Shown here in pieces: positions 1-48,341 of a stretch of 48,341 bases of DNA. The notes under the pieces are model-generated. The model did not search any database. It had not been told where the DNA came from and saw nothing but the letters and a program-made list of their open reading frames with translations. Source of the DNA: a virus. The first letter of the stretch is position 1. Every line of letters starts with the position of its first letter. The stretch lies in IMG/VR virus record IMGVR_UViG_3300042897_000614, positions 1 through 48,341 of that record; one strand, written 5' to 3'. The position numbers and the translations under genes are program-made.

Positions 1-40
1 TGTAAGTAGTTGTAATGAGTTTTATTGTAATCTATAAGTT

Positions 41-790
41 ATGAAAATATATTTTTTTAAAGAGCACCAATTACATTTTGATACTGAGAGTAATCAAATT
101 GTTTGTCCTAGACAAAATGTTATGTTTAATAAAAAATTCGAAGTTATTCACAAATCAGATTTTTTAAGATTTTTGCATTGCAAATATAGCAATAAAGATC
201 GTTTTATGTCTAATTTTATAGAACCTATTAGAAACGGTGTAGGTAATTTAGAATTGTTAGATTATTTAGAAGCCGAATATGAAGTAGTACCTGCTTTTAG
301 TTACACTGAAGCATTTTCTATTCCTAATTTAATATTTCAGTCAATTGTATTCGGTAATATCCGAGTAGCAGAAATGATTGCAGAATTAGGTCATACTCGT
401 ATAGCAACTGAGGGGTTACCTGTAAAACATAAGCAATATTCAAAAGCAGGTGAGTTTTTAGGTTACCACGAATATCATGTTATTTTTGAGACACATGAAG
501 TATCAGGTAGCAAATTAGGCTTAAGAGATAACATATATGCTGTTAGATGCTGGTGCACTACTACAAATAATGAGCATTGGTTGTGGATCGATGAAAAATA
601 TAAAGATGATCCTCTAGAGGCTATAGCACATACATTTTTTATACACGAGAATTTAATACCTCATATAAAAGAGTTAAAACGCCAAGGTGATGTATTATTA
701 GTAGAGTTAACCGGTGATATAGAACCGCGAGGCAATATGGTGTCTTTAAGCAAAGATCAATATTTTAATTTATTAACCGCACAAAGTTAA
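41..790 (+). CDS. Hypothetical protein, 249 aa
   Basis: I do not recognise this family. The product is a soluble-looking mixed alpha/beta protein without signal peptide or clear membrane segment. It has several Cys, Trp and His residues in its second half, including a CWC motif near residue 170 and a run of aromatic and acidic residues after it, but no arrangement I can assign to a metal site. The start is the first ATG after an AT-rich leader. The stop lies 75 bases before the next gene, and a promoter sits in that gap, so it probably ends an operon that began upstream of the window. Coding is well supported by length and codon use; function is unknown. Confidence 0.8.
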   Translation: MKIYFFKEHQLHFDTESNQIVCPRQNVMFNKKFEVIHKSDFLRFLHCKYSNKDRFMSNFIEPIRNGVGNLELLDYLEAEYEVVPAFSYTEAFSIPNLIFQSIVFGNIRVAEMIAELGHTRIATEGLPVKHKQYSKAGEFLGYHEYHVIFETHEVSGSKLGLRDNIYAVRCWCTTTNNEHWLWIDEKYKDDPLEAIAHTFFIHENLIPHIKELKRQGDVLLVELTGDIEPRGNMVSLSKDQYFNLLTAQS

Positions 791-798
791 TAAAATGG

Positions 799-831
799 TT
801 GGATAATTGAAATATTATTCTTATATTTATG
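799..831 (+). promoter_or_regulatory. Bacteroidota-type promoter (TTGGAT-N-TATATTTATG)
   Basis: TTG at 799-801 is followed by exactly 20 bases and then TATATTTATG at 822-831. This fits the TTG / TAnnTTTG architecture of Bacteroidota housekeeping promoters. The second element also contains TATTTATG, close to the phage late box. It lies 35 bases before the next start codon. Confidence 0.55.
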
Positions 832-865
832 TATAGTTAATTAGTAACCTTTAATTTTTAGTAAT

Positions 866-1096
866 ATGCAAGTAGTTGTTTTAGAACCGAGTACAAACAC
901 TCACCGTTTACAATCAAAATCAGTTGAGGTAACAGATTTAGGACATGGTATCTTAAAAGTAAAAACATCTAAAGAAGGTGGTATTGTCACTCACGGTGAA
1001 CATGGTACCTTAGTAACCGAATCTGAGAATATTATTAAATATGTTCAGCAAGAGCTAAATCCTCTTACTAAAAAAATGCAAAATGCATTTGACTAA
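866..1096 (+). CDS. Hypothetical small protein, 76 aa
   Basis: A small hydrophilic protein that I do not recognise. It reads as a beta-rich N-terminal two thirds (many Val, Thr and Gly, with GEHGTLVTE near residues 44-52) followed by an amphipathic C-terminal helix. It stands alone as a transcription unit, with a TTG-N20-TA promoter directly upstream and a strong intrinsic terminator 25 bases after its stop. A single-gene unit with its own promoter and terminator suggests high or independently timed expression. No cysteine pairs, signal peptide or membrane segment is seen, and no function is proposed. Confidence 0.75.
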   Translation: MQVVVLEPSTNTHRLQSKSVEVTDLGHGILKVKTSKEGGIVTHGEHGTLVTESENIIKYVQQELNPLTKKMQNAFD

Positions 1097-1120
1097 GTAA
1101 TTAATTTATTATAGTATAAG

Positions 1121-1143
1121 CCCCTAGCAATAGGGGTTTTTTT
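1121..1143 (+). terminator. Intrinsic terminator
   Basis: A perfect 6-bp stem CCCCTA/TAGGGG with a GCAA (GNRA) tetraloop is followed by a run of seven T. It is one of the few GC-rich spots in the region and ends the 866-1096 unit. Confidence 0.92.
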
Positions 1144-1152
1144 ACTGTTCAA

Positions 1153-1160
1153 TATTTATT
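1153..1160 (+). promoter_or_regulatory. Late-box candidate TATTTATT
   Basis: A one-mismatch version of the recurring TATTTATA box, 44 bases before the ATG at 1197 and just after the terminator. The distance is longer than the usual 21-33 bases. Confidence 0.4.
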
Positions 1161-1196
1161 AATAATACTAATACGAGTAATATAAGCTAACAGTAC

Positions 1197-2501
1197 ATGA
1201 TAAAGTTAAAAAACATATTAAGTAGAATTATTTCAGAACAAGTGCCATCTAAAAAACTTAATGTATTATTTGTTGGTGATTCTCAAACCGCAGCTCCATG
1301 GAGTTATGCAAATACATTAATTAAATCTGGTCGTGTAACAGGTGATATAGTTGCAAAAAATGGAGCTTCGACTTCGGCTGTACTACAAATGTTACGATCT
1401 AATATATCTGATGAATACGATGTAGTATCTATAATGGCTGGTGGTAATGATGGTGCATCGCCAACTCCTCTAAATGCAATTGAAAATTTTAAATCTATGT
1501 TTCAGATTGTAAATCAGCATGGTGCAAAACTAGTTGTAGTAACTAACCCAACAAAACGTTTTATACAACCAGGCGATTCTTATTATAAAAAACAAGGATA
1601 TCCTTCGAATGATAAAATTTCCAATTGGCTAGCAACTGAGTCGGATGCGTATGCTGTAATTGATACTGGCGATTTTAATAAAGCAGATTTTACTAAAGAT
1701 CATGTACATTTAGATAGCGATGGTCATTTTAAAATTGCAGATCTTTGGAAAAAACGTGTAGCAAATATTGATGTAGATAGGCAAGATGAGCCAGCATCGG
1801 AAAAATGGCCAGTTATCGCAAAATATGGAGATCGAGGCGATGTTGTATATAAGTTGCAGCAATTGTTAATCAATCTCGGATTTGAGGTAGGTCCAATGGA
1901 AGATGATGGTATATATGGGCCATATACCAAAAAAGGAGTAACTAATTTTCAGAAAGATATTGGTTTTGAACCAACTGGTATATATGATGAAAATACTCAA
2001 AAAGAATTAGAAGCTAAATCTAATATTTCATTGAAAAGTTTATTGCCCCGAAAAGAAAAATCATCAATAACCAAATTAAATATTGCTTCTAGTGCAACAG
2101 CAACCGGAGCAACCATAATTGACTTTTTTGTAGGTAAAGGATTAACACCGGAACAATCTGCAGGAATAGCTGGTAATTTATATATAGAGTCTACATTTAA
2201 AACAGGGGCAATTGGTGACCGTGGTACTTCGAAAGGATTGGCTCAATGGCATAATGAGCGTTGGTCTAATTTAGTTGCATGGTGTGAAGGGGAAGGAATG
2301 GATCCATATTCAGTAACCGGCCAGCTTGAGTTTTTATGGCATGAATTGACAACTACTGAATCTAAAGCATTAACTAAATTAAAACAAACACAAACACCAT
2401 CTGATGCCGCTCATGCATTTGCTAGATGGTTTGAACGACCATCGATTATTCATCGAAAACGAAAAGATGCGGCAGAAACGTTATTTGCAGATTATAAATA
2501 A
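1197..2501 (+). CDS. Three-domain wall hydrolase: SGNH esterase, peptidoglycan-binding domain, tail-type lysozyme
   Basis: Residues 1-14 form the leader [14 protein letters not shown], ending in an I-S-E site. Residues 21-190 look like an SGNH hydrolase: GDSQ with Ser29 (block I), GGND with Asn84 (block III), and DHVH giving Asp168 and His171 (block V), so the triad is complete. Residues 206-275 read as a PG_binding_1 repeat domain. Residues 300-434 resemble the phage tail lysozyme family, with Glu331 in YIES as the likely catalytic acid, followed by KGLAQWH. The expected roles are removal of acyl groups from a cell-surface glycan and cleavage of the peptidoglycan backbone. The leader is shared with downstream genes and suggests packaging in the virion, which would suit an enzyme that opens the wall during genome entry. 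An alternative is a baseplate-bound lysozyme. Domain calls are fairly sure; location is inferred. Confidence 0.85.
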   Translation: MIKLKNILSRIISEQVPSKKLNVLFVGDSQTAAPWSYANTLIKSGRVTGDIVAKNGASTSAVLQMLRSNISDEYDVVSIMAGGNDGASPTPLNAIENFKSMFQIVNQHGAKLVVVTNPTKRFIQPGDSYYKKQGYPSNDKISNWLATESDAYAVIDTGDFNKADFTKDHVHLDSDGHFKIADLWKKRVANIDVDRQDEPASEKWPVIAKYGDRGDVVYKLQQLLINLGFEVGPMEDDGIYGPYTKKGVTNFQKDIGFEPTGIYDENTQKELEAKSNISLKSLLPRKEKSSITKLNIASSATATGATIIDFFVGKGLTPEQSAGIAGNLYIESTFKTGAIGDRGTSKGLAQWHNERWSNLVAWCEGEGMDPYSVTGQLEFLWHELTTTESKALTKLKQTQTPSDAAHAFARWFERPSIIHRKRKDAAETLFADYK

Positions 2502-2512
2502 TAATTATTAAT

Positions 2513-3154
2513 ATGATACGATTAAAATCATTATTAGAACAAAAAACAGAAATGCCGGCTACACAAGCATCATCTAGACGAGCTGTGAAAGTGACAAATA
2601 CTAACAATCAAGAAACTCATACTACGATGTCAACAACAAATAAACGACCAATTGGTGCAGGATGGTCTTCGTCTAAAGCATGGTTTGCATCAGGTGGCGA
2701 AAATTATTGGGATGGCTCGAAAGAACGACCAGCAATTACCGTTAATACTACAGATTCTGGTATTCAATTAACATATGAAGGGCCTGGATCTGGATATGCA
2801 ATTGCACATGCATCTGATAGTAAAGGTGATTCACTACATCAAGCATTTAATGTTATAATAGCAGAAGCTAATCCTTATTTAATTAAAGGCGGAATAAAAC
2901 CAGATATATTTAACATACAAACTAGTTGTACTAAGAAAGGGAATATGTATAATATGAAAATAACAATCCCATTTACAAAAGTAGATAAAGGCGTATATCA
3001 GTTAAATCGTAGAGGTGGTTGGGGACACGATCCTGGTGCTAATGCTGTAACATCTGCAGTTGGAAATGTACCTAATTTAGAAGGACCTGATAAAGTTGTT
3101 GTTAATACAGGTGGTAGTAAAATTACAGAATATTTCGTGACATATACAATATGA
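2513..3154 (+). CDS. Putative packaged protein with MIRLKSLLE leader, 213 aa
   Basis: The function is not recognised. The N-terminus MIRLKSLLE matches the leader of the upstream hydrolase and ends in an L-L-E site. Residues 10-50 are Thr/Asn/Ser-rich and probably disordered. From about residue 55 the protein is beta-rich with many aromatics (WSSSKAW, NYWDG), and it ends in a Gly-rich segment (RRGGWGHDPG) and a final strand. There is no signal peptide. It starts 11 bases after the hydrolase stop, so the two are co-transcribed. The leader and position suggest that it is made late and enters the prohead, possibly alongside the hydrolase. Confidence 0.75.
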   Translation: MIRLKSLLEQKTEMPATQASSRRAVKVTNTNNQETHTTMSTTNKRPIGAGWSSSKAWFASGGENYWDGSKERPAITVNTTDSGIQLTYEGPGSGYAIAHASDSKGDSLHQAFNVIIAEANPYLIKGGIKPDIFNIQTSCTKKGNMYNMKITIPFTKVDKGVYQLNRRGGWGHDPGANAVTSAVGNVPNLEGPDKVVVNTGGSKITEYFVTYTI

Positions 3155-3157
3155 TCA

Positions 3158-3165
3158 TATTTATA
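3158..3165 (+). promoter_or_regulatory. Late box TATTTATA
   Basis: An exact TATTTATA, 27 bases before the ATG at 3185, continuing as TATTTATATA. It lies just after the preceding stop codon. Confidence 0.6.
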
Positions 3166-3184
3166 TAAAAAAGAAAATAATACG

Positions 3185-3652
3185 ATGATTAAATTAAAAA
3201 ACATATTAACTGAAGGATTTGCGTGGGAACGTAAAGAAGGTAAGGGTTTACCTACATTAGCTGAAGTTCAAGCAGAATATGAACGTAATTTAGCTGAAAA
3301 TGATGATTCGAACTTTTCGGAATATTCAAATGATGCATTAATGGATATGAAAGTAAGTCTAGCTAGATACCAAGGTACTGAATCTGAAATTGAAAAAATA
3401 AATAGCGAACTAGATAGACGTAACCAAAATGCATCACTTGATGAAGTAGGTGAAAATGATGATGTTTATTTAGCAGCAAATGAAGCATTGGATGCTGTAG
3501 GTGAAGAAGATGCTGACATCGATAATGATGGTGATTCTGACAAATCAGATGACTATTTAAAGAATCGTCGTAAAACGATATCTAAAAATATCGATGAAGG
3601 TATTGTTGCTAGATTTAAAAAGAATCTTTTAGGTGGTGCTGTAAGAAAGTAA
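3185..3652 (+). CDS. Acidic protein with [10 protein letters not shown] leader and EF-hand-like loop, 155 aa
   Basis: The leader [10 protein letters not shown] ends in an L-T-E site followed by Gly, and is nearly identical to that of the 1197 gene at both protein and DNA level. The rest is strongly acidic and helical. Near residues 114-125 there is [15 protein letters not shown], which has the spacing of a calcium-binding EF-hand or dockerin-type loop, followed by a basic segment (KNRRKTISK). A basic tail closes the protein. Acidic small proteins with a cleavable leader recall T4 prohead-core and internal proteins; that comparison is by character, not proven homology. It has its own late box and is followed closely by the kinase-fold pair. 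Confidence 0.75.
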
Positions 3653-3654
3653 TT

Positions 3655-4377
3655 ATGATTAAGTTAGTTAATTTATTGCGAGAACAATATGTCTCAGATG
3701 ATATGTTAAAACAGCTTGCGTTAGAAATGGGTGAAACTATTGTTGAATTTTTAGGTGGTGGTAATAATGGTCAAGCATATTTAACTCAATCAGGTAAAGT
3801 ATTAAAATTTACTGCTGATACTGCTGAGGTTGCTTTGTCGACTAGATTAAAAACTAAACGATTATACAAACATATTGTCAATGTGTATGATGTCCGTGCT
3901 GTCGAAGGTGTAACTAATAGTTATCTAATATTAATGGATTTAGTTACAGATCCATTAGATGAGCATGTAAATTGGTCAACACAATGGAATTATATAAGCC
4001 GACGATATTTTAGTAACGAACAGACAGATGCAGAATTATTACAATGGATTAAAGATACAGATGGTCAATGGTTAGATTTTGATATGGACTTTATCAATAA
4101 AATCATGCCACAACGAACTGGAATTAAACGAGATTTTTCTGAATTGAGAATTGTACCAGACGAAGCACATGCTGGTAATATGGGTTGGAATCGACATGGT
4201 AATTTTGTTCACTTCGATGCTTGGCAAAAAGAACATTATACTAAAGGGGTTCGTACTAGATTTAATGGAGAACCAATTCGACAACCTAGTGGTAAACTAG
4301 ATACTAAAATTAATAATACACCATACAAAAAAGGATTATCTAAACCATTACAATCTTTTAAAACTGGAAATAATTAA
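3655..4377 (+). CDS. Kinase-fold protein A with packaging-type leader, 240 aa
   Basis: Residues 1-10 (MIKLVNLLRE) are the shared leader, ending in L-R-E. The body reads as a small protein-kinase-like fold: Gly-rich loop G34-GGNNGQAY, Lys51 in VLKFT (beta-3 lysine), Glu58 as candidate helix-C acid, hinge ILMDLV at 92-97, catalytic-loop-like DEAHAGN at 169-175, and HFDAW with Asp188 in the DFG position. The H-x-x-N arrangement is closer to APH/ABC1-type small kinases than to eukaryotic Ser/Thr kinases. The acid expected five residues before Asn175 is Glu170, with Asp169 beside it, so activity is plausible but not certain. It is a tandem paralogue of the next gene, 2 bases after the previous stop. 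The substrate is unknown. Confidence 0.75.
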   Translation: MIKLVNLLREQYVSDDMLKQLALEMGETIVEFLGGGNNGQAYLTQSGKVLKFTADTAEVALSTRLKTKRLYKHIVNVYDVRAVEGVTNSYLILMDLVTDPLDEHVNWSTQWNYISRRYFSNEQTDAELLQWIKDTDGQWLDFDMDFINKIMPQRTGIKRDFSELRIVPDEAHAGNMGWNRHGNFVHFDAWQKEHYTKGVRTRFNGEPIRQPSGKLDTKINNTPYKKGLSKPLQSFKTGNN

Positions 4378-4381
4378 AAGT

Positions 4382-5077
4382 ATGATCAAGCTAGTTAATT
4401 TATTGCAAGAAGCATCATTACCAATTGATATGATAAAAAAATTGGCATTGGAAATGGGTGAAACTGTAACAGAGGCAATTGGTGTTGGTGCAAATGGCAT
4501 TGCATATGCAACCACATCCGGCAAAGTTGTAAAATTAACAGATGATCCAGCAGAGGTTGCGTTAGCTACAAGATTACGTACAAAACGTTTGTATAAACAT
4601 ATTGTTAATGTGTATGAAGTAAGACCTATAGAAAATTTAAATAATAATTATATAATTCTAATGGATACAGTTACGCCATTCCATTTAGGAGAACAAAATC
4701 AATGGTTTTACCTACGCAAGGAATATTTCGATCGAAAAAAATCAGATAAAGATTTTTCAGAATGGATATCATCTCAACCAGAAAGAACATCAAATCGAAT
4801 ATATGATAAACAATTTATTGAAAAAATAACTCAACAACGAACAGGTTTATTACGAGATTTTTCCGAATTACGAATAGTATGGGATGAAGCACACGGTGGT
4901 AATATGGGTTGGAATCGCCATGGTAATCTAGTTCACTTTGATGCATGGCAAACTGTGCATCATACACAATTAGGTACGTCAGGCGATTCTGCGTTAGATT
5001 ATGATGAAGCAAATGAAACTCCATATGCAAAAGGATTATCTAAACCATTACAGTCTTTTAAAAATAGAAATAACTAA
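4382..5077 (+). CDS. Kinase-fold protein B, tandem paralogue, 231 aa
   Basis: This is a diverged duplicate of the preceding protein, alignable over its whole length. It has the leader MIKLVNLLQE, Gly-rich loop GVGANGIAY near 34-42, Lys51 in VVKLT, the identical block KRLYKHIVNVY near 68-78, hinge IILMD, catalytic-type DEAHGGN near 168-174, Asp187 in HFDAW, and a nearly identical C-terminus (YAKGLSKPLQSF). Conservation of all kinase-type motifs in both copies argues that both are under selection for nucleotide binding, while the middle insert (residues 100-155) has diverged and may set partner or substrate. The spacing of 4 bases to the upstream gene and 4 to the next indicates an operon. Function in the virion or host is inferred only. 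Confidence 0.75.
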   Translation: MIKLVNLLQEASLPIDMIKKLALEMGETVTEAIGVGANGIAYATTSGKVVKLTDDPAEVALATRLRTKRLYKHIVNVYEVRPIENLNNNYIILMDTVTPFHLGEQNQWFYLRKEYFDRKKSDKDFSEWISSQPERTSNRIYDKQFIEKITQQRTGLLRDFSELRIVWDEAHGGNMGWNRHGNLVHFDAWQTVHHTQLGTSGDSALDYDEANETPYAKGLSKPLQSFKNRNN

Positions 5078-5081
5078 TAGT

Positions 5082-5234
5082 ATGATACGTTTAAAAACAT
5101 TGTTAGAAAATAAAAAAACTGAATCATTTGATAGATTATCTTATTATGTAGAATATTTTAAGAATCTATCACCAAAAGGTTTTATTGTGAAAAAATCTGA
5201 TGATGAGATTATCATAAAAATAAAAAAGAAATAA
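5082..5234 (+). CDS. Short protein with MIRLKTLLE leader, 50 aa
   Basis: I place the start at 5082 because it gives MIRLKTLLE, the leader seen in the neighbouring genes, and because it leaves 4 bases after the preceding stop. A longer in-frame version from 5001 would overlap the kinase gene and hide the leader inside the protein. The remaining 41 residues are a helix-plus-strand segment with a very basic end (IIIKIKKK). If the leader is cut after the L-L-E site, a basic peptide of about 41 residues would remain, similar in character to small DNA-associated internal head peptides. It is the last gene before a terminator. Confidence 0.7.
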   Translation: MIRLKTLLENKKTESFDRLSYYVEYFKNLSPKGFIVKKSDDEIIIKIKKK

Positions 5235-5274
5235 TTAAACATATTCGACTGCTACCTAAGGTCGTTTTAGTTAG

Positions 5275-5304
5275 GCTCAAGTGTAAAAAGCTTGAGCTTT
5301 TTTT
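5275..5304 (+). terminator. Intrinsic terminator
   Basis: The stem GCTCAAG (5275-5281) pairs with CTTGAGC (5291-5297) across a 9-base A-rich loop and is followed by seven T. A weaker CCTAA/TTAGG pairing sits directly upstream. It closes the leader-peptide cassette. Confidence 0.85.
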
Positions 5305-5313
5305 ATGTTCGCA

Positions 5314-5321
5314 TATTTATA
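5314..5321 (+). promoter_or_regulatory. Late box TATTTATA
   Basis: An exact box, 33 bases before the small ORF at 5347, directly after the terminator. It probably drives the 5347 and ferritin genes. Confidence 0.55.
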
Positions 5322-5346
5322 TATAAAATATAGGAAATATAAGATA

Positions 5347-5436
5347 ATGGAATATACTGCGGAAGATTATGATATATTGTATGGATTAGATGATATACAA
5401 TATGAAGTAGTATCATTAGACTTAATCAATATATAA
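5347..5436 (+). CDS. Very short acidic ORF, 29 aa
   Basis: A 30-codon frame (including stop) reading MEYTAEDYDILYGLDDIQ and onward, with an acidic and tyrosine-rich composition. It lies between a late box and the ferritin gene, in a position where a leader gene would be expected. Its start is 33 bases after the box, the same spacing as in longer genes. It could be a genuine micro-protein, an upstream translated leader that tunes ferritin expression, or chance. Confidence 0.4.
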   Translation: MEYTAEDYDILYGLDDIQYEVVSLDLINI

Positions 5437-5456
5437 ATTAAATTAAAAATATACAA

Positions 5457-5960
5457 ATGAGTACAGTAAAAACACCAAGAACATTAAATGATGTGTCTGT
5501 TAAAATTTTAACGGATCGTTTACGAGACGAATATACCGCACATTATTTTTATAGAAATGCAACCAATTGGTGTGCTGGAATTGGATACTTAAAGGCAGCT
5601 GCATTTTTTGCAGCAGAATCTGTATCAGAATTAGAACACGCAATGGATATCCAGAAATTTCTAGTAGATTGGAACGTTGATCCATTATTACCTAGTATTA
5701 AACCTAATATTCAATTTACGGATTTAATTGATATTGTTAACAAATCATATGCAATGGAAAATGGATTATTTGAATCATATTGTAAAAATTCCACAGAACT
5801 ATTTGCTACAGATATTAATACATTCGACTTTCTAACAAAATACAGAGGCATACAAAATGATGCTGTAATTGAATATTCAGATTTACTTAATGCTGCTATG
5901 CTAGTTGATACTAACAACAAATTTGATATATTATACTTTGAACAAACATATTTTAATTAA
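5457..5960 (+). CDS. Ferritin-like diiron protein, 167 aa
   Basis: The length and helical pattern match bacterial ferritins (four-helix bundle). Candidate diiron ligands sit where expected: Glu25 in helix A (DEYTAHYFY), Glu58 and His61 in the helix B motif ELEH preceded by Glu54, Glu101 and Glu106 in helix C, and Glu139 in helix D. The segment AAESVSELEHA is the clearest family mark. The likely role is oxidation and storage of ferrous iron, or protection of DNA from Fenton chemistry, in the infected cell or the particle. There is no obvious targeting leader. It sits between the leader-peptide cassette and another putative internal protein. A cage-forming Dps is less likely because Dps has a different site at the dimer interface. 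Iron binding is not shown by sequence alone. Confidence 0.75.
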   Translation: MSTVKTPRTLNDVSVKILTDRLRDEYTAHYFYRNATNWCAGIGYLKAAAFFAAESVSELEHAMDIQKFLVDWNVDPLLPSIKPNIQFTDLIDIVNKSYAMENGLFESYCKNSTELFATDINTFDFLTKYRGIQNDAVIEYSDLLNAAMLVDTNNKFDILYFEQTYFN

Positions 5961-5975
5961 AAGAAATAAATTAAC

Positions 5976-6491
5976 ATGAACAAATCATTTTTAAACAATC
6001 CATTATTCCGTAAAATTCTTAAAGAAGAATTGGATTTAGTACGTAACGTAATTAATGAAAATTATAGTGCTGATAAAATTTGGTCGTCTATGTCTGAAAA
6101 AGATAGAGAAGATGTGTTTTTGGCATCAGCTGATGATAATGGACCAGATTTAGCTAATCAATATGCTGCGGAATCCGTATGGGATAATGTTCCTGCAGAT
6201 ATACAAGATACATTAGATTTATCTGCATATGAATTAGCAAATGATGATCAAATTGGTCGTACTAATTTAAGAGCAATTATTTCATTATCTAATAACGATA
6301 TGAAAGTTAAACAAATTGTTGATAAATTTTTAAATGCAATTGGTAGAGAATCAGTTCAAAATTTAACAAAAAAACAATCAAGTAAATTATTAGATGCAGT
6401 TCATAGCAGACAACGTGGTGTAACTAAATCATGGAACCCAAATGATATGGGTAACATTAATCCAAATGACTATGGATCACTCGGATCATAA
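5976..6491 (+). CDS. Putative packaged protein, 171 aa
   Basis: Not recognised. The first 17 residues (MNKSFLNNPLFRKILKE) form an amphipathic basic helix ending in an L-K-E site, like the leaders of the genes before it though not the same sequence. The body is helical and rich in Asp, Asn and Ala, with two segments of similar build (KIWSSMSEKDREDVFLAS and SVWDNVPADIQDTLDLS) that suggest an internal duplication of a short helical hairpin. The C-terminus is Asn/Asp/Gly-rich and probably disordered. It starts 15 bases after the ferritin gene. Confidence 0.7.
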   Translation: MNKSFLNNPLFRKILKEELDLVRNVINENYSADKIWSSMSEKDREDVFLASADDNGPDLANQYAAESVWDNVPADIQDTLDLSAYELANDDQIGRTNLRAIISLSNNDMKVKQIVDKFLNAIGRESVQNLTKKQSSKLLDAVHSRQRGVTKSWNPNDMGNINPNDYGSLGS

Positions 6492-6687
6492 ATGTAAACG
6501 CTATAAATTTATAGTAGCAGATATTATACAAGAGTCTGGTGATATTAGGCGTGAATTTATAAATACAGCACATATACTACGACTTTATGTTGTAGATAAC
6601 AATGTATATGCTGAATTAACTAATAACGTTATACTTAAATCTACGGCTAGTAATCTAGATGCATTTATTGAAAAATTTTACCCATAA
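6472..6687 (+). CDS. Hypothetical protein, about 71 aa
   Basis: An unknown small protein with a compact alternating strand/helix pattern (RYKFIVADIIQ, HILRLYVVDNNVYAEL). The frame is open from 6442, but I prefer the start at 6472 (MDHSDHKCK) because earlier starts would add residues read entirely within the previous gene. Even so it overlaps the preceding gene by 20 bases. It is followed by a late box, so it may end its operon. Confidence 0.55.
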   Translation: MDHSDHKCKRYKFIVADIIQESGDIRREFINTAHILRLYVVDNNVYAELTNNVILKSTASNLDAFIEKFYP

Positions 6688-6701
6688 CTTAACTATAGTT
6701 A

Positions 6702-6709
6702 TATTTATA
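6702..6709 (+). promoter_or_regulatory. Late box TATTTATA
   Basis: An exact box, 30 bases before the ATG at 6732, in the short gap after the preceding stop. Confidence 0.6.
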
Positions 6710-6731
6710 TTAAATTAAAAAGGTTTATATT

Positions 6732-6938
6732 ATGTCAGAACAAGAAATTACGTCACAAGAAATGTATGTGGTTATGGAACAAATTTGGTTAGAATTCCAA
6801 GAAAACCATAATAGGTTTACTGAAAAAAATGTTAAAACAGCAGCTGCTAGAGCTCGTAAATCAATTAACGAACTTAAAAAGCTAATTAGTAAGTATCGTT
6901 CAACTCAGTTAGCAGAAACTAAACAACCTGCTAATTAA
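6732..6938 (+). CDS. Histone H1-like (Hc1-type) DNA-binding protein, 68 aa
   Basis: The C-terminal half, from FTEKNVKTAAARARKSINEL through KKLISKYRSTQLAE, closely follows the pattern of Hc1-type histone-like proteins common in Bacteroidota and Chlamydiae: K-x-A-A-x-R-x-R-K-x-x-x-E-L-K-x-L followed by a KYR-type basic end. The N-terminal half is an acidic helix. Such proteins coat or bend DNA. In a phage the protein could condense the genome, act on the host nucleoid, or be packaged. It has its own late box, which points to late expression. The match is by pattern only and the protein is short, so this is moderate confidence. Confidence 0.55.
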   Translation: MSEQEITSQEMYVVMEQIWLEFQENHNRFTEKNVKTAAARARKSINELKKLISKYRSTQLAETKQPAN

Positions 6939-6950
6939 ATTTAATTAATT

Positions 6951-7763
6951 ATGGCAAAGTCAGTAGAATATATTATACGATCATCGATATCGAAATTAAT
7001 CAAAGAAGCTCCCGAATTGGATAATGCACCGGTAGATGCTGAGAAATCAATGTTTACTCCTGCAGAGAAAAGTTTCTTAGGTAAATTTGATGCACGCGGA
7101 ACTACTCATATAGGTATAATATATTCTACTTCCGATGCTGGTATACAAGAATTCTTAATGCGTACCGGTAAGGATCTAAATTTGTCTAGAGAAATGCTAG
7201 ATAAATTAATTAATGATGGTATTATAGAAATTGCACCATATGGTGGTTATGGAAATGATACTAACTATACATTACAATTAAATTTATCATTGGATGACAT
7301 TAATGGATTTGGTGATGCTGAGAAAGAGAAATTAGAAACGGGTGATGACGCATCTGGAGCTCCTGCACCAGGTGGTGAAGAACCTCTTATGCCAGAACCA
7401 ACCCCGGGCCCGGAAAATGCATGGGTTGTTAGATATGGTGATATAATTTCAGAATCAGTAAAAATAGCTACTCAGTTAATTACTGAAAAAACTAAATCAA
7501 AAACAACGCAAACTAAATCAACAGTACACGTTAAACAATCACGTGAATTAAATTTGTTACCTAAAGGATTCATTACTCAATTAGAACGTATAATTGATAT
7601 GATTAACCTTAAAGCAAAAACTAAATTTACAAAACAACGAGTGATTGCTGACATATTAGATAATTTAGCTGTTAATTTAGATTTGACTACCGATCAAATT
7701 CAAAAAGCATATATCTATCATAGAAATCAAAAAAAATTAAATAAACTTTTAAATAAAAAATAG
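6951..7763 (+). CDS. Putative virion protein with L/I-x-E leader, 270 aa
   Basis: Not recognised. The first 19 residues (MAKSVEYIIRSSISKLIKE) are an amphipathic helix ending in I-K-E before Ala, a good prohead-protease-type site. Residues 35-125 look folded (mixed helix and strand, with a YGGYGND loop). Residues 128-158 are a Pro/Gly/Glu linker (APAPGGEEPLMPEPTPGP). The last 110 residues are basic and helical (KTKSKTTQTKSTVHVKQ, ending KKLNKLLNKK), suited to binding nucleic acid. A second cleavage-like motif (LITE) lies near residue 178. The layout suggests a packaged protein with separable domains. Confidence 0.75.
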   Translation: MAKSVEYIIRSSISKLIKEAPELDNAPVDAEKSMFTPAEKSFLGKFDARGTTHIGIIYSTSDAGIQEFLMRTGKDLNLSREMLDKLINDGIIEIAPYGGYGNDTNYTLQLNLSLDDINGFGDAEKEKLETGDDASGAPAPGGEEPLMPEPTPGPENAWVVRYGDIISESVKIATQLITEKTKSKTTQTKSTVHVKQSRELNLLPKGFITQLERIIDMINLKAKTKFTKQRVIADILDNLAVNLDLTTDQIQKAYIYHRNQKKLNKLLNKK

Positions 7764-7764
7764 C

Positions 7765-7797
7765 TTGGATTTTAAATATATATTTCATATTATTATG
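7765..7797 (+). promoter_or_regulatory. Bacteroidota-type promoter (TTGGAT-N-TATTATTATG)
   Basis: TTG at 7765-7767, 20 bases, then TATTATTATG at 7788-7797. The same TTGGAT start and spacing are seen at 799, 10024 and 13323. It lies 33 bases before the ATG at 7830. Confidence 0.6.
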
Positions 7798-7829
7798 GTA
7801 TATAATTAATAACTAAAATTTTATTTAAA

Positions 7830-8039
7830 ATGGGGTATTACACAGCAAAGGTACAATTGACAGATGTGGTTGACACACCTAAAGGTACAAAAGAAAAAAG
7901 AAGTACAGAAACTTATTTAGTTGAAGCACTTTCAGTTACAGAAGCAGAAGCAAAAGTAGTTGCAGATTTCAAAGGCTATACTTTCGACTTCGAAGTAAAA
8001 TCAGTTACGAATAGTAAAATTGTTAAAATTATAGAATAA
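7830..8039 (+). CDS. DUF4494-like small protein, 69 aa
   Basis: The central stretch TYLVEALSVTEAEAKVVADF strongly recalls the DUF4494 family of Bacteroidota and their phages, in which a short strand is followed by Y-L-V-(D/E)-A-L-S-x-T-E-A-E-A. The length also fits. The function of the family is not known to me. It is the first gene behind a TTG-N20-TA promoter and its stop codon overlaps the start of the next gene (TAATG), so at least two genes share the transcript. The family call supports a Bacteroidota host. Confidence 0.7.
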   Translation: MGYYTAKVQLTDVVDTPKGTKEKRSTETYLVEALSVTEAEAKVVADFKGYTFDFEVKSVTNSKIVKIIE

Positions 8040-8314
8040 TGGCATACAAAGCAGGAGATACCGTTATAGTTACATTTGAAGATGCAAATCGAGTAGCAGT
8101 AATTTTAGATAGTTTTCTAGTCAACAAAAAAACAATGTATGATATATTGTTAGAAAACAGAAGTGCTATGACAATGATAAATACGTCATCGAATAATAGA
8201 ACTTATATTAATAGAACGTTAACTAAATTGCTATGCGATAGTGATCAAATAGTAACAACTATCCCTTATAAGGAACTATTAGAAAATGATGCATTGCCAA
8301 TTGTTAGAGCATAA
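8039..8314 (+). CDS. Hypothetical small beta-barrel-like protein, 91 aa
   Basis: Unrecognised. It opens with YKAGDTVIVTFED and RVAVILDSF, a pattern of short strands and turns typical of SH3/KOW-like barrels, then a Ser/Asn-rich middle and a helical end. It is translationally coupled to the upstream DUF4494-like gene by a one-base TAATG overlap. The gene at 9378 opens with a comparable KPGDAVCFTWF pattern, so both may use similar small barrels. Confidence 0.65.
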   Translation: MAYKAGDTVIVTFEDANRVAVILDSFLVNKKTMYDILLENRSAMTMINTSSNNRTYINRTLTKLLCDSDQIVTTIPYKELLENDALPIVRA

Positions 8315-8341
8315 TTAAAAATTAGTTATAAATAAAAAAAC

Positions 8342-8734
8342 ATGATTAAAAGTATTAATTCGCCAGCTGCAATCTCAGATAAGTTTGTAAAGAGATATGG
8401 TAAAGTATGGGCAGAAACAGATTTCATTATTGCTGATAAAATCTCAGAAGAAATCTTTAAGGAAGATCCAATGAATACTGATGTTGGGTATTTAACATTG
8501 AATAGCAGAAAAATACAATTTAAATTTAAAGATCTAATTGCATATTCTAAAAGTGTTGAAGAATTGATTAATACAATTTATTCATCAGAAGCTTCTAAAA
8601 CTGATACATTTGATGTTTCAATTAGAGGAGAATCTTTCGTATTATGTAAACATGAAATTGCAAGATTATCGACAACATTGTTAGATGCAACCACTGCTAT
8701 CACACGTGGATATGAGCTAGGCTTATATTTATAA
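8342..8734 (+). CDS. Hypothetical protein, 130 aa
   Basis: Unrecognised alpha/beta protein without signal or membrane segment. It starts 27 bases after the preceding stop. A TATAAATA (8327-8334), the T4-orientation late box, lies only 15 bases before the ATG, too close for a typical promoter of this phage, so I give it no weight. The C-terminal half is helical (EIARLSTTLLDATTAITRGYEL). It probably belongs to the operon that began at 7830. Confidence 0.75.
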   Translation: MIKSINSPAAISDKFVKRYGKVWAETDFIIADKISEEIFKEDPMNTDVGYLTLNSRKIQFKFKDLIAYSKSVEELINTIYSSEASKTDTFDVSIRGESFVLCKHEIARLSTTLLDATTAITRGYELGLYL

Positions 8735-8751
8735 TAAAATATTATACCTAT

Positions 8752-8934
8752 ATGAAAACATTTATTTACTATTCAAAAACAGATAATTCATGTGAACCTA
8801 TAGGTCGTGTAGCTGCCACGTGTTGGTATAATGCATTAGAACAGATTGCAATAATTAAACGATTACCTCCAGGAGAAATCGTAGACTTATTTGAAATACA
8901 ACAACTAAATGTAAATGGAAACACTATTCAATAG
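8752..8934 (+). CDS. Hypothetical small protein, 60 aa
   Basis: An unknown protein with a compact pattern: a first strand (KTFIYYS), a helix (ATCWYNALEQIAIIKRL), then a strand (EIVDLFEIQQLNV). This beta-alpha-beta arrangement is typical of small phage host-takeover proteins but gives no function. Its end overlaps the next gene by 20 bases, which indicates coupled translation. Confidence 0.65.
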   Translation: MKTFIYYSKTDNSCEPIGRVAATCWYNALEQIAIIKRLPPGEIVDLFEIQQLNVNGNTIQ

Positions 8935-9373
8935 TATTAACGTTAATTATTCAGAGTATAGTTATTTTAGTAAAAAGTTAGATATTGCATCCCGTGCATC
9001 ATTTTTGTTTCAATTGTTTGAAGAACAACAAAATGCATTAAATAAACGCGGACCTGATCTAGCTCAATTTTTTAAAACAATTATTGAGGAACGATTAAAA
9101 GATTCACCAGACACATATATTACAGAAACATATGAAGATCCAAAATATGCATCGGATCCTAATAGGGTTGATATTCTAATTGATGATACTAATATAATGG
9201 TAGAATCTAATAGTTTAAAAGCAATTCGCCAGGTAGTGTATAGATTCATAGAATCTGGATATATATTGAGACGTGATAAGGTAGCTGAGAAGTCTTTTAA
9301 GGGTGGTAAGATTACTAGGTATCTTCGTATCTTCGCTATCATAGATCAAACGTCTCATATATGTATAAATTAA
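8915..9373 (+). CDS. Hypothetical protein, 152 aa
   Basis: Unrecognised. The N-terminal half is helical (SRASFLFQLFEEQQNALN). The middle holds an acidic strand pair (DPNRVDILIDDTNIMVE) and the C-terminal part is basic. The start at 8915 lies inside the preceding gene; no later in-frame Met before residue 99 gives a sensible protein. It ends 4 bases before the next gene. Confidence 0.65.
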   Translation: METLFNSINVNYSEYSYFSKKLDIASRASFLFQLFEEQQNALNKRGPDLAQFFKTIIEERLKDSPDTYITETYEDPKYASDPNRVDILIDDTNIMVESNSLKAIRQVVYRFIESGYILRRDKVAEKSFKGGKITRYLRIFAIIDQTSHICIN

Positions 9374-9377
9374 AATT

Positions 9378-10016
9378 ATGGCAGTTATGCAACCGCCGAC
9401 TTCGATAGTCGACAAATTCAATAAACAACATTTTAAGCCAGGTGACGCAGTTTGTTTCACCTGGTTCAACACTAAAGGATTTGGTTATGTTATTAAAACT
9501 GCGAAGTCTAATTGGGGTGTTATGTACACCATTCAATTGGGTAAAAGAAAATATCCATGTGGCATTCAGATTGGTGAGTGGAAAACAAAATACGAAACTG
9601 GGTTATTACAATACGATGTTACAAAACAGTATACCGTCGACGAGCTCAATGAATATGCAGCAACCGCCGGCGACTCTATTTACGAAACGGTTACCTTCCG
9701 ACGAGTATCTCGAGATGATGAAAACACTTCCGACGATACCGGAGATACCAATGTCATTATTAAAAAAGACACCACAATACCAAAAACTGCTAGCAGAAGA
9801 AACAATAAAGTCAGCAGAGCAAATGCTGGTGTCAGTGACAACGATGTACAACAAAACAGATCCGAAGAACCTAGCACAGTCGATGTTAGTCCAATTAGCA
9901 TTAATGGAGTGCAGCAACGCGATACAAAGAAACGAGGTAAAACTACAAAAAATGAATTAAATGATGCTATACAAAAGCAACGAGATTTTCTTAATGGATT
10001 TGTGAAAAAAGATTAG
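9378..10016 (+). CDS. Hypothetical protein with N-terminal small barrel and disordered C-terminus, 212 aa
   Basis: Residues 15-75 look folded: KPGDAVCFTWF, GFGYVIK, WGVMYTIQLG and YPCGIQIGEW form a series of strands like KOW/Tudor-type barrels. From about residue 100 to 190 the sequence is Asp/Ser/Thr/Asn-rich and looks disordered, then a final helix (NELNDAIQKQRDFLNGFV) follows. The disordered part is exactly where a second open frame of 114 codons (9616-9960) runs in another phase. Codon third positions there are unusually rich in C and G (ACC, GTC, GAC, GAG, CTC) for this AT-rich genome, as expected if the bases also serve another protein. No function recognised. Confidence 0.7.
   Translation: MAVMQPPTSIVDKFNKQHFKPGDAVCFTWFNTKGFGYVIKTAKSNWGVMYTIQLGKRKYPCGIQIGEWKTKYETGLLQYDVTKQYTVDELNEYAATAGDSIYETVTFRRVSRDDENTSDDTGDTNVIIKKDTTIPKTASRRNNKVSRANAGVSDNDVQQNRSEEPSTVDVSPISINGVQQRDTKKRGKTTKNELNDAIQKQRDFLNGFVKKD
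9397..9464 (+). other. Two RNA hairpins at the 5' end of the overlapped gene
   Basis: CGACT (9397-9401) pairs with AGTCG (9407-9411). A stronger perfect 8-bp stem CCAGGTGA (9438-9445) pairs with TCACCTGG (9457-9464) across 11 bases. Both lie inside the coding sequence and are GC-rich for this genome. Confidence 0.45.
9616..9960 (+). CDS. Overprinted gene in a second frame, 114 aa
   Basis: This frame lies wholly inside the 9378-10016 gene. It is open from 9442, but the segment before 9616 reads poorly, so I choose ATG 9616 (MLQNSIPST); 9649 is an alternative. The product looks like a real helical protein: Pro-rich start, then EYLEMMKTLPTIPEIPMSLL, KTPQYQKLLAEETIKSAEQM and MLVQLALMECSNAIQRN. 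It has natural hydrophobic spacing, whereas the other frame is low-complexity there. No function recognised. Which protein is the older is unclear; the folded look of this frame suggests that it constrains the sequence in this part. Confidence 0.6.
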   Translation: MLQNSIPSTSSMNMQQPPATLFTKRLPSDEYLEMMKTLPTIPEIPMSLLKKTPQYQKLLAEETIKSAEQMLVSVTTMYNKTDPKNLAQSMLVQLALMECSNAIQRNEVKLQKMN

Positions 10017-10023
10017 ATTGTGG

Positions 10024-10056
10024 TTGGATAATTGAATTCAATTTCTTATATTTATA
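10024..10056 (+). promoter_or_regulatory. Bacteroidota-type promoter overlapping a late box
   Basis: TTG at 10024-10026, 20 bases, then TATATTTATA at 10047-10056, which contains TATTTATA (10049-10056). The first 15 bases from TGGTTGG onward repeat the promoter at 799. It lies 44 bases before the ATG at 10100. Confidence 0.6.
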
Positions 10057-10099
10057 GTATAAGAGATTTAAATAATTAACTAATTAAAATTTAAGAGAT

Positions 10100-10762
10100 A
10101 TGAAAAAGTTAGCAATTGCCTTAGCATTAGTAGTAAGTAATATTTCTTTAAGTCAATCATATAAAGAAATACATTGGACTGATTCAATTACTAATCCTCG
10201 AAGATATCATAAAGTATTCGATTCGTTACGAAAAATTAATATTGATTTAATTGATATCGATCAGGTTGAAAATGAAATATACCAATTAATTAGTAAGTAT
10301 AGAGCAGAACATAAATTAACACCAGTAAAACGAGATAAAGATTTAGATACATTTTGTTTAACACAATCTATAGCTCAAAAGAAAGCAAAAACAGCATCCC
10401 ATACTATTAATGGTTCATTTCAATCTAGATCTGATAATTTTAAGAAATGTAGACTTACTGGTGAAATGTGTGCCGATGTAGCCATTGTATTTCGGATTAA
10501 TGGTAATGAACCAAAATTACTTTCATTAGCTGAAGTAATGTTTTATGGTTTTAAAACTAGTGAAGCACATAACAAAATTATGTTAGATGGATATCATGAA
10601 TGTAATAAAAATTATGAATTCATTGGTATTAGTGTTGTAGCAGATAATACCAATGAATCAAAAAGATTTTATGTAACGGTTGTATTTGGTAAAACAGATC
10701 GAGTTTCAATTGATGTGATTGAACATGGATCTAATGTTGAAATAACTCTTAAACATTATTAA
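10100..10762 (+). CDS. Secreted CAP (SCP/PR-1)-domain protein, 220 aa
   Basis: Residues 1-20 are a clear signal peptide (basic start, hydrophobic core AIALALVVSNISL). Residues 57-200 fit the CAP domain: an opening helix ending SKYRAEHKL, a His in SHTINGSF, GEMC in the place of the usual GEN motif, and a helix with TSEAHNKIML like the W-x-x-S-x-x-H-x-x-x-M/L signature, then the core strand FIGISVV. CAP proteins act outside the cytoplasm; in bacteria their role is poorly known. A phage copy could act in the periplasm or on the surface, perhaps in lysis, wall change or exclusion of other phages. It has its own promoter and its stop directly abuts the stop of the convergent gene. Confidence 0.75.
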   Translation: MKKLAIALALVVSNISLSQSYKEIHWTDSITNPRRYHKVFDSLRKINIDLIDIDQVENEIYQLISKYRAEHKLTPVKRDKDLDTFCLTQSIAQKKAKTASHTINGSFQSRSDNFKKCRLTGEMCADVAIVFRINGNEPKLLSLAEVMFYGFKTSEAHNKIMLDGYHECNKNYEFIGISVVADNTNESKRFYVTVVFGKTDRVSIDVIEHGSNVEITLKHY

Positions 10763-11794
10763 TTATTTCCAAATTGGACAAACAGGAATTACTTGAGCGC
10801 CACCGACACTTATACCACCACCTGTTTTAGTTGGAACACGTTGTTTTGATTTTTTTGGTATTGTAATATCTTTAAACCCTAATACTATTTTATAATTAGA
10901 AACAATTGTTTCGTTTGGTAAAAATGTTACAATTTCACCAGGCGTATTTCCAATTGTCTCAATCAATATACTTCCGTAACTTCCTTTAAATGGTCCGTAT
11001 AATTTATCATACTCCGCTTTAAATTTAGGATTTAATTTACCAGTACCAAAAAAGTGATCTTTTTCTGTTTGTGTATATTCCGGTCCGCGATTTGGCTTTT
11101 CGTCGAATTTTTTAATAAGTTGACCTTTAAATTCCGGGAATGTTTGTTTTACTAACGTATCTAACGTTGCAACAATTGTTTCACAACGTCGTTTAGCTAA
11201 CTCAACATTACCAGTTTCTCTAGAAAAAGTACCACCTAATGTAGTTGGTACCTTACTCGTTGAAGATCCGCCTAATATTTCTATTTTTTGTATTGTTTCA
11301 TCTGCAGGTATTTGTGCTTTTAATTCAGCAATTAATGATGCAAATTTAGCTTGATTATTAGCAGATACAGCAATTTCATTATCAGTTAAATAAAAATTAT
11401 TTAATTCTGGATTTGGCTGTGTAATATCTGGATAAAATGCCGAATACATCGTTGGAGCTTTTACAACAGGTGGTTTAGCTGCAGTTGTTATTGTTTCGGA
11501 TGCTCCGCCTATAGAAGCATTCGATACATTCTTTAAAGATTTACCATAAGTATAACCTTTAAGTCTAGCATGCTTTTCTATTTGTAATCTAGCTTTTGCC
11601 ATTAATGCAGTTTTTTCTTCAGGTTTAATATTTGCCCATAATTTTTTAGATCTTTCGGGGAATAATCCTACTACAACTGATTCGGTTCCATCTGAATATG
11701 TTACTTGCTCTTTAAGAAATTTACGTGTTAATTTAGATTCATTAAGATTTTTAACTCTAAAACGAAGCATATTTTCTGCTAAAATGTTTTTCAT
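10763..11794 (-). CDS. Putative packaged protein with a possible OmpA-like domain, 343 aa
   Basis: The first seven residues, MKNILAE, end in an L-A-E site; a second site (KFLKE before Gln) follows near residue 30. Residues 115-250 have features of an OmpA-like peptidoglycan-binding fold: a strand with IEILGGSS, then GNVELAKRRCETIVATL, the N-x-x-L-A-x-x-R-A helix seen in that family, but the usual initial D-x-x-x-F part is weak. The middle holds a Pro/Ala-rich linker. A protein that both enters the capsid and binds cell wall would fit an ejected or tail-linked role. It is the last gene of a three-gene minus-strand operon but has its own late box. The domain call is tentative. Confidence 0.65.
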   Translation of the reverse strand: MKNILAENMLRFRVKNLNESKLTRKFLKEQVTYSDGTESVVVGLFPERSKKLWANIKPEEKTALMAKARLQIEKHARLKGYTYGKSLKNVSNASIGGASETITTAAKPPVVKAPTMYSAFYPDITQPNPELNNFYLTDNEIAVSANNQAKFASLIAELKAQIPADETIQKIEILGGSSTSKVPTTLGGTFSRETGNVELAKRRCETIVATLDTLVKQTFPEFKGQLIKKFDEKPNRGPEYTQTEKDHFFGTGKLNPKFKAEYDKLYGPFKGSYGSILIETIGNTPGEIVTFLPNETIVSNYKIVLGFKDITIPKKSKQRVPTKTGGGISVGGAQVIPVCPIWK

Positions 11795-11816
11795 TGTTAT
11801 TTCTTTTTTAGTTTAT

Positions 11817-11824
11817 TATAAATA
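11817..11824 (-). promoter_or_regulatory. Late box TATTTATA (minus strand)
   Basis: Read along the minus strand this is TATTTATA, 23 bases before the start of the 10763-11794 gene. It shows that the box keeps the same orientation relative to the gene on both strands. Confidence 0.6.
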
Positions 11825-11835
11825 TAATTATAGTA

Positions 11836-12531
11836 TTATTTAATATTTTTTCTGCTTCGAGCCAATTTCTCAGCCCCAGATAGATTACTAATATCATTTG
11901 GGTCTAATGGACCAGTTAATGGTTTAGTACCACTAGTTGTTGTCGATGTATAGCCATATCCATAGTTACTAGTACCTTTTCCTTTTGTAAGTTGAGTACC
12001 TAATGATTGCTGTGATGCACCTGGTACTAGTTTTGCTAATGCATCATGTACGTCATAACGTTGAGATGTAGAAATAGTCGGCATTATATCATCCGCCATT
12101 TTTATACCTTGCTTTAATGTAAATTTTCCTGACCTAACTTTATTTTCTATATCGGTAAGTGTATGTGTATCTTTTTGAAATATTACATTGTTCCAATGAC
12201 GCCATGCTGATTCACTTACATGAGGATCTATTCCGGAATTCCGTAAGTTTTTTATATGTTTAAATCGTTTATACCAATCTTTCATACTTGTAATTCCTGG
12301 TTTAAAGATTGCCCTATAGATCGGTGCTCTGTATTTACCTATAAGAAATATTCCTGCAGCATATTTTGCCCATGGAAATTGTGTATCTATATCAGCTACT
12401 TTCTGCAGAGCATCAGTACCCAACCATGCTAAACCAGTAGCCTCATTGTCATCACCCGTTTGTTTAACTGGGACTTCATTAAATTCATCTAGTTTATTTA
12501 TTTTTCTTGCGTATTGTTCTGATAATTTCAT
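11836..12531 (-). CDS. Putative virion protein, 231 aa
   Basis: Unrecognised. The start MKLSEQYARKINKLDEF carries two L-x-E-type sites in the first 16 residues, as in its neighbours. Residues 50-75 contain a hydrophobic segment (WAKYAAGIFLIGKYRAPIYRAIF) that could lie on or in a membrane. The central part is basic and helical, and the last 70 residues are Gly/Ser/Thr/Tyr-rich (YGYGYTSTTTSGTK), probably flexible. Its start codon is 2 bases from the stop of the upstream gene in the operon. Confidence 0.65.
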   Translation of the reverse strand: MKLSEQYARKINKLDEFNEVPVKQTGDDNEATGLAWLGTDALQKVADIDTQFPWAKYAAGIFLIGKYRAPIYRAIFKPGITSMKDWYKRFKHIKNLRNSGIDPHVSESAWRHWNNVIFQKDTHTLTDIENKVRSGKFTLKQGIKMADDIMPTISTSQRYDVHDALAKLVPGASQQSLGTQLTKGKGTSNYGYGYTSTTTSGTKPLTGPLDPNDISNLSGAEKLARSRKNIK

Positions 12532-12533
12532 AA

Positions 12534-13271
12534 TTATTTCTTTTTTAATTGTTTCATAAACGCATTATAAACTTTTTGTTCATGTTGTTTAATCAATTCC
12601 TCATATGATGGCATTACCCAATCATACGCTTTCTGATAACCAGCTTCTGCAGCTTGATATCCTAAATCAGCAACATTCCATTGAGTTCCAAATTTACCTA
12701 ATTTAAAGGTACCTTGACCGAGTTGTTGTAACGCTGTTTTTTTAGCAGGTGATAATGTAGATGCTGCAATTTTACCAGCATTTGCTTTAGCTTTGGCTCG
12801 TACTAATGATTCGATTTCTTTTTTAATAAAGTCTTTATTCAATCCAATTTTTTGTAATATTACTTTTTGAGCTGGTGTTGCTTTTTTAGTTTGAGATGCT
12901 TTTATCAATGCGTCAATACCTTTTTTAGTCATTCCTTGTATACCGGGTATTTTATTAAAAAGACTAGGTATGCCTGGTAGCAATGCAAATACTGTTGCTA
13001 ACCCAGCTTCTCGAGGTTGACCTTCCGATGCATATAATGCAGCATTACCTAATTGTATACCAGCTGATAACAATAATCCAATACCCGGTATAAATAAAGC
13101 ACCAAATGATGTGACATCTGCTATATTATGCAATGTTTCAGAATCAATTGGAGTTATCGTCATTGGATCTGCACTTTTAAACGATGGCTTTGATATATCT
13201 ATAGGAAGTTTTGTTTGTTCGGCTAATTGTTTCCGTTTAACCGTCTGTTCGTATTGTCTAGATTTATTCAT
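12534..13271 (-). CDS. Putative membrane-active packaged protein, 245 aa
   Basis: The N-terminus (MNKSRQYEQTVKRKQLAE) is basic and helical, ending in an L-A-E site before Gln. Residues 50-105 hold two glycine-rich hydrophobic segments (FGALFIPGIGLLLSAGIQLG and GLATVFALLPGIPSLF) of the kind that insert in membranes as hairpins. The rest is a basic helical region rich in Lys and Ala. No enzyme motif is seen. A leader compatible with packaging plus membrane-inserting helices would suit a protein ejected with DNA to help it cross the envelope, but this is inference. First gene of the minus-strand operon. Confidence 0.65.
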   Translation of the reverse strand: MNKSRQYEQTVKRKQLAEQTKLPIDISKPSFKSADPMTITPIDSETLHNIADVTSFGALFIPGIGLLLSAGIQLGNAALYASEGQPREAGLATVFALLPGIPSLFNKIPGIQGMTKKGIDALIKASQTKKATPAQKVILQKIGLNKDFIKKEIESLVRAKAKANAGKIAASTLSPAKKTALQQLGQGTFKLGKFGTQWNVADLGYQAAEAGYQKAYDWVMPSYEELIKQHEQKVYNAFMKQLKKK

Positions 13272-13296
13272 AATTAATTATCATATTAAATTTATA

Positions 13297-13304
13297 TATA
13301 AATA
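13297..13304 (-). promoter_or_regulatory. Late box TATTTATA (minus strand)
   Basis: On the minus strand this reads TATTTATA, 26 bases before the start of the 12534-13271 gene. It faces away from the plus-strand promoter at 13323, forming a divergent control region of about 100 bases. Confidence 0.6.
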
Positions 13305-13322
13305 TATAATTATCACATTTAC

Positions 13323-13356
13323 TTGGATTTATGAATAAGTTTTTCTATTATTATAG
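13323..13356 (+). promoter_or_regulatory. Bacteroidota-type promoter (TTGGAT-N-TATTATTATAG)
   Basis: TTG at 13323-13325, 20 bases, then TATTATTATAG at 13346-13356. The second element is almost the same as at 7788. It lies upstream of the UV-damage endonuclease gene. Confidence 0.6.
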
Positions 13357-13370
13357 AAAATGTAAGCTAT

Positions 13371-14390
13371 ATGAAAAGAGTAGGGTATGCATGTATTAAC
13401 ATGGAATTAAGTAAGCAGAATATTCGTACCGGTCGTACGATGATTGATAGAAAATTCAAACAAGGTGGGTTGAAATTAGCATCTGAGATATCTTTGGCTA
13501 ATGCCCAGGACTTAATTAAGATTTTAGAATGGAACGAACAGCATGATATCCGTTTGTTTAGATTAGGTTCTGAGTTGTTTCCTCGATGGAATCATTATGA
13601 ATTGAATGCATTGCCGGATTATGAAGAAATTTCAGAAGTATTGAAACATGCAGGTGATTTTGCTAAGGCACACAACCATCGTGTAACTACTCATCCTGGT
13701 CCTTTCAATATATTAGGTTCGCCTGAAGCACGTGTTGTAGACAATAGTATTATTAGTTTAGAACGCCATTCTGAGTTGTTTGACTTGATGGGCTTTGCAC
13801 CTAGTTATGAAAATAAAATAAATATACATGTTGGTGCTACCTATAATGATAAGCCTGGTACTATTCGTCGTTGGATTCATAACTATGATCGTTTGTCTGA
13901 TAATCTTAAGGCAAGATTAGTTATAGAAAATGATGATAAGGCCTCAATGTATTCGGTACGAGATTTATATGAGATGCTTCATTTAGAAACTGGTATACCT
14001 ATTACCTTTGATTATTTTCATCATAAATTCAATACAGGTGACTTATCCGAACGAGAAGCATTAATGCTAGCGAGAGAAACTTGGGACTTGCATGGTGTTA
14101 CTCAATGTACTCATTATTCAGAATCTCGTCGTAGAGAATATCAAACTTTGATTGAAAATATTTGTGATAAACATGGTATTGCTTGGGATGATTTACCTAA
14201 TTGGCCTACCTTTGCAAAAAGTTATGCCGAATTTGGTAAAATTAGAGAACAAGCACATTCTGACTTTATCTTAGAATTACCAGACACATATGATGTCGAT
14301 TCTATTGATATTATGATCGAGGCAAAGGCAAAAGAACAAGCATTAATTCATGTGCATACTTTACAAAAAAATGCTATGATTTTAGGTTAA
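13371..14390 (+). CDS. uvdE: UV-damage endonuclease (UvdE/UvsE family)
   Basis: The 339-aa product follows the UvdE TIM barrel from the start: GYACINMEL, then RLGSELFPRW, HRVTTHPGPF, NKINIHVGATYNDK, ARLVIENDDK, PITFDYFHHKF and GVTQCTHYSESR. The repeated His, Asp and Glu residues at these strand ends are the metal ligands of the family. The enzyme nicks DNA on the 5' side of UV photoproducts and some abasic sites, starting an alternative excision repair. The length agrees with bacterial members. It has its own TTG-N20-TA promoter, suggesting expression by host polymerase before late genes. It would repair phage DNA in UV-exposed habitats. Confidence 0.93.
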   Translation: MKRVGYACINMELSKQNIRTGRTMIDRKFKQGGLKLASEISLANAQDLIKILEWNEQHDIRLFRLGSELFPRWNHYELNALPDYEEISEVLKHAGDFAKAHNHRVTTHPGPFNILGSPEARVVDNSIISLERHSELFDLMGFAPSYENKINIHVGATYNDKPGTIRRWIHNYDRLSDNLKARLVIENDDKASMYSVRDLYEMLHLETGIPITFDYFHHKFNTGDLSEREALMLARETWDLHGVTQCTHYSESRRREYQTLIENICDKHGIAWDDLPNWPTFAKSYAEFGKIREQAHSDFILELPDTYDVDSIDIMIEAKAKEQALIHVHTLQKNAMILG

Positions 14391-14393
14391 TTA

Positions 14394-14401
14394 TATTTAT
14401 A
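14394..14401 (+). promoter_or_regulatory. Late-box candidate TATTTATA
   Basis: An exact box just after the endonuclease stop, but 86 bases before the next start (14480), much further than elsewhere. The long AT-rich leader holds no hairpin that I could identify. Confidence 0.4.
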
Positions 14402-14479
14402 TTATATATATAAGATTGATATCCATATAATATATGTGAACAAAAAGTTAATATTAATAAACAAATAAAAGTAAAAGTT

Positions 14480-14659
14480 ATGGCAGATTACCGTTACAAA
14501 GCTAAAATTACCGATGATTTAGAAGATGCTAGAGAAATCATTAAAAATGTAGGTAGAGCAATTAAAGAAGGCAAAACAGATGTTGCGTCAGCATTACACA
14601 ATTTATCAGATGCATTAACAAAGTTAGATTCAGCGAAGTATTATATTGACCGCGAATAA
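14480..14659 (+). CDS. Hypothetical small helical protein, 59 aa
   Basis: The frame from ATG 14480 reads MADYRYKAKITDDLEDAREI and continues as one or two amphipathic helices to a charged end (AKYYIDRE). The stop overlaps the next start as TAATG. An A-rich leader (aataaaagtaaaagtt) precedes it, as for other genes here. No family recognised; coupling and clean heptad-like spacing support it as real. Confidence 0.65.
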   Translation: MADYRYKAKITDDLEDAREIIKNVGRAIKEGKTDVASALHNLSDALTKLDSAKYYIDRE

Positions 14660-14844
14660 TGGCAAAGCAAATTACAAGAAAATTAGGATTTAAACAATTA
14701 GCATGTAAATATTGTAATCACAAATGTGAACGAGTTGATATCAATGCAACTGCAATTACATGTTCTAAATGTACGCACCGACAAGTATGTGGTGAGATAT
14801 TAGATTTATATGGATCTGATACGGTTAAAAAATCTAAAAAATAA
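14659..14844 (+). CDS. Zinc-ribbon protein, 61 aa
   Basis: Two CxxC pairs, CKYC at about residues 16-19 and CSKC about 17 residues later, plus extra Cys and His residues (NHKCE, THRQVC), form a treble-clef or zinc-ribbon pattern. Most of the protein is this motif, with a basic start and end. Such mini-ribbons usually bind nucleic acid or RNA polymerase. It is coupled to the 59-aa gene before it and followed 3 bases later by the HD hydrolase gene, in the operon that also encodes the late sigma factor, so a role in transcription is possible. Confidence 0.7.
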   Translation: MAKQITRKLGFKQLACKYCNHKCERVDINATAITCSKCTHRQVCGEILDLYGSDTVKKSKK

Positions 14845-14847
14845 GTT

Positions 14848-15627
14848 ATGTTAGAAGCAGAAAAAATCAAATCGAATTGGGAAGAATATCGAGAAATTGT
14901 TAATACATTGTTTCCTACTCGTAAAGTTGCATTAAACAAAATGTATGATGAGTTCGAAGAAAGAATGGTATTTATGCCAGCTTCTGGAGTAGAACATTAT
15001 CACAACGCATTTGCTGGAGGTTATGTAGATCATATACTTCGAGTTATTCAGTGTGCCGAATCATTACATTTTACTTGGACTACAATGGGATCTGATATGT
15101 CAGGCTATACTAAAGAAGAATTAGTGTTTGCTGCAATGCATCATGATTTAGGTAAGATAGGATTTCCGGGAGAAGGCAATGAAGTATATCAAATTGAAAC
15201 TTCAGATTGGCATCGTAAGAATCAGGGTAAAATGTATAAGCATAACCAAAATATTCCGTTTGCAATGGTACCAGATTTATCAATTTGGTTGTTACAAGAA
15301 TATGGTGTTAAAATGTCATGGACTGAATACCAATCAATTAAGATACATGATGGTATGTATGATGATGCAAATAAACCATATTTCGTTGCTAGGTCAGCTC
15401 AAGCTAAATTAAAAACAAATTTACCTTTATTATTACACCATGCAGATCACATGGCATCTCAGATTGAATATGAACGTTGGAGAAATTATAAAGCAGGTAC
15501 TCCAGTAGCAGCCTCAGTTAAGTCTACTGCTACTAAAAGTACAGCAATGAAGAACTTAGCAGAAAATAACCCAACATTAGATACTTCGATATCAGACATT
15601 TTTAGTTCATTTAATACACCTTCTTAA
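14848..15627 (+). CDS. HD-domain phosphohydrolase (YhaM-like), 259 aa
   Basis: The HD metal site is visible: His52 and His62 in YHNAFAGGYVDHILRV, His99-Asp100 in AMHHDLGKIG, His167-Asp168 in IKIHDG, and His198/Asp200 in LLLHHADHMA. The opening HxAxxGGxxxH arrangement is that of YhaM-type HD 3'-5' exoribonucleases and related phosphohydrolases. The length is shorter than YhaM (no N-terminal OB domain). The C-terminal 45 residues are Ser/Thr/Ala-rich and probably flexible. The substrate may be RNA, DNA or a nucleotide; sequence alone does not decide. It lies in the operon leading to the late sigma gene. Confidence 0.8.
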   Translation: MLEAEKIKSNWEEYREIVNTLFPTRKVALNKMYDEFEERMVFMPASGVEHYHNAFAGGYVDHILRVIQCAESLHFTWTTMGSDMSGYTKEELVFAAMHHDLGKIGFPGEGNEVYQIETSDWHRKNQGKMYKHNQNIPFAMVPDLSIWLLQEYGVKMSWTEYQSIKIHDGMYDDANKPYFVARSAQAKLKTNLPLLLHHADHMASQIEYERWRNYKAGTPVAASVKSTATKSTAMKNLAENNPTLDTSISDIFSSFNTPS

Positions 15628-15629
15628 TT

Positions 15630-15950
15630 ATGGTAATCTTTATATTAACTATTACATTTGCTGTTGTAGCAGCAATCTATTTCGGTCGAAGAGCTTATAT
15701 ACTTGCTGGATTGTTAGCAGATAGTGAATCTGCAAGAACGGCTGATCAGGAATACTATGAATCAATTGAAAGTGTAAACGAATATATGTATGATCAGGTT
15801 GACCGTGCATATAATAAAATGACAGAAATTGATCGTTTAGGTGCATTTGCTAATGATGATGAAGCGGGGACTACATTCCAATTATTAAATGAAGTAATAA
15901 CTAGTTTACATACAGAATTCAATGGCGAAGCGAGCGAAGAAATCCAATAA
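15630..15950 (+). CDS. Small membrane-anchored protein, 106 aa
   Basis: Residues 2-20 (VIFILTITFAVVAAIYFG) form one N-terminal transmembrane helix, followed by a basic RR pair, then an acidic coiled-coil-like soluble part. The topology resembles small spanin- or holin-associated or regulatory membrane proteins, but nothing specific is recognised. The 3' end overlaps the sigma-factor gene by 29 bases, which implies translational coupling. Confidence 0.6.
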   Translation: MVIFILTITFAVVAAIYFGRRAYILAGLLADSESARTADQEYYESIESVNEYMYDQVDRAYNKMTEIDRLGAFANDDEAGTTFQLLNEVITSLHTEFNGEASEEIQ

Positions 15951-16620
15951 CTATTGGACATCTATTACGGAATTAGCAATATCCGGTTATAATAGAACAC
16001 CGAATGAAATTTCACGTGAAAAGATATATCGTAGATTTGTATATCCAGCATTAATGAAAATGGCTGAAAATATTATTAATAAAATAAAGCCAGATTATAT
16101 TGATTCATCATTTGCTGATTTACAAACCGATTTAGTAACACATTTAACTAGTAAATTGGATAAGTTCAAACCAGAAAATGGAAAAGCATATTCATACTAT
16201 ACTAGAACATCATTTAACTATTTAATCGGCGAAAATCAAAAAGCTTACTCTAAATTGAAAAATGGTGCAATTGAATTAGATATAGATGAACAACGAAATG
16301 TGTTGATTGAATTGCATAATGATGAGATGACAGAAACATTGAAATACTTTATGGATGCATATATTGAATATTGTTATGCTAACTTAAATTATATATTCAC
16401 AAATCAAGCTGATATTCATGTTGCCGATTCTATACTTCATATTTTTGAATCGCGTGATGTAATTGAGGTATTTAATAAAAAAGCGTTATATATTTTTATA
16501 AGAGAGCGTACTGGTTTAGTTACTACTAACATAACTAGAGTCGTTAAGGAATTGAAATCTATATATGAACTTAAATTTAAAGAGTACGAACAAAATAACT
16601 TCGTAAATTTGCCTTTCTGA
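15922..16620 (+). CDS. Late-transcription sigma factor, T4 gp55-like, 232 aa
   Basis: Residues 60-115 carry a sigma-70 region-2-like segment: FADLQTDLVTHLTSKLDKF, then KPENGKAYSYYTRTSFNYLIGENQK, the aromatic-rich helix that binds and melts the -10 element. The size is a little above T4 gp55 (about 185 aa), and no region 4 is evident, as expected for gp55-type factors that recognise only a -10-like box. It would direct host RNA polymerase to late promoters, here probably TATTTATA. The start overlaps the upstream gene by 29 bases. A late box follows its stop directly, opening the baseplate operon. Confidence 0.8.
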   Translation: MAKRAKKSNNYWTSITELAISGYNRTPNEISREKIYRRFVYPALMKMAENIINKIKPDYIDSSFADLQTDLVTHLTSKLDKFKPENGKAYSYYTRTSFNYLIGENQKAYSKLKNGAIELDIDEQRNVLIELHNDEMTETLKYFMDAYIEYCYANLNYIFTNQADIHVADSILHIFESRDVIEVFNKKALYIFIRERTGLVTTNITRVVKELKSIYELKFKEYEQNNFVNLPF

Positions 16621-16628
16621 TATTTATA
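16621..16628 (+). promoter_or_regulatory. Late box TATTTATA
   Basis: An exact box directly after the sigma-factor stop, 21 bases before the ATG at 16642. ATATGA (16626-16631) and TCATAT (16638-16643) could pair and cover the start codon of read-through transcripts. Confidence 0.65.
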
Positions 16629-16641
16629 TGAAAATACTCAT

Positions 16642-17061
16642 ATGGATAACACAGAAGAAATATTTAAAGGTGTCAGTTTCGCTGATTTGATGCATGATGT
16701 ATATCATAACTCAAAAAAGAAAGATCGACAAATAAATCAATTGATAGCACAATTACAACCATTGATACGTAATGCATCAGATGCCACTGTAATTGTGCCG
16801 TTAATTAAAGAATACTTAGAAGTAAGTGTTAAGAATGATGACCACCTAGTAAAATTAACAGCAATCGTTCAACGATTAATTTCTACTAAACAGCAAATAA
16901 ATGGTGCTGATAGTTTAATGAGTGATGAAGAAAAAGCTGAACTATTAAAATTAGCAGAAGATACATTTTCAGATGAATTAGAAAATGAAATTGCGATTAT
17001 AGACCAAGCTGCAATTAAAATCAAACAACAAGCTGCTAAATCAAAGGATTCAAATGAGTAA
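16642..17061 (+). CDS. Hypothetical structural or assembly protein, 139 aa
   Basis: An almost entirely helical protein (charged, with repeated Ile/Leu spacing) that I do not recognise. It opens the baseplate gene block and overlaps the gp5-like gene by 8 bases, so an assembly chaperone or small wedge/neck role is reasonable. There are no cysteines and no membrane segment. The acidic C-terminal half (ENEIAIIDQAAIKIKQQAAK) suggests a coiled coil. Confidence 0.7.
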   Translation: MDNTEEIFKGVSFADLMHDVYHNSKKKDRQINQLIAQLQPLIRNASDATVIVPLIKEYLEVSVKNDDHLVKLTAIVQRLISTKQQINGADSLMSDEEKAELLKLAEDTFSDELENEIAIIDQAAIKIKQQAAKSKDSNE

Positions 17062-18070
17062 TTATAATCCGGTTGAATTTAGTGTAGCTGAGGTATTAGA
17101 TGTTACAACGCGAGATACATATAAACATACCGATTCAAATCAATATACATTATTTTCATGCCAAGCAAGACTAGATGGTTTAATTAATAAACCAATTATA
17201 TCAGTTAAGCCGATTAATATTAATATAAAAAAAATACCAATTATTGGAGAATTGATTTTAGTATTTAAATTAAATAGTACTTTTAAATCATCATCTACGT
17301 ATAATCAAGAACAATGGTATTATATATCTACAATTGATTTAGAATCAGCAATCAACCATAATTCGATATCGGATTATACAGATTCAGGTAATGCAACTTC
17401 TAAAAAACCAGGTAACAATTTTACGGAAACTACCATTAATGCATTACAACCATATGAAGGCGATGTAATATTAGAAGGCAGATGGTCTAATAGTATACGA
17501 TTTGGTAGTACTCCAGCAAGACCTAGCGGTACCAGTTTATATACAATACCAGAGTCAACCGAATGGTCTGGTGATATACCTGGCGATCCGATTACTATAA
17601 TAGCTAATGGTAATAAAGCAAATCCTAGTAAATTTAATATAGAATCAAAAAACGATACAGCGTCATCTATATTTTTAACTTCAACTCAAAAACTTAATAA
17701 ATTAAAACTTAATAATACTATACGCATCAGTGATTCAATTGTATTATTTAATAAATCGCAAATAATAGCATCAGCTGATCGAATTATATTGTCATCTAAA
17801 CAAGATACCATTATAATGGATTCAAAAGTTGGTATTGAAATCAACGCGCCGTTAATTAAGATGGGTGTTAGTAGCAATAAAGAGCCATTATTACATAGCG
17901 CGGCTACTATTAAGTTGTTACAAATAATTATTAATACAATTAAACTCGGATTTAAAGATTCCGCAGGAACTATATGTACTCCAATTAATAAACAGTTATC
18001 GGCTTCGACAGTAACTGATTTAATGAAGAAAATAAAGAATTGGAATATCATGGTTGATACATATAAATAA
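17054..18070 (+). CDS. Baseplate central spike protein, T4 gp5-like, 338 aa
   Basis: Residues 1-110 look like the N-terminal OB domain. Residues 143-165 (QPYEGDVILEGRWSNSIRFG) are the conserved linker typical of gp5-like spike proteins in T4-like phages. From residue 200 to 285 a series of short beta repeats (NTIRISDSIVLFN, SADRIILSSKQDTIIMDS, VGIEINAPLIKMG) fits the triple-stranded beta-helix that forms the needle. There is no lysozyme domain between OB and helix, unlike T4 gp5, so cell-wall cleavage must come from other proteins such as the 1197 or M23 products. It overlaps the preceding gene by 8 bases. Confidence 0.82.
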   Translation: MSNYNPVEFSVAEVLDVTTRDTYKHTDSNQYTLFSCQARLDGLINKPIISVKPININIKKIPIIGELILVFKLNSTFKSSSTYNQEQWYYISTIDLESAINHNSISDYTDSGNATSKKPGNNFTETTINALQPYEGDVILEGRWSNSIRFGSTPARPSGTSLYTIPESTEWSGDIPGDPITIIANGNKANPSKFNIESKNDTASSIFLTSTQKLNKLKLNNTIRISDSIVLFNKSQIIASADRIILSSKQDTIIMDSKVGIEINAPLIKMGVSSNKEPLLHSAATIKLLQIIINTIKLGFKDSAGTICTPINKQLSASTVTDLMKKIKNWNIMVDTYK

Positions 18071-18081
18071 AAAGGTAAATA

Positions 18082-18933
18082 ATGGCTATAGGATCTACGA
18101 TACCAGCAAATGTTATTGAAAAAGTAACGCCGCTAGTTTTAAAAAATATGGATAAACTACAAGATTTAGGAAATTTGTTAATATCGAAATGTAATAATTT
18201 ACCTTTACGTATTAAATGTAGCGATCCTAGAATTATTGATATTAAAAAATTATTAGATAAAATTAAAAAATTTATTGATAATATAACAAAACTAATAGCA
18301 GTAATTAAAAAAATTATAAAAGCATTAAAAACTGTTAAAACTGCTGCGACGGCAATAAAAGTAGTACAACTGGTATTACCATTACCGCCCTTTACTCCAC
18401 CGGGCCCGATTGCTGAATTAATGGGTATCGTTAATAAATTATTACAAAATCTTAAATCAGCAATGCCATGCTTTTTAGCAATGATTGATATAATTAAATC
18501 AACCGTTGCTGATATTAATGGTATACTCGCAATATCATTAATGATATTGGGTGGGATTTGTTCTTCCGATGTATTTGAGATTTCAAAGGATGTTGATACA
18601 TTATTAAAAGACAGAACTACTAATACTAGTACATCAGCTACGTCTGTTAATAATAATGGTGATAGTTTAATTACACAGACAACGAATGGAACATATGATC
18701 CACTCATGGCATCAAATGACGATTTAAATGAATATATAGATCTATTAAATGGTATAGCAAACGAATTAAATGATCCTACTAGTGCTAGTTTATATTTAGA
18801 AGAAGCACCATCATTAGTGTATTCTGGTACAGGTATTCCAGATCCAACGTTAGGTAAACTAGGTGATTATTATGTTGATTTAACTAATTCTAGTATATTA
18901 GGTCCTAAAATAACCGATATATCATGGGTATAA
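18082..18933 (+). CDS. Hydrophobic helical baseplate-region protein, 283 aa
   Basis: No close family recognised. Residues 50-170 are long amphipathic and hydrophobic helices (KLLDKIKKFIDNITKLIAVI, then AIKVVQLVLPLPPFTPPGP, and ILAISLMILGGIC), unusual among the beta-rich neighbours. The C-terminal 30 residues hold a motif PTLGKLGDYYVDLTNSSILGP, a small module with the G-x-x-G-D-Y-Y-x-D pattern seen in phage fibre and adhesion proteins. The position between spike and gp25-like genes suggests a baseplate hub or tip part, or a protein that meets the membrane. Confidence 0.7.
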   Translation: MAIGSTIPANVIEKVTPLVLKNMDKLQDLGNLLISKCNNLPLRIKCSDPRIIDIKKLLDKIKKFIDNITKLIAVIKKIIKALKTVKTAATAIKVVQLVLPLPPFTPPGPIAELMGIVNKLLQNLKSAMPCFLAMIDIIKSTVADINGILAISLMILGGICSSDVFEISKDVDTLLKDRTTNTSTSATSVNNNGDSLITQTTNGTYDPLMASNDDLNEYIDLLNGIANELNDPTSASLYLEEAPSLVYSGTGIPDPTLGKLGDYYVDLTNSSILGPKITDISWV

Positions 18934-18974
18934 TAATATAGTGTATAAATATTCCAATTAATTAAACCATTGAA

Positions 18975-18982
18975 TATTTATA
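18975..18982 (+). promoter_or_regulatory. Late box TATTTATA
   Basis: An exact box, 25 bases before the ATG at 19000. Confidence 0.65.
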
Positions 18983-18999
18983 TATAAAATAACTATATT

Positions 19000-19500
19000 A
19001 TGGATACATCTAATTTTTTAAATTCAATACGCAAAATTATTCGCGAGGAAGTACGTACTGTTATAAAACAAGAATTAACGGATATACTAAAAGAAGGATT
19101 AAAACCAACTTTAACTGAATTAACACAAACTACTAGAAACCCGAATACAGTTTCAACTAGAAAACCAGTACCAGTTAAAGAAGTAACCAAAACACAAAAT
19201 CCTGTACTATTTACTGAAAATAAATGGGCGAATATCTTAAATGATACTCCAATTCTTCGAGAACAGTCAGGTAATATAAATTCATATTCTGAAATGTTAA
19301 ATGAGGAAATGGATGATCTTTCATTTACATCGGCTGATGCACAAGGATTTGGTATGATGCGACAATCAAATAATAAACCGAGTGTAATGGAAGATCCAGA
19401 AACGGGTAAGGTATATGACATAGCACCAGCTGTTCAAGATGCCATGACTCGTGATTATTCTGGATTAATGAAAGCTATAGCTGCGAAGAAAGGTAATTAA
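19000..19500 (+). CDS. Putative virion protein with I-R-E leader, 166 aa
   Basis: Not recognised. The first 16 residues (MDTSNFLNSIRKIIRE) are an amphipathic helix ending in I-R-E, similar to the leaders of the 1197-7763 cassette, although it is followed by a long charged helix and may simply be a helix. The middle is Thr/Asn/Pro-rich, and the C-terminal half (FTSADAQGFGMMRQ, DPETGKVYDIAPAVQDAMTR) looks folded and is reminiscent of small neck/baseplate assembly proteins. It has a late box, and its stop overlaps the gp25-like start (TAATG). Confidence 0.7.
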   Translation: MDTSNFLNSIRKIIREEVRTVIKQELTDILKEGLKPTLTELTQTTRNPNTVSTRKPVPVKEVTKTQNPVLFTENKWANILNDTPILREQSGNINSYSEMLNEEMDDLSFTSADAQGFGMMRQSNNKPSVMEDPETGKVYDIAPAVQDAMTRDYSGLMKAIAAKKGN

Positions 19501-19934
19501 TGTCATATCAAATAATAGAATCACCAATAATATCAACTCAAACAGTATTAGGTATTGATTTATCATTTAATAATGTTGGTATATTTAAACCATTATATTC
19601 AACATTAAGACAAGCAGCTGCTAATTTTAGAAATCTATTACAAACACAACGAGGTGAACGATGGTACCATCCAACATATGGTTGTGATTTAATTGCAATT
19701 TTATTTGAACCAAATGTTGCTGAATTAAAGCAGGAGATTTCATCTATCATTACAATTGCAGCAAGTACGTGGTTGCCTTATATCGATATTGATGATTTAG
19801 TAATTACAACAAATACAGATGATCCATTATTAAGTCACCAATTGGTAATATCAATAACTATTAGTTGCGACACAATACAAACCGAAAAAATTGTTATATT
19901 TGTCGGCGAAAGTGGTAATATTTTAATACAATAA
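19500..19934 (+). CDS. Baseplate wedge protein, T4 gp25-like, 144 aa
   Basis: The length and motifs fit the gp25 / phage lysozyme-like wedge family: a short leader, a helix with ALRQAA-like residues (STLRQAAANFRNLLQTQRGE), then RWYHPTYGCDLIAILFEP, the conserved RxxxPxxGxxL block, and a helix (ELKQEISSIITIAASTWLPY) followed by strands. In T4 it clamps the inner wedge and starts sheath assembly on the baseplate. It is coupled to the gene before it by TAATG and lies 11 bases before the gp6-like gene, the usual order in contractile systems. Confidence 0.85.
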   Translation: MSYQIIESPIISTQTVLGIDLSFNNVGIFKPLYSTLRQAAANFRNLLQTQRGERWYHPTYGCDLIAILFEPNVAELKQEISSIITIAASTWLPYIDIDDLVITTNTDDPLLSHQLVISITISCDTIQTEKIVIFVGESGNILIQ

Positions 19935-19945
19935 GAAACATACAA

Positions 19946-21829
19946 ATGGAAACAAAAAAAGATATATCATATTTAGGTAAAGATTTTGGTCAATTTAAAA
20001 GAAATTTAATTGATTTTACTAAACAATATTTTCCAGAATCATACACTGATTTTAATGAATCATCACCTGGTTCTATGTTTATCGAAATGGCTTCATATGT
20101 TGGTGATGTATTAAGTTATTATGCTGATACGAATTTAAAAGAATCTTTTTTAAATCAATCAACTGAAAAAAGTAATATTTATGATATTGCTAGAACATTG
20201 GGATATAATATAAAAAATATTACACCAGCAGCTGTTAAACTAGATATATTTCAATTATTACCAGCAATTGGTACTGGCGCTAATGTAATGCCAGATTATA
20301 GCTATGCATTACAAATAAAACCTGGATTACAAGTAAAACAAATTGATGGACCGGCAGTTTTCCGTACTATCGAAAGTGTAGATTTTTCGTTTTCATCATC
20401 ATATAGCACAACAGATGTTACTATATATGAAACTGACACTGTTACGAAATTACCTACTTATTACTTACTTAAAAAACGAGTAGATGCCGTATCTGGTAAT
20501 ATAAAAACAGCTACATATGATTTTACTACACCAATACCATATGATAAAATTGTATTATCTGATATTAATATAATTGATATTGTATCAATCGAAGAATCGG
20601 ATGGTGATAATTGGTATGAAGTACCATATTTAGCACAGGATACAATTTTTGAGGCAGTTCCTAATTTAGCAGAAAATGATCCAGATTTATTCCAATTTCG
20701 ACCATCTGTTTCTAACTTATTAAAATTAAAGAAAACATCAAAACGTTTTGTTACACGTTTACGTTCTGATAATAAATTAGAAATACAATTTGGTGCTGGT
20801 ATATCTGATCAGAATGACGAAGAAATTTTACCTAATCCAACAAATGTAGGAAATGGTTTAGTTGGATTAAATAAGACGGTTGATGTTGCAATTGATCCAT
20901 CTAATTTTTTATATACTCGTGCATACGGACAATCACCAGCTAATACTACATTAACAGTTACTTATACAGTTGGTAATGGTATTACTGATAATGTTGATGC
21001 TAATGTGTTAACAAATATACAGTTTATAAATTACAACGAAAACGTTAATTCTGGTGCGAGTGTATCTTTAAAGAATTTTATCAAATCTACAATATCAGTT
21101 ACAAATGCAGAACCAGCCCGCGGAGCTAAAACAATTGATTCGGTTAGTGATATTAGAAATAATGCAATGGCTAATTTTGGAACGCAAAATAGATTAGTAA
21201 CTGCTGCAGATTATGTAATTAGAACTTATTCGATGCCAGCTAAGTTTGGTAGTGTGTCAAAAGCATATATTATACCAGATGATCAGATCTCACAACAACA
21301 ATTGCAGTCATCTACTATAGTTACAAATCCGTTAGCGATGAATTTATATGTGTTAGGTTATAATAGTTCTAAACAGTTAACTGAATTAAATTTAGCAATT
21401 AAATCGAATCTAAAAACGTATTTAAATACATACCGAATGTTAACTGATGCGGTTAATATCAAAAATGCATATATAATTAATATAGGTATTGACTTTAAAA
21501 TCACAGCATTACCAAATTACAATAGTAATGATGTTCTTATACGGTGCATATCCGCACTTAAAACATTATTTGATATAGACAAATGGCAAATTAACCAACC
21601 AATTATAAAGTCTGAAATAATGAACGTAATTGGTAATATAAAAGGGGTTCAGTCTGTATTAGCGTTAACTATAAAAAACCTATATGATCCAGTTCTAGGA
21701 TATTCGAATAATATATATGATTTAAATGCCGCAGATAGAAAAGGTATTGTATATCCTAGTTTAGATCCTAGTATTTTTGAAATTAAATTTCCAGACAATG
21801 ACATAACAGGTCAAGTCGTAACTTATTAA
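19946..21829 (+). CDS. Baseplate wedge protein, T4 gp6 / baseplate-J-like, 627 aa
   Basis: The N-terminus (DISYLGKDFGQFKRNLIDFT, YFPESYTDFNESSPGSMFIE, ASYVGDVLSYYAD) is the hallmark opening of gp6-like wedge proteins in T4-like phages, and ARTLGYNIKNITPA follows. The C-terminal part (PARGAKTIDSVSDIRNNAMA, RLVTAADYVIRTYSMPAKFG) is the baseplate-J core that forms the inner ring. The length agrees with gp6 (about 660 aa). It connects the wedge to the hub and triggers the baseplate change on infection. It follows the gp25-like gene in an operon and ends just before a late box. Confidence 0.88.
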   Translation: METKKDISYLGKDFGQFKRNLIDFTKQYFPESYTDFNESSPGSMFIEMASYVGDVLSYYADTNLKESFLNQSTEKSNIYDIARTLGYNIKNITPAAVKLDIFQLLPAIGTGANVMPDYSYALQIKPGLQVKQIDGPAVFRTIESVDFSFSSSYSTTDVTIYETDTVTKLPTYYLLKKRVDAVSGNIKTATYDFTTPIPYDKIVLSDINIIDIVSIEESDGDNWYEVPYLAQDTIFEAVPNLAENDPDLFQFRPSVSNLLKLKKTSKRFVTRLRSDNKLEIQFGAGISDQNDEEILPNPTNVGNGLVGLNKTVDVAIDPSNFLYTRAYGQSPANTTLTVTYTVGNGITDNVDANVLTNIQFINYNENVNSGASVSLKNFIKSTISVTNAEPARGAKTIDSVSDIRNNAMANFGTQNRLVTAADYVIRTYSMPAKFGSVSKAYIIPDDQISQQQLQSSTIVTNPLAMNLYVLGYNSSKQLTELNLAIKSNLKTYLNTYRMLTDAVNIKNAYIINIGIDFKITALPNYNSNDVLIRCISALKTLFDIDKWQINQPIIKSEIMNVIGNIKGVQSVLALTIKNLYDPVLGYSNNIYDLNAADRKGIVYPSLDPSIFEIKFPDNDITGQVVTY

Positions 21830-21835
21830 TTTTGA

Positions 21836-21843
21836 TATTTATA
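21836..21843 (+). promoter_or_regulatory. Late box TATTTATA
   Basis: An exact box, 30 bases before the ATG at 21866. Confidence 0.65.
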
Positions 21844-21865
21844 ATTAAAAGAAAGAATATTTAAA

Positions 21866-22267
21866 ATGGGTGTATTATCTAATAATTACGCACAAATAAT
21901 TCCAGGAGCTTTAATTTCTGCGAGTTATGTTTCTGATATATATAATGTATTATTAGGATCAGCTGTTGAATCAATAAGTTTAAGTGGATCGTTATCAGTA
22001 AATGGATCTATAACAGTAACATCAGGAATAATATACGGTTCATTAAGTGGAAATGCAAGTACATCGACATCGGCATCATATGCTGTTAATTGTACAACTG
22101 CATCATTCGCTAAAACTGCTTCATTTTTAACAGCAACTAACATATTAACAATAACACCCGTACATCCATTACCGACTAACATGTTAACAGGATCATTTGC
22201 TGTATCTGCTAGTATACCACCAAAACCATATTTTTGGGATGGTACTGATTGGAATGCGTTATATTAA
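21866..22267 (+). CDS. Short fibre-like or connector protein, 133 aa
   Basis: Small beta-rich protein. Residues 30-55 are Ser/Gly/Ile-rich strands. Residues 64-90 contain alternating SASYAV, TASFAK and TASFLT motifs, the same 'TASYA' type of segment found in the 1868-aa fibre. The C-terminus (KPYFWDGTDWNALY) has the F-W-D-G-T-x-W-x-A-L-Y pattern of fibre-associated caps. It follows the gp6-like gene, where T4-like phages often place a wedge-to-fibre adaptor. A role as short fibre or adaptor is inferred. Confidence 0.65.
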   Translation: MGVLSNNYAQIIPGALISASYVSDIYNVLLGSAVESISLSGSLSVNGSITVTSGIIYGSLSGNASTSTSASYAVNCTTASFAKTASFLTATNILTITPVHPLPTNMLTGSFAVSASIPPKPYFWDGTDWNALY

Positions 22268-22279
22268 AAAAGGAAATAA

Positions 22280-23461
22280 ATGTTTAGAATATTTTATGCA
22301 GAAAATGATGCAGCTATATATGAATCATCAGAAACAGCTAATACCGGTTTAGATGAACTTTTAGAAATTGGTAAACAATTAGGAACAGATGGTGAAACAT
22401 TGTTTAAATCTAGATCTATTGTTAAATTTGATATGTCAGAAATCAATGCAACACTTTCTAAATATTCAGAAACCTTAGATAATTGTAAATTTGTATTACA
22501 ATTATATACTACACATGCAAAAAATTTACCTTCAGATTTTACTATAAATGCAAAATTAGTTGGGCAACCATGGATTAATGGTACTGGATTTAGTTCAGAT
22601 GTACCAGCAAAAACTGATGGGATACAATGGGTCGAACCATTGAGCTCGTGGGCGATGGGTGGTAAATCTGGATCACTATGGATATCTAGTAGCCAAAATG
22701 TACAAGTTAATAATTCATCAATATATGTATCTGGATCTGGTACTGGTGGTAGTTGGTATTACCAATCTGGATCAGCATCATTTAATATTAATAATTTTAA
22801 TCAATCATTTTTTATTCAACCGGGTTTATCTACTACTGAGAATTCTACTACTAGGCCAACTGATATCACAATGGATGTTACTGATGCTGTAAAATTGTGG
22901 ATTAATGGAAGTGGTGGTAATACAATTGCAAATAACGGGTTTATACTAAAATTTTCAGATGCAGATGAAACAAATCCAAATGTATCTGGCGTTATTCGTT
23001 ATTTTAGTAGAGAAACACATACAATATATGTACCTCGTTTAGTAATGTATTTTGATAACAGTACATTTAATACAGGTGCATTATCTGCAGTTAATTTAGA
23101 ATCATATACTATATATTCAAATGCTAAACCGGAATATAATGATAATGAAATAACAAAAATTAGATTGTATACTAGAGATAAATATCCACAAAAATCTCCA
23201 ACAAATTTGTTTCCAATAACTACGGTTAAGTATTTACCAGCAACAACATATTATACAGTATTAGATGCCGCTACAGATGAAGTCATAATTCCATATGATG
23301 ATATTTATACTAAAGTAAGTTGTGATTCTACAAGCAATTTTATCTATATAGATATGAATGGCTTTATGCCAGAACGTTATTATAGAATAAAATATAAAAT
23401 TGTAGATGGGTTTACTGAACAATATATAACAGATTCTGTATATTTTAAAGTTGTTAGATAA
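22280..23461 (+). CDS. DNRLRE-like beta-sandwich virion protein, 393 aa
   Basis: The opening (YAENDAAIYESSETANTGLD, then GETLFKSRSIVKFDMSEINA) follows the DNRLRE pattern of surface beta-sandwich domains: D-A-x-I-Y-E, N-T-G-x-D, and R-S-x-V-K-F-D. Around residues 190-260 comes DITMDVTDAVKLWING and a strand-rich core, then a second beta domain. Such domains are often carbohydrate- or surface-binding. The position after the gp6-like and adaptor genes suggests a baseplate-attached adhesin or wedge part. It starts 12 bases after the preceding stop. Confidence 0.65.
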   Translation: MFRIFYAENDAAIYESSETANTGLDELLEIGKQLGTDGETLFKSRSIVKFDMSEINATLSKYSETLDNCKFVLQLYTTHAKNLPSDFTINAKLVGQPWINGTGFSSDVPAKTDGIQWVEPLSSWAMGGKSGSLWISSSQNVQVNNSSIYVSGSGTGGSWYYQSGSASFNINNFNQSFFIQPGLSTTENSTTRPTDITMDVTDAVKLWINGSGGNTIANNGFILKFSDADETNPNVSGVIRYFSRETHTIYVPRLVMYFDNSTFNTGALSAVNLESYTIYSNAKPEYNDNEITKIRLYTRDKYPQKSPTNLFPITTVKYLPATTYYTVLDAATDEVIIPYDDIYTKVSCDSTSNFIYIDMNGFMPERYYRIKYKIVDGFTEQYITDSVYFKVVR

Positions 23462-23471
23462 TATCTAGATT

Positions 23472-24236
23472 ATGATACATAAAATTCAATATTTACGAAC
23501 ATTACCAGTTGCTGGTATGGGTGCAACAACGGGTTGGACAGATAAAGATTTATCACCGGATCCTATAGATCCAAATATTCCACCAGATCCATTTCCACCA
23601 TTTGTTGATCCTGATATTCCTCCAGAAGATCCTCGGCCAGCACCGCCGGTGACATATTCTGGACCAAATTTTGCTCTTAGAACGTGGGATACATATTTTG
23701 ATGGCATTATTAATTCTTTTTATTTAGCATTTCGAGATAACGGTGTTAATACAGTTGAGTGTTTGTTGTCAGATGAAAATTCAGCAGGTATTACTATTGA
23801 TGCATCGGCTATGAAAGTGACTAAAATAATTCCTAGTTTAACGTGGCCAAGTTATATTGAACAAGCATCTGGTATTTCACAAATAAATAATTATTTAAAT
23901 ACTAGTATAGCTAATGCTAAACAGAAAATAAGTGATATACGAACTACTAATAATAAAATAGTTAATGATAATCGAATAGCTGCTCAAAAAATACAAGATG
24001 AAAAAGATTTACAAGCGTTAAAAGATCAAGAGGCTTTAAATGCAAAAATAGAAAAAGATCGTTTAGATGTTATAAAAAATGAATTATTTAAATTAGGCGA
24101 AACGATATCTATGTTAGATGCACAAAATCCGTTAACAATTGGTCGGAAATTGGTTAACGGATTAGAATATATATCAAATAAAAAAGATGTGCATACTAGA
24201 GATGAAGCTGGTAATATAATAGTAACTAAACAGTAA
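23472..24236 (+). CDS. Proline-rich plus coiled-coil virion protein, 254 aa
   Basis: Residues 28-62 are a striking Pro/Asp-rich run of PDP, PPD and DIPPED units, which must be an extended stiff linker. Residues 65-130 look folded. Residues 130-225 form a long charged coiled coil (KQKISDIRTTNNKIVNDN, IQDEKDLQALKDQEALNAKI). No known family is recognised. The start motif MIHKIQYLRTLP resembles the start of the 30039 protein (MINKIQNLRNRS), hinting at a shared docking peptide. It is in a tight operon with neighbours. Confidence 0.65.
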   Translation: MIHKIQYLRTLPVAGMGATTGWTDKDLSPDPIDPNIPPDPFPPFVDPDIPPEDPRPAPPVTYSGPNFALRTWDTYFDGIINSFYLAFRDNGVNTVECLLSDENSAGITIDASAMKVTKIIPSLTWPSYIEQASGISQINNYLNTSIANAKQKISDIRTTNNKIVNDNRIAAQKIQDEKDLQALKDQEALNAKIEKDRLDVIKNELFKLGETISMLDAQNPLTIGRKLVNGLEYISNKKDVHTRDEAGNIIVTKQ

Positions 24237-24240
24237 TATA

Positions 24241-25776
24241 ATGAGTAAATTATTAATAATTAATGGGATAACATATGAAGTTTCATCAAGTAAACTACAA
24301 TATGCAATTGATACTCAGTTCAATTATTTTAAGTTCCCGCCTCGTATTAAATCAGTAACACCGAGTGACGCATTGGATTTAGGTGACACATTAGATACGA
24401 TTGATATAGTATCTGCTCAATATTATATTAGTGAGGATGCTGGCCAGCCAGTATCACCTGGATCAGAAGCAATAGTATATCGAGCAGGTGATTACAGTAC
24501 TGATGTTTATAATACAATATTACCAGATGGTCGTAAAAACCCAACATTCCCACTTGGGTATACTGTCTATCAACAATCAAATGATAAACGGGATCACGGT
24601 GGATGGCTCATACCTACTAAATTAGATATGGGTGCTGTTATAAACGGTGAACCATTAGTAAAACCGAATACGTTTATAGTAACCCCTGAAATGATAGAGT
24701 TGGGTGAAAATATATATTTTAATATACAGGTAGCGATGCGTGTATCATTAAATGAAGGATGGGTAAATATACAGGAATCGGAAAATCCATTAGCTGTGAT
24801 CACGCCTGGTAGTTTAGCTGAATATGAGTCATATTCTCGAATAGCAGTACCTAGGCCATACGAGAACTTTACATGGGAAACAGGTTTTGATAATACCTAC
24901 AATTTTGATAACATGACCTATGATATGGATAAATTATCCCCGTGGTATAACAAGTATGCGCCTTATGTACGAAGTAACTGGTTTAATGAGAATGTGCTTC
25001 AACAGACACATAAATTAGCTATACAAAATTCAGTATTAGTAGAATTACGTGTTCATAATGCAGCGGATGGTGAAGCTGCAGTTGCAGTTAAGAAACAAAC
25101 GTTAGGTGCGTTAGCTGGTACGTTTGATCCGAAGCCATCAATGGAAAAGGTTTGGTATAGTTCAAAAGCGGTGAATGATGTGAATTTAACTGATCCGAAG
25201 TTCGATTTCCGTACTTACAATGCTGGATGGGAAATAGAATTAGAGATTAATACGTTAATTCAACAAATCAGTAAATTTGATGAACAATATAAATCACTTA
25301 ATACTATATATAATAATTTATTAACATTTATATCAGACCGTAGTACAACAACTCAATTAAATGAATTAGCAACAGCTAAGACAAATTTAGAAAATTCACA
25401 AATAGAGTTAAATAATGCAGTTACCCAATTGGATAACAAACAAAAACAACTTAAAAACGCAAGAGTAGCAGTTTTAAATGGTAAGTATAATCCATATCAA
25501 CAACCGACATATAAATCATTAAGTTCAGGTGTATATGGACCTGATTTCTTTTATGATGTAGAAAAACTACATCCTGTTAAATCTAATAATCCAGCTGGTA
25601 TATCTAATCGCGATAACATGTTGTATAAGATAAAATATATGATAGATATAAAAAAAGCTAAACCATATGATGAATATTATATCGAAACAAGTGCCGGTAC
25701 ACCATATAATTTATTATATAAAGATCGTACATATTGGCAAATTGTACCACAATCAAAACTATCAACTTTAATATAA
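24241..25776 (+). CDS. Baseplate wedge/tail protein, 511 aa
   Basis: Not assigned to a specific family. Residues 1-270 are mixed beta with many aromatics (NFTWETGFDNTYNFDNMTYD). Residues 335-405 form a Gln/Asn/Leu-rich coiled coil (LNELATAKTNLENSQIELNN, VTQLDNKQKQLKNARV), and the end is folded again, with YDEYYIETSAGTPYNLLYKD. It starts 4 bases after the preceding gene and ends 17 before the largest wedge-like gene. A wedge part equivalent to T4 gp7/gp8/gp10 in place, not in sequence, is likely. Confidence 0.65.
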   Translation: MSKLLIINGITYEVSSSKLQYAIDTQFNYFKFPPRIKSVTPSDALDLGDTLDTIDIVSAQYYISEDAGQPVSPGSEAIVYRAGDYSTDVYNTILPDGRKNPTFPLGYTVYQQSNDKRDHGGWLIPTKLDMGAVINGEPLVKPNTFIVTPEMIELGENIYFNIQVAMRVSLNEGWVNIQESENPLAVITPGSLAEYESYSRIAVPRPYENFTWETGFDNTYNFDNMTYDMDKLSPWYNKYAPYVRSNWFNENVLQQTHKLAIQNSVLVELRVHNAADGEAAVAVKKQTLGALAGTFDPKPSMEKVWYSSKAVNDVNLTDPKFDFRTYNAGWEIELEINTLIQQISKFDEQYKSLNTIYNNLLTFISDRSTTTQLNELATAKTNLENSQIELNNAVTQLDNKQKQLKNARVAVLNGKYNPYQQPTYKSLSSGVYGPDFFYDVEKLHPVKSNNPAGISNRDNMLYKIKYMIDIKKAKPYDEYYIETSAGTPYNLLYKDRTYWQIVPQSKLSTLI

Positions 25777-25793
25777 TTAATAGATATTAGAAT

Positions 25794-28700
25794 ATGTTAA
25801 ATCAATATAAAAATTTAAATCAAATAATAAATACTAATTATGCAATAATTGGCGATCGTTTCGATTTAACAGATCATAATTTAATTGATGATGCTATATC
25901 GTTAAAGGAAGTTCCGAATATCGGTAAGGGTCGAGTTGAATTGCATATATATTCTAACCAAACATGGATTACCGGTAATCATATAGTTGATAATATACAA
26001 AATAATGTACAATTGTATTCAACAGCCTCAGGTATATCAACACCAATAAATTTAGGTACATATCCAATTGGAATTGACATATATAATGAATTATCAAATT
26101 TAAAATTAAATTCTGGTAATTTTAGAATCGTTGTTAATTTTTTTAACGATTTAATAGGTAGTTATAATAATCCATTTATATTTATTGATGAAATTTCCCC
26201 AGATCGTACTGAATTAAAATTACGTATAACTACGTTAGATAATGTTATTAATAAAATGCAAGTTACATATTTTATTAAAACAGTACATCAAGTCAATCCG
26301 ATTACGTTAGATCCAAAATTTATATCTCATCAGTTTACTGACCCGATTCATAAAACATATTTATTAAATTTTAGTAGAAATAAAATATTAAAATTTATTA
26401 ATAGTGTTGTTATTGATGGTGAATTTTTATATGTTAAGTTACAAGACCCTGCTCCTGATTTTGTTACACCAAAATTAAAATGTTGGGTAACTGAAGAGTT
26501 ACGATATCCATATATAGATCGTATTTCATTACAGGAAATACTAGCCGGAATAACCTATAACACGTTATCTAATGCAAATTGGGATGCTTATCAATCATAT
26601 AATGTATCATCAGAAACTGGTATTAAAAATTGGAATAGTTTATTAGGATCATCTGTACAGACATCTCAAGAAATTGTTGATTCATATTTTTCTGGTAGTT
26701 TATCTGGAGTTAAATTGAATATTGATTATTCTGATTTTAATAATTTTGTATTTTATAGTTCAGCTGAAGCACGATTAACTAATTTTAAATATAAATTAGA
26801 ATTATTAGAATATTATACAACACAAATTAATACATTAGCATTAGTATCAGGTTCGACCGCTACAACTAATATTAATGATTATAAATTAAATAAAACAAAT
26901 TTAATTGGCGGATTTGATGGATTTGAAAAATATTTATATTATCAATCATCATCTAAATTACATACGTATGACGTACCACACGAATCGCCGAATGTAGCTA
27001 ATGTAACTGGTAGTTATGTAAAACCATTACCTAAATCTAATACAACATATCCATATACAATATACCCGGTAACTAGTAGTCAATTTGTAAATTGGTATGA
27101 TAATTTAATTGCAACATCATCGTTATATGATTCGTTAAATTTAAATAAGTTAACAACTACATTACCGCAAACCGTATTAACAAATGAAACCAATACAGAT
27201 GTAATTACATTTGTTGATATGTTAGGACATCATTTTGATATATTGTATATGTATATTAATCATATGTCGTCTATTAATAAACGTGATGAAAATCCAAAAC
27301 TAGGAATGCCAGGTGAATTATTATATTCTGTAGCAAAACAGTTTGGTTGGAGTTTACAAGATGGTAATCAACATCATGATTTATGGCAATATGCATTGGG
27401 GACTGATGCATCGGGTATTCCATTAACCGGAAGTAATTCAGTAGGAGACCCATCTGTACCTAGTCATGATCTAACCCATGCCGTATGGCGCCGTATTGTT
27501 AACAATTTACCATTATTATTAAAATCTAAGGGTACTAAGAGAAGCGTACAAGCATTATTAAATTGTTATGGTATCCCACAATCCATGATTAGCATTAATG
27601 AATATGGCGGACCCGCTAGCACGGATAATATACCAATTTATGAAAAATTACAATTTAATTATGCATTAGATTTAATTAATAATGCAACCGGTACTGTAAA
27701 TATTAATTATAATAGTTCTAGTACAGTTAATTCCATGGAATTACGTTTTAAAACAGATGATGTACTCACATACCCGACGTTGCCTAATTCAATGAATTTA
27801 ATTACCATATCTGGTAGTCGACTTAATGTAAAATTAAATTATACTAGAGGTACATTAGGTACTTTAACTATATATGATCATAATTTTAATACAGCTACTA
27901 CAAATGAAATTGAATTATTTGACGGTAACTGGTTGTCAATGTTAATTAGAAAAAATGGTACTAACTTAGATTTACATGTAAAAAAAGCTAAATATGGTAA
28001 AATTGTTGCTGCCGTATCTGCATCAATAAGTGGTTCATTTCCTACGAATGGACGTATAGAATTAGGCGGTATTGAAACAGGTGTATCTCGTTTACGTGGA
28101 CAATTGCAAGAATTACGATTATGGTCTAGTAGTTTAAATGTATCAGTATTTGATAATCATGTAAAAGCACCATCTGCTTATACGTCTAACATAAATACAT
28201 ATAATGAATTAATTTATAGATTACCACTAACACAAAAAATTAATCATTCATTAACTAGTAGTCTAAGAGGAGTACAGCCAATATCATCTAGTATATCAGC
28301 ATCATTTGCAAATTGGTCAACTGCTTCACCATATGATTCATTGGAAGAAACACAATATTTTGATTCAACATCTGCTGGTAATAATACGTATAATGATAAT
28401 AAAATTCGAATCGAATCTAGTTATTTAAATGGTCAGTTAGATGTTAAGCAAAAGGCAGAAGTAAGTCAGTATGATACAGCTCCATATGATTCTAATCGAG
28501 TAGGTATATACTTTTCACCGCAAACAATGATTGATGAAGATATTATAGCTCACATGGGTTATATTAATATCAGTGATTATATTGGTGATATTGATAATAC
28601 TACAAAAACATCATATCCAGATCTTATAAAATTATCAAATCAATATTATAAAAAATATGAAGCAAAATCTGATTTTAATTCATATATACGAATATTTAAA

Positions 28701-29336
28701 CAATTCGATATGTCATTTTTTCAGCAATTGGATCAATTATTACCTGCTCGATCTAATGGATTAACTGGATTAGTTATACAGCCTACTTTATTGGAACGTA
28801 ATAAAGCTACTATATTACCTATTGTTAATATTGAACATAAATCGTACAATGCTAAAGTAAATCTTAATAAAATTACTAGTATAAGTGCTGGTTATATACC
28901 ATATACCGCTGTTACTACTAAAAATGTTAAAACGGGGATAGTAACAATTACAGCAAATACAAAACCACCAATGGTAGGAGCTGTTGTAATAATACCACAA
29001 GGTGCATCAATTACACCACCTCCGCCACTACCGACGTCGCCGATTACTAATGTTACTGGCAGTTCAAACCCACCGACATCAGCATTCAATCCAGCGGGAA
29101 CTCAATTAAATGCACCTGGTGTTAATTTACCGACATCGACTGGTGGTGCACCGATTATACAAATTACAACATTAATTAATCCATCACCAACTATAATATA
29201 TAACGGTGGCACTACGGGTAAAGGTGTATATACTAAATTTGGAAGTGGAACGTTTGCTACAACATTAGCAGCTAGAACAGCATATATTGCAGCTCAATCA
29301 ATATATACGGCACCTGGAACTGATCCATTTGAATAA
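25794..29336 (+). CDS. Large baseplate/tail protein with LamG-like domain, 1180 aa
   Basis: A very large virion protein. Residues 475-500 (MLGHHFDILYMYINHMSSI) and the following AVWRRIVNNLPLLLKSKGTK block, with NCYGIP after it, recall P2 gpI / T4 wedge-type tail proteins. Residues 640-785 read as a concanavalin A/LamG sandwich: SMELRFKTDDV, GNWLSMLIRKNGTNLDLHV, GRIELGG, QLQELRLWSSSLN. Residues 900-1030 are helical, and the last 110 residues are Pro/Thr/Gly-rich and flexible. The LamG part probably binds host glycans or mediates wedge-fibre contact. Confidence 0.72.
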   Translation: MLNQYKNLNQIINTNYAIIGDRFDLTDHNLIDDAISLKEVPNIGKGRVELHIYSNQTWITGNHIVDNIQNNVQLYSTASGISTPINLGTYPIGIDIYNELSNLKLNSGNFRIVVNFFNDLIGSYNNPFIFIDEISPDRTELKLRITTLDNVINKMQVTYFIKTVHQVNPITLDPKFISHQFTDPIHKTYLLNFSRNKILKFINSVVIDGEFLYVKLQDPAPDFVTPKLKCWVTEELRYPYIDRISLQEILAGITYNTLSNANWDAYQSYNVSSETGIKNWNSLLGSSVQTSQEIVDSYFSGSLSGVKLNIDYSDFNNFVFYSSAEARLTNFKYKLELLEYYTTQINTLALVSGSTATTNINDYKLNKTNLIGGFDGFEKYLYYQSSSKLHTYDVPHESPNVANVTGSYVKPLPKSNTTYPYTIYPVTSSQFVNWYDNLIATSSLYDSLNLNKLTTTLPQTVLTNETNTDVITFVDMLGHHFDILYMYINHMSSINKRDENPKLGMPGELLYSVAKQFGWSLQDGNQHHDLWQYALGTDASGIPLTGSNSVGDPSVPSHDLTHAVWRRIVNNLPLLLKSKGTKRSVQALLNCYGIPQSMISINEYGGPASTDNIPIYEKLQFNYALDLINNATGTVNINYNSSSTVNSMELRFKTDDVLTYPTLPNSMNLITISGSRLNVKLNYTRGTLGTLTIYDHNFNTATTNEIELFDGNWLSMLIRKNGTNLDLHVKKAKYGKIVAAVSASISGSFPTNGRIELGGIETGVSRLRGQLQELRLWSSSLNVSVFDNHVKAPSAYTSNINTYNELIYRLPLTQKINHSLTSSLRGVQPISSSISASFANWSTASPYDSLEETQYFDSTSAGNNTYNDNKIRIESSYLNGQLDVKQKAEVSQYDTAPYDSNRVGIYFSPQTMIDEDIIAHMGYINISDYIGDIDNTTKTSYPDLIKLSNQYYKKYEAKSDFNSYIRIFKQFDMSFFQQLDQLLPARSNGLTGLVIQPTLLERNKATILPIVNIEHKSYNAKVNLNKITSISAGYIPYTAVTTKNVKTGIVTITANTKPPMVGAVVIIPQGASITPPPPLPTSPITNVTGSSNPPTSAFNPAGTQLNAPGVNLPTSTGGAPIIQITTLINPSPTIIYNGGTTGKGVYTKFGSGTFATTLAARTAYIAAQSIYTAPGTDPFE

Positions 29337-29363
29337 ATAATTAATATAAATTTACAATAACAA

Positions 29364-29371
29364 TATTTATT
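29364..29371 (+). promoter_or_regulatory. Late box TATTTATT
   Basis: A one-mismatch box, 25 bases before the ATG at 29389. Confidence 0.55.
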
Positions 29372-29388
29372 AATAAAAAAGAAACAAT

Positions 29389-30021
29389 ATGGGATATTTA
29401 GATAATTCTAGTGTTACGGTCGATGCGATACTAACACTTAAAGGTAGAGAATTGCTAGCAAAAGGCGATAGCGAATTTAATATTACTCAATTTGCATTAG
29501 GCGATGATGAAGTTGATTATAACTTATGGAATCCTAGCAATCCAGCTGGATCTGATTTTTTTGGTGCTGTTATAGAAAATATGCCAATATTAGAAGCAAT
29601 TCCAGATGAGTCACAAGCGCTTCGTTATAAACTAATTACTTTACCAAAAAGTAGTTATTCGATACCAGTAGTAACGGTTAGTGGCGCGACTACTATTACA
29701 TTAACAACTGCCGGCCAATCTAATACAATTGTACCTAATACTAATAATGGTGGAAATGCATCATTAGGATATACGGCGATACTTTCTGATACAGCCGTAT
29801 GTAGTATACAAGCTTCGAAGCCATTAACATCAAAATTTATACCAACTGTTCCTAGATATTTAGGTGATAGTGCCGATGCAACGTCACAAGCTGTTGCTGG
29901 TTTTGAATTTACAATTATAGCTAAACAACAACCGGTTGAAACTAAGACAGCTACTATAACTATCATTGCAAATGAAACAGGTGGTAGTACTACTATTACC
30001 GTAACTGTTAACAAAATGTAA
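29389..30021 (+). CDS. Virion structural protein, 210 aa
   Basis: The N-terminal half (SVTVDAILTLKGRELLAKGD, then NITQFALGDDEVDYNLWNP) matches a type of protein common in tail regions of T4-like environmental phages, with the L-T-x-K-G-R-E-L-L-A signature. From residue 100 it reads as an Ig-like beta domain (PVVTVSGATTITLT, ATITIIANETGGSTTITV). It has its own late box and starts the second adhesin operon. Exact role is unknown. Confidence 0.7.
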   Translation: MGYLDNSSVTVDAILTLKGRELLAKGDSEFNITQFALGDDEVDYNLWNPSNPAGSDFFGAVIENMPILEAIPDESQALRYKLITLPKSSYSIPVVTVSGATTITLTTAGQSNTIVPNTNNGGNASLGYTAILSDTAVCSIQASKPLTSKFIPTVPRYLGDSADATSQAVAGFEFTIIAKQQPVETKTATITIIANETGGSTTITVTVNKM

Positions 30022-30038
30022 ATAATTAAATAAATATT

Positions 30039-31226
30039 ATGATAAATAAAATTCAAAATTTAAGAAATCGATCGTCAGTCGGTCAAACGACCGGTACTAC
30101 TGCACCTGTATATACTGCGCAAGATATAATAGAGTATAATGCACTGTTAGCTAATGGTAAAGTATATACTAAATTCGATGGATCTAGTATAATTAAAGAT
30201 AACGTACAAAAAATTACCGGGCCTATTTGGAGTACTGGGTTAGCTAGTTTAACTACACATTTTACATCATCTACACAAACAAATTTGCAACGACAATATT
30301 ATGTAGATGTACAGAATGCATTGCCTAGTTTATCAGATTCATTTACTAATTATTCAATTGCATATGGAAATGCTGTAGGTAGTGGATCTGCAGTAAGTGG
30401 CGAAGTATCTGATACTCCGTCTAGAGCAATATATTCGCAATTTAAACAAATATTACTAGGACCAACTGATACTAGATTTACGACGTTTAATTCTGGTAGT
30501 ACTGACAGTATATATGTTATATCGTTTAAACGTAGTCAATTAAAAGAACGTTTAGATATTGGAAATTTTGAAATTCCATTAGCTAATATAACTAGTAGAT
30601 CTACTAACGCAACTGGTTCTGTTGCTATAGGATCAACTGTATTCACTGTAATAGATGATTCATCTATAGCATCATCTACGAAAGGCGAATATGGTAGAGT
30701 TTATAATTTAGTATCTGGTTCATTATTAGGTGGCGGTGTATATAAATCTGGTTCATTAGCTACGCCAGTTTATTATGGATTAGTATATCCAGATTATGGT
30801 ATTATTATATTAGATGGTAATCGTTTAGATCAACAATTAGGATTTAGAACAAATGTTAGTCAGAGTTCAGAAGGAAATAATCAGTTTGCATTATTCAGCT
30901 CAATATCTGGTTCTGCATTGGTTACAAACCCAACGACTAGTGCGCCATATGGTTTCCAAGCAAGAAATTCAGAAAAAATTACTAGTACTAGATATTTCGT
31001 AAATATTAAATCTGCAGATTATAACTTTTCAAACAACCCATCATATGTAACAGGTAGTGTCGGTACACTTTCGCAAACTTCATTTATAAATGACCCAAAA
31101 GTATATATAACAACTATAGGATTATATAATGAACGTACTGAATTATTAGCGGTTGCTAAATTAAGTAGACCTATATTAAAATCATTTGATAGAGAAGCTA
31201 ATATACAAGTTAAATTAGATTTCTAA
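30039..31226 (+). CDS. Virion protein with shared C-terminal module, 395 aa
   Basis: Beta-rich, Ser/Thr/Gly/Asn-rich protein typical of baseplate-distal parts. The start (MINKIQNLRNRS) is similar to the 23472 protein. The C-terminal 45 residues, beginning YITTIGLYNERTELLAVAKL at residue 356, are shared with the next gene (YITTIGLYNKHGQLLAVGKL), so both proteins probably dock at the same site by this module. No enzymatic motif. The gene ends before a bidirectional-looking terminator with a promoter inside it. Confidence 0.68.
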   Translation: MINKIQNLRNRSSVGQTTGTTAPVYTAQDIIEYNALLANGKVYTKFDGSSIIKDNVQKITGPIWSTGLASLTTHFTSSTQTNLQRQYYVDVQNALPSLSDSFTNYSIAYGNAVGSGSAVSGEVSDTPSRAIYSQFKQILLGPTDTRFTTFNSGSTDSIYVISFKRSQLKERLDIGNFEIPLANITSRSTNATGSVAIGSTVFTVIDDSSIASSTKGEYGRVYNLVSGSLLGGGVYKSGSLATPVYYGLVYPDYGIIILDGNRLDQQLGFRTNVSQSSEGNNQFALFSSISGSALVTNPTTSAPYGFQARNSEKITSTRYFVNIKSADYNFSNNPSYVTGSVGTLSQTSFINDPKVYITTIGLYNERTELLAVAKLSRPILKSFDREANIQVKLDF

Positions 31227-31251
31227 ATCAAAAAAAAACATCATAATTAGT

Positions 31252-31288
31252 AACCCGTTATATTTATATTAATATAACGGGTTTTTTT
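31252..31288 (+). terminator. Terminator with a late box in its loop
   Basis: The 12-bp perfect stem AACCCGTTATAT / ATATAACGGGTT (31252-31263 and 31272-31283) is followed by T residues up to 31288. The A run upstream (31229-31238) may allow function in both directions. The loop region contains TATTTATA. Confidence 0.85.
31261..31268 (+). promoter_or_regulatory. Late box TATTTATA inside a terminator
   Basis: An exact box, 33 bases before the ATG at 31294, located at the loop of the preceding terminator. Confidence 0.6.
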
Positions 31289-31293
31289 ATACT

Positions 31294-32973
31294 ATGAGTC
31301 TTAATAATTTAAATAATGAAATGTTTGCAGTAGATCCGCTAGTAGCTACTGTATTTAAGAAAATTCCTAAATCTGATGTAAAATGTAGTTTATTTTTTGC
31401 ATATAAAACATGGACAATTCCATCTGGTAGTTCGTCAAACTTAATAACACCACTTAAAGCAAAATATTGTACTACTCAAACGTTATTAACGAGTGGCGCA
31501 TTAGCAAATAAAGATAAAAATGCTAATGGTAGTTTACAAACAGTAACATATCATTCAATTAATAATTTAGTTTATAAACGTAAAAATCAACCATATCATA
31601 CATATGGTGGTACTAATTTAAATAATACTAAAAAAGCATTATATGAATCAGCATCCATCTTATCATTTCCATATGCGGTAGTCGGCGAAGGTATTAAACC
31701 TGCATCATTTACATTTAATATACCTGGTACGGCATCTTTAAAAAGTGATAACTATGGTAATATTTATGATACTGGTATCGATACAAGTTCAATTATATCT
31801 AATACTAAGTTTTATGAAGGATTTAATGAATACTTCGATAGTACTAGGATATCTAATGTATTTAAATCATTAACCGCTGACACATGGCAAAGTTACAGTG
31901 GTGGTACTATGTTTCAATCTATCGAAGGTGTACCAACTACATCTGGAACTCAAAAATCAGTTGGATATGCTGCGCGATTTAATAATGTACCTACTGATGG
32001 CGTTGCTACTAAGATTAATGGTTCTTATAATAAAACAGATGATTATTCAGTATCATTTTGGATATATACACCTACTTATAAAATTGCAGAATCGCATGTA
32101 GTTGGATTAGATTCAAACCCGATATATCAAAATGGTATTGCTATGTATAGATGGCAGGGTGATAAATATCCATTTGACATAGTATTAACGTACGATAGAA
32201 TAAAATTTGAAATTGCTAGTGATTCGTCTAATCGTACATATATGTATTCCGTAACATCAATACCAACAGCATCATGGACACATGTTGTATGCCAAAAAAC
32301 AGGAAGTAATATAGAATTATATATTAATGGAACATTTAATACAAGTGCGTCGAGTGCATCATGGATAAATAAGACTGATACTAGTATTAGTAAGAATATT
32401 AATGAATTAACAATTGGTAATAAGATTTATCAATGGAATTATAAAAATTCTGCGAATACGTACCAATTAACTAGACCGTTAAATGGTTCTATAGATGAAT
32501 TACGAATATATAATAAAGCACTTTCAGTTGCACAAATTTCTTTATTAAATAATAGAAATGAAACTACTGGTTCATTTTTACAAACAAATATTGTAGGTAC
32601 TGTATTTCATAAACATGGATTAGCTGTAATATCTAGTCCACTTCCTAAATATAATAATATATTAAATTCAAACTATACTACTACACATAACAGTACTAAA
32701 CGATTATATGAATTTAATGTATTAACTCGAGTACTTGCTAGTGAATTCAATATGTCGACAAATATGTCGTTATTAACAACTAATACTAATCAGTTACAAT
32801 CATTTACTACAGGTAGTGATTTTTCGCCATATATAACAACAATTGGATTATATAATAAACATGGTCAGTTATTAGCAGTTGGTAAATTAGGACAAGCAAT
32901 AAAAAAACGTGATGATGTTAATATGAATTTTGTAATACGTATTGATTTAGATATGAATATTCCAGGAAAATAA
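31294..32973 (+). CDS. Adhesin-like virion protein with LamG domain, 559 aa
   Basis: Residues 225-415 form a LamG/concanavalin A-like sandwich: AARFNNVPTDG, DYSVSFWIYTPT, SWTHVVCQKTGSNIELYING, NELTIGNK, and GSIDELRIYNKALS, the classic last strand of LamG-3 domains. The N-terminal 200 residues are a separate domain with SILSFPYAVVGEGIKPASF, and the C-terminal 50 residues are the module shared with the upstream gene (YITTIGLYN at residue 512). It is expressed from the promoter in the upstream terminator. Likely binds surface carbohydrate and is fixed to the tail by the shared module. Confidence 0.75.
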   Translation: MSLNNLNNEMFAVDPLVATVFKKIPKSDVKCSLFFAYKTWTIPSGSSSNLITPLKAKYCTTQTLLTSGALANKDKNANGSLQTVTYHSINNLVYKRKNQPYHTYGGTNLNNTKKALYESASILSFPYAVVGEGIKPASFTFNIPGTASLKSDNYGNIYDTGIDTSSIISNTKFYEGFNEYFDSTRISNVFKSLTADTWQSYSGGTMFQSIEGVPTTSGTQKSVGYAARFNNVPTDGVATKINGSYNKTDDYSVSFWIYTPTYKIAESHVVGLDSNPIYQNGIAMYRWQGDKYPFDIVLTYDRIKFEIASDSSNRTYMYSVTSIPTASWTHVVCQKTGSNIELYINGTFNTSASSASWINKTDTSISKNINELTIGNKIYQWNYKNSANTYQLTRPLNGSIDELRIYNKALSVAQISLLNNRNETTGSFLQTNIVGTVFHKHGLAVISSPLPKYNNILNSNYTTTHNSTKRLYEFNVLTRVLASEFNMSTNMSLLTTNTNQLQSFTTGSDFSPYITTIGLYNKHGQLLAVGKLGQAIKKRDDVNMNFVIRIDLDMNIPGK

Positions 32974-33000
32974 TAAATTTAAATAATTGAAGAAATATAT

Positions 33001-34395
33001 ATGAAAACTGTATTAAATAAAATTTTATTAAAATTAGCTGAATCTGAATTAGCTAATCCGAATATATCACCAATTAACGAACAAGCTTGGGATAAACTTA
33101 AAGGTTTATTTAAACGAGATAAATATGATTATAATAAAACTACTAGTAGTGCACGAGAAGATAACGATGGGGATGTTATTAATATTGCTAACTATATAAT
33201 AGATCCACCGATGGAATATGCTACAATTGATAGTCCATGGGGTAAATGGCGACCTGCACAAGGCCGAAGACATTTAGGTATCGATATGCGAACAGATCCA
33301 GGTACTCCTGTTTATGCCGTCCGACCGGGAACTGTAGTTAAAATCGGTGATGACCCAACTGGGTGGGGTACATATGTTATTACTAAACATGAACCATTTA
33401 AATCAGCTGCTACTACACTAGGTGAAACGTTTTATGCATTATATGCACATTTAAGCAATATATCGGTTTCAGTTGGAAGTGAATTAGATTTTGGTACTGT
33501 TATTGGTAAAAGTGGGGGTGCATTTGGAACTCCTGGCGCTGGTAATTCATCTGGACCACATTTACATTTTGAAATAAAAACATCGGAAGAAGGTGGATCG
33601 ATCGATCCAGTTAAATTTTACGCAAAATACGGTAATACGTTTGAAAATCAACCGATACAACATTATAAATCTAGTAAAACTACAAAAAACATAAAATCTC
33701 CAGATTATATAGTTAATCCTGAAAGTGTAAAAACATCGACAATTGTACCAATCGAAACTGAGATTACAAATGATGTAAAAAATGATATTATATCCGGCGA
33801 AACTGTACTAGATGGATTTAAAATATATATGTTACCGGGTGACGAAACATATATGTATGGAATTCCGACTGATGAATTACCAAATGTAAAATATGATTGG
33901 TGGACTGTATCAGATACATTGAGTTCGTGGGTATCATTAAAATCTAAATTATCTCCGAATAAATATAATAAAGCTTTATCGATATTAAATACAGCTTTCC
34001 CGGGTGCTTTAGATCTGAATAAATTAGATACTACTACAACTGTACCGATTGCATCGACGTCGACATCAGCAAATCGTGCAACAACTCAAAATAAACCAAC
34101 ATCTACAGCGAAAAACAAAAAATCAGTATTTTCATATTTAGTAAAAGGTACTGTATATACATCGGATTCTGTATTAAAAAATAAACCAACATATAAATTA
34201 TACAATTATAATAGTACACAGAAAAAATTTATACATGCGAGTAATGGTAAAATCGATGCAACAGATAGTATTATATATTTAGGACATGATTCGGAAAATA
34301 ATTATATGTACGTACAAATTGTAAGTGCTGGTATTGATCCTGGTAATAAGAATAAATATTGGATAAGTGTTAATGATATTGAATTAAAAAAATAA
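33001..34395 (+). CDS. M23 (lysostaphin-type) metallopeptidase with packaging-type leader, 464 aa
   Basis: Residues 78-195 form a complete M23 domain: His91 and Asp95 in RRHLGIDMRTDPGTPVYA, His150 in LYAHLSN, and His187/His189 in GPHLHFEI, giving the zinc ligands and catalytic histidine. It should cut peptide cross-links in peptidoglycan. The N-terminus (MKTVLNKILLKLAE) is a basic amphipathic helix ending in L-A-E before Ser, like other leaders here; a second site (INE before Gln) is near residue 27. The C-terminal 260 residues include a Thr-rich linker and two small domains that may bind wall or tail. It lies between tail and DNA genes; a tail-tip or packaged location is inferred. Confidence 0.85.
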   Translation: MKTVLNKILLKLAESELANPNISPINEQAWDKLKGLFKRDKYDYNKTTSSAREDNDGDVINIANYIIDPPMEYATIDSPWGKWRPAQGRRHLGIDMRTDPGTPVYAVRPGTVVKIGDDPTGWGTYVITKHEPFKSAATTLGETFYALYAHLSNISVSVGSELDFGTVIGKSGGAFGTPGAGNSSGPHLHFEIKTSEEGGSIDPVKFYAKYGNTFENQPIQHYKSSKTTKNIKSPDYIVNPESVKTSTIVPIETEITNDVKNDIISGETVLDGFKIYMLPGDETYMYGIPTDELPNVKYDWWTVSDTLSSWVSLKSKLSPNKYNKALSILNTAFPGALDLNKLDTTTTVPIASTSTSANRATTQNKPTSTAKNKKSVFSYLVKGTVYTSDSVLKNKPTYKLYNYNSTQKKFIHASNGKIDATDSIIYLGHDSENNYMYVQIVSAGIDPGNKNKYWISVNDIELKK

Positions 34396-34400
34396 AAGTT

Positions 34401-34892
34401 ATGGCAAAAAATCATTGGCATTCTGGTAAATCTACTGGCATACGAGCTGAAGCATATAAATATGGTTATAAGTCAGGGTTGGAATTAACGGTTTCGAATT
34501 CTATTATAGAATCAGAGTATGAATTGAAATATGAAACTGAAACTGTTAATTACGTAGTTCCTGAACGAAAAGCAAAGTATACTCCTGATTTCGTATTTAC
34601 AAAAAAGACTGGTAAATTGATGTTGATTGAAACAAAAGGTCGATGGACTGCAATTGATCGACAAAAAATGAAACATGTATTAGCATCCAATCCTGGCATA
34701 GATATTAGATTAGTATTCCAAAATCCTACACAAAAAATATCTAAAACTAGCAAAACTACATATGAAGATTATGCTATAAAACTAGGAATTACTCATATTG
34801 CTAAAAAATCAATTCCTGGTGAATGGTTATTGGAATGTGTTAAGAAAGGTGAGAATCCAACCGATGTTTCATCTTTTTTTAAACAAAGTTAA
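34401..34892 (+). CDS. Endonuclease I, T7 gp3-like Holliday-junction resolvase, 163 aa
   Basis: The PD-(D/E)xK core of T7 endonuclease I is visible: Glu28 in KSGLELTV, Asp63 in YTPDFVFTK, and Glu77-x-Lys79 in LIETKGRW, with spacing close to T7 (Glu20, Asp55, Glu65, Lys67). The length is near that of T7 gp3 (149 aa). The enzyme cuts branched DNA to release replication and recombination intermediates before packaging; T4 uses the unrelated gp49. A basic start follows an A-rich leader 5 bases after the peptidase gene. The downstream primase and Mre11-Rad50 genes fit a recombination block. Confidence 0.87.
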   Translation: MAKNHWHSGKSTGIRAEAYKYGYKSGLELTVSNSIIESEYELKYETETVNYVVPERKAKYTPDFVFTKKTGKLMLIETKGRWTAIDRQKMKHVLASNPGIDIRLVFQNPTQKISKTSKTTYEDYAIKLGITHIAKKSIPGEWLLECVKKGENPTDVSSFFKQS

Positions 34893-34900
34893 TGAAAAGG

Positions 34901-34936
34901 TTGGATTTGTGAAATTTATTTACTATAACATTAATG
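34901..34936 (+). promoter_or_regulatory. Possible TTGGAT-type promoter
   Basis: TTG at 34901-34903, 20 bases, then TATAACATTAATG at 34924. The first element and spacing match the other four sites; the second element is weaker. It would transcribe the structured leader at 34961-35017. Confidence 0.4.
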
Positions 34937-34960
34937 TTGATGTAATTTATTATATTAATA

Positions 34961-35017
34961 GATTAATTCATTTATTGAATTGATCGTTAAGCCAGGAATG
35001 AAATGTATGTGCTTAAC
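34961..35017 (+). ncRNA. Two adjacent hairpins in the primase leader
   Basis: Hairpin 1: GATTAATTCA (34961-34970) and TGAATTGATC (34976-34985) form 10 pairs (one T-G) around TTTAT. Hairpin 2, directly after: GTTAAGC (34986-34992) pairs with GCTTAAC (35011-35017) around an 18-base loop with more G than its surroundings. No known RNA family is recognised. It could be a small RNA or a regulatory leader. The rest of the 190-base gap is AT-rich and holds no gene. Confidence 0.45.
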
Positions 35018-35043
35018 TAATATTAATTATTAATAATATAATA

Positions 35044-35051
35044 TATATTTG
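35044..35051 (+). promoter_or_regulatory. TATATTTG, Bacteroidota -7 element
   Basis: An exact TAnnTTTG, 32 bases after hairpin 2 begins to close and 39 bases before the primase start. A matching TTG at the expected upstream distance is missing, so the promoter is only tentative. Confidence 0.35.
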
Positions 35052-35082
35052 GTATATTAATTAATTTATTATATAATATAAT

Positions 35083-36027
35083 ATGAAGAATATAAATTTA
35101 TTACAGTTACTTGAATCTATATTAGGTAAAGGTAAATCTACATCTGGTAATAATATTGCATTCTTTTCTCCATTCGTATCTCACTATAAACCTAAATTAG
35201 AAATTGATATTAATACAACATCTACTGGAGAAAATCCATGGCACTGTTGGATATCTGATAAAAAAGGTAGATCTATAATATCATTATTTAAACAATTAAA
35301 TCTATCAAAAGATAAATTCGATCAGTTATCTAGAATAATCGATGTAGCAAAATATAGAACTAATACTCCCACTACAGAAAAAGTAATTGCATTACAATTG
35401 CCAGATGAATATAAACCATTATGGATTTCTAAAGTATCTCCAGATTATAGAAATGCAATTCATTATTTAAAAAATAGAGGTGTTACTATATTTGATATTT
35501 TAAAATATAGAATCGGTTATTGTGAATCTGGCCAATATAGTGGTAAAATACTTATTCCTAGTTATGATGAAGATGGTCAATTAAATTATTTTGTATCTAG
35601 AGCATATTATAAAAGTGATACACAAAAACATAAGAATCCAAATATTTCAAAAGATATTATTGGATTTGATATGATGATTAATTGGTCAGAACCAATTGTT
35701 TTATGTGAAGGTGCATTTGATGCGATTGCTGTAAAAAGAAATGCAATTCCATTATTTGGAAAAATAATACAACCGGCACTCCAAAAGAAAATTATTGAAC
35801 AACGTGTTAAAGACATTTATATATGTCTAGATTCTGATGCAATTAAAAATGCATTAACTATTGCTGAGAAATTTATGGCCGAAGGTTTAAATGTGCATTT
35901 AATTGAAATACAAGATAGAGATGCATCTGAATTAGGATTTTTAACAATTAATAAAATTATAGAACAAACTCCAGAATTAACTTTTAACCGGTTAATGGAA
36001 TTAAGAATGTCATTATTATGGAAATAA
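35083..36027 (+). CDS. Toprim-domain DNA primase, 314 aa
   Basis: Residues 200-280 form a Toprim domain: Glu209 in VLCEGAFDAIAVKR and Asp250/Asp252 in ICLDSDAIKNALTIAEKFMA. Residues 100-190 fit a primase core (YLKNRGVTIFDILKYRIGYC, GKILIPSYDEDGQLNYFVSR). The N-terminus (NPWHCWISDKKGRSI) stands where DnaG-type enzymes have a CHC2 zinc finger, but the cysteines are mostly lost. It would make RNA primers for lagging-strand synthesis, as T4 gp61 does. It overlaps the Mre11-Rad50 gene by 10 bases, so they are translated together. Confidence 0.82.
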   Translation: MKNINLLQLLESILGKGKSTSGNNIAFFSPFVSHYKPKLEIDINTTSTGENPWHCWISDKKGRSIISLFKQLNLSKDKFDQLSRIIDVAKYRTNTPTTEKVIALQLPDEYKPLWISKVSPDYRNAIHYLKNRGVTIFDILKYRIGYCESGQYSGKILIPSYDEDGQLNYFVSRAYYKSDTQKHKNPNISKDIIGFDMMINWSEPIVLCEGAFDAIAVKRNAIPLFGKIIQPALQKKIIEQRVKDIYICLDSDAIKNALTIAEKFMAEGLNVHLIEIQDRDASELGFLTINKIIEQTPELTFNRLMELRMSLLWK

Positions 36028-39000
36028 AAAAAATAGAAACTGGTATAACTAAACTTAATAAATTATTTCATGTTTCAGATATACACATTAGAACACTAAA
36101 ACGACATACTGAATATAAAGAAGTGTTTGATCGTTTATTTTCATACATTACTGACAACGCAACTGAAAATGATGCTGTTGTAATTACTGGAGATATTGTT
36201 CATGCAAAATTAGATATGTCACCTGAATTGGTACAATTATTAGTATATTTCTTCAGTGGATTTAATATACCTACAATTGTTATATTAGGTAACCACGATA
36301 TGAATTTAAACAATATGCACCGAATAGATGCAATTTCTCCGATATTAGATGTCATTAATAAACCTAATATTACTTTTATAAAAGAGAATGGATTGTTTGA
36401 ATATGGGGGTGTTGTATTTAATCATATGGCAGTTGATGTAGCACCATCTAATTATATAATGGCTGATCAATTTGACGCTACATATAAAATTGCAATGCAC
36501 CATGGTGCTGTTAATTCTGCTAAAACAGATATTGGTTATACTATATCAAATGAAAATGTAACTACTGCAATGTTTGCTGGTCACAATATTACATTGTTAG
36601 GAGATATTCATAAACCGGCTCAATATTTAAATGATGAAAAAACTATTGCATATCCAGGAAGTTTAATTCAACAAAATTATGGTGAAGCATTAAATCATGG
36701 AATATTAGTTTGGGATATCGAAACTAGTTCGGCTGAGTTTGTAGAAATTGTTAATGACTATGGTTATGTTACATTTGAAGTTAATGATACCACATTAGTT
36801 AAATCACCAACTCAAGTACCATTGAAACCGCGTGTAAGGATAATATTTAATGGTACTACTGCAGCTGATATGAAAAAAATTATTACGATGATTCGTAGTA
36901 AGTATCAAGTGCAAGATATTTCAATACAACGTAAATCTGATTCTGTTACAGCAAATACTAATTCTAGTATCAATATTGGAAATGTAAGAGATGTTGAATA
37001 TCAAAACACATTAATAACTGATTATATTGGATTAACTTTTCCAATGGCAACAGCTGAGGAATTAGATGCAATTAGACATATTAATCGTACAATTAATTCA
37101 AAGTTGCCAGTATTAGATTCAGTTCGGCACGTAACTTGGCATCCGGTATCATTTAAATTTGATAATATGTTTTCATATGGTGAAAATAACATTATTAACT
37201 TTGAAAACATAAATGGTGTAAATGGTTTATTTGCAGCAAACACATCTGGTAAATCATCATTATTAGATGCAATTACTTATACTATTTTTGATAAATGTAG
37301 TAAAACTGGTAAAGCACATGAAGTATTAAATAATAAAAAATCACATTTTAAGGGTGAATTTTCTTTTGAAATGAATGGAATTATTTATACAATCATCCGG
37401 GAAGGTATTAAAAGAAAAGATGGGCATGTTAAGGTTAATGTTGAATTTTATACTGAATCGGAAAATTTAAATGGTGATGAACGAAGTGATACAAATAAAA
37501 ATATTCGTAAATATTTAGGTACATATGATGATTTTATATTAACTGCATTTTCATTACAGGCAGATAATAATAATTTTATTGAAAAGTCGCAAAGGGAACG
37601 AAAAGATTTATTATCTCAATTTTTGGATATTGCTGTATTCGAACAGTTATCAGCATTAGCTATTGATGATAGTAAAGAAACAGCTGGAAAGATTAAAGAA
37701 TATAAGAAGACTGATTTCGATATTATCATTACAGAATCAAATAATATTATTATCGATAATCAGGAATCAATAATTAATTTTGAAACTGATGAAGATGTAT
37801 TACAAGATAATCGAAATACAGCACAAAATGAAATTGTAGAATTAATTGAATCAAAACAACCAACTTCATATACAGGTCCATCAATTACCGAATTAGAAAA
37901 TAATGAAACTGAATTAACAAATAAAATCACTAAATTACAAAATGACATCGAACTGTCTGAAACAAAATTAGATAAATTAGCATCAGATTATTTAGTACTC
38001 AAAAAAAATATTCGTAAATATAATGAAACAGAATTAAAAACATCGGTCGACAAATTAAGTGTATATGAATCGGAAATTGCTGACATACAATTAACTGTTA
38101 ACCAACAACAGGAAATTATCAATGCAAAACAAGAAAAAATTAATCACCTTACCGACCATCAATATGATAAGGAATGCAAATACTGTACATCTAACATATT
38201 TGTACAAAACGCAATCGAAGCTCAAAATACAATTGAAACAGATTATCAGTTATTAAAATCATATCAACAAGAAATTGATACATTAACTGAATATACGAAT
38301 CATTTAACTAATTCTTTAACACACTATAACGAATTACAATCATATAAATTGCAACATACAACTAAGAATTCTGAAATTAAAACTGCAGAATTACAATTAC
38401 AAATTTTAGAAAATGAATTGCAAACTAATGAATCTGAATTAGAATCAACATTAGAACGACAAGGTTTATTTAAATTAAATGAATCTGCAATTATACATAA
38501 TGCTGCAGTTGATGTTAAAATAACAGAATTAAAAAGTTCAATTGAAACATATAATACTGATATCAAAACAACAAACAATTTAATTAAATCAATGCATGGT
38601 GCAATTGAGGTTGCTAAAACAAAAAAATCATTAGCAATTACTCAATTGGACATTTATAAGCAATTAGAAATTGAATATAAAGCATATGAATATTATTTAA
38701 AATCTGTTAGTAGAGATGGAGTACCATATGATATTATCTCAAAAGCTATTCCTAAAATTGAAACTGAAATAAACAATGTTTTAAATCAAGTTGTGGATTT
38801 TAATATGGTTCTTCAAACCGATGGTAAAAATATCAATGGATATATTATTTATGATGAAGATAACTTTTGGCCATTAGAATTAACATCTGGAATGGAAAGA
38901 TTTATTTCTTCGTTAGCAATTAGAATTGCATTAATTAATGTATCCGCATTACCTCGTCCTAACTTTATAGCAATTGATGAAGGTTGGGGTAGTTTAGATC

Positions 39001-39158
39001 AAGAACATATTTCAGCAGTTGTTAATTTATTTGAATACTTTAGAACTAAATTTGATTTCTCAATTATTATATCACATGTTGATTCTATGCGTGATATGGT
39101 TGATAATTTAATTGAAGTAAACAAAATAAACGGATTTAGTCAAATCATTCATTTTTAG
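36018..39158 (+). CDS. Mre11-Rad50 (gp47-gp46, SbcD-SbcC) fusion protein, 1046 aa
   Basis: Residues 1-330 form the Mre11/gp47 phosphoesterase: Asp21 and His23 in VSDIHIR, Asp59 in TGDIVH, Asn92-His93-Asp94 in LGNHDMN, and later MHHGA, AGHN and LGDIHKPA. Residues 380-1046 form the Rad50/gp46 ATPase: Walker A with Lys412 (AANTSGKSS), long coiled coil, zinc hook CKYC (Cys720, Cys723), signature LTSGME near 956-960, and Walker B Asp987-Glu988 (FIAIDEG). In T4 these are two genes; here one uninterrupted frame joins them. The complex processes DNA ends for recombination-dependent replication and degrades host DNA. It ends just before the fibre gene, with an inverted repeat on its stop codon. Confidence 0.9.
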   Translation: MEIKKIETGITKLNKLFHVSDIHIRTLKRHTEYKEVFDRLFSYITDNATENDAVVITGDIVHAKLDMSPELVQLLVYFFSGFNIPTIVILGNHDMNLNNMHRIDAISPILDVINKPNITFIKENGLFEYGGVVFNHMAVDVAPSNYIMADQFDATYKIAMHHGAVNSAKTDIGYTISNENVTTAMFAGHNITLLGDIHKPAQYLNDEKTIAYPGSLIQQNYGEALNHGILVWDIETSSAEFVEIVNDYGYVTFEVNDTTLVKSPTQVPLKPRVRIIFNGTTAADMKKIITMIRSKYQVQDISIQRKSDSVTANTNSSINIGNVRDVEYQNTLITDYIGLTFPMATAEELDAIRHINRTINSKLPVLDSVRHVTWHPVSFKFDNMFSYGENNIINFENINGVNGLFAANTSGKSSLLDAITYTIFDKCSKTGKAHEVLNNKKSHFKGEFSFEMNGIIYTIIREGIKRKDGHVKVNVEFYTESENLNGDERSDTNKNIRKYLGTYDDFILTAFSLQADNNNFIEKSQRERKDLLSQFLDIAVFEQLSALAIDDSKETAGKIKEYKKTDFDIIITESNNIIIDNQESIINFETDEDVLQDNRNTAQNEIVELIESKQPTSYTGPSITELENNETELTNKITKLQNDIELSETKLDKLASDYLVLKKNIRKYNETELKTSVDKLSVYESEIADIQLTVNQQQEIINAKQEKINHLTDHQYDKECKYCTSNIFVQNAIEAQNTIETDYQLLKSYQQEIDTLTEYTNHLTNSLTHYNELQSYKLQHTTKNSEIKTAELQLQILENELQTNESELESTLERQGLFKLNESAIIHNAAVDVKITELKSSIETYNTDIKTTNNLIKSMHGAIEVAKTKKSLAITQLDIYKQLEIEYKAYEYYLKSVSRDGVPYDIISKAIPKIETEINNVLNQVVDFNMVLQTDGKNINGYIIYDEDNFWPLELTSGMERFISSLAIRIALINVSALPRPNFIAIDEGWGSLDQEHISAVVNLFEYFRTKFDFSIIISHVDSMRDMVDNLIEVNKINGFSQIIHF

Positions 39159-39201
39159 TATAGAATTATGTTTTGTAATATTTATATAAAAATGAATGAT
39201 T
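39143..39201 (+). promoter_or_regulatory. 15-bp inverted repeat enclosing a late promoter, before the fibre start
   Basis: AATCATTCATTTTTA (39143-39157) is the exact reverse complement of TAAAAATGAATGATT (39187-39201). The left arm covers the stop codon of the Mre11-Rad50 gene and the right arm ends 4 bases before the fibre ATG. The 29-base loop holds TATTTATA (39179-39186). Confidence 0.75.
39179..39186 (+). promoter_or_regulatory. Late box TATTTATA
   Basis: An exact box, 27 bases before the fibre ATG at 39206, in the loop of the inverted repeat at 39143-39201. Confidence 0.65.
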
Positions 39202-39205
39202 CTAT

Positions 39206-42200
39206 ATGGATAATACAAAACCGCTATACACCGGATTATACAAGACACCTGTTTTTTATGTAGATGATAGTGAAACATCTCCTGATCTATTTCAAATAAA
39301 AGAATTTCCAACACAATTTAATGCTGGAAAAAATATATTTAAATTACGAGGGCATTATAAAAATCTACGAGAAAATAGTGGATTATACATTGAAATATTA
39401 GATTATGAAAATGAACCTGTATATTTCGAAATTGCTGATAGTGTAGACGAAGATGGTTCATTATCAATTGTTGTTTATATAGATCAAACGACACCAAATG
39501 GTTCTTGTACTGTTACTATATTAGGTGAAGCTATAATTGTAGATTCATTACTAGTACCGCTAGAATGGCAACGTCGAAATAATATAATGTGGCAACGTAC
39601 TGTTTTAGTTAATTCATCTAAAACTAATACTGCTGATATTACATTTGATAAAAAGCCAACTATAACGATACACGAACAAATTAGTGTACAACTAGATCGA
39701 AAATATGATACTACTCAAACTATAATATATAATAGTGGATCTGTTCAATTTAAATCAAGCAACGGTGCACCGTTATTAACAATATCAAATGGTAACTTTA
39801 CATCTAATATGGTTGGTGGAACTGTTACTGTTAATACGCCGATTAATCCGTTACCGGTATCTAAACATATAACTGGATCGATACCATATTCATCTATTAT
39901 CGAACGGGTAATATCAACTAGTAGTATTTTATTACGATCTGAATATTTAATTGACCCTAGTCAAAGTTTATATGGTCATCGATATGATATGTTCGATACA
40001 TCATTATATTCACTTAAATATGAAGCATCGCCAATATACTTAACAACTGAAAATTCTGAATCATATGCATTAATTGAAATTAATGATTTACAACCAGTTA
40101 CAGGTGATATTACTCGTATAAAGGTATTTGCAAATAATTCTGGTACTATAGGTAATTGGGATCTATTAAGTGATGTTGCATTAAATGATATTGAAATATT
40201 TGTTACTAGTACAGCATCTATAGAACCATATGAACCAATTGGATTTATTAAATCTAGTTCAATTATAAATACATATTATGAATCTACATCATACAATGGA
40301 TTTAATATTGTCACCGGACCGACATTATTATATAGTAATACAAATTTACCAAATTCTCTATATATTAATTCAACTAGAGATATATCTGCTAGAAATAATA
40401 TAGATGTAGTAAAAATTAAAGATCAATATAGTGGTAAATTTATTAAAGATGCATCTTATAAACTTAACTTAACAGCAATAGGTAATCGAACTATTGCTAC
40501 AGGTAATACAGATCCGGTTATTTCATTTTATTTATCTGGTAGTGCATTTAATTCAAATGTTACTGATTATTTTAATCACGAATTACCAATTAAAGTTGGA
40601 AAATATATTGGTAATTTACATAGTAAAAATAATACCAACAGATTTGATAATGTTACTATTAAATTTACAGCAGATAAAACTGGTACTGGTGTTTTATATT
40701 ATTTAATAGAAGGCGGCCAATGGCAAATTGCTGATATACAATTAACAACAAATAATGAACCTGGTTATACTCCAAATTATACTCGTATAAGAACAAAAAT
40801 ACCTACATCTCATAAATCAGGCGTACAACAATCATTCAAAGTAGAATACTATAATTCACGTGGAGTAAAAAGTGAACATAGTACAATATCAGAACCAATT
40901 GATTGGGTTGGTGGTAATCATTATATTGATGGTGATTATAATCTAGTAACCGGTTCCTTATTCGTTGCTGATAAATTATCTACCGGTATTGAATTTATCG
41001 GACAAATTGATTCTGGTATGATACGTACCGTTGGGTATGATGGATTTAATGCTAAACATAAAGGAATGATGATCTGGTCCGGATCTGCATTATCTAGTTC
41101 TACAACTGAATATAAAGGTACTGGTTTGGAATTATATTCTAGTGATGATAATTATTTTAGATTTGCAACCGATCCATCTGAAACTAGTTCATTATATATT
41201 AAAACCGAAACATTCTATTTAGGTAATTCATCATCATTTATAAGTTCAGATAGTGGTACTATAACAATGTCTGGATCTATTGTATTTGATGCAGTAACAG
41301 TACCAACAGCATCATATGCATTAACAGCATCATATTATACAGAAACCGATCCAATATTCATATCTAAATCTAGTAGTTTAGCAACAACTGGTTCAAATAC
41401 ATTTTCAGGCAGTCAAACAATTAATGGTAACTTAACAGTAATCGGTACTGCTTCGTTTATGTATACAACAGCATCAATTGTTCAAGTAGGCACAAATACA
41501 ATTATATTGAATACTGATAATCCTGCAGCTCGTTTTGGTGGTATGACTGTGATAGATTCTGGATCATTCGGTAATTCATCTACGGGTTCATTGTTATGGG
41601 ATTCTCAAAATAATCGTTGGATATATTCAAATCCATCTGGATCTACGTATGATGGTGGTTTACTAATGTCTGGTCCTCGTAATACATCTGGTTTAGGTAA
41701 TGAGGTTGGTGTAATTAATAACTTTTTAGTGGTAGGACAAGGAGCTGATCATATTTCATCATCTGCAATATTTCATAGTAGTTCTATTACTCAAATTACT
41801 GGATCATTATTAGTTACTAATGGTATTACTGGTTCATTATTTGGAACTGCAAGTTATGCATTAACATCTGCAAATCCAGTAAATATCGGCAATACTAATT
41901 TAACAATAACAGCAAATACAACACGAGTATTAAGTCATTCTGGTACTAGTAAATTTATAATTTCAGGCTCTACATCAACTAATGCTGCATTAGAAATAGA
42001 AAGTACATCAACCGGTAACAGTCGTATATTAGTTATGCGACAACAATTAAATGGCGAATCTACTAAATATGCACAGCGAAGTATAACAACCGGCGGTGAT
42101 AGTTTAGATTCTAGTGAATTTAATGGATGGTCGACTGATTCGATATTTGAGGCAACTGGCAGTAGTACACCAGTCCCACCAAATAAACTTAAAGGATTTC

Positions 42201-44812
42201 AATGGGCAATATTTAATGGTACTGACTATATACTTCCATTAAATATATCATCTAGCGGTAATATAGGAATCGGTACAACATCGCCATTTACTAAATTAAC
42301 AGTTAATGGGACACTATCAATAACAGGTACTGCTAATAGTAACGTTGGTAGTTTTTATATAGATCATCAAGGAGTGCAAGCATGGAAATTTGGTGTTTCT
42401 GCATCGAACACATCGACATTAAGTATTGGTAATGATTTAGGTGGGACTTTTGCGAATAAAATATTAAACATTACTAATGCAGGTAATGTAGGAATCGGAA
42501 ACACAAATCCAGTAACATACACTAATTATACGTCGTTAACAATTGGCGATAATAGTGCATCAAAAATAGGATTAATTAAATTAAGAAGTAATTATAATAG
42601 CGGTGATGGTGCTGAAATATATCAATCTAGTACCGGGGACATTCGTCTAAATACAAATAGTTTAACTAATTCACTGTTTATGTCAGCATCAGGTAATGTA
42701 GGTATTGGTACGACGTCGCCAATATCTAAATTGCAAGTAGGTGATGTGACGACTAATTCAAATTTGCTCTATAGAGGATTAATATTACAAGGAGGATATT
42801 CAACTACAGTACAGCGTCAACAGAATTTAATGACATTTAGTGCACTAGGATCAACATATATTAATTCAAATCCATTTAATGATACCATTATTGGTAACGA
42901 TAGAAATTGGCATATCGGTTCAGTATCAGATGTTGATTATTTTCAATCACCTCGTTTTAGTTTCATAATATCCGGAAGTGAAAAACTAAATATTTTGCAA
43001 AATGGCAATGTTGGAATTGGACAATCCACTCCGCGGAAAACATTAGAAATTGCTGGTGATATTATTACAACCGGTACCGCATCATATTATGATGTTGCAA
43101 ATGGTAACACATTTGATTTACGACCAGTTAATTATGGATTCGGATTACGTTTAAAACCACATAGTGCCGCAAGTGGTGTAACGAATAGAAATTTTCAAAT
43201 TGGTATGTGGGATAATGTGAATACGTATTATCCATTAACGACGATTGATGATATTGGTAACATGGGTATCGGTACGACGACACCGAATGCTAAACTAGAT
43301 GTAAATGGTAATACAATTATTACCGGTTCATTAAATAATGGAATTACAAACATTTCACGTGGTTTATATTCACATGCTGAAGGTACCGGTTCTGTAGCAT
43401 TTGGTGATTATTCACACACTGAAGGTTGGCGAACAATTGCATCGGGATCATTTTCACATGCAGAAGGAGCTCAAACAATTGCATCCGGATCATATTCTCA
43501 TGCAGAAGGACAAGATACGATAGCTAGAGGTCAAAGTTCACACGCCGAAGGTGATATTACACGAGCTATAGGTACTATATCTCATGCCGAAGGTAGAAAT
43601 ACACAAGCTATTGGTACTGGTGCACACGCTGAAGGTGGCTTATCAATCGCTCATGGCGATTTTTCTCATGCTGAAGGTTATCAAACATTAACATCTGGAT
43701 CTGGTGCACATGCTGAAGGTTATCAATCGAAAGCTATAGCGCCAAATTCACACGCCGAAGGTGGTAGTCCAGATTACGTAGGTTCCGTTATACCAGGTGG
43801 AATTGCATTTGGGACCGGATCTCATGCAGAAGGCGCTGGTTCGATTGCATCCGGATCATTTTCGCATGCAGAAGGTTATGCTACTATAGCGCGAGGAGAT
43901 GCCTCGCATACAGCTGGAATTGGTACAGTTGCTAATGGCAATTATCAATCAGTAATTGGTACGTATAATATATCTTCATCATTCCATAGTGCATTTATTA
44001 TCGGTAATGGTAATTTTAATACCGGTGTAAGATCTAATCTTGTATTTGCATCTGGATCATCATTCCAAATAACCGGGTCGATTGATTTCGATATAGTAGG
44101 ATTGAACAGACATGCAAAAATATTTACCGGAACAACACCAAATCCAAATACGTTTGGAGCTACGACTCTTATTAGCGGATATGGCGAAAACGGTTATGGT
44201 TTAATATTACAATCAGGTGATGGCGTTGTTACAAATGATGTCGGAGGTATAAAAATTACAGATGATGGGGTTGCAATTTGGGGTTCTGGTGATAATGATT
44301 TATTTAGAGCTGTCAATGAAGATTCAAATGATTTGAAGTTTGTAATTACTAATAACGGTCAAGTAGGTATAGGTATGACTACTGGGTCAACTGCATATCA
44401 ATTACACTTAAGTAACGATAGTGCAGCAAAACCTAGTACGAATACATGGACTATATCATCAGACAGCAGAATTAAAGAAAATATTATTGAAGCTGATTAT
44501 GATATATGTTATGACATTGTTAAAAATTTACCATTAAAACGATATACTTGGAAACAAGAAGCATATACTAATGAACAGGTAATTGATCGTACCAAACTAG
44601 GATGGATTGCACAAGATGTTGAATCGGTATTTCCAAAAGCAGTTGCAACGCATTCATTTAATGGAGTTGGTGATTTCCATATAGACGACTGTAAGTCATT
44701 AAATTCAGATCAAATATATGCGGCAATGTATGGAACTATAAAAAAATTAATTAGTGAAAATGATATATTAAAATCTGAAATACAAGCAATTAAAACACAT
44801 ATCGGTTTATAA
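39206..44812 (+). CDS. Long tail fibre/spike with YadA-like repeats and S74 chaperone, 1868 aa
   Basis: Residues 1-600 form a beta-rich attachment part. Residues 620-1380 are repeated fibre segments with TASYAL, TGSL and several GNVGIGTTSP-type repeats, which are typical trimeric fibre modules. Residues 1389-1580 carry 13 copies of a 14-residue unit built on SHAEGxxTIAxG, as in YadA-like head domains of trimeric autotransporters. The C-terminus is a peptidase S74 intramolecular chaperone: SSDSRIKENI with Ser1752 and Lys1757, the Ser and Lys of the family, so self-cleavage before Ser1752 would release about 117 residues after trimer folding. It is the likely host-recognition fibre, expressed late from its own box. 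Confidence 0.88.
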   Translation: MDNTKPLYTGLYKTPVFYVDDSETSPDLFQIKEFPTQFNAGKNIFKLRGHYKNLRENSGLYIEILDYENEPVYFEIADSVDEDGSLSIVVYIDQTTPNGSCTVTILGEAIIVDSLLVPLEWQRRNNIMWQRTVLVNSSKTNTADITFDKKPTITIHEQISVQLDRKYDTTQTIIYNSGSVQFKSSNGAPLLTISNGNFTSNMVGGTVTVNTPINPLPVSKHITGSIPYSSIIERVISTSSILLRSEYLIDPSQSLYGHRYDMFDTSLYSLKYEASPIYLTTENSESYALIEINDLQPVTGDITRIKVFANNSGTIGNWDLLSDVALNDIEIFVTSTASIEPYEPIGFIKSSSIINTYYESTSYNGFNIVTGPTLLYSNTNLPNSLYINSTRDISARNNIDVVKIKDQYSGKFIKDASYKLNLTAIGNRTIATGNTDPVISFYLSGSAFNSNVTDYFNHELPIKVGKYIGNLHSKNNTNRFDNVTIKFTADKTGTGVLYYLIEGGQWQIADIQLTTNNEPGYTPNYTRIRTKIPTSHKSGVQQSFKVEYYNSRGVKSEHSTISEPIDWVGGNHYIDGDYNLVTGSLFVADKLSTGIEFIGQIDSGMIRTVGYDGFNAKHKGMMIWSGSALSSSTTEYKGTGLELYSSDDNYFRFATDPSETSSLYIKTETFYLGNSSSFISSDSGTITMSGSIVFDAVTVPTASYALTASYYTETDPIFISKSSSLATTGSNTFSGSQTINGNLTVIGTASFMYTTASIVQVGTNTIILNTDNPAARFGGMTVIDSGSFGNSSTGSLLWDSQNNRWIYSNPSGSTYDGGLLMSGPRNTSGLGNEVGVINNFLVVGQGADHISSSAIFHSSSITQITGSLLVTNGITGSLFGTASYALTSANPVNIGNTNLTITANTTRVLSHSGTSKFIISGSTSTNAALEIESTSTGNSRILVMRQQLNGESTKYAQRSITTGGDSLDSSEFNGWSTDSIFEATGSSTPVPPNKLKGFQWAIFNGTDYILPLNISSSGNIGIGTTSPFTKLTVNGTLSITGTANSNVGSFYIDHQGVQAWKFGVSASNTSTLSIGNDLGGTFANKILNITNAGNVGIGNTNPVTYTNYTSLTIGDNSASKIGLIKLRSNYNSGDGAEIYQSSTGDIRLNTNSLTNSLFMSASGNVGIGTTSPISKLQVGDVTTNSNLLYRGLILQGGYSTTVQRQQNLMTFSALGSTYINSNPFNDTIIGNDRNWHIGSVSDVDYFQSPRFSFIISGSEKLNILQNGNVGIGQSTPRKTLEIAGDIITTGTASYYDVANGNTFDLRPVNYGFGLRLKPHSAASGVTNRNFQIGMWDNVNTYYPLTTIDDIGNMGIGTTTPNAKLDVNGNTIITGSLNNGITNISRGLYSHAEGTGSVAFGDYSHTEGWRTIASGSFSHAEGAQTIASGSYSHAEGQDTIARGQSSHAEGDITRAIGTISHAEGRNTQAIGTGAHAEGGLSIAHGDFSHAEGYQTLTSGSGAHAEGYQSKAIAPNSHAEGGSPDYVGSVIPGGIAFGTGSHAEGAGSIASGSFSHAEGYATIARGDASHTAGIGTVANGNYQSVIGTYNISSSFHSAFIIGNGNFNTGVRSNLVFASGSSFQITGSIDFDIVGLNRHAKIFTGTTPNPNTFGATTLISGYGENGYGLILQSGDGVVTNDVGGIKITDDGVAIWGSGDNDLFRAVNEDSNDLKFVITNNGQVGIGMTTGSTAYQLHLSNDSAAKPSTNTWTISSDSRIKENIIEADYDICYDIVKNLPLKRYTWKQEAYTNEQVIDRTKLGWIAQDVESVFPKAVATHSFNGVGDFHIDDCKSLNSDQIYAAMYGTIKKLISENDILKSEIQAIKTHIGL
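43370..43945 (+). repeat. 13 tandem 42-bp repeats (SHAEG units)
   Basis: The encoded unit starts with SHAEG, SHTEG or AHAEG and returns every 14 residues (42 bp), with one longer unit near 43760-43810. DNA copies differ at many third positions, so the array is old rather than recently expanded. Confidence 0.85.
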
Positions 44813-44839
44813 TAATTGTATTAGAATCTAAATAAACTA

Positions 44840-44847
44840 TATTTATA
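44840..44847 (+). promoter_or_regulatory. Late box TATTTATA
   Basis: An exact box, 22 bases before the ATG at 44862. Confidence 0.65.
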
Positions 44848-44861
44848 ACAAAAGATATATA

Positions 44862-47315
44862 ATGGCAGAAATAAATACACATAACATTACAGTATTATTT
44901 CCAGGTGGTTTTAAACCATTAACTGGTGCACATATGGCACTCGCTCAACGATATGCTGAAAATCCAGAAGTAGAACGAGTTATTTTATTAATCGGAGAAA
45001 AAGAACGAGAAGGAATTACTCGCGATAAAAGCATCGAAATCTTCAATTTAATAAACTCAAATCCTAAAATTGAAATTGAGCCAACTGCATTCAATTCTCC
45101 TATAATGGCTGCATATGAATATTTATTTGCATTACCACTAAATTCGACAGGTCGTTATGCAATGGCTGCATCTGCTAAAGGCGATGATTATGTTAGAGCA
45201 ATGGATTTTGTTCCAAATGTAGATAAATATAAAACGGTTGGTGATAAAAAAGGAAGAACAATTCCTTCTACTATAGATGCAATTGAATTACCGGTATCAG
45301 TAGATCCATTATTATATGCAACCGGTGAACCAATATCAGCATCATCATTACGTGTAGCAATTGTTAATCGCGATTATGAAACATTTCATGCAAGTTACCC
45401 TAATATAGCACCAGATAAAATTAAACAAATTTGGTCATTATTAACAGGTATATCTGAATCTGTTTTTAGCAAAGATTGGTGGTCATCTATATTCGAAGGA
45501 TCCATGGGTGAAAAGAATAAAGAAAACCACGATGTTAAAATAAAAAAATTGAGAAGTTTTTTAGATGCAAATCATGATAAAAGTTTCCAATATGATTTTG
45601 ATAAATTTGTTAAAACAGTAGTTGGTGCAAAAATTGAAGAATCGGTATTAAAAGAAAATTATATTACTAGACAGGAATTAGCTGAAATAGAACCAGTATT
45701 AGATGGCTTTTTTAGAGAATATGGAATTGATATTGATTTTCAAGGAGATCAAACACATTTCTTAGATAGATTGAATGATCCTAGAAATGAAGCTCCTATA
45801 TATATGGATGAATTGAAAGATTTATTTCATGATTTATCAGATGAGTACGGCGATCAAATTGCAACCCAATTAAAAAAACATAATAACCCAGGTGCTATAG
45901 AATCAAATTATCAATTTGATATACCAATACATATGCCATTTATGTTGCAATGGAACAGTAGAGAAAAAATGATTGAATTAATTCCTAAGACAATTAAAAA
46001 ACAATCTCGTCCATGGGTAGCTAGTGATAAAAGTCAAGTTGTATATAGAATTGAAAATATACAAAATGGTAATGAATCTCATAAATCATTATTAACCGAA
46101 GGTGGTGCTGGTGGACACATGGCACATCCATATGATAATCACGGATTAACATTTGGTGATATGAAGGAAATGATATCCCGAGCATTGTCAGGACGTTTAG
46201 ATATTGAAGAAGCTGTAACTGAAAAGACAGATGGTCAAAATATTCAAGTAACATGGAAGAATGGTCAAATTGGTTTTGCTCGTAACAAAGGAACTGTTAT
46301 TAATCCAATGACCACTGCTGAGTTACAAGCTAAATTTGATAATCGTGGACCTATCTCTGAAGCATTCGGTGGCGCTGGTGAAGATTTACAAGAAGCATTC
46401 AGTCGAATAGCACCAGATCAATTAAATAGTATTTTTAAAAATGGTCGAGTATTTGCTAATATGGAAATCATATATCCAGCAACTAAAAATGTTATTGCAT
46501 ATGAAACAGCAGTATTACAATTCCACAATTTAGTTGAATATGATGAAGCTGGAAATATTGTAGAAACAGATGCAGCAGGTGGTGGTTTAGTTCAACGAAT
46601 CATACAAGAAGCAAATGCACATTTACAAAAAACATTTAAAATTATTCCTCCTCAACAAATTAAACTAGGAAGATTAGCCGATTTTGAAGACCAACAGACT
46701 ACATTCTTTTCAGAAGTAGATCAATTAAGAAACAAGTTTAATTTAAAAGATACTGATTTAGTTACTGAATACCATAAGGCATGGTGGGGTGATGTAATTA
46801 AAACAAAAGCTACGGAATTAGGATATGAAATTTCACCTGCTACACTATCTACATTGATATATAGATGGGCATTTAATGATAAATCAACATCAATTGTTAA
46901 TATTAAAAAACAAATTGCAAATCCTGAATTATTAAATTGGGTAGTTGATTTTGATAAACAAGATTTTAAAAAGTTTCAAAAACAAAACATGGAACCATAT
47001 GAATCTATATTTTTAAGATTAGGCGCAGTCGTTTTAACAAATGCTTCAAACTTTTTAGCAGTTAATCCTAATACCGCAGTGCAAGCAATCAAAACGGATT
47101 TGGCTCAATTAATTAAAGAATTACAAACCAGTAATGATATTAAGACATTAGACAAATTAAAGGTAGAATTAGGACGTATACAACGACTCGGCGGATTTGA
47201 AGCCATTGTACCATCTGAAGGCATAGTATTCACATACAAAGGCAATACATATAAATTAACGGGTGCATTTGCTCCGATTAATCAAATTTTAGGAGTATTA
47301 AAGTACTCACGCTAA
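44862..47315 (+). CDS. Fusion of HxGH-type nucleotidylyltransferase and ligase-like nucleotidyltransferase, 817 aa
   Basis: Residues 8-195 read as an NMNAT/cytidylyltransferase-like fold: FPGGFKPLTGAHMALAQRY supplies the TxxH variant of the HxGH motif, and ISASSLRVAI near 158-167 matches the ISSTxIR motif. Residues 200-420 are a helical middle part. From residue 430 (GGAGGHMAHPYD) on, motifs of covalent nucleotidyltransferases (DNA/RNA ligases, capping enzymes) appear in order: Lys455 in EKTDG (motif I), Glu535 in NMEIIYP (motif III), Glu786 in EGIVF (motif IV), Lys798 in YKLTG (motif V). The C-terminal part resembles a phage family I recall as DUF6267. Two cleavage-like sites (VLKE before Asn, LLTE before Gly) flank the middle part. 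Nucleotide transfer is likely; substrates are unknown. Confidence 0.72.
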   Translation: MAEINTHNITVLFPGGFKPLTGAHMALAQRYAENPEVERVILLIGEKEREGITRDKSIEIFNLINSNPKIEIEPTAFNSPIMAAYEYLFALPLNSTGRYAMAASAKGDDYVRAMDFVPNVDKYKTVGDKKGRTIPSTIDAIELPVSVDPLLYATGEPISASSLRVAIVNRDYETFHASYPNIAPDKIKQIWSLLTGISESVFSKDWWSSIFEGSMGEKNKENHDVKIKKLRSFLDANHDKSFQYDFDKFVKTVVGAKIEESVLKENYITRQELAEIEPVLDGFFREYGIDIDFQGDQTHFLDRLNDPRNEAPIYMDELKDLFHDLSDEYGDQIATQLKKHNNPGAIESNYQFDIPIHMPFMLQWNSREKMIELIPKTIKKQSRPWVASDKSQVVYRIENIQNGNESHKSLLTEGGAGGHMAHPYDNHGLTFGDMKEMISRALSGRLDIEEAVTEKTDGQNIQVTWKNGQIGFARNKGTVINPMTTAELQAKFDNRGPISEAFGGAGEDLQEAFSRIAPDQLNSIFKNGRVFANMEIIYPATKNVIAYETAVLQFHNLVEYDEAGNIVETDAAGGGLVQRIIQEANAHLQKTFKIIPPQQIKLGRLADFEDQQTTFFSEVDQLRNKFNLKDTDLVTEYHKAWWGDVIKTKATELGYEISPATLSTLIYRWAFNDKSTSIVNIKKQIANPELLNWVVDFDKQDFKKFQKQNMEPYESIFLRLGAVVLTNASNFLAVNPNTAVQAIKTDLAQLIKELQTSNDIKTLDKLKVELGRIQRLGGFEAIVPSEGIVFTYKGNTYKLTGAFAPINQILGVLKYSR

Positions 47316-47323
47316 TATTTATA
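47316..47323 (+). promoter_or_regulatory. Late box TATTTATA
   Basis: An exact box overlapping the end of the preceding gene's surroundings, 31 bases before the ATG at 47347. Confidence 0.6.
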
Positions 47324-47346
47324 TTAAACAATAAGGTAATAACTAG

Positions 47347-48204
47347 ATGGCTAAGCAATACAAAAAACCAGAAAATGCAAAATATAAATCAAGAACTGAT
47401 TTAAAAGATTATACTACAGATGATAAAGATGGAGGAATGAATCCTAAATCTACTGGTGAAAAACAAACTAATGTTCTTAGAAAAACAGATAAAGAAGTTG
47501 TTGATACTGGTGATATGTATGTAAAATATAATGCAGATGACCGATTATATAAAGATATCGAAGATGGTGAGTATGATCCAAAGCATGCTTCTAAAGTTTT
47601 AAAGAAACGACAAGATGCTGATGAAAAATTAAGTAAAGACCAACTTAAAGATAAAGTTGAAAATTTGACACGAGAAGGTAAAGAATTGTTTATTAGAAAA
47701 TATATACAAGCAAATATTTTAAAAATATTAAAAGAAGCTGAAGAACCGGTAGACCCAAATGCAGCACCAGTAGTAGATCCTACATTAGCAGCACCAGTAG
47801 ATCCAGCAATGGCAGCTCCGGTAGATCCAGCAGCTCCGGTAGATCCATTAGCCACTGCACCCGCTCCGGTAGATCCAGCAGCACCAATTGATCCAGCAGC
47901 AGCTGTTGATCCAAATGCTGCACCAGTTGCACCAGTACCAGAAGCACCTGCAGCAGAAACAGTTACCCCGATATCTCAAGTAAAATTGGAATTAGCTGAA
48001 AAAAATACAGTTGAAAAAATTGATGCATTGACAGATGTAATTGCAAATATGTTTAAACCAGACACAAAAGTTCAAAGTAAAATACATTTTTATAAATTGT
48101 TTTTTGGTGAGTTATTACAACAACGAGGTGCACTCGTTCAAACAGCAAAACAACAACCAAACAAACCATCAGCAGAATCATCTGACGAAATATCAAACCA
48201 ATAA
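47347..48204 (+). CDS. Scaffold- or core-like protein with VDP repeats, 285 aa
   Basis: The N-terminal 120 residues are very charged and helical (DADEKLSKDQLKDKVENL), ending in FIRKYIQANILKILKE before Ala, a segment that looks like the packaging leaders found elsewhere but placed inside. Residues 135-205 hold eight Val/Ile-Asp-Pro units in an Ala/Pro-rich setting, an extended linker. The last 75 residues are helical again (VKLELAEKNTVEKIDALTDV). High charge, helical ends and a cleavable site fit a prohead core or scaffold protein as in T4, and the position just before further genes would suit a head block. Not proven. Confidence 0.7.
   Translation: MAKQYKKPENAKYKSRTDLKDYTTDDKDGGMNPKSTGEKQTNVLRKTDKEVVDTGDMYVKYNADDRLYKDIEDGEYDPKHASKVLKKRQDADEKLSKDQLKDKVENLTREGKELFIRKYIQANILKILKEAEEPVDPNAAPVVDPTLAAPVDPAMAAPVDPAAPVDPLATAPAPVDPAAPIDPAAAVDPNAAPVAPVPEAPAAETVTPISQVKLELAEKNTVEKIDALTDVIANMFKPDTKVQSKIHFYKLFFGELLQQRGALVQTAKQQPNKPSAESSDEISNQ
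47749..47950 (+). repeat. Val-Asp-Pro coding repeats
   Basis: Eight copies of a codon block reading (A)PVDPxxA, written with near-identical DNA (gtagatccagca and close variants). The likeness at DNA level suggests recent slippage. Confidence 0.75.
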
Positions 48205-48214
48205 TAAATAATAC

Positions 48215-48341
48215 ATGGCAAAAAAGTTACAGAACATCAAAGCTCTTCAACAAATGTTGGAGGGTGATCACAAATTTCAAACAAAAACATCAGTCGGATT
48301 TTCTGATGCTGACTCTACGGCAAAGAAAAATGAACAACATG
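48215..48341 (+). CDS. Start of a gene cut by the window end
   Basis: The first 42 codons are present, beginning MAKKLQNIKALQQMLEGDHK and continuing with a Thr/Ser/Asp-rich segment. The start follows the preceding stop by 10 bases with an A-rich leader. The opening is a basic amphipathic helix with MLEG, again close to an L-x-E-type leader, but too little is present to name the product. It probably belongs to the same operon as the scaffold-like gene. Confidence 0.6.
   Translation, partial: MAKKLQNIKALQQMLEGDHKFQTKTSVGFSDADSTAKKNEQH

Follow-up and report, generated by a model that had tools for sequence, protein, structure and literature searches.

Among described systems, the closest to the locus analysed here is the capsid targeting sequence of phage T4, in which the internal proteins IPI, IPII and IPIII and the N-terminus of gp24 carry ten N-terminal residues with hydrophobic residues at positions 4, 7 and 8 and glutamate at position 10. 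In IPIII, targeting depends on residues 4 and 7 and processing on residues 8 and 10 (PMC9026906), and in the T4 record the N-terminus of IPII and IPIII reads MKTYQEFIAE↓A (the arrow marks the cut, which is a predicted one in the leaders described below). Only three internal proteins are found in T4, each blocking a different host GmrSD nuclease (PMC12373910). T4 also packages Alt, an ADP-ribosyltransferase that is cut by gp21 and has its own propeptide of 7 residues (PMC9026906). The head ejection proteins of phiKZ and SPN3US are likewise packaged in the head, and a gp21-related protease cleaves them after Glu (PMC9026906). They belong to another phage lineage, however, and differ from the present case in having propeptide regions with several cleavage sites. 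In encapsulins, too, a short terminal tag brings unrelated cargo into a shell, although loading proceeds without a protease step, unlike in the system proposed here.

The leader described in this work resembles the T4 capsid targeting sequence in being common to unrelated proteins and in belonging to a lineage whose members (the relatives of our phage) encode a gp21-type protease. It differs in its residues, with a consensus of M-I-K/R-L-K-x-I/L-L-x-E in place of MKTYQEFIAE, and in its cargo: T4 packages a few small basic internal proteins, whereas here the leader precedes many enzymes, often encoded in tandem arrays. A second, longer leader also coexists with it, unlike in T4. The counterpart of Alt is again an ADP-ribosyltransferase with an N-terminal L/I-x-E leader, but it is a PF03496-type protein, likened to Alt in kind, and resides in the head operon (L227, L207 and L156). 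We infer that the leader system is a variant of T4 capsid targeting with a much larger, enzyme-rich predicted cargo set. A literature search for an earlier account of the leader, in which subscription journals were little covered, returned only the T4, P1 and giant-phage systems.

Six leader genes in the window

The window, meaning the whole 48,341-base virus record that was analysed, is a fragmentary T4-like myophage sequence. The gp6-like protein it encodes shows 50% identity to that of Microcystis phage Mel-JY01 and 41% to that of Flavobacterium phage immuto, and its 817-aa nucleotidyltransferase led to 80 close metagenomic relatives. A search of the DNA at 1000-9000 against phage records gave no match. 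Gene calling relied on a simple script that takes the longest ORF, and some starts may therefore be misplaced. Six genes begin with the strict form of the leader:

1197 to 2501, plus strand: protein with SGNH hydrolase, PG_binding_1 and phage tail lysozyme domains (Pfam); leader at 1197-1238
2513 to 3154, plus strand: 213-aa protein; leader MIRLKSLLE↓Q at 2513-2539
3185 to 3652, plus strand: 155-aa protein with a C-terminal EF-hand-like loop; leader at 3185-3214
3655 to 4377, plus strand: kinase-fold protein; leader MIKLVNLLRE↓Q at 3655-3684
4382 to 5077, plus strand: kinase-fold paralogue; leader MIKLVNLLQE↓A at 4382-4411
5082 to 5234, plus strand: 50-aa ORF; leader MIRLKTLLE↓N at 5082-5108

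The bodies behind these leaders are unrelated except for the paralogues at 3655 and 4382 (59% identity), so that the cargo of the window comprises the SGNH-peptidoglycan-binding-lysozyme protein, the kinase-fold pair and three proteins without an assigned family, among them the 2513 product, which had no family match. All five homologues of the 1197 product with swapped domains retain an L/I-x-E leader; the 3185 and 4382 products had no homologues in isolated phages. The start at 5082 sits within a longer ORF (5001-5234), 5 nt past the preceding stop. At the DNA level the six leader copies differ at synonymous positions, and the sequences upstream of them differ as well, which indicates that it is the peptide that has been kept, under selection.

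Several further observations concern the same genes. Tandem arrays of 3-6 leader genes, like that at 1197-5234, occur in L245, L155, L221, L234 and L182, and the stop and start codons within leader-gene arrays often overlap. A homologue of the 3185 product (L001, 237-983) has a leader-like segment, PIKLKTLLEGYAW, in mid-protein, fused after another domain and without a Met of its own. EF-hand-like loops (DxDxDG..., DQNNNGYPDxTE) are present in 26 of 290 leader-bearing proteins versus 14 of 3468 other genes of the same loci, the carriers including the protein at 3185-3652 of the window and members of L248, L346, L348, L354 and others.

Reuse of the leader, its register and the head genes of relatives

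Viral contigs were scanned for codons of MIKLKNI(L/F), with the later residues left free and N-terminal ORFs of at least 45 aa considered. Residue 10 was Glu in 86 of the 97 distinct N-terminal ORFs among the matches listed, as against 0 of 13 such ORFs for the scrambled sequence MKILKNLI, of the same composition, in viral contigs and 0 of 34, among the matches listed, for the leader pattern itself in cellular genomes, where many of the proteins are signal-peptide-like. A sequence-only reading of this DNA had quoted the leaders and their L/I-x-E strings, all of which are found in the sequence, and these two controls place the strict leaders of the window far beyond chance. An origin by chance, given how common L/I-x-E is near N-termini, does hold for the looser list considered below (11 observed, 8.0 expected), but for the strict leader it is excluded by the controls and is barely credible as a general account.

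Across all fetched loci the leader begins 204 distinct ORFs, whose bodies fall into 97 clusters; as these are single-linkage BLAST groups, some distant homology between clusters may be missed. A hydrophobic-x-Glu site is present in 91 of the 97 clusters, and in an alignment of 106 representatives conservation is confined to residues 1-10, with almost nothing after. What is common to these otherwise unrelated proteins is thus a short N-terminal peptide. A shared DNA cassette, acting as a translation start or recombination hot spot and encoding a peptide without function, would suit the tandem arrays with their overlapping start and stop codons; it is extremely unlikely, however, in view of the synonymous differences among the six window copies, the 61 distinct versions of the 24-nt leader DNA among the 97 ORFs listed, and upstream DNA that is only 34% identical.

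The positions that are conserved in the leader, hydrophobic at 4, 7 and 8 with Glu at 10, are those of the T4 capsid targeting sequence. N-termini in this register were counted and compared with expectation, and they number 3 in the window (0.12 expected), 13 in the 160-kb relative G016 (0.41), 6 in G007 (0.39), 5 in G018 (0.48), 6 in Mel-JY01 (0.67) and 4 in immuto (0.57), while T4 itself yields 3 (IPII, IPIII and gp24) against 0.21. Cellular genes show no enrichment (1 versus 2.35 expected). It is conceivable that the leader docks cargo on the prohead without being removed, since in T4 a signal with Asp at residue 10 retains targeting while losing processing (PMC9026906), and 11 of the 97 N-terminal scan ORFs, among the matches listed, lack Glu10. 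Against this, Glu10 is the most constrained position outside the searched residues while residue 9 and P1′ are free, as cleavage predicts, and retention of the leader seems very unlikely.

No protease or capsid gene lies within the 48,341-base window, itself a fragment. A PF03420 search of the window gave no match, nor did the same search of control genomes, and the gene is expected outside the window: in relatives, the terminase, portal, protease, scaffold and gp23 genes lie a few kb past the nucleotidyltransferase, which would place them past the window's right-hand end. In L011, for example, the nucleotidyltransferase is at 6250-8685 and the protease at 16172-16804, and the end of the window falls about 6.5 kb short of the protease position expected from the relatives. 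An S77 protease of the T4 gp21 type is encoded in 19 of 20 relative records, two isolates among them, and gp23 in 18 of 20. The protease conserves the T4 gp21 catalytic motifs GELxHP and GxSSRG, and gp23 has a (V/I)xE↓A processing position, once xE↓S, that aligns with T4 LTE65↓A, as well as an upstream LLE↓G; because P3 is V or I in this gp23, the site preference may differ slightly from that of T4. Among 20 other leader contigs, S77 was found in 8, compared with 2 of 20 control contigs, but co-occurrence outside the close relatives is weak evidence because most leader contigs are fragments. In leader contigs without S77, portal and tube-protein searches gave T4-like genes in some only, as fragments would.

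The head operon contains a leader-bearing protein of its own. In the three loci cited above for the Alt comparison, the gene for a protein family containing an ADP-ribosyltransferase domain (PF03496, 1.5e-10 in L227) comes second after the protease gene and precedes those of the scaffold and gp23. By analogy with Alt, the ADP-ribosyltransferase packaged by T4, this gene may be regarded as the most direct support for capsid targeting. Together, the Glu10 test with its two controls, the T4 register, the S77 protease and gp23 site of the relatives and the head-operon ADP-ribosyltransferase strongly support the core of what the sequence-only reading had proposed, namely a T4-type capsid targeting peptide combined with a gp21-like protease. 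We put at roughly 0.8 the joint probability that the phage of the window belongs to T4-like relatives of the Flavobacterium phage genus Immutovirus and that in these phages the leader acts as the capsid targeting sequence, cut after Glu, with its cargo injected.

Docking, cleavage, packaging and injection of the leader proteins would then proceed as follows. While the prohead assembles, the first ten residues would attach cargo to the internal core; the S77 serine protease of gp21 type, whose gene in relatives lies just past what corresponds to the right end of the window, would cut after Glu10, or after Glu9 or Glu14 in variant leaders; and the mature cargo left inside the head would be ejected with the DNA to act on the host at once. 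A literature search turned up no proteomic analysis of virions from phages of the group, and the Baltic flavophage paper contains none.

Further reused N-termini and the looser list

The leader is not the only N-terminus that recurs in these phages. A second one, ILAENMRRFxTKNLxE, was seen at the N-terminus, and nowhere else, in 85 distinct sequences that cover 46 bodies. A hydrophobic-x-Glu follows downstream in 81 of the 85, and in ten sequences this second leader continues directly from a start resembling the first leader. A scan for ILAENMRRF supplied a large share of these sequences, so what carries information is their N-terminal placement and the Glu that comes after. Because at least one further reused leader thus exists, and the 10763 gene of the window uses a variant of it, the proposal of a single targeting system was too simple. 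Other repeated N-termini were seen as well. In immuto (NC_055915), four proteins (1803, 103806, 117631 and 118632) have a FLVENKLTxNSxLLxE-like N-terminus and two (25061 and 111675) have MKKQILSEQFxRMQxLAGIITES, and in G018 approximately MKxSELRxIIREEIxxVLxE is found on six different proteins (56752, 66535, 67188, 98705, 101169 and 147263).

The sequence-only reading had also extended the leader to a looser set of N-termini, for a total of about 12 packaged proteins. The strings it listed are present, but as a statistical set they fail: L/I-x-E ending at residues 7-22 occurs in 11 of the 44 other window genes, against 8.0 ± 2.2 expected. The figure of 12 is therefore unsupported as stated, since it rests on a three-letter motif at chance level. 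The genes of this set that merit individual mention are these:

5976 to 6491, plus strand: 171-aa protein with a conserved N-terminal helix containing ILKE/ILRE; candidate only
6951 to 7763, plus strand: 270-aa protein; variable leader ending LIKE↓A at 6951-7007
10763 to 11794, minus strand: 343-aa protein of the second leader family; second-type leader MKNILAENMLRFRVKNLNE at 11738-11794
12534 to 13271, minus strand: 245-aa protein; N-terminus ...QLAE↓Q
33001 to 34395, plus strand: M23 peptidase; N-terminus MKTVLNKILLKLAE↓S; candidate only

Only 10763, 6951 and 12534 are individually supported by relatives. The L/I-x-E of 6951 is retained in 8 of 8 homologous N-termini while the rest of its leader varies, and a homologue of 12534 (L169, 9161-10285) bears the leader MIQLKSLFNEQ. 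The gene at 11836 had no homologue among the fetched loci, and that at 19000, a conserved baseplate-operon gene, was judged unlikely to encode a packaged protein. Ordinary homology accounts for the fit of the primase at 35083 (LLQLLESILGK) and of Dps-like N-termini to the loose pattern, and a tally of bare L/I-x-E by position across genomes gave a weak signal or none, which makes the motif unusable alone.

Predicted cargo

The products at 3655 and 4382 are putative kinases by fold. Both have the elements of a kinase-like fold (glycine loop, Lys, alpha-C Glu, catalytic Asp/Asn and metal Asp), and the invariant residues of the family are G36, N38, K51, E58, D168 and D187, along with M1, I2, L4, L8 and E10 of the leader, although its branches are only about 20-25% identical to each other. 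A model of the 4382 product, of moderate confidence (mean pLDDT 70.7, with a low-confidence tail at 190-231), matched 104 PDB chains at E ≤ 0.001, with protein kinases and APH(2″) as the top matches and structural similarity to protein kinases and aminoglycoside phosphotransferases at Z up to 10.1. The leader, at the N-terminus, is modelled with low confidence in both kinase branches. The window pair has an unusual catalytic loop, DEAHxGN. A leader-bearing kinase-like family of about 180 aa (L010, L012, L015, L039 and L060) is very short, stopping just after the metal-binding Asp (VLVDW). The gp093 protein of immuto, with leader MISIYNILKE↓V, appears to be a minimal kinase-like protein as read by eye from its motifs, and had no Pfam match.

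Elsewhere, a ten-residue leader precedes an Fe/Mn superoxide dismutase (L244, 4772-5449), and other loci contribute NUDIX, acetyltransferase and zeta-toxin-like/NT5C proteins and ADP-ribosyltransferases, together with muralytic proteins (glucosaminidase with M23, phage lysozyme with LysM). The muralytic proteins, which are more usual in tails, are the cargo least expected of a head signal. Those at 1197 and in L001, L180, L238 and L248 would suit a leader that addresses proteins to another part of the virion (tail tube, baseplate or neck) or to a host compartment, with Glu10 serving as a binding motif. Such an address is nevertheless unlikely, as the register equals that of the T4 capsid signal, a leader-bearing ADP-ribosyltransferase sits within the head operon, and kinases, ADP-ribosyltransferases, superoxide dismutase and NUDIX proteins are ill-suited to a tail.

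If the leader is a capsid signal, as we favour, about a hundred protein families, mostly of no known function, would become predicted injected effectors, and the leader would provide a new loading tag for putting proteins into phage heads; a cultured leader-bearing phage, Flavobacterium phage immuto (gp093), exists for study. On balance, it seems probable that, in an environmental T4-like lineage, a single ten-residue tag labels a large and rapidly exchanged repertoire of injected enzymes, comprising kinases, ADP-ribosyltransferases, superoxide dismutase, NUDIX, acetyltransferase, zeta-like P-loop and muralytic enzymes taken jointly. If so, the injected host-takeover proteins of these phages, phage-delivered minimal kinases included, could be read from sequence.
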